DNA from: Caldifarciminota bacterium
Lineage (GTDB): Bacteria; Hydrothermota; Hydrothermia; B15-G9
Reading direction: 5' to 3'
NCBI GenBank assembly: GCA_027037615.1
Contig: JALVZN010000074.1
Span: 1-32,604, forward strand
DNA length: 32,604 bases
Part shown: one piece after another, positions 1 through 32,604 of the stretch
How the letters are laid out: each line of letters begins with the position of its first letter
Position numbering within the stretch: the stretch's first letter is position 1
Translations under genes and position numbers: made by a program
The notes under the pieces: model-generated
The model's database searches: none
Told to the model about the DNA's origin: nothing
Seen by the model: only the letters and a program-made list of their open reading frames with translations

Positions 1-778
1 CCACAACTTTCAGGTCAGGCGCCATCTTTTTCAGCTGATACACAATTCCGAGATGGTAATCCGAATGGAAACCGCCGTTGACATGCAACATCTTGTAATC
101 GGGATGTTTTTTCATGAACCTGATTATCGATTCGGCCATCGTCGCATCCTTGAGGCACTGAGCATGATAGAACTGTTCGATAACCTTGTTTCCGCCGCTG
201 TCCGACATGTGTCGAAACTCCCTCATGGCCTCCGCAAACCTCTCGCGATACTCAGGCGAATCGTAGTAAATCTTTGAGGCAATCCATTGTTTTTCCGTGT
301 CCGAGAGGGTGAAAAGGAATGCAGTATCGTTTTTGGCCACACCGTTTGCGATGTAACGCGGCACATTGGTGCCGATCACAGGCAATCCATGCTCACGGGC
401 GAACTCCACCATCGGGCGGTAATCCGTTTCATAGTTGGGCCATGGCCTTGAGCCTTTGAGAAATTCGGCCTCGCTAATGTCGCCCTTGAGATAAGCGTCG
501 AGCAAGGGCTGCACATCGCGCTCGAACATCTCCATTCCGAGCGCCACCTTGTGGTATTTTTCATAAAGTGCCTTCAAAAGCGCAAGTTCGGCATCGTGCG
601 ACACTTTCGCATCATGGTGCTCGCCGAAGAAGATTACATCGTAATCGGCCACCGCATCAGCCACCTGCTCAGCTGTCATGAGCTGCCCGGTGTTCACATC
701 TATGAACACGGCCTTATCCGTAACATGCTCTCCCATCGTTATCAAAGCCATGATTATCGCTCCTGTCAACATCTTCAT
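1..778 (-). CDS. ChaN-like / DUF399 family (haem-binding, iron-regulated) protein, 3' end truncated by the window
   Basis: Manual translation of the minus strand from ATG at 778 runs open to base 1: MKMLTGAIIMALITMGEHVTDKAVFIDVNTGQLMTAEQVADAVADYDVIFFGEHHDAKVSHDAELALLKALYEKYHKVALGMEMFERDVQPLL... The FFGEHHD and GMEMFERD motifs are ChaN-like; GAGGAG lies just before the start. Absent from the ORF track because it runs off the edge. Confidence 0.85.
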   Translation of the reverse strand, partial: MKMLTGAIIMALITMGEHVTDKAVFIDVNTGQLMTAEQVADAVADYDVIFFGEHHDAKVSHDAELALLKALYEKYHKVALGMEMFERDVQPLLDAYLKGDISEAEFLKGSRPWPNYETDYRPMVEFAREHGLPVIGTNVPRYIANGVAKNDTAFLFTLSDTEKQWIASKIYYDSPEYRERFAEAMREFRHMSDSGGNKVIEQFYHAQCLKDATMAESIIRFMKKHPDYKMLHVNGGFHSDYHLGIVYQLKKMAPDLKVV

Positions 779-982
779 CTCCTCTCCTGTTCTGTAATCG
801 AATTATGAAGAAAACAGGCCGTTTTTTTCAATTTTAGGAGCTACAATAAGTATAGTGAAAATGTGAAAAAGGAGAAGCAATCGGGAAAAATTAAGCAAAG
901 AACAATCTCCACTTGAACCTAATTTCAAAGCTATCGTTAACCGTTGCCTTCCATGAGGCGGCACAGGTGGCGCTCGTGGAGT

Positions 983-1699
983 TCATGGCATGGCCACGAT
1001 ACAAATCGTCACCGCCAGCGAGGCAGTTATTACAACCCAATCGTATAATCCGAAGCGCTCAAACCTGACCTTTCTCCTGTTGTCGGATCTAAATCCGCGC
1101 GCCTCAAGCACGGCGGCGATGTCTCTGGCACGCTTAAGCGTGTTAAAAACTAACGGGATGGTCAAATTCAGGTAGAAAGATGCCCTCTCTTTCAGCTTCA
1201 TGTCGTTGGGCTCAATGCCTCTCAGTCTCAACGAGTTCAACATGTCGCGGATTTCGTTCCTGATGATCGGAATGAACCTGAAACCGATGATCGTCATGAG
1301 CAAAATCACATTCGGCACGCCGAAAAATCCCATCGCCCTTATGAATTCCCGTTCCCCAAGCGCTATCAGCAGATAACCGGTTACTATGATGATCGTAACC
1401 CTCATGACCGTGCTGGTTGCGTTCATGAGGCTCGTTTTGAACAGGATGGGATGCCCGAATAGGGTCAAAATCGGTGCCCCGCGCGGCGCAAATATGTTCT
1501 GGAGTATCGCCATCGTCAGGAAAAGGTAAAAGAGCTCCTTCAACCTCCTTATGCCGCTCAGCGGGTTAACTCCGACAATTCGGACGGCAGCAGCCGAAGC
1601 AAGCAGCACAAACGACAGTTTTATCGGGTCGTTCAGAATTATCGCAGCGGTCGAAAAGATCGCAGTGATAAGGACTTTTGTCCTTGAATCAAATTTCAT
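983..1699 (-). CDS. ecfT: ECF transporter transmembrane protein EcfT (CbiQ family)
   Basis: 238 aa, several TM segments, typical C-terminal coupling region (RFIPIIRNEIRDMLNSLRLRGIE... RARDIAAVLEARGF). Overlaps the upstream ATPase gene by 4 bp. Confidence 0.88.
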   Translation of the reverse strand: MKFDSRTKVLITAIFSTAAIILNDPIKLSFVLLASAAAVRIVGVNPLSGIRRLKELFYLFLTMAILQNIFAPRGAPILTLFGHPILFKTSLMNATSTVMRVTIIIVTGYLLIALGEREFIRAMGFFGVPNVILLMTIIGFRFIPIIRNEIRDMLNSLRLRGIEPNDMKLKERASFYLNLTIPLVFNTLKRARDIAAVLEARGFRSDNRRKVRFERFGLYDWVVITASLAVTICIVAMP

Positions 1700-3021
1700 A
1701 GCCTGATTTCCCGCGTCTCGCCGTTAAATTCCAGACGGCTTTTCATGGGCGAGGTTATGAGTGCGCCGTGAATCTCCCTCAGCGTTGAGCTCAAAATCGA
1801 CGCAAGGTTAGCCAGCTGAACAGGATCGAGGTTAGCCTCAGGTTCATCCATGACGAGATACATCGGCTCTGCTGCGAACACCGACGCCATTGCAACGCGC
1901 TTCATCTCGCCTCCGCTCAGGTTGAGCGGAAACCTGTCTCGGTAGCGCGAAAGCTGAAACATATCAAGGACATCGGAAAGCTTTGAAGTCGAAAATGTGC
2001 CCCTTGCCTTCATCGATATCGCTATCTCCTCCTCCACAGTACGCCCAACAATCTGGTATTCAGGCACCTGAAAGAGGTATCCGATGTGTTTCCCGATCTC
2101 GGACAGCCTCATTTCGGAGATGTCCCTGCCCATCAACAAGATCTCACCTGAAGATGGCCTATCCAGCCCGACCAGAAAACGCGTCAATGTGGTTTTGCCC
2201 GAACCGGTCGGCCCCAGCAAAAGCGTTATCCCGCCATCAATTTCCATTGAATTTATCTCAATCGTCCTATCGCCTGCGCTGTGATGCAGCCCTTTGACCT
2301 GAAAAACAGGGGTTTCGTGGCGGCCTGACGGGGTCTCGACCAAAATCCGTTCCGCATCAGGCAATCCGCGATGCAGTTCCCCGTCCACAAGCGTGTATGC
2401 GGTGTCAGCTATCTCAGGTGGTGACGGCCAGCTGCCGAAGATCAGAATCGATGCCCCTCGCTCCTTCTCCGTCCCGACAAGCTCCCACAAAACCTTTTCG
2501 GCCTTCGGGTCGAGGAATGCGTCGGGCTCATCCAGTATCAAAAGCTCAGGATGGGCGGCAATGGCGACACAGAGCGACAAGAGCTGTTTCTGCCCCTGAG
2601 ACAAGCGTTCAGGGGAGTCATCGGCGCGAGACAGGAGTCCGACATGTTCCAGAAGTTCATCCGTTCGCACCCTTGCGTCGCCTTCATCGAAGCCCGCATT
2701 TTCGAGGACAAACGCCAGCTCATCCCTCAATGTCGAGAAAAAGACCTGAGTTTCGGGATGCTGCATGAGAAGTCCGACCGTGGAAACGCGCTCCGATGGT
2801 CCCATTTCGAGGAGGTTGCGCCCGCCGACCATCACCCTGCCGCTCAGTGTCCCGCCGTGCAGCTTCTCGACGATGCCAGCTGCTGCCAGAGCAAGCGTGG
2901 ATTTGCCTGAGCCGTTCAAACCGTAAACGAAAACCGCCTGTCCATCATCGACTTTCAGGTTGACCGACTTCAGGACATGCGTGCCGTCAGGGAAGGTGTA
3001 ATTAAGGGCTTTTATCTCCAT
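1696..3021 (-). CDS. Fused double ECF/ABC ATPase (EcfA1-EcfA2-like)
   Basis: 441 aa with two nucleotide-binding domains: Walker A GLNGSGKST and GPTGSGKTT; signatures RLSQGQKQ and NLSGGEMKR; Walker B LLILDEPDAF and YLVMDEPEAN. Confidence 0.92.
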   Translation of the reverse strand: MEIKALNYTFPDGTHVLKSVNLKVDDGQAVFVYGLNGSGKSTLALAAAGIVEKLHGGTLSGRVMVGGRNLLEMGPSERVSTVGLLMQHPETQVFFSTLRDELAFVLENAGFDEGDARVRTDELLEHVGLLSRADDSPERLSQGQKQLLSLCVAIAAHPELLILDEPDAFLDPKAEKVLWELVGTEKERGASILIFGSWPSPPEIADTAYTLVDGELHRGLPDAERILVETPSGRHETPVFQVKGLHHSAGDRTIEINSMEIDGGITLLLGPTGSGKTTLTRFLVGLDRPSSGEILLMGRDISEMRLSEIGKHIGYLFQVPEYQIVGRTVEEEIAISMKARGTFSTSKLSDVLDMFQLSRYRDRFPLNLSGGEMKRVAMASVFAAEPMYLVMDEPEANLDPVQLANLASILSSTLREIHGALITSPMKSRLEFNGETREIRL

Positions 3022-3892
3022 TCTCGTGTGGAATTAAAATCAGCTCCCTCGATTTCACCCCGTCGCCCTCAAAATAGGATTTTCCGGCTTCTGAGACGAT
3101 GTGAAGCGATTTCAGTTCGTCAAAGTCGAATGTCCGATCGCCGCCCCTGAACCTGTATCGCTCAGGCGCATCGTAATCGATTACTTTCAAAAGGGTTGCG
3201 ACTGACACGGTGTCACCAAAGACCAGTTTCGGCGAGTAGTTGAGCGCATAAGCTGCCGATGTGTCGATTATCAGCCACAACGGGTCGCTTATGTTCAGGA
3301 GGCCTCTCAGCTTGTGCGGCTTGAAGTCAACGAATTCGCCCACCGTGCCGCTGTCATGGACGAACTCGTAGGATTTGAAGAAGGCTGCGGGAAACGCCAG
3401 TTTCATGCTGTCACATGCGATCAACATCACGATCTGCGAGTCAGGGAGCTGTTTGAGAACATCAAGCCATTCCTGCTCGTTCGATGCGTAAACTTTTATC
3501 GGCAACTTCGAGAACGGCCACGACACGGGTTTGATCCACCTGAGCTTTTTGACAGCGAACATCCTGTATCTTGCAGCGGTGTCCAGTGGCACAACGAAGA
3601 CGGATCCGTATTTTTTGACATCCAACGGCTTACCGTCGATGGAATCTGCGAACAGCAGCCCATTCCGCTCAATCAGCTCAAGCGGAGCTATGATGTGATA
3701 CCCATCTTCGGCCATCATTTCGATGGCGGATGGCGTGTCGATTAGCTCCTTCACCCTGACACCGGACAGGTGCATGTATTTGCCGAATTTCAGGGTTACC
3801 GTGTCATGCGGCAATGTATCAAGCGATACCGACACCGTGTCGCTTCCATTTATCACCCAAAATCCCATGATGATGGCAAAGAGCGCATTCAT
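3002..3892 (-). CDS. Exported protein of the ECF operon, weakly like the sulfite-oxidase/molybdopterin-binding fold
   Basis: 296 aa with an N-terminal hydrophobic segment. The region DGYHIIAPLELIERNGLLFADSIDGKPLDVKKYGSVFVVPLDTAARYRMFAVKKLRWI follows the SUOX Mo-binding domain layout (DGY...; LLAY..DGKPL...; ..VKWL..I). Fold assignment is inference. Confidence 0.55.
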   Translation of the reverse strand: MNALFAIIMGFWVINGSDTVSVSLDTLPHDTVTLKFGKYMHLSGVRVKELIDTPSAIEMMAEDGYHIIAPLELIERNGLLFADSIDGKPLDVKKYGSVFVVPLDTAARYRMFAVKKLRWIKPVSWPFSKLPIKVYASNEQEWLDVLKQLPDSQIVMLIACDSMKLAFPAAFFKSYEFVHDSGTVGEFVDFKPHKLRGLLNISDPLWLIIDTSAAYALNYSPKLVFGDTVSVATLLKVIDYDAPERYRFRGGDRTFDFDELKSLHIVSEAGKSYFEGDGVKSRELILIPHENGDKSP

Positions 3893-4422
3893 GGTTGATA
3901 CCTCCTTATCTCTTTTCCGACGAAGATTGCCGCTGCGCCACCAACTGCCCCGGACAACATGCCCGTCAGGACAGCTATGCTCAGTGCGATGGTGGGGATC
4001 CTGAAAAGTATCAGGTTGATGATCATCACGCCAATGCCGTTGCCCAGTGCACCTGCAACAGCGCCAACCACATAGTTTGAGCCATCATCCCGTGCTATGA
4101 GGAATACGAAGTCGATTGCCATGCCGGGCAACAGGTAAGCGGGGAGGTTTGCGATACCGTGTGCGCCAAACCCTATCAGATATGCGATAAATGCCTGAAC
4201 GAAGCTCAGAAGCGTGGCGGAACCGACCTTTTGCGTCAACGAAACGGCGAGCACTGGCCAGAACATGTAAACGACGCCCGCGATCGTGCCTGAAGGCACC
4301 CTCAATGTCGATGTTATCAGCTTTATCAAAGGCTGCACAAAGGGTTTAGCGGCAATCCCGAGAGCGGCAACCAGCGAAATGATCACAAGGTCAAGCGTGG
4401 TAAACTTCCTTTTCACATCCAC
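3889..4422 (-). CDS. ECF transporter S (substrate-binding) component, substrate unknown
   Basis: 177 aa, about six TM segments (SLVAALGIAAKPFVQPLIK..., PSGTIAGVVYMFWPVLAV...). GTG start with upstream AGGAG. Adjacent to EcfA and EcfT genes. Confidence 0.8.
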   Translation of the reverse strand: MDVKRKFTTLDLVIISLVAALGIAAKPFVQPLIKLITSTLRVPSGTIAGVVYMFWPVLAVSLTQKVGSATLLSFVQAFIAYLIGFGAHGIANLPAYLLPGMAIDFVFLIARDDGSNYVVGAVAGALGNGIGVMIINLILFRIPTIALSIAVLTGMLSGAVGGAAAIFVGKEIRRYQP

Positions 4423-4443
4423 ATCTCCTGTTTAAGCGGACAA

Positions 4444-4449
4444 ATTATA
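4444..4449 (-). promoter_or_regulatory. Possible sigma70 -10 (TATAAT) for the ECF operon
   Basis: Perfect TATAAT on the minus strand upstream of the GTG start at 4422; no convincing -35 found. Confidence 0.35.
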
Positions 4450-4520
4450 ACGCCCAACGCACTTAAGCTGAGGGGATGGAGGGCAGGGCTAAACATCAAA
4501 GTTCAAACGGCCGGGTTCGC

Positions 4521-5171
4521 TCAAAGTATCTTTATTTTGTTGAAACTGCCGCTCAGGATAACCTCGGTCTGGCCATATCGCCTCTTTTCGGCGATGGTGT
4601 GGATGTTGAAAAAGCCTCTTTTCACGAGGTTGATCTTAGACGGCAACACAAGGGTTATGCTCGCCCCGTCAGCTGCGAAATACAGCGTTTCGGGTATGGG
4701 TTTTCGAGCCTCAAGGAACACCGATGTGCCGTTCAGGTCGAAGAATGCGCCGCGCGTCATGCCCTCGGCGTTGGCGATGTTGATGTTGCCTCCAAGTGCA
4801 TAAATCTGAAGCGGTTTTGACGCAGAGGGTGCAAAAACCACCTCGCACCTTGAAAACTTGAGGTCAAGTCTGAGGTCGAGAGCCATGAGCTTTTTGAAAT
4901 CGAGCGTCAGGTGCGAGAGAGCGGCCTGCAGGTTGAACCTGACGGACGAGCCGACTGGCAGGATGAGCGTCATCGGCGTCTTTTTAAGCACGGCCATCGG
5001 GTTGACGAAATCCTCGATACGGACATCCACGGTGTCATCGTGAGCCGAGACATCCGCCGGAATGCCGTTAGTTTTAAGCTGCGGGCCTGTGACGACCCGC
5101 AGCTCCACTCCGGTAAGCGAACCGCTTACCCTGACAAATAGGAGGTTTAAGGATAGGATCAAAATGGGCAT
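4521..5171 (-). CDS. Exported DUF4097-like beta-rich protein
   Basis: Start reassigned from 5420 to the ATG at 5171 (MPILILSLNLLFVRVSGSLTGVELRV...). The N-terminal 83 aa of the ORF-track call overlap the coding sequence of the upstream gene and look non-native. Repetitive beta content (SHLTLDFKKLMALDLRLDLKFSRCEVVF; ALGGNINIANAEG). Confidence 0.7.
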   Translation of the reverse strand: MPILILSLNLLFVRVSGSLTGVELRVVTGPQLKTNGIPADVSAHDDTVDVRIEDFVNPMAVLKKTPMTLILPVGSSVRFNLQAALSHLTLDFKKLMALDLRLDLKFSRCEVVFAPSASKPLQIYALGGNINIANAEGMTRGAFFDLNGTSVFLEARKPIPETLYFAADGASITLVLPSKINLVKRGFFNIHTIAEKRRYGQTEVILSGSFNKIKIL

Positions 5172-5178
5172 GGTTATC

Positions 5179-6879
5179 CTATATCCTGTGTGTAAGCCTG
5201 AACACGAGCCTGAACGGTGCCTCTTTCTCGATCGAGCGCGCCACAAGCAGCGACACCGGGCCAGTTCCAACTCCCAATCCCATGTCGATGTAGGTGTCGG
5301 CAAATTCCCGCCCGGTCTTAGCAGCGTCAGCAAACACGATGCCGTCGATGCCGCTGAATTTGGCTCGATATTCCACCTGCAACAGGCCGAACATGTCTGT
5401 TTCAATTGAGTTGAGCGCATAGCCCGGAAGCGTGCCCATGCCGCCGAGACGGAATCCGAACGGGAAGTCCTCGGTCGAGGAGTATCCCATCGTAAGCCTT
5501 GCCCTCAGCTCGTTCCGATCGTTGCCCGTTTTTCCTTTGAGCTGTGCCAGAATGTTCATAAGATCACTTCCGTATGGCGAATCGATTGCCTTTTTGAGTT
5601 TTGCGTCTAACTTCAAGGGGCCGACCGCAGCTGACAGATGTCCCCTGATCCACCTGTATTCGCCTTCTTTATCCACAGCTGGATTAGCCCTGAACGGCGT
5701 GTGCGGATAGAAAAGCGACCAGTTTGTGCGCTTGCTCAAGGACGACATCTGTTCGATCTCGTAACCCACAAAAAGTTCCATTTTCGGGTAAATATTGACG
5801 CCAGCGCCGCCGAGAAACGACTTTGAGAGGTAGTAATCGAAGGCATCGTAGTTGAACAGGAACGCCTGCGCCGAGTTCTCAAGGTCGCTGAGTTTCCAGA
5901 TGTCAGGCGTGGCCACCATCGAGTGGACTTTGCCACCTATGAAAAACGGTGAGAACAGGGATTTTTGAAGTCCAAGCCACAGGTCCCATCTTTTCAGTGA
6001 GAACGCATATCTCGCGCCGAGCGAAAGCATGTCTCTCGTTTTGAAGCCCATGTATTCATGCGTGTTGTCCAGATTTGCGCTTATGCCCAGGATAAAGCCC
6101 TGAACCCTGTTGTAGCCCGATATGCCCGGAGAAGGCGCCCACAGCTCGAGGAAATTCGATGTCTTTTCGGCCTCTTCCTCCTCTTCGCCCTCGGATTCCG
6201 ACGGTTCGTAGCCTTCTCCGCCGCCCTCCACGACAAGCTGTGCGAATTTCTCTGCAACCGAACTGTCGATATAGACATCTCCGCCAGCGACTTGCACAGT
6301 GTAGTTTCCGAGCACCGAGCACATCTCATCTGCGTCCGAGATCTCCACATCGCCCGATAGGGTCTTGATGTAGAACTCCGCAGGCACACAGATGTCCATC
6401 GAGACATCTCCATCATAGACGGTTATCGTGTCGGAAACGCCGTCCCACACGGCCGAATCCTTTATCGCATACCCGTAAATCTCAACATCGCCATTGAGTG
6501 CATTCACATTCAGCCTCGACGGCGGCATGTTGTAGATCGTGACATCACCGCTCAAGGATTTTATGTCGATGTAATCGGGATAATCTGTCTGAGTGGTGTC
6601 GAATTGAACGGTTATGTCCCCGGAAATCGCCTTCAACTTCAGATTTATCCCGCCCGGAACATCTATCGTTATCCCGTAAGAACGGCCTGAGACATCCAGA
6701 ACGCCATCATCAAGATCAACGCTCAGATGGCCTTCGGAGTTTACCACGACCTGATCCGATGCGGTTATCCGCACATCGATGTCACCCGACAGAGCGGTGA
6801 CATTCACGACATCCACGCTGTCAATGCCGACAGCGGTCGAAAAAGATATGGTCAAAGCAACTGCTATTAACTGCATCAT
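5179..6879 (-). CDS. DUF4097 beta-helix domain joined by an acidic linker to a C-terminal outer-membrane barrel (Omp85/BamA-like)
   Basis: 566 aa. Signal peptide; repeated ALSGDIDVRI / AISGDITVQF / SLSGDVTIYN / ALNGDVEIYG / TLSGDVEISD turns; linker ESEGEEEEEAEK; then FRLGGMGTLPGYALNSIETDMFGLLQVEYRAKF...IVFADAAKTG, resembling Omp85 barrel motifs. Confidence 0.75.
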   Translation of the reverse strand: MMQLIAVALTISFSTAVGIDSVDVVNVTALSGDIDVRITASDQVVVNSEGHLSVDLDDGVLDVSGRSYGITIDVPGGINLKLKAISGDITVQFDTTQTDYPDYIDIKSLSGDVTIYNMPPSRLNVNALNGDVEIYGYAIKDSAVWDGVSDTITVYDGDVSMDICVPAEFYIKTLSGDVEISDADEMCSVLGNYTVQVAGGDVYIDSSVAEKFAQLVVEGGGEGYEPSESEGEEEEEAEKTSNFLELWAPSPGISGYNRVQGFILGISANLDNTHEYMGFKTRDMLSLGARYAFSLKRWDLWLGLQKSLFSPFFIGGKVHSMVATPDIWKLSDLENSAQAFLFNYDAFDYYLSKSFLGGAGVNIYPKMELFVGYEIEQMSSLSKRTNWSLFYPHTPFRANPAVDKEGEYRWIRGHLSAAVGPLKLDAKLKKAIDSPYGSDLMNILAQLKGKTGNDRNELRARLTMGYSSTEDFPFGFRLGGMGTLPGYALNSIETDMFGLLQVEYRAKFSGIDGIVFADAAKTGREFADTYIDMGLGVGTGPVSLLVARSIEKEAPFRLVFRLTHRI

Positions 6880-6881
6880 GG

Positions 6882-7616
6882 CTATACCTCCATTTTGTTT
6901 TCGATGATGGCCCCGGCTGCCGCGGCGTAGATGACCGAGACCACTACAAACAGGATTAAAATGCCCAGGGAGACAGGCTGCTCGTTGTTTCCAAGCGTTT
7001 CACTACTCAGGAAAAGCACGCTGACTGACGGCAACTTATTGATCAGGGGCTGCAACACCTCAAAAAGCTTGTTTGTAATCCATGAGATGACGATGAAAGA
7101 AAGAAATCCGATGATTTTTCCGTATCGCCTTGCACTCATCCCGATCGCCTGAAGCATGAGCCCCATGGTGGCAAAGAGCCACACGAACGCCGTCAGGTAG
7201 ATGAACGACCATCCATTTGGCCTCATGGAGATGTTGCTGTCCATGTTCAAATTGATTGCAAACCCAACGATGAAGAAAAACACATAAACCAGAGCTTCAA
7301 TTGCAAGCACCAGCGCTTTGGATGTGATTATCTCAAATCCGCTGACCGGCAAAGCCTTGAGGTATTCGAGCGTCCGATTATCCCTCTCACTTTTCAAAAC
7401 CGAGATGCCCCGCACAAACATCAGGATGATTATCGGAAATATCACAGAGGCAGACAAAAGCATTAAGGGATCCCTCATCTCGGGTATCGCAAGTGAAGAC
7501 AACTTCAGCCAGATGTAGAGGTTAATGAGCACAATCCCGATGGAAACAAATATCAGCCACCCTCTTGCGGCCTTTAAGTCCTTTTGAAACAGGTTTGCGA
7601 TGTTTTTAAGCTTCAT
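6882..7616 (-). CDS. ABC-2 type transporter permease
   Basis: 244 aa, six predicted TM segments; ERDNRTLEYLKALPVSGFEIITSKAL is typical of ABC-2 permeases; adjacent to an ABC ATPase gene. Confidence 0.85.
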   Translation of the reverse strand: MKLKNIANLFQKDLKAARGWLIFVSIGIVLINLYIWLKLSSLAIPEMRDPLMLLSASVIFPIIILMFVRGISVLKSERDNRTLEYLKALPVSGFEIITSKALVLAIEALVYVFFFIVGFAINLNMDSNISMRPNGWSFIYLTAFVWLFATMGLMLQAIGMSARRYGKIIGFLSFIVISWITNKLFEVLQPLINKLPSVSVLFLSSETLGNNEQPVSLGILILFVVVSVIYAAAAGAIIENKMEV

Positions 7617-7625
7617 GATCCCCTC

Positions 7626-8324
7626 CTACCCGTAAATCTGGATAAAAATGTTGTTTATGGATGCCCCGTATCTGTCTCTGAGGGTTTCGGCAGCCTCATC
7701 GATGATCTTCTCGCCGTTTTTCAGAAAGATCGCCCTGTCGAAAAGGCTTTCAGCCTCCATGACGAGATGCGTTGACAGCAGAATCGTCGAATTCTCAGGC
7801 CTGTATTCCCGAATCAGGATATCGAGAATTTTGCTCCTCGATGCCGCATCTATGCCTGAGAGCGGCTCATCGAGCAGGTAAAGTGAAACCTCCCTCGAGA
7901 AGGTCAGCGCCACCTTAAGCCGGCCGCGCATGCCCCGCGATAGGTTCGCCACCTTGAGCTTCCAATCTATGTCGAAAAACTCCAGAAGCGCCTGAGTTTT
8001 ATCCATGCTCCAGTTGTCGTAGAACTTCGATGTCCATTCGATCAGCTCCTTAACCGTCATCCAGCGATAAAGGTAATCGTTTTCCGACATGTAAGCTAAC
8101 AGCTTGCGGACACCGTGTCCGGGCTTCATTCCGAACACCGTCACCCTGCCGCTGGAAGGTCTCACGAGGCCCGCAATCACCTTAAGCAGCGTCGATTTGC
8201 CGCTGCCGTTCGGGCCAAGAATGCCGACGATCTCCCCCTCTCCAACCTCCATGCTGAGGTTCTCAAGGGCAACTGTCCGCCCATACCTCTTGGTCAGCCC
8301 ATCAATCTCAATTAATCCCTTCAT
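7626..8324 (-). CDS. ABC transporter ATP-binding protein
   Basis: 232 aa; Walker A GPNGSGKST, signature LSRGMRGRLKVA, Walker B LYLLDEPLSGID. Confidence 0.93.
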   Translation of the reverse strand: MKGLIEIDGLTKRYGRTVALENLSMEVGEGEIVGILGPNGSGKSTLLKVIAGLVRPSSGRVTVFGMKPGHGVRKLLAYMSENDYLYRWMTVKELIEWTSKFYDNWSMDKTQALLEFFDIDWKLKVANLSRGMRGRLKVALTFSREVSLYLLDEPLSGIDAASRSKILDILIREYRPENSTILLSTHLVMEAESLFDRAIFLKNGEKIIDEAAETLRDRYGASINNIFIQIYG

Positions 8325-8691
8325 CTTTCAGCTCCTCCAGAATTTTTATGACATCGTCTATCGACATGCCTGTCTCACTGGCCTCCTTCAGGAAATGCTC
8401 AACAAGCTCCCTCCTGAACGCCTTTTTGAGCGCATCGATGGCCTCGACATCTTCGGTTACAAATTTGCCCTGCCCCCTGAGCGTGAAAGTAACACCTTCA
8501 CGCTCAAGCTCCTGATACGCCCTTTGCACAGTGTTGGGATTAACCCTCAACATGACAGCCATCTCCCTGACCGACGGCAGCCTATCCCCGGGCTTCAATT
8601 CGCCCCTGACAATCGCCTTTTTGATCATCTCCATGATCTGCAGGTAAATCGGCCTGTTTTCATCAAATCTGTCATTCAGTATTAGTGTCAT
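8308..8691 (-). CDS. GntR family transcriptional regulator, YtrA subfamily
   Basis: Start reassigned from 8730 to ATG 8691: MTLILNDRFDENRPIYLQIMEMIKKAIVRGELKPGDRLPSVREMAVMLRVNPNTVQRAYQELEREGVTFTLRGQGKFV. Short GntR followed by ABC genes, as in YtrA-type operons. The longer ORF would run through the promoter. Confidence 0.88.
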   Translation of the reverse strand: MTLILNDRFDENRPIYLQIMEMIKKAIVRGELKPGDRLPSVREMAVMLRVNPNTVQRAYQELEREGVTFTLRGQGKFVTEDVEAIDALKKAFRRELVEHFLKEASETGMSIDDVIKILEELKDEGIN

Positions 8692-8708
8692 AGCCAAATA
8701 ATACACTA
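8683..8708. promoter_or_regulatory. Putative YtrA-type operator, TAGTGT-N14-ACACTA
   Basis: Perfect 6-bp inverted repeat overlapping the -10 and start codon; resembles the AGTGTA-N13-TACACT operator class reported for YtrA-type GntR regulators. Confidence 0.7.
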
Positions 8709-8726
8709 GAACTGGATGGGTGTCAA
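8698..8726 (-). promoter_or_regulatory. sigma70 promoter of the GntR-ABC operon
   Basis: Minus strand TTGACA (8726-8721), 17 bp spacer, TATTAT (8703-8698), then TTGGCT directly before ATG at 8691. Confidence 0.8.
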
Positions 8727-8758
8727 GCACAGGGGAAGGCCGATTTTGTTATGAGATG

Positions 8759-8781
8759 TAACTCTTTGATGTCCAGAGTTA
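8759..8781. other. Short inverted repeat (TAACTCT-N9-AGAGTTA) between genes
   Basis: Perfect 7-bp arms downstream of the DUF2079 gene; no T-tract, so terminator function is uncertain. Confidence 0.3.
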
Positions 8782-8807
8782 TAAGACGGGCAGCATTGGG
8801 GCAGAGA

Positions 8808-10349
8808 TTAGCGGGAAATTTCGACCGAAGCCGTGTCCTGAGCCCGTTTTCTGCGCAAGATCAGGACGCCGAACGAATCGCTGACGGTTGTCCATTCATC
8901 TGAATTGATGAGCCGCCTCAAGAAAACCTGCCCTTCCTCCGTTGACATCGGCGTGTAGTCGTGCCATGTCGTGTCGATGATGATCAGTTGTGCGTCTCTC
9001 AAAGTCGGTATCTGATAGGTGTTACGGCGCAGCGCCAGATGCGGTGTGATGTGGTTTCCGGCAGCTACGGGCATATCGGACGGGATTGAGCCGAGCGTTC
9101 TGTCGAGGTAAGCCCTTTTTTGCTTGTTTGCTGCCAGTGGTGTAATGTAAGCCCCGTAAGGGAAGGTAAGTGAAGAATAAAATATACCAAGGAAGAGCCA
9201 TAAAAGTGGATCCTTCAGTTTTTTCAGTGCCTGTATGGAAATGTAAATTGAGATGGGCAGGATCACCGCCACATATTGGCCGTAGAGACTATAGTGCAAC
9301 CGCCTGCTATTCAATATGTGTTCCAAAAATGGAAATGCTATCATAACAAGCTTTTCTGGGACAAGGAGCGGCAGGAAGCCAAGAGAAAACAAGAACCTCA
9401 CAGTAACTCCAAGTTTCGCGAAGGATAGAAACGGCCCTTTGCCGTAGTTGGTGTTTATCTGAGTCATAAGCTTTCCGTACTGCGAGATAATGAGCACCGC
9501 TGTAAGGAAATAGGCGGCACCAATAACCGTAAGGAACAAGCCCATCCCCCTGTTCTTCCTGTCGAAAAGCACATAGTAAGCGCCTATTGAAGCGACTCCG
9601 ATGGCAACATCCTCTTTCGTCGTCATGGCCAGTAACAGAAGCAGAACCGCCCACACTTTTTGCTTTCTGTCGATCAACAGGAGGGCGAGCAGGAACAGCG
9701 GCGTGGCGATCGTCTCAGGGTGGAAATCAAAACCCGACATCCTGTGGAAGTAAAAGTTCACGCTCCAGAGCCACAAAAGCAACCATGAAGTGCGATCATC
9801 GATGCGATTGCGTTTGAGAAGGATGGCAATGATTACAGGTGTTGCGCCGAGCGCAACAGTCTGGGTGACCAACAGGACTTTCGGGCTGAGCCACAGGTGA
9901 TACAGATACGAAAGCGGGTATGCCATAGGCCAGAAATGCCCCGAAAAACCGTGCGTCCAGTTGAGACTGTCCCACACTTCGTGATATGCAAAAATGTTAT
10001 ACAGGATATTCGCCATTATCCCCAGGTCAAAACCTGTATTTATGAAGCTATCAAATTGATAAAATTTCAAAACGACAATTATGGATGTTAAAATTAAGGA
10101 AAAGAGAAAAACTCGTTTCAGACTGAATATGAGTGAGCGGCTGAAAAACCATATGGCGGAGGAAAAGGTCGTTACTAGAAAAGAGAAGTTTACGGTTCCC
10201 ACGCTTACACGGATTCCCAACACCTTGAAACTCCCACCATTTGTCGCTATGTGGGCCACTACGGACAAAGCAAAACTCGCGACGGAAATCGTTCCCAAAA
10301 TCAGTGCAAGCCTATCATGCCATTGATAACTGTGTGTTTTCCCTTTCAC
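8808..10349 (-). CDS. DUF2079 family multi-spanning membrane protein
   Basis: 513 aa, many TM helices; FDLGIMANILYNIFAYHEVWDSLNWTHGFSGHFWPMAYPLSYLY and RMSGFDFHPETIATPLFLLALL are characteristic. GTG start. Confidence 0.8.
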   Translation of the reverse strand: MKGKTHSYQWHDRLALILGTISVASFALSVVAHIATNGGSFKVLGIRVSVGTVNFSFLVTTFSSAIWFFSRSLIFSLKRVFLFSLILTSIIVVLKFYQFDSFINTGFDLGIMANILYNIFAYHEVWDSLNWTHGFSGHFWPMAYPLSYLYHLWLSPKVLLVTQTVALGATPVIIAILLKRNRIDDRTSWLLLWLWSVNFYFHRMSGFDFHPETIATPLFLLALLLIDRKQKVWAVLLLLLAMTTKEDVAIGVASIGAYYVLFDRKNRGMGLFLTVIGAAYFLTAVLIISQYGKLMTQINTNYGKGPFLSFAKLGVTVRFLFSLGFLPLLVPEKLVMIAFPFLEHILNSRRLHYSLYGQYVAVILPISIYISIQALKKLKDPLLWLFLGIFYSSLTFPYGAYITPLAANKQKRAYLDRTLGSIPSDMPVAAGNHITPHLALRRNTYQIPTLRDAQLIIIDTTWHDYTPMSTEEGQVFLRRLINSDEWTTVSDSFGVLILRRKRAQDTASVEISR

Positions 10350-10533
10350 GATTCAATCCTTTGCTTTATGTGTGTTATGGGGCAGAAAGCTGGTCAGGTA
10401 TTTTAAAGTCAATCGTCGATGTTACAAGTTTGGTGCCTTTCCGCCATACGATAGTTCCAATCGCCGTCCACAGGCCACACATAACGCTTTCTCTCAGCAT
10501 TAAAATAGACCCTGAACACCACAGGAGGCAGCT

Positions 10534-11511
10534 ATGAAAGAGCTAAAGTTCATCGAGGCGCTTCTGCCTCAGCCCACACCAATCCATAGGCTCGATGCCC
10601 TCGCATCGTATCTTGGGGCAAATGTTGAGCTTACGATAAAGCGGGATGATCTGACAGTCCTGCCATTCGGCGGCAACAAGACGAGAAAACTCGCTTACCT
10701 GCTGCACGATGCAGTTTCTCAGGGGGCTGAGATAGTGATGACAACCGGAGCGGTTCAATCCAACCATTGCAGGCAGACGGCGGCCGCCGCGCGCATGCTT
10801 GGCCTTAAACCGATACTCGTTCTCGGTGGTGAACGCCCGAAACGACCTTCGGGCAACTACTTCGTGGATCTCCTGATGGACGCTGAAATCCACTGGACGA
10901 CCATGGAGGCGAGGCTTGAGACACTCAACCGGCTGTATGAAGAGCTTAAATCCGCCGGCAGGAAACCGTACTTCATAACCTACGGAGGCTCAAATGCCCT
11001 CGGTGCCGCTGCCTACGCATTCGCCATGAAAGAACTCATTGAGACTCAGAACTTCCATCCTGATGTTATCGTATTCGCATCGTCGAGCGGCGGGACACAG
11101 GCGGGACTTGTCGCAGGAGCGCGGCTTTTTGGCTACAAGGGCAGGATCATAGGCATAAGCGTTGACGAGCCCGAGGAAAAGTTGAAAGAAAAGGTTGCGA
11201 GTCTGGCCACGCAGGTCACAGAGCTGTTGGACATCCGCACGGAAATAACCACGGATGAGATCGAGGTGATAGACACTTACGCAAAACCGGGCTACGGCGT
11301 GATGAGGGAGAAGGAGAAAAACGCCATCCTGACATGCGCACGAGTGCAGGGATGCATCGTCGATCCTGTTTACACAGGTCGAGCCATGGCTGCACTGATG
11401 GACATGCTCAAATCGGGCTACTTCAAGGATGGAACGAAGGTGTTGTTCTGGCACACAGGAGGCTCGCCTGCGATATTCGCCGACAGATACAGCTCTGCGA
11501 TTTTGAGCTGA
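10534..11511 (+). CDS. D-cysteine desulfhydrase / ACC deaminase family PLP-dependent enzyme
   Basis: 325 aa; IKRDDLTVLPFGGNKTRKLAYLLHDA, TTGAVQSNHCRQTAAAARMLGL, SSGGTQAGLVAGA, FWHTGGSPAIFA; GGAGG before ATG. Confidence 0.88.
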   Translation: MKELKFIEALLPQPTPIHRLDALASYLGANVELTIKRDDLTVLPFGGNKTRKLAYLLHDAVSQGAEIVMTTGAVQSNHCRQTAAAARMLGLKPILVLGGERPKRPSGNYFVDLLMDAEIHWTTMEARLETLNRLYEELKSAGRKPYFITYGGSNALGAAAYAFAMKELIETQNFHPDVIVFASSSGGTQAGLVAGARLFGYKGRIIGISVDEPEEKLKEKVASLATQVTELLDIRTEITTDEIEVIDTYAKPGYGVMREKEKNAILTCARVQGCIVDPVYTGRAMAALMDMLKSGYFKDGTKVLFWHTGGSPAIFADRYSSAILS

Positions 11512-11521
11512 ATAAAAAAGA

Positions 11522-11594
11522 TGCGCCGCGGGGGAGTCGAACCCTCAACCCTCGGATTAAGAATCCGATGCTCTGCCAGTTGAGCTAGCGGCGC
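11522..11594 (-). tRNA. tRNA-Lys (anticodon CTT)
   Basis: Minus strand GCGCCGCTAGCTCAACTGGCAGAGCATCGGATTCTTAATCCGAGGGTTGAGGGTTCGACTCCCCCGCGGCGCA. 7-bp acceptor stem, anticodon loop TTCTTAA, T-loop GGTTCGACTCC, discriminator A, no encoded CCA. Confidence 0.95.
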
Positions 11595-11612
11595 ATCTAA
11601 TGTTGGGTCAAT

Positions 11613-11641
11613 ATTGTAATTGCAGCCATCTGGACGGTCAA
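11613..11641 (-). promoter_or_regulatory. sigma70 promoter of tRNA-Lys
   Basis: Minus strand TTGACC (11641-11636), 17 bp, TACAAT (11618-11613), upstream of the tRNA 5' end at 11594. Confidence 0.65.
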
Positions 11642-11870
11642 GCTCAATTTGGCTATTTGTGCGACACCTCGAACTGACGAGCTGCCGATCTCTCGCCCAT
11701 CACCTCACGGATATCCCCTTTCAAATCGTCGGTCAACGGTTATTGCCCTCAAATCGCAGTGTAGCAAAGACATGCGTCCACATCCTGCCGATCCATCGTC
11801 CCCAACCAATCAGTTTAAGGATAGGGACACGAAACGCATGCCGTTGTCTCCAAACTGTAAGCAGCTCAGA

Positions 11871-12476
11871 TCACAATCTCAGGCCAAGCCCGAGAAGCAC
11901 CTGCGGGTCAATTTCGTTGAAAGGCGCCTCATTCCTGAGCAGTATGTTCTCTGCTCCTCCCATTAAGTGCAGATTTTCGCTGATGGACATTAAGCTGAAC
12001 TTGATGAAGAAGGCAAGAGCAACGCTGGTTAAACCGGCGGTCGTCTCAGCTTCATACGGTCCTATAAAGCGGTAACGAGGTGAAAAACGGAACACATCAA
12101 AACCCATGAGGAGATCATCCGTGCCCATGCCAATACGCAAAATTTTCGTAATCCTATAATCGGTGTAAGGCAGGAAATTCTGGGGCTCAGCAAAGTAGTA
12201 AATCCCTCGAATGAAGTCCAGCCTCAAGCCGACACCGTATCTGTGGGGAATTGAATACCAATCGGACTGCGTCAGAGGAAAGGTCGCATATTCGATATCT
12301 CCGATCACCTCAAAAGACCTGCTGCCAATCGCCACGCTAAACTCTGCGGGATACGAGTTTATGGGTTCACGGTTGAAAAGATCCCTCACTGAGACCTTCA
12401 CAACCCCTTCCACATTAAAAATGCCATGTAAATCGCTCACAAGGGCTAAAAGCAACACGAAAATGACACGCCTCAT
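11871..12476 (-). CDS. Small exported, probably outer-membrane beta-barrel-like protein
   Basis: 201 aa, signal peptide MRRVIFVLLLALVSDLHG, alternating beta pattern, terminal strand VLLGLGLRL; strong SD AAAGGAGGTG. Confidence 0.6.
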   Translation of the reverse strand: MRRVIFVLLLALVSDLHGIFNVEGVVKVSVRDLFNREPINSYPAEFSVAIGSRSFEVIGDIEYATFPLTQSDWYSIPHRYGVGLRLDFIRGIYYFAEPQNFLPYTDYRITKILRIGMGTDDLLMGFDVFRFSPRYRFIGPYEAETTAGLTSVALAFFIKFSLMSISENLHLMGGAENILLRNEAPFNEIDPQVLLGLGLRL

Positions 12477-12509
12477 AATGCACCTCCTTTCCTCACAGTT
12501 TCAGCTGAA

Positions 12510-12538
12510 ATGTTAAATTTCGGCCTAAAGTCTGTCAA
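12510..12538 (-). promoter_or_regulatory. sigma70 promoter upstream of the 11871-12476 gene
   Basis: Minus strand TTGACA (12538-12533), 17 bp, TAACAT (12515-12510). Confidence 0.6.
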
Positions 12539-12617
12539 TGCAATGAGAATTGAGACGATTTAACTGGCAGGTGTTGCAGAAGGGGCAGGGCGCGGCCGGC
12601 CCCACCCTCATTTGGTT

Positions 12618-15600
12618 TCACCGTGAGATAATAACCTTGGTGTTCGCCTTTCCGAACGGCGTCGATACCATGATGAAATACACGCCGCTCCGAAGTTCAG
12701 CTCTCAGGTTCACATCGTGATAGCCAGCCTCTAAGTTCCTCGTTGTCTGCCAGATGCGCCTTCCGGCGATGTCATAGATTGCGAATTTCGCATCACATGT
12801 TGACGGAATGGCCAGCTTCAGACCGATGACGCTGCCCCTGACAGGGTTCTGCGCCACTCCAAGCAGCTCAAACTCGGACGGAATTTGACCTCGCGCCTCC
12901 TCGATCAGCGTTGCAGTGAAGCCCACTGTGTCGCTCGTTGTAACATTCGCAGGTTCAGCGTTGTCCGCAGCCCTCACGAAATAGCTCACAGTGTAGTTTG
13001 CGGAGTCGCCAAGCGCAGGGATTTCGCCGCTCCACACTCCACCGCTCAGGCTCATAGCAACCGAATCGAACGGCGAACCATCAACCGACCAGAACAGCCA
13101 TGCCGAACCGACACCGCTCAGGTTATCCGAAATCCACGCATCAACATCGAACGGCCCGAAGAACCAACTCGTGTCGCTCAAAACGGTCATGGAATCAACC
13201 GACGGCGGCGTTATATCCACACCGAACGAATCGATCGGCGACCATTCGGATGCGTTCCCGGCCTCGTCGAACGCCATGACATGCCACTCGTATCGCCCTT
13301 CGCTCAGCTCGACCGCCATCGCATTCGTGTCAACCGTGTCAATGAGCACCGTTGAGCCACCTGAAAGTATCTCAACGACATAGTAAACCGGTGTCGGTTT
13401 GGCCCCTAACTCGAACTCCCTCCCGACAGAGAGGACACCTGCTCCGCTTCCATGCGAGATGCCCGGCTTCCTGCCGAGAGCCGAGACGGCCATCCTGCCG
13501 TAGAATTTGCCTTTGTTGTTCAGGGTTACCGAGCTCCACTGAAGCTGGAGAGCCGTGTCGCTCAGCCAGATTCCGCCTACGGGCGCGACCAACGCCGGCA
13601 CAGAAGGCGCATGCGCGTCAACAACAAACATGCCTGCCTCACTGAAATCACCTTCAAGTCCGTCGGATGTAACCGCTTTCACTCTCCACCAATAAACCGT
13701 GTCTGCAAGCGGTTGTTCGAGCGTGTAACTCGTATCGCTTATGTTGCTGATTTCGATTAGGTTCGAGGTGAATGCAGAATCCAAAGCTATCTGGAGCACG
13801 AATGTGCCGTCGAATCCGCTATCGATCGACCACACGAATGTCGGCATGGAGTCGGTTACAAACACGGAGTTAATCGGTGAAATCAGCTCAGGCGCAGGCG
13901 GCCTCAATCCGAAGCTGACGGGAACCTCCACCATCGGATTTGCACTGTCGTTGCTCTCAATCTCAAGCGTCGCAAGGTGATAGCCGAAGCTCAGACCCGC
14001 AGAACTCATCGCAATCTCCACCATCGTCGAGTCATTTTCGGGGACGGTGTCGCAGGCAATCGAGATATAGAGCCATCCGGTATCGGGTTTCGCACCGTCC
14101 AGAAGAGCATCAAGATGCGACTTCTCACTGTAATCCACAGCGATGTTGAAGATCAGGTCAGCGCTTCCGGTGTTCTGCACGATGAGCGTCTCGGAAACGG
14201 TAACAGCGGAATCCACAACAACATCAAACTGTTCAGGCAAAGCGACAATCTCAGGCGTGTTCACGAAAACGCGGGTCATCGCCGAATTGTTCGACTCGTC
14301 GGACTCAGGGATGGAGTCGTTCGGGTCGGCATAGACCATAAGTCTCGCTGTGCCAGTGAAATCGTCGGGTATAATCCAGTCAAACTGCGCCTCAGCGCTA
14401 TCGCCGGCCTCAACAACGGGCAGGACAACGCCGTCGATGAGGCTCGTGTCGCCATCCACGAGATACAGGCGGACAAAGGCGGCCAGAGCATTGGCCAGAC
14501 CGTTGTTTCTGACCCATGCGGTTATTGTGATCGTGTCGCCGCTATGCGGATGGTCGTCGGAAACCTCAATTTCATCAGGACTTATCGTAAGATCAGGGCG
14601 ACCATGCACGAAAATTGAAGCGGAAAGCCTGTTGTTGAACTCGTTGCGTTCCATGACCGAATCGTCGATGTCAACGACTACAAAGACCTCATGCTGACCC
14701 GGCGTCGGACTCCACGGGATGGAGACGGTATCTTCGGAAAATGCTGACATCGAATCCAGCACAACGCTGTCAATCAGCTCGCCGCCGAGCATCGGATCGC
14801 CGTCGTAGAAAGCCATTGTGAATGCTCCAGCGGAAACACCACCATCGTTCGCCACAACTGCAATAAGTCCCACCGTATCGAAGCCAGTGGTGTCAAAATC
14901 GATCTCGTTCACCATGAGGTCAGGCAGAACTTTAAGCCTTGCAAATGCCATGTTGTTGCTCTCATCCGGTTCAAGCTGCTCATCGTCAGGGTCGATAACC
15001 ACGAAAATCCGATGTTCGCCGTAGGTGGCCGCAAGTCTGGTCTCAGCTTCGAGATAACCGTCAGGCGCTATGCTACCAAGCCTCACAGTATCCAGCAGAA
15101 CCGATGCGGAATCGTTAGGGTTACCCTCATAAAACGCCACAAGCACCGAATCGGACGCAACAGGCCCGATATTGTGCACCGCAACCGTAACGATAACCGT
15201 ATCGCCCACAAGCGGATTTGGATTGTCAAACGAGATGTCGGCAGAATCCACAGCCAGATCCGCGACCGCATAGCAGTCGATGGATGCGATGTTGTTCGAC
15301 TCGCTCAGCTCATTCTCGACATCCTCAGGGTCAACAACGACATAAATTCGGTTGATCCCTTCCTGAACGACCCACTGAACCGTCAGCGTTTCAGCGCTGT
15401 CAGGGCCGAGCGCTATCCTGAACTCAGGCTCGATCAACATGCCACCGGAGTCGGGATGCCCGTAAGTAAACCGCACGGTTACCGTGTCCGAAGCCACATC
15501 ACCGCCGTTCCACACCACCGCGCCGACCGTTACGGTATCGCCGGGCGATGCAAATCTCTCCGAAACTGTCATGCTCGAACTGGAGACAACGAGGTCAGGC

Positions 15601-18600
15601 AGGATCGGATGTGCACCCATGTTCAAATCGCCCAGCGACATGTCGGATTTGATACCCTTGCCAGCGAAGAACAACCCGTCGGCGAAATACATGCCGTCCT
15701 CAGCCATGCTCGGCTGTGAGCCGCTCCAGTTCCATTTCGACCAGATGTAAAGCGCATTGTTGTTGGCATCGATGGCCATCGTCGCAAGCCAATCCGTGAG
15801 CGAATCGTCGGTCAACGCTCTCGGCTGTATCCATCCGCTTCCACTGCGCAGGTCTTTCATCGTGTAGAACAGATCGCCGTCGTAGCCCTGATAGCCGCGC
15901 CAGAACACCATCACAATGCCCTGATTCGTAACCTGCACGATCGGTTGATATGCGAACTGCGGCGTCTCGTAAATCAGCTCAGGCGTGCTCCAATCGCCTG
16001 TCGTGTCCATCATCGAGAAGTAAAGCCTGTCGATGGTGCTGTCCTTCGCCGTCCACACCACAATCGCGCGACCGAGCGAATCGAAGACCACCGATGCGTT
16101 CTGCTCGGCCTCCTGTGCGGTCGAGGTCAGCATCTCAGCCGAACTCCACGAATGGCCGTCCCAGATGGCATATTTGAGGTCGGTGTCGAATGTCGTTGTA
16201 AAATCGCCGTCGCCATCGTAGAGCCACACCGCAATCGCAGTCCCATCAGGCGAATATGCGACTTTGACCATGCAATCGGCACCGTTATCGACATCGGTGC
16301 CCGGAATCGGCGCTGGCTCACTCCAATGAGTGCCGTCCCAGTAGGTGTAATAGACCGCCCAGCTCCGCCTATCCGAAATGGAATCGCTCAAAATCTTGTT
16401 CCATGCGACGAGCACCTGTCCCTGAGGGCCGACCGCGACGGATGCAAGCCCATCGGGCAGGCTGTCGCTGATGAGCGGCTGGACATCGCTCCACTCGCCC
16501 GTCGTGTGATTCCAAACCGAATAGTAGATGTCCTGAGTTCTGAAGATTGCATTGAGGTCTTTGACATAGCCCGGTGCGGTGTTGGCGCTCCACACAGCTA
16601 TCGCATCGCCGTTTGGCATGAACGCAACCACAGGGTCAAGTTCAAACCTGTCGTTTGAACCGCTCTCGATGGGCTGCGCAGTGCCCCACGATGTGCCATC
16701 CCACACGGCGTAATAGACATCCGGATCCGCACGGCCCGGCGTCGGGTCGTTGTCGTGTATCCAGACGACCATGGCATGTCCGCTGTCGTCGGTCGCCATG
16801 TATGGGTTTGGCAGGATGTCGGGCAGGTTGAGTGAATCAAGCCGTGCAAGGAGAATTGGCATCCTCTCAGCAAGTATCCGTTCGCCCTCGGTTCCGAAAG
16901 CCCACGGCCCAAGCGTATCCTGATAAAGCGTTCCTGAAATCCAGCCCCATCCGAGCGAACCTACGAGTTCAAACGGGACCACAAATGCGCCTGATAGGTG
17001 GAAACCCGGCGGCGGATAGAGCAATCTGGACTCAATGTCGGCGGTAGGATGTGCGACCATGGCGACACTTGCCACTCCGAATGCAACCTCGACTTTCGCC
17101 GATAGGTCAACGAGTATCTCCACTGCAGGGTCGATGAAGAGGCTATCGAATGTGAAGGATGAGTTTATGAACGCACCAACATCGTCTATCCTTGGCCTGA
17201 CTTCACCGCCAAAATCGACTCCTACTGTTACAGGGATACCGTGAACCAGAACATTCAGATCCTGATGGACTTCTGGCAGGACGAACGGGTCGAACTCGAA
17301 CGGCTGGTTCATGTGGAACTCTATCTGATCAAACTCAAGCGACCACGGGTCAAGATAGCCTGTAACAACGACATAGTGCTCTCTGCCAAGCTCTTCGAGT
17401 ATCTCATAGATGTTGCCGCTGAATATCTCGTTGCCCAAAATCACGATATCGCCGCCGAAATCCGGGTTGAACGGGATCGGGTCGCCGCCTCGCTCAAGCG
17501 GAACGCTGGCATTCAGTAACGCACCGGCCGCAATCCTCGTCTCAAGTCTGCCCAAAAGAAGGACATCGGACGGAATGAAATAATCGCCGTTTAAATCTAT
17601 AGGGAAATACTGCTCGCCGGTCCTGTAAACGCCTGCATCGTAATCGAAATAGAAATCACAGCCGAAATCCTGCATGTAAACCTGAAGCCAGTGCGGCATC
17701 GGAGCCGTGTTCACGGTGTAAGTAACGGGTTCGGAGGGCGTTCCGCTGAGGTCATAGGCAACGACTTTGAGCGGCACGACATGCGGAAGCTGCCCAACAT
17801 CGTATTCCACGCTCCAGCCGTCCGACGGGTCGTCATCGACAAGTGTATCGTCCTCAAAGATGAACATCACTCTCGCAACATCGTTCGCACTGTCAGGGTC
17901 CGTTACCTGAGCGGTAAATCGGTTGATAAGCTCGACGCCTGAGATGTAGCGGCCGAAGATGTCCTCGTCCGGATCGCCATCGTATTCTGCGACGACAGCC
18001 TGAACTATCGGTCCGCGCTCACGGAATGTCTCCGAGATGATGTTGTTCTCCTCGTTCGTCTCAGGGATGATGTTGTCAGGGTCAACCGAGACATAGAGCG
18101 TGTAAGACGGAAACTGAGGCGTCCAGAATGTCGAGACCGTCGTCGATTGGCCGGGATCGAGTTCATCGATGACGCTGTCGGCGATGGTGAGGAGCTCGCC
18201 TGTGCCTGCCGTGAGGTCCTCCACCATGAACCTGACGGGTATATTCCGCGCCGTATCGCCATGATTGGCGACAGTCGCCGTAATCAGAAGCCCATCGTTC
18301 TGATGCTCGACAACGAGGTCAGTGGGCGTGAGGTCGGAGGAGTATCTCACCTGACGATACAGCATCTGGATCTCCTCATCCGTCAGCGGACGGTTGTAAA
18401 CCCTGATCTCGTCAAGAAGACCGTTGAAAAGTTCGTCAATACTCCAACTGCTTAGAGCTATGTAGTTATTTGTACGCGTGATCGGGCGAGGAATGTTCGT
18501 GATGTCACTGGGCTCCCCATCAACATTGAAGGTGGGCATTCTCTCGCCGTTTATAAAGATGTCAACATGAAGGAACCCATCGTCCCCCGGCGTTCCCCTT

Positions 18601-20303
18601 GCCACTACATGCATAAGCTGGTTTCTCACTATGCCATTGAAAACTTCTACTTTCTGTGTGTGTGAATTTAGAGGGCTTCCCGGACGGTAAACCTCAAAAC
18701 ACAGGTTATTTGTTTCCTTATGCTGAGCAAACAGTATGTTATCATTTGCAGCTCCGTTGCCCAGCTCGATGATTCTTCCCCAATATCTTGGTTCCTCGAA
18801 AATCACCCATGCGCTTACGGTTATGCCATGGCTGAAATCTTCAGGGAATTCATTCAATTCTATGTAGTCGTGTTCTCCGTCGAAATGGAAGGCGTTTCCG
18901 ACAGCACCGGGAACACAGGTCGGATTGCCATGAACAATCCCATCGTGTCCATTACCCGAATTATCCGCAGCCGTGCAGTCGTCAAAAGACCAGTAAGCCA
19001 CAAGTCCGGTCTGAAGAGGCTCGATTATGGTAACATTCCATAGTGAAAATGTGGAATCCCCCCTTGAATCAAAAGCAATCAATTTGACCACTTTAGTCCC
19101 GGTTCCGTGGAAATAAATCTCCAGAGTTATAGTGTCCTCGTCCCCGTGTAATTGCTGTGTCTGAATAAGTGAATCGTCGAGGAACCATTTTGCATAGCTT
19201 AATCCATTACTGCTCAACAAAATTGCAGAAAATCGTTGCTGCTGATTTTCTAACACTGTCAATTCATGAGATTTAGGTTCCAGAACGGCAATATAAGGTT
19301 CCGAATAACACACAACCACTTCTGGATCGGGACGTGAGTATTTCCTGACAATTATGTCATCAAAAAGCCAATCGCCATTATAAGGATTCGCCCAATTGTC
19401 CTTTTTTACCCCCAATATCACAAAGTTAAATGAATCATTTTGTGGAAAATCTAAGCTAACGCTTCTAATGGTATCATTACGACTTATTAACTCGATGGAA
19501 TCACCCCATGAGGAAATTTTAAATGACTGCCATTCACTAATGTTTAAATTATGGTAAAGGACGGTTTCACCGTTTAACTGCGTTCCTTTGAATAAACCCA
19601 CAGCGTTATTCACTCCGTTTGAGCATCCGTATCTTGCTCCAAATTTAGCCGGGGTGTAAGGCTCCCACCATCTAACCCAACTTTCAGTTGATTTAGAGAT
19701 AATTACGCCGCCATCTGTCCCCCCTTTATATCTAATTTTGTAGATAAGCTGAAGCGGTTTTCCCGTGGATTCTCTGAATGAAGCGATCGCTTTGGTCACT
19801 CTTAAGTTGTCATAGCTTAATACTTCCAGCGCAAAACTTTGTCTGGTGGAGTCGTAAACAACATATCCACTTCCGTTTCCAGAAGATTCTATTCTCCATT
19901 TTGCAGTGTCCAATTGGCCAGATTCAAAATCTTCAAAGAACTCAAAGACGACATAACCGTTCGATTCGCTCTGCAAGTTTGGATCGCCATAGGTCAAATT
20001 TAGAATCTTTATTCCATTCGCTGGAATGTGTGGAACTTTCACCCAGATTAAGCTCGTGTCTCCCGGAACCCACCTTTCGATCCAATAGGGCAAAGTATCC
20101 CCGTTCTCCGGATCGATTATCCTTACGTCTCTTCCATCGCTTGTAGCCTGTGAATAATCGAAACTATCGGGAAGTATAGTTATCAACACCTGATAATCTA
20201 ATAAATCGTCGGTGTTGGAGAGATTATTTATGACAACCATGTTGCTACCAGCCCATAAGTTCGAGATACCCACAAATATCAGGACTTTTATTAAATTTTT
20301 CAT
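12618..20303 (-). CDS. Giant exported multidomain protein (DUF2341-like, LamG-like, CARDB repeats, propeller-like repeats, Por/T9SS-like C-terminal domain)
   Basis: 2561 aa. Signal peptide; N-terminal ...LLDYQVLITILPDSFDYSQATSDGRDVRIID...; LamG-like LVAYWSFDDCTAADNSGNGHDG...GNAFHFDGEHDYIEL; repeated PDL...GDTV.V.V.V.N.G...ESNN (CARDB-like); C-terminal AIYDIAGRRIWQTTRNLEAGYHDVNLRAELRSGVYFIMVSTPFGKANTKVIISR. SD GAGGAGGTGAT. Confidence 0.88.
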   Translation of the reverse strand: MKNLIKVLIFVGISNLWAGSNMVVINNLSNTDDLLDYQVLITILPDSFDYSQATSDGRDVRIIDPENGDTLPYWIERWVPGDTSLIWVKVPHIPANGIKILNLTYGDPNLQSESNGYVVFEFFEDFESGQLDTAKWRIESSGNGSGYVVYDSTRQSFALEVLSYDNLRVTKAIASFRESTGKPLQLIYKIRYKGGTDGGVIISKSTESWVRWWEPYTPAKFGARYGCSNGVNNAVGLFKGTQLNGETVLYHNLNISEWQSFKISSWGDSIELISRNDTIRSVSLDFPQNDSFNFVILGVKKDNWANPYNGDWLFDDIIVRKYSRPDPEVVVCYSEPYIAVLEPKSHELTVLENQQQRFSAILLSSNGLSYAKWFLDDSLIQTQQLHGDEDTITLEIYFHGTGTKVVKLIAFDSRGDSTFSLWNVTIIEPLQTGLVAYWSFDDCTAADNSGNGHDGIVHGNPTCVPGAVGNAFHFDGEHDYIELNEFPEDFSHGITVSAWVIFEEPRYWGRIIELGNGAANDNILFAQHKETNNLCFEVYRPGSPLNSHTQKVEVFNGIVRNQLMHVVARGTPGDDGFLHVDIFINGERMPTFNVDGEPSDITNIPRPITRTNNYIALSSWSIDELFNGLLDEIRVYNRPLTDEEIQMLYRQVRYSSDLTPTDLVVEHQNDGLLITATVANHGDTARNIPVRFMVEDLTAGTGELLTIADSVIDELDPGQSTTVSTFWTPQFPSYTLYVSVDPDNIIPETNEENNIISETFRERGPIVQAVVAEYDGDPDEDIFGRYISGVELINRFTAQVTDPDSANDVARVMFIFEDDTLVDDDPSDGWSVEYDVGQLPHVVPLKVVAYDLSGTPSEPVTYTVNTAPMPHWLQVYMQDFGCDFYFDYDAGVYRTGEQYFPIDLNGDYFIPSDVLLLGRLETRIAAGALLNASVPLERGGDPIPFNPDFGGDIVILGNEIFSGNIYEILEELGREHYVVVTGYLDPWSLEFDQIEFHMNQPFEFDPFVLPEVHQDLNVLVHGIPVTVGVDFGGEVRPRIDDVGAFINSSFTFDSLFIDPAVEILVDLSAKVEVAFGVASVAMVAHPTADIESRLLYPPPGFHLSGAFVVPFELVGSLGWGWISGTLYQDTLGPWAFGTEGERILAERMPILLARLDSLNLPDILPNPYMATDDSGHAMVVWIHDNDPTPGRADPDVYYAVWDGTSWGTAQPIESGSNDRFELDPVVAFMPNGDAIAVWSANTAPGYVKDLNAIFRTQDIYYSVWNHTTGEWSDVQPLISDSLPDGLASVAVGPQGQVLVAWNKILSDSISDRRSWAVYYTYWDGTHWSEPAPIPGTDVDNGADCMVKVAYSPDGTAIAVWLYDGDGDFTTTFDTDLKYAIWDGHSWSSAEMLTSTAQEAEQNASVVFDSLGRAIVVWTAKDSTIDRLYFSMMDTTGDWSTPELIYETPQFAYQPIVQVTNQGIVMVFWRGYQGYDGDLFYTMKDLRSGSGWIQPRALTDDSLTDWLATMAIDANNNALYIWSKWNWSGSQPSMAEDGMYFADGLFFAGKGIKSDMSLGDLNMGAHPILPDLVVSSSSMTVSERFASPGDTVTVGAVVWNGGDVASDTVTVRFTYGHPDSGGMLIEPEFRIALGPDSAETLTVQWVVQEGINRIYVVVDPEDVENELSESNNIASIDCYAVADLAVDSADISFDNPNPLVGDTVIVTVAVHNIGPVASDSVLVAFYEGNPNDSASVLLDTVRLGSIAPDGYLEAETRLAATYGEHRIFVVIDPDDEQLEPDESNNMAFARLKVLPDLMVNEIDFDTTGFDTVGLIAVVANDGGVSAGAFTMAFYDGDPMLGGELIDSVVLDSMSAFSEDTVSIPWSPTPGQHEVFVVVDIDDSVMERNEFNNRLSASIFVHGRPDLTISPDEIEVSDDHPHSGDTITITAWVRNNGLANALAAFVRLYLVDGDTSLIDGVVLPVVEAGDSAEAQFDWIIPDDFTGTARLMVYADPNDSIPESDESNNSAMTRVFVNTPEIVALPEQFDVVVDSAVTVSETLIVQNTGSADLIFNIAVDYSEKSHLDALLDGAKPDTGWLYISIACDTVPENDSTMVEIAMSSAGLSFGYHLATLEIESNDSANPMVEVPVSFGLRPPAPELISPINSVFVTDSMPTFVWSIDSGFDGTFVLQIALDSAFTSNLIEISNISDTSYTLEQPLADTVYWWRVKAVTSDGLEGDFSEAGMFVVDAHAPSVPALVAPVGGIWLSDTALQLQWSSVTLNNKGKFYGRMAVSALGRKPGISHGSGAGVLSVGREFELGAKPTPVYYVVEILSGGSTVLIDTVDTNAMAVELSEGRYEWHVMAFDEAGNASEWSPIDSFGVDITPPSVDSMTVLSDTSWFFGPFDVDAWISDNLSGVGSAWLFWSVDGSPFDSVAMSLSGGVWSGEIPALGDSANYTVSYFVRAADNAEPANVTTSDTVGFTATLIEEARGQIPSEFELLGVAQNPVRGSVIGLKLAIPSTCDAKFAIYDIAGRRIWQTTRNLEAGYHDVNLRAELRSGVYFIMVSTPFGKANTKVIISR

Positions 20304-20318
20304 AAAATCATCACCTCC

Positions 20319-20786
20319 TCATTGATTTCCAAAGAGAAGATACCCAACGAGCGCAATTATTAACAGAACTCCAACAGCAGTGAGGATTTCTGTAAAATGG
20401 TATATGAAAATCCCCAACGCAATTATCCCCAGAACTACTTGAACAACAGCTGACCCTGATTCAGCAGCCATGCCAATAAGCAGAGCTATGAAAAAAGAAG
20501 CCGCTAAACCTTTCCAGAATTGGTCCCATGTGGATGTTGAAGTCGAATCTTTCGGATGTGATTCGTCGGAACTGCTGGAAGGAAGTTCTATGTCGTAATC
20601 AGGTTCGGGATAATAACTGCTCGGAGTGTAACTTTCACTGCCCGAATATGTTTCGGGTTCGGGATCATCAACCTGCACATAAATGTAACCTTTGCCGTGA
20701 CACTTAGGACACGGCCTCGGCCCTATGGAAGTCATAATATACCTCAACCCACCACATGTCGGACATTTCACCTTTTCATAAGCCAT
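20319..20786 (-). CDS. Membrane-anchored protein with DnaJ-type zinc-finger motifs
   Basis: Start reassigned from 20804 to ATG 20786 (SD GGAGGTGACATC): MAYEKVKCPTCGGLRYIMTSIGPRPCPKCHGKGYIYV, Ser/Pro/Glu-rich linker, then hydrophobic segments. Stop lies next to the SD of the giant gene. Confidence 0.8.
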   Translation of the reverse strand: MAYEKVKCPTCGGLRYIMTSIGPRPCPKCHGKGYIYVQVDDPEPETYSGSESYTPSSYYPEPDYDIELPSSSSDESHPKDSTSTSTWDQFWKGLAASFFIALLIGMAAESGSAVVQVVLGIIALGIFIYHFTEILTAVGVLLIIALVGYLLFGNQ

Positions 20787-20885
20787 GATGTCACCTCCAT
20801 ACATTTTGTGTTTTTTCGATACTGAGCATCAACCGCTTGCGTTTCTTAAACTTATGTTCTCAAAACCTTCCGTAATAAAACCAGA

Positions 20886-20901
20886 GGCAACAATCGTGCC
20901 A
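20886..20901 (-). promoter_or_regulatory. sigma-54 promoter (TGGCACGATTGTTGCC) of the zinc-finger/giant-protein operon
   Basis: Matches TGGCACG-N4-TTGC with GG-N10-GC spacing, about 100 nt upstream of ATG 20786. Confidence 0.85.
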
Positions 20902-20943
20902 TAAGGGAATGGCGCAATTTCGGGGGTTTTAGAAGCCCCTCGA

Positions 20944-20958
20944 GTCTCATTTTGATAC
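20944..20958. promoter_or_regulatory. Palindromic site A1 GTCTCATTTTGATAC
   Basis: One-mismatch version of GTCTCA-TTT-TGAGAC; centre 51 bp upstream of the -24 GG at 20899-20900. Confidence 0.7.
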
Positions 20959-21012
20959 CTCAATGTCGGCGGTGTCCGTCGATGATGCTGTGATACAAAG
21001 CTTTACCCTATG

Positions 21013-21027
21013 TCTCATTTTGATACT
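21013..21027. promoter_or_regulatory. Palindromic site A2 GTCTCATTTTGATAC
   Basis: Same motif, 69 bp from A1 and 20 bp from A3. Confidence 0.7.
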
Positions 21028-21032
21028 AAAAG

Positions 21033-21047
21033 TCTCACTTTGAGACC
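21033..21047. promoter_or_regulatory. Palindromic site A3 GTCTCACTTTGAGAC
   Basis: Perfect GTCTCA/TGAGAC arms. Confidence 0.75.
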
Positions 21048-21132
21048 AAGAAGGGGGTTTCATAACCGTAAAACCATCGATAAAACCCAGCTTATTGACA
21101 GATGCGATGGATACCTCCATTTTAGAGACCAA

Positions 21133-21180
21133 ATTCACCAAAATTGATACTAATTCGGTGAGTTTATTCACCAAAATTGA
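21133..21180. repeat. Direct repeat ATTCACCAAAATTGA, two copies 33 bp apart
   Basis: Identical 15-mers at 21133-21147 and 21166-21180, just upstream of the ATPase start. Confidence 0.85.
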
Positions 21181-21202
21181 CATCTTTCAGGGAGGACTTG
21201 AG

Positions 21203-22357
21203 ATGATCGTCGAAAGGACAATTTTGAAACGCATTGAGCAATACCTATTTAAGGGCAAAATAATCGCCATCTACGGGGCAAGGCAGGTCGGAAAGACAAC
21301 CCTTGTGAAAGAACTTATCAAAAAATTCCCCGACAACTCCATTTACCTGAATTGTGATGAACCGGATGTCAGGGTGCTCCTGAGCAACAAAACATCCACT
21401 GAATTGAGGCACATTGTTGGAGATAAAAGACTTGTGGTCATAGACGAGGCTCAAAGGGTGAGGGACATCGGGATCACCTTAAAATTGATGGTGGACAATT
21501 TCCCCGAAAAGCAGATAGTCGTAACAGGATCATCATCTTTCGAGCTAACGGGGAAAATAGCTGAACCTCTGACGGGAAGAAAAATCGATTTCATCCTTTT
21601 CCCTTTCTCTCTTGAGGAAATTTCTCAAATCTATTCCCTTTTAGAGATCAAACGGCTTCTCCCGTCGTTTCTGGTTTATGGGATGTATCCCGAAGTTGTT
21701 CTGAAACCTGAGCTTGCCCGTGAAATTTTGAGATCGATCGCTTACAGCTATGCCTTCAAAGACATCTTCCAGCTCTATCAGCTCAGGAATCCGGAGGTTT
21801 TAGAGAAACTCCTTCAGGCACTTGCGCTTCAGCTCGGCGCCGAAGTCTCCTACAACGAGCTTTCAAGTCTGGTAGGAGTTGATAAGAACACTGTTGCAAA
21901 TTACATCCGCATCCTCGAACGGGCGTTTATCACCTTCAAACTCCCTCCGTTCAGTCGGAACCTCCGAAACGAATTGAAAAAGCTGAGAAAAGTTTTCTTT
22001 TTCGATGTCGGCGTGAGGAATGCATATATAAACAACTTCAATCCGATAGACCTCAGGGACGATGTCGGTAAGCTGTGGGAGAACTTCGTGATACTGGAGC
22101 GAATGAAACTGCTGTTAAATCACGGCATTCATGCCAGTTTCTACTTCTGGAGGAGAAACCGGAAGGAGATCGACCTGATTGAGGAGAGAGAAGGCAAGCT
22201 CTACGCATACGAAATCAAATGGAGAAAAAGGAAAGCAAGGCTCCCCGTAGCCTTTCAGGAGGCCTATCCCAACTCACAGTTCTCCGTGATCACACGGGAA
22301 AACTTCCTTGAGTTTTTGCTGCCCGATGGGTTTAACAAAATCACAGAAAGCACCTGA
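21203..22357 (+). CDS. AAA_14/DUF4143 family ATPase
   Basis: Start reassigned from 21095 to ATG 21203 (SD GGGAGGA): MIVERTILKRIEQYLFKGKIIAIYGARQVGKTTLVKELI...LVVIDEAQRVRDIGITLKLMVDNFPEKQIVVTGSSSFEL... DUF4143-like C-terminus YFWRRNRKEIDLIEEREGKLYAYEIKW. Confidence 0.9.
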   Translation: MIVERTILKRIEQYLFKGKIIAIYGARQVGKTTLVKELIKKFPDNSIYLNCDEPDVRVLLSNKTSTELRHIVGDKRLVVIDEAQRVRDIGITLKLMVDNFPEKQIVVTGSSSFELTGKIAEPLTGRKIDFILFPFSLEEISQIYSLLEIKRLLPSFLVYGMYPEVVLKPELAREILRSIAYSYAFKDIFQLYQLRNPEVLEKLLQALALQLGAEVSYNELSSLVGVDKNTVANYIRILERAFITFKLPPFSRNLRNELKKLRKVFFFDVGVRNAYINNFNPIDLRDDVGKLWENFVILERMKLLLNHGIHASFYFWRRNRKEIDLIEEREGKLYAYEIKWRKRKARLPVAFQEAYPNSQFSVITRENFLEFLLPDGFNKITEST

Positions 22358-22474
22358 TAAGACGGTGTAGTTAGGGACGCAGGAATGACTGTTCAGGTCG
22401 TCCTCTGGCATTTGGTGGGTTTAGGGCGAGCGAGGGATATTGCTCCCCCACCCGCCGAGATGACTTAAACATCA

Positions 22475-24508
22475 CTAAAATTTAACGAATTTACCGGATA
22501 TCTTTCGCTTAGAAGTCGTTATGAGGTAGAGGTATTTGCCTGACGGGAGGACGGATATGTCCGCATCGTATTTGAGCACACCGTCACGATTTATGGAAAT
22601 CTCTTTGACCAACCGCCCAGCGACATCGTATATCGCCAGTTTCTCGACCCTTTCGTTCGGCAGGTTAAACCTGATCCTCAGCTTTTTGCCCGTGTAGTAA
22701 ACGAGGAGATTTTTGGAGAAAGGCTTCGTTTTTTGCTCAGTCTCCTTAATCCCCGGAGTCGGAAGCACATAACCAACATATGGTACTTCGTATATTCCCG
22801 GTGTGTTGGTTATAAAAGTCATGTTGCCAGATGTATCCATAGCTACTAAATTCTTATCTCCGTGCCATAGTTCATGACCTACAAAAATAACATCGTTTAA
22901 GCCAGGAACAACGGCTATTGTTGTAATTCCCTCAGTATCAGCAAGGGCTGTTATTTGATGCACATTATTGCCTTCTAAATCCATCCAATACGCATCCATC
23001 GGCGAATAGTAGCTGTAATGGTTACGAGCGAAATATATCCTCTGGGTGTCGCCGGATATTACAGGTGTCCAATCAATTACATTGTTGTTTGTTAATTGCT
23101 GGATGGTTGAGACATCCACGGTTCCATCGCGGTAGATCGCTTTGTAGATCTCATAGGTGGGTGACCAACATCCGTCTTGGGTATTGAACAACACGACCGA
23201 ATCATTCACAAAAGTCATCGCTTTAGTGTAAGTCGCTTCACCATCTCCATAAGCAGCTGGGTCAAGGACAAGATGGTTATCGGAACCGTCCATTTTTACG
23301 GCATAAAACTTCCTGATACAGCTATGCCATGGCTCAATATAGATTATATTTCCATCCGGATGCCAATATTCTGCCTGCCTTACCCCTCCATTATATGAAT
23401 TTGGCGTTGGAACCTCGAATTCTATTCCAAGATTCATGTCCAGAATCCACAGATGTCGATTTTCCTCAGGTGAAGACTTAGGCGCTTTTGAATAAGCAAA
23501 ATACCTTCCATCTGGAGATAACACACCAGCAAATTCATCCATATTGGGATCTGTCAAGAAGGGGATCAATGTATCATTGTCAACATCATAAACATACACA
23601 TCCACTGACTGATTGTTTTCGACATCCGCATAAAGAATAAATACTCCCCTTCTCGGCAGCTCGATCGGTTGGATCCTTGCTTCGCCGTTCAGGAAGTTGC
23701 GCAGGACGGTATAAGCCACCGGGCCGAGGTATCCCTCATTTTCCGACATCAATGCCACATCCGCCCACGGAAACGGGAGAACATATCCGTTGCCAACGAG
23801 ATACAGATAGATTTCAGCAGTGTAGATATTCCTCTCACCGTCACAAACGCCGGGATAGTTCACACATTGATCGCCCTGCCCCTGATAAGGCCATCCGTAA
23901 GTTGTTTTTAGCTCAACATATCTGACAGTATCGTAAGGCGCAACAACAGGCTCGAAGTTCACTCTCTGGGTAACGACAGGATGGTTGACCACGGTTATCA
24001 GACTTGGCCCGGGCTCCTTACGGTGCTGATAGCTGCTGTCGGGCTGCCATTCAGCGATGTGCCTGAAGATGGGATGCGGGTCAAGGGTGCTAACCAGATA
24101 CTTCGCCTCATAAGATGAAGGGGTGTAAGACCCAACAGTCGCATCCAAAAGCCCCATGTATTCGCCCACAAACAATCCATAATAGGAGATCATCAAATTG
24201 CCGCCCTGCTCCAGAAAATCCTGTAACGCATTGAGAACTGTCGAGTTGTTGAACTGTATAGGCTCTCTGTCCGTGTGAATCCATATCACATCGATATTAT
24301 CGAGGCTGTAACCCGAAATTATGTCGTTGACATCAAGCACGATAGCGGTATCTGTCGGCGGGTCATTGAGGATATGGCTTATGAAGAAGTAGGCAGCGTT
24401 TTCCTCCTCAGTCATGTTTGTTTTGTCAGGCACAAGCAAGGCGCCCTGATAGGCGCTTAACTGCGCTACCGCCATTATTATGAGACTCACAATTGCCAAC
24501 CTTCTCAT
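22475..24508 (-). CDS. Exported TolB/PD40-like propeller protein with Por/T9SS-like C-terminal domain
   Basis: 677 aa; signal peptide; DEFAGVLSPDGRYFAYSKAP, AEYWHPDGNIIYIEP, PVISGDTQRIYFARN; C-terminal KLAIYDVAGRLVKEISINRDGVLKYDADISVLPSGKYLYLITTSKRKISGKFVKF. Confidence 0.82.
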   Translation of the reverse strand: MRRLAIVSLIIMAVAQLSAYQGALLVPDKTNMTEEENAAYFFISHILNDPPTDTAIVLDVNDIISGYSLDNIDVIWIHTDREPIQFNNSTVLNALQDFLEQGGNLMISYYGLFVGEYMGLLDATVGSYTPSSYEAKYLVSTLDPHPIFRHIAEWQPDSSYQHRKEPGPSLITVVNHPVVTQRVNFEPVVAPYDTVRYVELKTTYGWPYQGQGDQCVNYPGVCDGERNIYTAEIYLYLVGNGYVLPFPWADVALMSENEGYLGPVAYTVLRNFLNGEARIQPIELPRRGVFILYADVENNQSVDVYVYDVDNDTLIPFLTDPNMDEFAGVLSPDGRYFAYSKAPKSSPEENRHLWILDMNLGIEFEVPTPNSYNGGVRQAEYWHPDGNIIYIEPWHSCIRKFYAVKMDGSDNHLVLDPAAYGDGEATYTKAMTFVNDSVVLFNTQDGCWSPTYEIYKAIYRDGTVDVSTIQQLTNNNVIDWTPVISGDTQRIYFARNHYSYYSPMDAYWMDLEGNNVHQITALADTEGITTIAVVPGLNDVIFVGHELWHGDKNLVAMDTSGNMTFITNTPGIYEVPYVGYVLPTPGIKETEQKTKPFSKNLLVYYTGKKLRIRFNLPNERVEKLAIYDVAGRLVKEISINRDGVLKYDADISVLPSGKYLYLITTSKRKISGKFVKF

Positions 24509-24639
24509 GACACCCTCCTATGTTTTTGATAAGCCTCTGTTTTCGAGTCATCAAAATTCGACCAGAGCCTCCAAACTCATCTTTAAACATGCACGGTTCT
24601 TAAACTTATGTTCTTAAAACTCACCGTAATAAAACCAAA

Positions 24640-24655
24640 GGCAATAATCGTGCCA
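24640..24655 (-). promoter_or_regulatory. sigma-54 promoter (TGGCACGATTATTGCC) of the 22475-24508 gene
   Basis: GG (24654-24653)-N10-GC (24642-24641); near-consensus. Confidence 0.88.
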
Positions 24656-24697
24656 GATAAAAACGACGGTATTTCGGGGTATTTTTGGGGCGATTCG

Positions 24698-24712
24698 TCT
24701 CATTTTGAGACC
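24698..24712. promoter_or_regulatory. Palindromic site B1 GTCTCATTTTGAGAC
   Basis: Perfect palindrome arms; centre 51 bp from the leftward -24 GG. Confidence 0.78.
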
Positions 24713-24764
24713 GAAGTGTTAGGTTACTATGAGATATTTATCTGACGCACAATCACTTAAGCCG

Positions 24765-24779
24765 TATCTCATTTTGAGA
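24765..24779. promoter_or_regulatory. Palindromic site B2 ATCTCATTTTGAGAC
   Basis: One-base variant, 20 bp from B3. Confidence 0.72.
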
Positions 24780-24784
24780 CCGAA

Positions 24785-24799
24785 AGTCTCACTTTGAGA
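24785..24799. promoter_or_regulatory. Palindromic site B3 GTCTCACTTTGAGAC
   Basis: Perfect arms; centre 51 bp from the rightward -24 GG at 24843-24844. Confidence 0.78.
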
Positions 24800-24841
24800 C
24801 CGAAATCGGAAGCAAAGTCGTTGAACCTCAGGATAACATAG

Positions 24842-24857
24842 TGGCATAAAAGTTGCC
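24842..24857 (+). promoter_or_regulatory. sigma-54 promoter (TGGCATAAAAGTTGCC) of the lipoprotein-kinase-EBP operon
   Basis: GG-N10-GC spacing; expected TSS about 3 nt before ATG 24871. Confidence 0.78.
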
Positions 24858-24870
24858 CTAAAATTTAAAT

Positions 24871-26313
24871 ATGAAGGTGAAAAATTTAATCCTTTTGATA
24901 GCGATAAGCCTTTTCGTAGGGTGCAAAAACAGGCAAGGGAAGGAGGGAGCTGTTCGGATATCGCCCTCCATCGAGGAGCGCGTGTTGCTGAACGATGTTT
25001 TTGTCTCAGAAGCGACAATAGTCCAGGATCTGGATGGAAACCTGTATCTCCTCCTCAAAAAGATCAACTCCATCGAGTGCTACCGGATAGTAACCGAAAG
25101 GGACAGCATCAATCTCAAATTCCTGTGGAAACACGAGGGGCTTTCCGTAATCCCGCTTATCAACTATCAATCGCCCGATGCGAGAACCAATTACATCGTG
25201 GCTCTGCCATCCGCAAATCCTGTAAAAAGGATGAGGGATGGGGACACCACATTTAAAGTCAGAGTCTATTCCCTCAAACTGGAGACAGGCGAAATCGTTG
25301 ACAGTGCATTTTACATTTCAACAAGCGGAGCTATGCCCATAAAAGACTTGTGGTTACAAAGAAATTGGCTGCTCATCCCTGACAGGAATGTACACATAGA
25401 CATCCGGCTGCCATCTAAATATGTGATATTTCAGATCGATAAAAACGGGAGATTTAAAAAGCGGCTCGATGTGCCATTCGGAGGACAAATTGTTTCCGTT
25501 GCAATTGTAGGCGACAAATACGCGCTTGTAAGCACTGCACTTCTTGGGAACCTCGTTCGGACAAAAATCTCAGGTGTGTCCGATTGGTTTACAGGCGTAT
25601 TTTTGATTTCTCTGGACGATGGGAAAATCCTTGACCATTTAGTGGTGCATTCCGGAACTTACGGTGATTCTCGCATATACCCCACATCTTCGGATTCCGA
25701 ATGGGTGATCTACGACAGGTGTTATTTCTGCGAGCGATGCGGTGCCACAATTTATAAGGTCAGAATTGCCCCTCTCAGAATTGTTAACTCCATCTCTTTC
25801 GACGAAGGTGTGTCCGTTGGACGGCCTTTCAGGTTCAAAGGCAAACTCTTATATCCCTCGTTCCTGATAAATTCAAAGAAACTTCTCTTGCTGGACGAAA
25901 ACCTGAAGATATTCAGGGAGATCCCCCGCCCTAAATACGAATATGACTCCGTGTATGTTATGCATTACACATCGCTTAAGAGCAGGAGAGGCACGGATGT
26001 TTCTGTCAACGCCGTTCAAATAACTGGCAATGAATATCCGGCCATTGTTGTGGAATTTGACAAGAAAGGGCAAATTGTGAGAGATCCATCACATGCTGGA
26101 GGCCGGGATGTTGAGGGAAAACTCCAGAATGTGCCCGAAGTGTTTGTTTATCTTCCACCCTACGATAGGCTAAACGGGCGGGCTGTTCTGGACAAAAAGG
26201 GAGCATTCCCGGCTAATGTTCCCGGAATCAAAGACAGGCTGGTTGTCTTCTCTCCCATGCAATATAACAAGCTGGTGCTGCGTGAGTTAAAGATTTTCGA
26301 TAAAAGCAGATGA
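24871..26313 (+). CDS. Lipoprotein, possibly beta-propeller, first gene of the two-component operon
   Basis: 480 aa, lipobox-like MKVKNLILLIAISLFVGCKN; repeated beta-strand units; 16 bp from the kinase gene. Confidence 0.75.
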   Translation: MKVKNLILLIAISLFVGCKNRQGKEGAVRISPSIEERVLLNDVFVSEATIVQDLDGNLYLLLKKINSIECYRIVTERDSINLKFLWKHEGLSVIPLINYQSPDARTNYIVALPSANPVKRMRDGDTTFKVRVYSLKLETGEIVDSAFYISTSGAMPIKDLWLQRNWLLIPDRNVHIDIRLPSKYVIFQIDKNGRFKKRLDVPFGGQIVSVAIVGDKYALVSTALLGNLVRTKISGVSDWFTGVFLISLDDGKILDHLVVHSGTYGDSRIYPTSSDSEWVIYDRCYFCERCGATIYKVRIAPLRIVNSISFDEGVSVGRPFRFKGKLLYPSFLINSKKLLLLDENLKIFREIPRPKYEYDSVYVMHYTSLKSRRGTDVSVNAVQITGNEYPAIVVEFDKKGQIVRDPSHAGGRDVEGKLQNVPEVFVYLPPYDRLNGRAVLDKKGAFPANVPGIKDRLVVFSPMQYNKLVLRELKIFDKSR

Positions 26314-26329
26314 ACTAAGGGAGGGCAAA

Positions 26330-28693
26330 ATGGTGTGGATTTTGACATTGACCCTGTTATCGTGGACGCCCTTCGGCGTCAAGATGTTCAATTTGAGTGA
26401 CCCGCCAATCGGCGTATTCAGGACCGAAAATCACATGTATGTCGTCTCGCACAACGGCACAGTTTACAAAATATCTTTCAAACCAGACATAACTGATTTT
26501 GCGGAAATTTCGGACTCTTTCAAACTGCCGCTCACGAAAATCGTTCCCGGACGGAGGGGTAAAAGCGGCAATTTTAAGGTCCACAACATCGTTTACTGGC
26601 GCAAACGGCTCGTGGTTCTGACCGATTACGGCGTCTATGTCTCGGACACAGGTGAGGATTTCCGAAAATGGAAACCGATAACCATGGGCCGCGCGGTGGA
26701 GATAGCGGGGGATTCGGAAAACCTGTTCATTTTGTTTCCTCAAAAAGTGGTCAGGGTCATCGAGCGAAACGGGGAACACTCGATCGAGAATGTCGCGAAA
26801 GTCAACCTAACGGAACCCTGTTTCTCAAGCTTCATCGATGGCACTCTGTTTTTTGAATCATCTGACACGCTGTGCATTGTGAGCGGGGATTCCCTGAAAA
26901 GGTTTGCTTTACCGGAACCGAAGGGGAATGTAGTTAAGTATAATGTGCTCGTAGAATTCATTGTGAGAAAGCATTATCCCGACATCTTCGGAAATGGCAA
27001 GTTTGTTGCAAGGGATAGCTCGTCGGGTTACACGGTGGCTTATATCGGAAGTTATGAGGAGAAGGGGCGTGAAAATCCCAGAGCTTTCAGCCATTATCTG
27101 GTTCTGGATAGCAGCTTCAACGCAGTCGATACCTTTTCCATTCCCGACTTTGAGCATACGGATGTCATTTTCAATGAAGGGTATTTCTGGATAATGGGCA
27201 TAAAATCCATCTTTGGAGGGGCACTTTACGGACTTCGAGGAAATCCACCTGTCCTAAAAGACTCGTTTTCTACAAAACTCATGTCATTAACAGGTATTCC
27301 TTCAGATAAAGGAATCAATTTTGCTACCTATGTGCCAAGTTTTGTGGCCATTTTCCAAAACGAAGCACCTGAACATTTGTATTCATCGTTCATTGAGTTT
27401 CCTGAGATATTCTGGTTCAGCAAGAAACTGCCGTTTCTACACGATGGGCCATCGGATTTTGTCATGTTCAGCAGCTCGTTCAACCCCACTCTCACTTTTG
27501 ACGAGCGCAACAACGGTATTGTCCTCCTCGTGCCACGAATCGATGAGGCGCTCGGTTACGCCGCATCGCTTGTCAGCTGGGCGAAAAGGCATCAGCACAT
27601 CTGGAGCGCGGGGAAGGCGCTCGATAGCCTCGATGCCGCTATGGAAATCTACCGCGTCCTGAAACCCGATACGCTCGCACACCTTTTCAAGCTCAGAGAG
27701 AGCCTTTACCGACAGGTCAAACTCATAAAGTTCGTCAAAACCAACTGGCTCAAGAGCCTGCTTGCGGTCATCTGGGTGCTGACAGTCCTGATGTTCCTGA
27801 GGGCAAAACGGACTTTCCGCAAATTCAGGTATCAATACGCGCCGCTGCCATCTGAGGAGACGATCAAAGGCGTTATGAGGATCCCGATCTTTCACAAGTT
27901 CCCATCGCTCTGGCAGCCGATTGTTGAAAATCATGGCTTTGACTGCGATGTCCTGAAGGATGAAAACCTTTACAAAAACCTCCAGGAGTCGCTCCGCATG
28001 CTTGTGGCAATGGAAAAGGATTTCCGCAATGTGCATCCGCGCTGGGAATCGCTTTTCAAACGGACAAAATGGAATTTGCTCCTGCTCTCAAACATCTTCA
28101 GCCTGCATCGGCTCTGCAGATTGGGCGGCATCTTCAAAAATCTACTGAAGCGTTCGACTGTCAGCCTTCTCAGGCACATCGCAAATGTGAGGAATGAACT
28201 CAAGAGCATGCTTGAGAAGGAGAGAGCCGACATCATTCAGGGCGCTCTGCTCCCGGTTGTGGAGGACATAAGAAAAAACTATGCGGCTCAAGGTGTTATC
28301 GTGAATACGGAGATCACTCAGCAGGCATCTTACGCTTTCTATCCGTCGGAACTCGCGAAATTTCAGTGTTGCTTCAAGGCCATCCTCGAAAACGCCATAG
28401 AATCCTATACCGATGGCAATACGATAAAGAAGATAGACATCAAAGTCAGAGCACTGCCGGATGTGCTGGAAATATCGATCAGAGATTACGGAAAAGGACT
28501 GCCTCCGCAGATGATCTCAAAGATATTTGAACCGGGATTCTCCTACGGCAAACAGGGCAAAGAGCGTGGTTACGGATTGGCCGGATGCGATGAACTCTTC
28601 AGGAAACACGGCGAAATCGAGGTGAAATCGGAGCCCAACAAAGGCACATCGTTTAACATAAAGATCTATTTTCTGCCGAAAAGGAGGCGATAA
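26330..28693 (+). CDS. Sensor histidine kinase with exported propeller-like sensor domain
   Basis: 787 aa; signal/TM at N-terminus, repetitive beta domain, TM SLLAVIWVLTVLMFL, possible H-box LLRHIANVRNEL, HATPase motifs AILENAIESY, RDYGKGLPP, KERGYGLAG. Confidence 0.85.
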   Translation: MVWILTLTLLSWTPFGVKMFNLSDPPIGVFRTENHMYVVSHNGTVYKISFKPDITDFAEISDSFKLPLTKIVPGRRGKSGNFKVHNIVYWRKRLVVLTDYGVYVSDTGEDFRKWKPITMGRAVEIAGDSENLFILFPQKVVRVIERNGEHSIENVAKVNLTEPCFSSFIDGTLFFESSDTLCIVSGDSLKRFALPEPKGNVVKYNVLVEFIVRKHYPDIFGNGKFVARDSSSGYTVAYIGSYEEKGRENPRAFSHYLVLDSSFNAVDTFSIPDFEHTDVIFNEGYFWIMGIKSIFGGALYGLRGNPPVLKDSFSTKLMSLTGIPSDKGINFATYVPSFVAIFQNEAPEHLYSSFIEFPEIFWFSKKLPFLHDGPSDFVMFSSSFNPTLTFDERNNGIVLLVPRIDEALGYAASLVSWAKRHQHIWSAGKALDSLDAAMEIYRVLKPDTLAHLFKLRESLYRQVKLIKFVKTNWLKSLLAVIWVLTVLMFLRAKRTFRKFRYQYAPLPSEETIKGVMRIPIFHKFPSLWQPIVENHGFDCDVLKDENLYKNLQESLRMLVAMEKDFRNVHPRWESLFKRTKWNLLLLSNIFSLHRLCRLGGIFKNLLKRSTVSLLRHIANVRNELKSMLEKERADIIQGALLPVVEDIRKNYAAQGVIVNTEITQQASYAFYPSELAKFQCCFKAILENAIESYTDGNTIKKIDIKVRALPDVLEISIRDYGKGLPPQMISKIFEPGFSYGKQGKERGYGLAGCDELFRKHGEIEVKSEPNKGTSFNIKIYFLPKRRR

Positions 28694-28696
28694 GAC

Positions 28697-30061
28697 ATGT
28701 TCCTCGTGCTCGACGACGAGAATTATGTTGAAAAGGTGTTGAAGAGCGCTTTTCCGAACAGGGAGATCGTGCACACCCGCACATCCAGACAGTTTATAGA
28801 AAAGTTGAAGAGTTTTAAGGACATACGGGCTGCCGTTGTCGATCAATACATCGAACACGGGAGCTATCCGGAATCCGAATTCCTGTCGGATTCGCCGGAA
28901 TATGAAGGCTTCTCCGTCGCCGTAGAGGCCAGAAAATTGCGACCCGATGTCCCTGTTTTCCTTTTGACCAGATTTGCCGAAAGCTCAATCTTCATGAGAG
29001 CATATCAATACGGGATAATCCCGATAGAATTCGTTGACGAAAAGTTGACCGCCAGAATTCTGAGGGAAAGGATATTGAGGACCGACCCTGAGATAACGAG
29101 GGAGCTTGTCAAAGAATATCGAAAATTGGGCTGGGTGGCCGAATCGCCTAAATCCAGAGAGCTGATCTGGGAGATAGAGCACAATTACAAGGATTCCGAT
29201 GAACCGCTTCTGATCACAGGCGAGATCGGGGTCGGCAAGACCCTGCTGGCGAAGATCATCCATAAGCGCTCAAAGAGGGCCAACAGCCCGGTAATGACTT
29301 TTGTGATAAGCGCATACCCCAGAGAAAACCTGTATTACATGCTGTTTGGTGCCGCTCCGCGCGCTTTCACAGGCGTGAAAGGTGGCCCGGGATTGGTCGA
29401 AACGGTGGGAGAAGGCACGCTCATCCTTGACGAGATCGGCGACCTGCCCATCGAAGTCCAGCTCCACTTGCACACTCTCCTTGAGGAGAGAAGGTTCAGG
29501 AGGATGCAGGAGTCCAAAGATAGGATCTTCAAAGGCAGGATTATCGTCCTGACGCACAAAAACTTGAAAAATCTGGTCAAACAAAATCTTTTCAGGGAAG
29601 ACCTGCTGAGCCGAATAAGCGGCCTGCACATCCACATCCCGCCTTTAAGAGAACGGAGAGAGGACATAAGGCCGCTTCTGGAGTTCTATTGCGACGACAT
29701 GGAGTTCACCGACAGGGCTATGGAGCTGCTTGTGAACGAGTATCCATATCCTGCAAATGTGAGGAGCCTCAAGAAGATCTGCCAGTTTTTGAGGCACGAG
29801 AACAAAAACCGATTGGTCACGCTGGACATAGTGATCAAGGCAATCACCCACTATGAACAGGATGAACCCACGCATGAAAATGGCTTAAGCTTTGAGAGGA
29901 TACTGGATTGGATGCTGGAGAACGGTATAACACTGAAAGCATTGAGAGACAGCATCGTGAAGGCAGGCTACGAGAAATTGGGTAAAACATGGAACGAAGA
30001 ATGGGAGAAACTGGGCCTCACCAAAGCCACATTTTACAGGATGCTGAAATCGGATAAATGA
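28697..30061 (+). CDS. Sigma-54 dependent response regulator (receiver, AAA+, C-terminal HTH)
   Basis: 454 aa; receiver MFLVLDDEN...AAVVDQYI...FLLTRF; Walker A GEIGVGKTLLAK; RAFTGV at the GAFTGA position; Walker B GTLILDEIGDLPIEVQ; FREDLLSRISGLHIHIPPLRERREDI; C-terminal HTH-like TKATFYRMLKSDK. Confidence 0.93.
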   Translation: MFLVLDDENYVEKVLKSAFPNREIVHTRTSRQFIEKLKSFKDIRAAVVDQYIEHGSYPESEFLSDSPEYEGFSVAVEARKLRPDVPVFLLTRFAESSIFMRAYQYGIIPIEFVDEKLTARILRERILRTDPEITRELVKEYRKLGWVAESPKSRELIWEIEHNYKDSDEPLLITGEIGVGKTLLAKIIHKRSKRANSPVMTFVISAYPRENLYYMLFGAAPRAFTGVKGGPGLVETVGEGTLILDEIGDLPIEVQLHLHTLLEERRFRRMQESKDRIFKGRIIVLTHKNLKNLVKQNLFREDLLSRISGLHIHIPPLRERREDIRPLLEFYCDDMEFTDRAMELLVNEYPYPANVRSLKKICQFLRHENKNRLVTLDIVIKAITHYEQDEPTHENGLSFERILDWMLENGITLKALRDSIVKAGYEKLGKTWNEEWEKLGLTKATFYRMLKSDK

Positions 30062-30184
30062 GAAATGGGCTTCCTCACGCCCCAACTCGGCCGGAATTGG
30101 GTGTCGTGGCGAAAAAAAAACAACACCGGATAGCCCTGACCTCATTGCGATCCTGCCATCAAAATCGCTTCTCTACGGGCAATG

Positions 30185-30199
30185 GGCACGAAAATTGCC
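30185..30199 (+). promoter_or_regulatory. sigma-54 promoter (GGCACGAAAATTGCC) of the kelch gene
   Basis: GG (30185-30186)-N10-GC (30197-30198), near-consensus; expected TSS about 6 nt before ATG 30216. Confidence 0.83.
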
Positions 30200-30215
30200 T
30201 TAAAATACCCATGCA

Positions 30216-31397
30216 ATGAAAAACGGAAAGATAGCGATAAGCGTGGCCCTGCTGATATGGGTGGCGGGGCTTTACGGCGAATGGAGCGAGATAAGTCACC
30301 TCAGAGTAAAGCGTTACGGGGCGGCGGCTGTAGTTGATGGCGACAGCGTGCTCGTCATCGGCGGCTTCACAACCGAGCGCCATCGAAACTATCCCACCGC
30401 GAGCGTCGAGGCGCTCAACGACATCGGTGGAGAATGGCATGACGGCGTTGAGCTCCCTGAACCGCTTGCGTTTTCGGGCGTGGCCGTATGGGGTGGAAAA
30501 ATTTTCGTATTCGGAGGGTTCAACAGCAACCGCGTGCCGACTGATGAAATCTACATGTTCGATCCCGACAGCGGATCGTGGCAGGATGTGGGGCCGATGC
30601 CAATGGGACTTGCGGCCTTTTCCGTCGTGAAAATCGACAGCTTCTTCTACCTGCTCGGCGGCGTCACGGTGGGGCGTGCATACAACCCGCTTGTGTTGAG
30701 GTTCTCTCCCACCGATTTCTCGTGGGATACGCTGGTGATCGAAAGCTGGGTGCCGCGCTCATACATGGGCGCCGCCGTCGTAAACGATACCGCTTACCTG
30801 ATGGGTGGCTTTTATTTCGGTCAAGTCAACTGGATTACGGTTTTCGACGGCCAATCGGTCGTCGGCACTTCCTCTATGCCGGAGGAAGTATCCGGCCTGG
30901 CTTCCACAAGCGACATTCTGGGCGAGATATTCGCAGTCGGCGGGTATTACGGACTTCAGGAAACCGACAGGGTGTGGAAACTCAACAGAAACGATTTGAC
31001 ATGGCAGGAGTTACCGCACATCCCGGAGCCGAGAGGGTTCTCATCAGCAGTGGTGTTCGACAACTCACTCGTAGTCATCGGCGGGCGGTGGAGGCGACAC
31101 GCCGTGGAGAATGTTTACGCGCTCTCGCTCAACTCGATCGAAGAAGAGCCGTCAACCGTTGAGCCCGAAAATGTTATCGTAAAAGCGCCCAACCCGCTGC
31201 GCCCATCCGACATGATAATCGTAAATGCACCATCCGATGGCTACCTCAAAATCTATTCGGCGTCAGGCAGGCTCGTGGCCAAACTCCAGATCCAGCAGGG
31301 CAACAACAGGATTCCGGTTGGCAGGCTCAACCTGCCTTCGGGCATCTACATCTACCGTTTTCGCAAAGTGAGCGGAAAATGGTTATTCTTGCATTGA
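30216..31397 (+). CDS. Exported kelch-repeat protein with Por/T9SS-like C-terminal domain
   Basis: 393 aa; signal peptide; VLVIGGFTTE, IFVFGGFNSNRVPTDEIYMFDPDSGSWQDVGPMP, YLLGGVTV, LVVIGGRWRRHAVENVYAL; C-terminal YLKIYSASGRLVAKLQIQQGNNRIPVGRLNLPSGIYIYRF. Confidence 0.87.
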   Translation: MKNGKIAISVALLIWVAGLYGEWSEISHLRVKRYGAAAVVDGDSVLVIGGFTTERHRNYPTASVEALNDIGGEWHDGVELPEPLAFSGVAVWGGKIFVFGGFNSNRVPTDEIYMFDPDSGSWQDVGPMPMGLAAFSVVKIDSFFYLLGGVTVGRAYNPLVLRFSPTDFSWDTLVIESWVPRSYMGAAVVNDTAYLMGGFYFGQVNWITVFDGQSVVGTSSMPEEVSGLASTSDILGEIFAVGGYYGLQETDRVWKLNRNDLTWQELPHIPEPRGFSSAVVFDNSLVVIGGRWRRHAVENVYALSLNSIEEEPSTVEPENVIVKAPNPLRPSDMIIVNAPSDGYLKIYSASGRLVAKLQIQQGNNRIPVGRLNLPSGIYIYRFRKVSGKWLFLH

Positions 31398-32035
31398 TTT
31401 TGACTCTTCCATCCCCAATAGCCCACATGGATTCGCTGTTTTACGACGGGCGATACGCTGAACTCATTGCCTATGCAGACTCGGTTGCCGGATCCGATAC
31501 AGGCCTCGTAAAGCTTGAAGCACTGAAGTTTATGGCGTTTGCGTATGTCGCCCTCGACAGCTCGGACAGAGCGGTTGAGGCCTTCAAAAGGCTGCTCGCC
31601 GTCAATCCCTACTTCAACCTCGACCCGATCTACACATTTCCGGGCGCATACAGGACATTCCAGCGGGCACAATCGGAGCTGAAGATCGAAAATGTGCCGA
31701 GCATGGACTCCATCAAGACCCTGCTCCATGCCATAGATGACCACGAGAGGAAACGGAGGTTGAGGGTCTATTCCCTTGTGATGCCAGGACTTGCTCAGAT
31801 TAGGTATGGCCAGAGGGCGCGCGGCAGACGCATAATGGCCGGGTTCCTGCTATCCGTTGCGGCGTGGGGACTTACAAACTACGCATATCTCCGCTCAAAA
31901 GAGGCCTACATGGAGGCCAGAGAGCCATCATCCATACAAAAAACCTACCGAACCATGGACATCTGGTATAAACTCAGGCTCATCTCAGCCGTTTCCGCAA
32001 TCGGAATTTATGTTTACGCTCAAGTCTCCTTCTGA
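31379..32035 (+). CDS. TPR-like protein with DUF5683-like C-terminal membrane domain
   Basis: 218 aa; repeat-like AFVALDSSDRAVEAFKRLLAVNPYF region; VMPGLAQIRYGQRARGRRIMAGFLLSV resembles DUF5683 (PGLGQ.Y.G...KG). Overlaps the kelch gene by 19 bp. Confidence 0.7.
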   Translation: MVILALILTLPSPIAHMDSLFYDGRYAELIAYADSVAGSDTGLVKLEALKFMAFAYVALDSSDRAVEAFKRLLAVNPYFNLDPIYTFPGAYRTFQRAQSELKIENVPSMDSIKTLLHAIDDHERKRRLRVYSLVMPGLAQIRYGQRARGRRIMAGFLLSVAAWGLTNYAYLRSKEAYMEAREPSSIQKTYRTMDIWYKLRLISAVSAIGIYVYAQVSF

Positions 32036-32145
32036 TCAAAATTTTCACACCTGCGAAAAATTTTCATAGTAATCCCGGCCGCCGACAAACGCTTTCAAAA
32101 TGCAACATATTGGGTAATAGGAACTTATCTCCATACGGAACTGTC

Positions 32146-32161
32146 TGGCACACATCTTGCC
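32146..32161 (+). promoter_or_regulatory. sigma-54 promoter (TGGCACACATCTTGCC) of the 32201 gene
   Basis: GG (32147-32148)-N10-GC (32159-32160), 40 nt upstream of ATG 32201. Confidence 0.82.
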
Positions 32162-32200
32162 TCTAATAATGGCGTAAAGAAAAAAAAGGAGGTCAGAGAG

Positions 32201-32604
32201 ATGATCAGGAAAATAGGAGTTCTGATAGCCCTCATGGTTGGAGCCACGATGGCTCAGACAGGCGGGATCTCCGGGCAGGTAACCGATGCTTTGAACGGCA
32301 ATGGGCTGCCCGGAGCCATCGTCAGGTTGTATCAGATCAGGGGACAACACCCAAGACCGGTGGCATGGACAACTACCCTGAACGACGGAAGTTACGAGAT
32401 CATGGGCGTTCCGGACGGTGCCTATTTCGTCAAAGCTCACAAATGGGGCTATCTCGACAGGTTCTATCAGAATGGAACAAGCTACGATGATGCTGACACG
32501 GTGTATGTCACTGATGGGCAGGTTGTTACCGACATCAACATAGCTTTGCCGCCGCGCGACAGCGGGTCAACGGGGAGAGCGGCTATAACGGGATATGTTT
32601 ACGA
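32201..32604 (+). CDS. Exported carboxypeptidase-regulatory-like domain protein, truncated by window end
   Basis: MIRKIGVLIALMVGATMAQTGGISGQVTDALNGNGLPGAIVRLYQIRGQ...TTLNDGSYEIMGVPDGAYFVKAHKWGYLDRFYQNGTSYDDADTVYVTDGQVVTDINIALPP; SD AAGGAGGT. Open to the window end, absent from the ORF track. Confidence 0.85.
   Translation, partial: MIRKIGVLIALMVGATMAQTGGISGQVTDALNGNGLPGAIVRLYQIRGQHPRPVAWTTTLNDGSYEIMGVPDGAYFVKAHKWGYLDRFYQNGTSYDDADTVYVTDGQVVTDINIALPPRDSGSTGRAAITGYVY

Follow-up and report, generated by a model that had tools for sequence, protein, structure and literature searches.

Two cassettes in this locus are most likely, judging from their sequence, the landing sites of the adjoining sensor-regulator pair, which would activate genes for surface proteins that are secreted and include a giant one. 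In the window, by which we mean the whole analysed stretch of 32,604 nucleotides, cassette 2 occupies 20840-21047 and cassette 1 occupies 24594-24800. Both hold a leader, a -24/-12 element, a single palindrome and a palindrome pair in the same order, as the first-pass annotation had described. We consider it highly probable that these are sigma-54 promoters with their enhancers, driven by the two-component system encoded next to them (24871-30061), which would act on three promoters.

Layout of the two cassettes

Cassette 2 consists of the following parts.

20944..20958, plus strand, palindrome A1, GTCTCATTTTGATAC (sequence match, geometry)
21012..21026, plus strand, palindrome A2, GTCTCATTTTGATAC (sequence match, geometry)
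21032..21046, plus strand, palindrome A3, GTCTCACTTTGAGAC (20 bp from A2, centre to centre)
20886..20901, minus strand, -24/-12 (sigma-54-type) element, TGGCACGATTGTTGCC (element scan)
20840..20885, minus strand, leader of 46 nt (40 of 46 positions identical to 24594-24639)

Read along the minus strand, A3 and A2 come first; 53 bp separate A2 from A1 and 42 bp separate A1 from TGGCACGATTGTTGCC, which is followed by the 46-nt leader. The earliest codon at which the 161-aa gene could start lies about 36 bp beyond the leader. Cassette 1 is built from corresponding parts, with a further promoter element on the opposite side.

24697..24711, plus strand, palindrome A1 (sequence match, geometry)
24766..24780, plus strand, palindrome A2, ATCTCATTTTGAGAC, one mismatch (sequence match, geometry)
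24786..24800, plus strand, palindrome A3 (sequence match, geometry)
24640..24655, minus strand, -24/-12 element, TGGCACGATTATTGCC (element scan)
24594..24639, minus strand, leader copy (alignment with the cassette 2 leader)
24842..24857, plus strand, mirrored -24/-12 element of the regulator operon, TGGCATAAAAGTTGCC (A3 50.5 bp away)

The genes under the cassettes, and the divergent neighbour of cassette 2, are these.

20319..20804, minus strand, opening gene of the operon presumed to be controlled, protein with a DnaJ-like zinc ribbon and apparent membrane segments (likely start 20786)
12618..20303, minus strand, giant protein of 2561 aa with DUF2341, LamG-like and CARDB repeats (15 bp downstream of the zinc-ribbon gene and presumably in the same operon)
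22475..24508, minus strand, PD40 beta-propeller protein ending in a T9SS-type sorting domain (downstream of cassette 1)
21095..22357, plus strand, AAA_14/DUF4143 ATPase (no sigma-54 promoter)

Measured from the -24 GG, the palindrome centres fall at 51.5 (A1), 119.5 (A2) and 139.5 bp (A3) in cassette 2, and at 50.5, 119.5 and 139.5 bp in cassette 1. A1 had been placed exactly 51 bp from the -24 GG in both copies; its two distances in fact differ by 1 bp, and the exactly placed part is the A2-A3 pair. Among the spacings given earlier (69+20 versus 67+20 bp), 69 and 20 hold, while the A1-A2 distance of cassette 2 is 68 bp rather than 67. From the consensus GTCTCAyTTTGAGAC given earlier, two of the three cassette 2 sites, which read GTCTCATTTTGATAC, differ by one base.

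Between the cassettes, identity amounts to 15/15 for A3, 13/15 for A2, 14/15 for A1, 15/16 for the -24/-12 element and 40/46 for the leader, and just outside the cassettes matches fall to 12/30 and 12/40. The A1-A2 spacer has 30 aligned matches where shuffled sequences average 30.7, which is chance level, and in the promoter-A1 spacer 26 of 45 columns match, with 6.6% of shuffles equally good. The spacer divergence reported before is confirmed for the A1-A2 spacer; in the promoter-A1 spacer some similarity is kept. A recent duplication of an intergenic block would explain the likeness by ancestry, without selection on the architecture, and some copying event must have occurred, given the shared order and spacing and a leader that is 87% identical. 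We nevertheless hold recent neutral duplication to be very improbable, because a recent neutral copy would be uniformly similar, whereas here sites, promoter, leader and A2/A3 distances are kept and the A1-A2 spacer is at chance level. The proposal of selection on the architecture is supported by the confinement of the sites to two sigma-54 promoter regions, and strengthened by operator pairs in a second genome, G007 (see below).

In cassette 1, two divergent -24/-12 elements flank the three palindromes, each 50.5 bp from its nearest palindrome. Because the sites sit between divergent promoters they are transcribed by neither, and an action at the level of DNA is therefore favoured. The -12 GC of the mirrored element lies only 14 nt before the ATG of the lipoprotein gene, both here (24842-24871) and in the relative G002 (L059:1405-1434), so the mRNA of the regulator operon is probably leaderless. 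With its sites kept, a spacer at chance and a mirrored geometry, the locus offers a simple case for studying the constraints on bacterial enhancer architecture.

On the DUF4143 side of cassette 2, the element scan found no sigma-54-like element at the mirrored position, in agreement with the first-pass annotation. The ATPase gene (21094-22324) behaves as a module and is differently placed in relatives (G002, G003 and G005). Its DNA homology to G002 and G003 starts at 21094, outside cassette 2 and within about 5 bp of where the mirrored -24 GG would fall; the module may, speculatively, have displaced a mirrored promoter of cassette 2.

Of all the cassette parts, the leader is explained least, though it is strongly kept. 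A search of 10 genomes of the order found it twice, once in each cassette, and the idea of a leader family shared across the order was dropped for this reason. The RNA fold is not convincing (z of -0.23 and -1.84), and no Rfam family matched. Within the leader (20850-20875 and 24604-24629), two similar 11-mers, GTTTTRAGAAC and GTTTAAGAAMC, lie 15 bp apart.

Occurrence of the promoter elements and palindromes

Elements of the form GG-N10-GC in TGGCAC/TTGC context stand upstream of genes, as expected of sigma-54-type promoters. Five strong -24/-12 elements occur in the window, where shuffles give 0.32. All but one of them (20886, 24640, 24842 and 32146) fall in intergenic DNA, which makes up 6.7% of the window, and each of these four lies upstream of a correctly oriented gene. 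The element at 32146-32161 (plus strand) precedes a CarboxypepD_reg gene, and a slightly weaker sigma-54-like element at 30184-30199 (plus strand) precedes a kelch/T9SS-tail gene; both recur in G001 (L058), and there are no palindromes in their neighbourhood. There may be further sigma-54 targets in the locus beyond the cassettes.

The gene for sigma-54, rpoN, was not found in the assembly of the genome itself; it is present in G001, G002, G003 and most relatives. The G001 stretch matching the rpoN region maps to the first base of a contig here, with the rpoN side absent. Because the relatives carry rpoN and synteny stops at the contig edge, an assembly gap is the likely reason for its absence.

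With up to 3 mismatches, GTCTCAYTTTGAGAC has 9 matches in the window where 1.8 were expected, a number reached in 0 of 100 shuffles. In the 2.06-Mb assembly, GTCTCANTTTGAKAC with at most 1 mismatch has 6 matches, all inside the two cassettes, against 0 for a control pattern. The 35-base pair pattern (at most 3 mismatches, fixed 20-bp spacing) was likewise found in the two cassettes only, among ten genomes of the order. Triplets scattered without promoters, which would have spoken against the earlier proposal, were thus not seen, and copies stand only at two sigma-54 promoter regions of the assembly.

Over the phylum, an exact pair of the A2-A3 type (3-9 bp apart) was detected in 2 of 148 genomes, namely the present one and G007, while a reversed control pattern gave 0. 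In G007 the exact pair occurs twice, at both ends of an operon of lipoprotein, histidine kinase and sigma-54 activator. The spacing within the pair is 21 bp there and 20 bp in the present genome, about two helical turns. The first G007 pair lies 62.5/83.5 bp from TGGAATAAAAATTGCG of a divergent lipoprotein gene. The second is found at the 3' end of a gene whose T9SS-type tail scores just under the family cut-off, between convergent gene ends; its nearest candidate promoter, TGGAAGGAAAATTGCA, is that of the flanking T9SS-tail gene, about 1.25 kb away. Because these pairs flank an operon of matching gene order, the palindrome travels with the regulator, which ties it, as a putative operator, to the regulator family of 28697-30061; independent support for this link comes from one genome, G007.

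Among the other relatives, no operator pair was found in the contigs searched of G001, G002, G005 and G009, whose sequence ahead of the operon is either lacking or replaced. The contig of the sister genome G001, with a 97% identical activator, ends inside the kinase; in G002, DUF4143 stands where the operator region would be, and no palindromes were found in the contig searched. Matches to GTMTCANNNTGAKAC elsewhere in G001, G002, G005, G009 and contig C20 of G007 were set aside, being single, partnerless and coding in appearance by eye.

These distributions bear on whether the palindromes could be a mobile or spurious repeat, such as insertion-element ends or attenuator hairpins. They could fold as short hairpins, and the DUF4143 module beside cassette 2 is placed differently in relatives. 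Yet the assembly holds no palindrome copies outside the two cassettes, the cassette 1 sites lie upstream of both divergent promoters and are hence untranscribed by them, the DUF4143 homology begins outside cassette 2, cassette 1 has no DUF4143 neighbour, and there is no Rfam match. As the G007 pairs moreover flank a matching regulator operon, we give this explanation hardly any credence.

Regulator operon and proposed mechanism

The operon adjoining cassette 1 encodes the three parts of the proposed system.

24871..26313, plus strand, lipoprotein, first gene of the regulator operon (gene position also before the kinase in G002, G009 and G007)
26330..28693, plus strand, membrane sensor histidine kinase (HATPase_c)
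28697..30061, plus strand, NtrC-family response regulator, proposed palindrome binder (receiver, sigma-54 AAA+, C-terminal HTH)

Operons of relatives were paired with this one through their gene order and the identity of their regulators. Neither Pfam nor NCBIfam gave a match for the lipoprotein, so that no TPR was found in it, and it shares its gene position with the G007 lipoprotein without detectable sequence similarity. In the DHp region of the kinase there is no invariant His among four orthologs; an invariant His occurs in an FHK motif (residue 522). The predicted structure of the kinase, at pLDDT 57, is too poor for use.

The activator is encoded about 4 kb from cassette 1. Its sigma-54 AAA+ domain matches PF00158 (Sigma54_activat, E 2.4e-38), with GEIGVGK and LILDEIGD as Walker A and B, and D6, D7, D49 and T91 are conserved in its receiver domain. 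In the structural model, strands and helices alternate in the N-terminal part, and towards the C terminus there are helices at 413-428, 434-438 and 443-452 (HTH); the nearest fold is NtrC1, and the nearest solved structures are NtrC1 and NtrX. In the sigma-54 contact loop FTG is kept, with FTGV instead of the FTGA of GAFTGA in 6/6 orthologs. Orthologs of the activator are 97% (G001), 69% (G002), 45% (G009), 44-46% (G005) and 38% (G007) identical, and the named genomes searched with it yielded only generic activators, with 27-40% best-segment identity.

We infer the following course of events. In response to a signal, phosphorylated dimers of the activator would bind the palindrome GTMTCA-N3-TGAKAC, and the A2-A3 pair, two helical turns apart, would nucleate a ring-shaped AAA+ oligomer. 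Through a DNA loop this ring would reach sigma-54 RNA polymerase on the -24/-12 element, where it would open the promoter. The nearer site A1, at about -75, might bring in a third dimer; alternatively, its closeness might impose an upper limit when the regulator is abundant. The zinc-ribbon/giant-protein operon would be controlled through cassette 2 and the T9SS-tail propeller gene through cassette 1. The third target would be the regulator's own operon, read from the mirrored promoter, with the cassette 1 sites serving both directions and autoregulation as the result. Against TIGR04183 (T9SS type A sorting domain, cut-off 23), 22475-24508 scores 30.5 and 30216-31397 scores 29.9, both above the cut-off, and the tail of the giant protein weakly resembles that of the PD40 protein (E 8e-4).

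The palindromes might instead be used by another regulator, for instance a repressor or one-component factor, with the promoters fired by one of the other strong activators. The genome does encode three further strong sigma-54 activators, and by the standards of enhancers A1 lies close, at about -75. Operator pairs, however, accompany the regulator operon in the independent genome G007 and are absent from the other phylum genomes (148 searched), although sigma-54 activators themselves are present in most relatives searched. We regard control by another regulator as unlikely, and keep the adjoining two-component system as the preferred reading. Points that count against this preferred reading are the absence of rpoN from the assembly (probably a gap), the support from a single independent genome, the 1.25 kb between the second G007 pair and its nearest candidate promoter, the FTGV contact loop and the lack of an invariant His in the DHp region of the kinase.

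Comparison with known systems

The closest parallel is PrsK/PrsR, for which a lipoprotein, PrsT, and a pair of sigma-54 motifs ahead of PEP-CTERM genes have been described (Haft et al. 2006, PMC1569441); one PEP-CTERM gene has been reported to depend on RpoN (PMC9850573). Both systems combine a membrane kinase, a Fis-type NtrC-like regulator and a lipoprotein, and the targets, presumed ones in our case, are secreted and bear a sorting tag at the C terminus. The layout is comparable too, as the PrsK/PrsR enhancer motif, sometimes repeated, lies about 63 nt before the -24/-12 element (PMC1569441). In contrast, the target tail here is of T9SS type and not PEP-CTERM, and the palindrome is GTMTCA-N3-TGAKAC, whereas the PEP-CTERM motif ends in TTTACA. 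The activator scores 154.1 against the PrsR model TIGR02915 (cut-off 502.6) and the kinase 36.8 against the PrsK model TIGR02916 (cut-off 300), both below the cut-offs.

With the NtrC enhancer of glnAp2 and other NtrC-family enhancers, of which a minimal form has been described (PMC4740811), the cassettes share the arrangement of paired dimer sites placed tens to hundreds of bp ahead of a -24/-12 element. The receiver-AAA-HTH order of the activator is likewise that of NtrC. The present system differs from NtrC enhancers in its operator sequence and in the third, closer site A1, and, unlike NtrC, only two target regions were found here, both in the regulator's own locus. Against the ntrC equivalog the activator scores 165.6, far below the cut-off of 558.6. 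In Desulfovibrio, according to a comparative genomics study, locally autoregulated sigma-54 activators with inverted-repeat sites were reconstructed, the inverted repeat lying, as here, upstream of the activator's own gene (PMC4641369). The example motif given there, yGTCA-N6-TGACr, differs from our palindrome, and GTCTC and GAGAC are absent from the main text of the study. A literature search for the palindrome halves together with sigma54 returned no title or abstract with a related description.

From sequence alone, a kinase-regulator pair is here given a candidate operator and a small putative regulon, in a lineage represented in this study by draft genomes only. This suggests that tight enhancer-dependent control also extends to tag-sorted surface proteins beyond the PEP-CTERM systems. 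As a more tentative reading, possible but rather doubtful in its entirety, the locus could be a dedicated two-component sigma-54 circuit for T9SS-tail proteins, convergent with PrsK/PrsR, in which two divergent promoters are fired by one symmetric enhancer of three sites and the conserved 46-nt leader adds a further level of control on the mRNAs of the targets. In kind the system is familiar, with NtrC-type enhancers and an ordinary mechanism; its putative operator, for which we found no earlier description, and its lineage are new.

Follow-up and report, generated by a model that had tools for sequence, protein, structure and literature searches.

Results

The window analyzed here, the whole 32,604-nucleotide stretch of DNA, corresponds to a single complete contig in a draft genome of 2.06 Mb (G000). 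Its forward strand carries three consecutive genes putatively encoding an exported beta-rich partner protein (24871–26313; 480 aa, with the lipobox LFVGC), a membrane sensor (26330–28693; 787 aa) and an NtrC-type enhancer-binding protein (EBP; 28697–30061; 454 aa). The open reading frame coordinates leave 16 bp between partner and sensor and 3 bp between sensor and EBP, matching the tight packing described in a sequence-only reading of this DNA. All comparisons were made at the sequence level among draft genomes, including two relatives from the same genus (G001 and G002) and three from another family of the same order (G005, G007 and G009).

The sensor and EBP genes are neighbors in all five of these relatives, and the partner gene is present upstream in every genome whose contigs reach it (G000, G002, G005, G007 and G009). 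The G001 contig ends inside the sensor gene, and synteny was followed up to that break; in G005 the operon is split over two contigs, which were joined by a 125-bp overlap. Gene order is thus kept in five relatives spanning two families, and the proposal of a single co-evolving sensing operon, which a loss of this synteny would have undermined, stands. Together with this synteny, protein-level conservation and dN/dS values of 0.05–0.28 (G000 versus G001) indicate that the conservation is not due to chance. Searching with the DHp-like region of the sensor gave matches in 8 of 147 genomes of the phylum, six of which were already known operon carriers; the extra matches, a carbamoyltransferase-like protein and a 63-aa frame riddled with stops, were set aside as non-members, and no further convincing family member was found by this search.

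The sensor is composed of an N-terminal hydrophobic export signal, an extracytoplasmic beta-rich domain (residues about 20–400), juxtamembrane helices (about 404–460), one strong transmembrane segment (471–492), degenerate DHp helices and an intact GHKL ATPase domain (682–779; HATPase_c, PF02518, E=3.5e-17), which bears out the single main transmembrane segment and cytoplasmic ATPase domain originally proposed. Its extracytoplasmic domain matched no Pfam or NCBIfam family and no repeat family. An AF2 model of the sensor, built with one partial homolog as input, is of low confidence (pLDDT 46) and contains a strand-rich stretch at residues 84–193 (block means mostly 56–83), whose modeled strand pattern would fit four-stranded blades.

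The partner protein likewise had no Pfam or NCBIfam match. Its orthologs are 66% identical in G002 and 20–22% identical in G009, G005 and G007. The relaxed lipobox (LFVG-C) is present in G000 and G002, while the G005 and G007 proteins have a hydrophobic N-terminus without Cys; the G009 N-terminus was not readable and was left out of this tally. The description of the partner as a lipoprotein therefore applies to G000 and G002 but not to G005 and G007, and the predicted lipid anchor is a genus-level feature. An AF2 model of the window protein alone reached a pLDDT of 37.8, with strand-rich secondary structure at low confidence. Foldseek searches with this model returned, among other hits, many propeller chains (DDB1, LGI1 and WDR91; E about 1e-3 to 2e-2), matches that are weak because the underlying model is low-confidence, and a profile search of the PDB gave only weak WD40 matches (dynein intermediate chain, E=0.2). 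Shared ancestry of the partner and the sensor ectodomain was also considered and found no support in a profile comparison (probability 2.5). Of the scheme originally proposed, the exported sensor, its beta-rich partner and the EBP as output are supported by our data.

The N, G1, F and G2 ATP boxes that mark GHKL proteins are retained in six of six sensor orthologs. The phosphoacceptor column was located with hhalign, by global profile alignment against 40 H-box kinases, and at this position, K577 in the window (codon 28058–28060, forward strand), the sensor carries Lys in G000, G001, G002 and G005 and Arg in G007 and G009. K577 lies 111 residues ahead of N688, and in the reference kinases the His is mostly found 103–125 residues ahead of that Asn. 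No HisKA match was obtained in the sensor at E<=10, the sensor has neither an acidic residue after the His position nor the [ED]xx[NT] phosphatase pattern, and no His is common to the helices preceding the ATP boxes in the six-ortholog alignment. The G007 sensor is devoid of His from residue 556 to 682, regardless of how the H-box is aligned. The sensor therefore lacks the phosphoacceptor His of a functional histidine kinase, and the sole His conserved in its cytoplasmic part is H522 (codon 27893–27895, forward strand), which belongs to an FHK motif immediately inside the membrane. The dN/dS between G000 and G001 is 0.067 for the cytoplasmic part of the sensor and 0.05 for the EBP, which argues against a decaying gene, and 0.28 for the ectodomain, so that a fast-evolving ectodomain is joined to a degenerate core that is being maintained. 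By sequence, the sensor is a degenerate histidine kinase with a cytoplasmic part under strong purifying selection.

The EBP contains a Sigma54_activat domain (PF00158, E=2.4e-38). Its receiver keeps an invariant D6, D7, D49 and T91, with an insert after D49, and the conserved receiver Lys is replaced by Ile or Thr in six of six orthologs, so that it departs from a canonical response regulator. The AAA+ domain keeps the Walker motifs and the FTG of the sigma-54 loop in the variant form [AS]FTGV, in which the last Ala has become Val, and Fis-like HTH domains could be aligned to the C-terminal end. This combination of AAA+ domain with Walker motifs, GAFTGA-type loop and HTH identifies the protein as a sigma-54 EBP. 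RpoN was not detected in the G000, G002 and G005 drafts, though EBPs and sigma-54-like sites are present there. Since the sister genome G001 has it, as do 7 of the 10 genomes searched, an assembly gap is the likely, though unproven, reason for its absence from G000, and gaps probably also account for its absence from the G002 and G005 drafts.

Cis-elements and target genes, both missed by the sequence-only reading, are an addition of the present analysis. A sigma-54-like promoter, TGGCATAAAAGTTGCC (24842–24857, forward strand), lies 29 bp before the ATG of the operon, and the G002 operon has a perfect consensus, TGGCACACGACTTGCT, likewise 29 bp before its ATG. Further sigma-54-like sites in the window were TGGCACGATTATTGCC (24640–24655, reverse strand) before the divergent gene 22475–24508, TGGCACGATTGTTGCC (20886–20901, reverse strand) before the genes 20319–20804 and 12618–20303, GGGCACGAAAATTGCC (30184–30199, forward strand) before a kelch gene and TGGCACACATCTTGCC (32146–32161, forward strand) before a carboxypeptidase-regulatory-domain gene starting at 32201; the last two are conserved in G001. 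The five intergenic stretches with promoter orientation contain one such site apiece; the expectation from shuffles is 0.073 in total, and none of 2000 shuffles reached five. In G005, a sigma-54-like promoter also precedes a divergent T9SS-tailed gene. The -12 elements at 24842 and 30184, and at L048 1405 in G002, are very near the start codons, and from the expected start-site spacing these transcripts may be nearly leaderless.

Two clusters of palindromes, candidate enhancers, accompany these promoters. Upstream of the operon are GTCTCA-TTT-TGAGAC (24697–24711), 42 bp from the divergent promoter, the imperfect ATCTCA-TTT-TGAGAC (24766–24780), and, 20 bp in phase with the latter, GTCTCA-CTT-TGAGAC (24786–24800), 42 bp from the operon promoter. 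The second cluster has two copies of GTCTCA-TTT-TGATAC (20944–20958 and 21012–21026) and one of GTCTCA-CTT-TGAGAC (21032–21046). The 15-bp pattern GTMTCA-N3-TGAKAC has five exact copies in 2.06 Mb, all at 20944–21046 and 24697–24800 and less than 4 kb from the operon; the chance of this clustering under uniform placement (~6e-11) is indicative only, the pattern having been chosen after its copies were seen here. The layout of both clusters is the same, with copies at 42–43, 111 and 131 bp from the -24 element and a 20-bp step within pairs; tandem phasing of 20–21 bp is typical of EBP enhancers.

Relatives show related arrangements. In G007, whose EBP is 38% identical, four of five palindrome copies flank the operon, in 21-bp pairs. 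Off-operon copies in G001, G002, G005, G007 and G009 are inside coding genes, and four relatives without the operon have zero copies of GTMTCA-N3-TGAKAC. Upstream of the G005 operon there is instead a tandem TTCCCA-N3-TGGGAA in 20-bp phase (L052 7111–7147), and upstream of that of G009 a TCACCCA-A-TGGGTGA (L049 63). These different palindromes suggest that the enhancer sequence diverges together with the EBP.

The loci behind these control sites encode exported or membrane proteins. Likely targets, all on the reverse strand, are a secreted protein that combines PD40 propeller repeats with a T9SS type A sorting tail (22475–24508), a 2561-aa secreted protein with CARDB, DUF2341 and LamG domains and a T9SS tail (12618–20303), and a small zinc-ribbon membrane protein encoded by the first gene of the latter's operon (20319–20804). 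The product of 20319–20804 has 161 aa, a DnaJ-like zinc ribbon being followed by a hydrophobic membrane tail. Possible targets on the forward strand are the kelch propeller protein, which has a T9SS tail (30216–31397), and the carboxypeptidase-regulatory-domain gene, which is cut by the window end (32201–32602) and whose G001 ortholog has a T9SS tail. The type A tails of 22475–24508, 12618–20303 and the kelch protein score above the curated cut-off, and SprA, of the T9SS translocon family, is present in 10 of 10 genomes. The genome has 75 such tails, which predicts 1.2 in the window where three were seen, and the T9SS neighborhood was rejected as an argument by itself; since these tails are common, the link to the targets rests on the shared control sites. 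A SprA gene lies ~0.7 kb downstream of the EBP in G005 (L051 2–5083). SprA was dismissed as an operon-linked neighbor, the other relatives having none next to the operon.

Discussion

On balance, we think it somewhat probable that the locus is an autoregulated envelope-sensing operon whose EBP, under NifL–NifA-like direct control, governs large surface proteins as a small, local sigma-54 regulon. The partner and the extracytoplasmic domain of the sensor would read envelope or surface state, and a change there would pass through the juxtamembrane helices and transmembrane segment to an HK-like core that, judging from its residues, keeps the ATP site and has lost the phosphoacceptor His. This core could control the EBP through direct nucleotide-dependent contact instead of His-Asp phosphotransfer. 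The released or activated EBP would bind the tandem GTMTCA-N3-TGAKAC palindromes and drive putatively sigma-54-dependent promoters, both that of the operon itself and those of the divergent loci encoding type IX-secreted proteins. In its fullest form the proposal is of a transmembrane NifL: a kinase-dead pair, selected within one order, that relays an outside signal by contact to a sigma-54 activator with private palindromic enhancers and a local type IX-secreted set. We put this forward tentatively, as an idea that falls somewhat short of probable.

The sensor was earlier thought to be a kinase signaling to the EBP. Read as phosphotransfer, this idea loses its footing: Lys or Arg at the acceptor position in six of six orthologs, together with receivers missing the conserved Lys, leaves it unsupported, and a classical His-Asp relay appears unlikely. 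By analogy, NifL–NifA-like direct control would be the best model for sensor–EBP signaling. NifL is a GHKL/DHp protein in which phosphotransferase activity is absent and which grips the AAA+ domain of NifA directly (PMC12998174; PDB 9qq6). As in NifL–NifA, an HK-like GHKL/DHp protein is here paired with an EBP, and the residue losses in both proteins fit a pair of this type. Among solved structures, the best match of the sensor was chain A of 9qq6; the EBP matched chain C, the 'Nif-specific regulatory protein', though other EBPs scored higher. The sensor is not NifL itself: it scored 45 bits against the NifL equivalog TIGR02938, with a cut-off of 242, and has no PAS domain. NifL is a PAS-domain sensor reported to respond to oxygen, nitrogen and energy state (PMC12998174), whereas the input here would come across the membrane, and the EBP has a receiver where NifA has a GAF domain.

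Alternatively, the locus may encode a working three-component system like QseE–QseG–QseF, whose sensor has remained a kinase and phosphorylates D49 of the EBP through H522 of the FHK motif or, within the genus, through H569. The invariance of D49, D6, D7 and T91 in the EBP and the intact ATP boxes of the sensor are consistent with this, and H522, the only invariant cytoplasmic His, could be an unusual phosphoacceptor. However, it lies 166 residues before N688, far beyond the usual 103–125, and just inside the membrane. H569 is well placed in the genus, at 119 residues before N688, but is replaced by Pro or Asn in the other family, and the missing receiver Lys speaks against either route; we consider such a kinase unlikely. 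The retained D49 and acidic pair also make phosphorylation from another source possible, and the sensor might be a pseudokinase that pairs with or steers a true kinase acting on D49. DivL, which acts without kinase activity (PMC4211667), and a ChrS pseudokinase mutant, which functions through HrrS (PMC9491836), provide precedents, and eight HisKA matches elsewhere in the genome, seven of them over the cut-off, offer candidates. Yet none of the relatives read showed a second kinase gene next to the operon, and a tight operon with a local regulon points to a self-contained unit, which makes this explanation quite improbable in our view.

A further possibility is that the palindromes, which are candidate sites by sequence, belong to a different regulator and that the EBP of the operon acts elsewhere, as the differing G005 palindrome might imply. 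Intergenic copies nevertheless surround the operon in two families and are missing from relatives that lack it, and the tandem 20–21 bp phasing is that of EBP enhancers, so we regard a separate regulator as very unlikely.

Among known systems, the closest analogues are QseE–QseG–QseF for architecture and NifL–NifA for mechanism. The E. coli QseE–QseG–QseF operon likewise unites three genes, for a sensor, an envelope lipoprotein and a sigma-54 EBP; its lipoprotein contacts the sensor on the periplasmic side and controls it, and the output is envelope-linked (PMC6075780). In the locus described here, the lipobox is confined to G000 and G002. The gene order differs, QseE works as a kinase and QseF undergoes phosphorylation (PMC6075780), and the partner and sensor domain here have no match to a known family. 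The Qse operon is reported to lack transcriptional autoregulation (PMC6075780), whereas the operon here has its own sigma-54-like promoter and candidate enhancers. Caulobacter DivL shares with the sensor a kinase-like core in which the phosphoacceptor His has been substituted but the remaining boxes are retained; unlike the sensor, it has Tyr at that position and PAS domains, and works through the single-domain regulator DivK (PMC4211667). In PorY–PorX–SigP with PorA, type IX secretion genes are likewise under the control of a two-component system and a surface CTD protein acts upstream of the sensor, but this system uses an ECF sigma factor instead of sigma-54 and controls secretion machinery genes, not adjacent cargo genes (PMC4800418, PMC7712824).

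If direct control by a transmembrane NifL-like sensor is correct, the two halves of a two-component system can each lose phosphotransfer residues and yet remain a membrane signaling pair under purifying selection. Sigma-54 would also join the controls of type IX cargo, where PorXY and an ECF factor are the regulators described in the literature searched. Because cis-sites and targets are defined exactly, synthetic DNA would allow the idea to be tested directly in vitro, with no need for a culture of the organism.

The control regions at 20805–21094 and 24509–24870 agree in palindrome spacing and promoter core and have similar leader sequences, and together look like a duplicated promoter–enhancer module. 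An AAA_14/DUF4143-type ATPase gene (21095–22357) adjoins the operon region in G000 and occupies the operon's equivalent place beside the control region at 20805–21094. A similar gene lies immediately upstream of the operon in G002 (L048 142–1383), and this gene is possibly a mobile hitchhiker.
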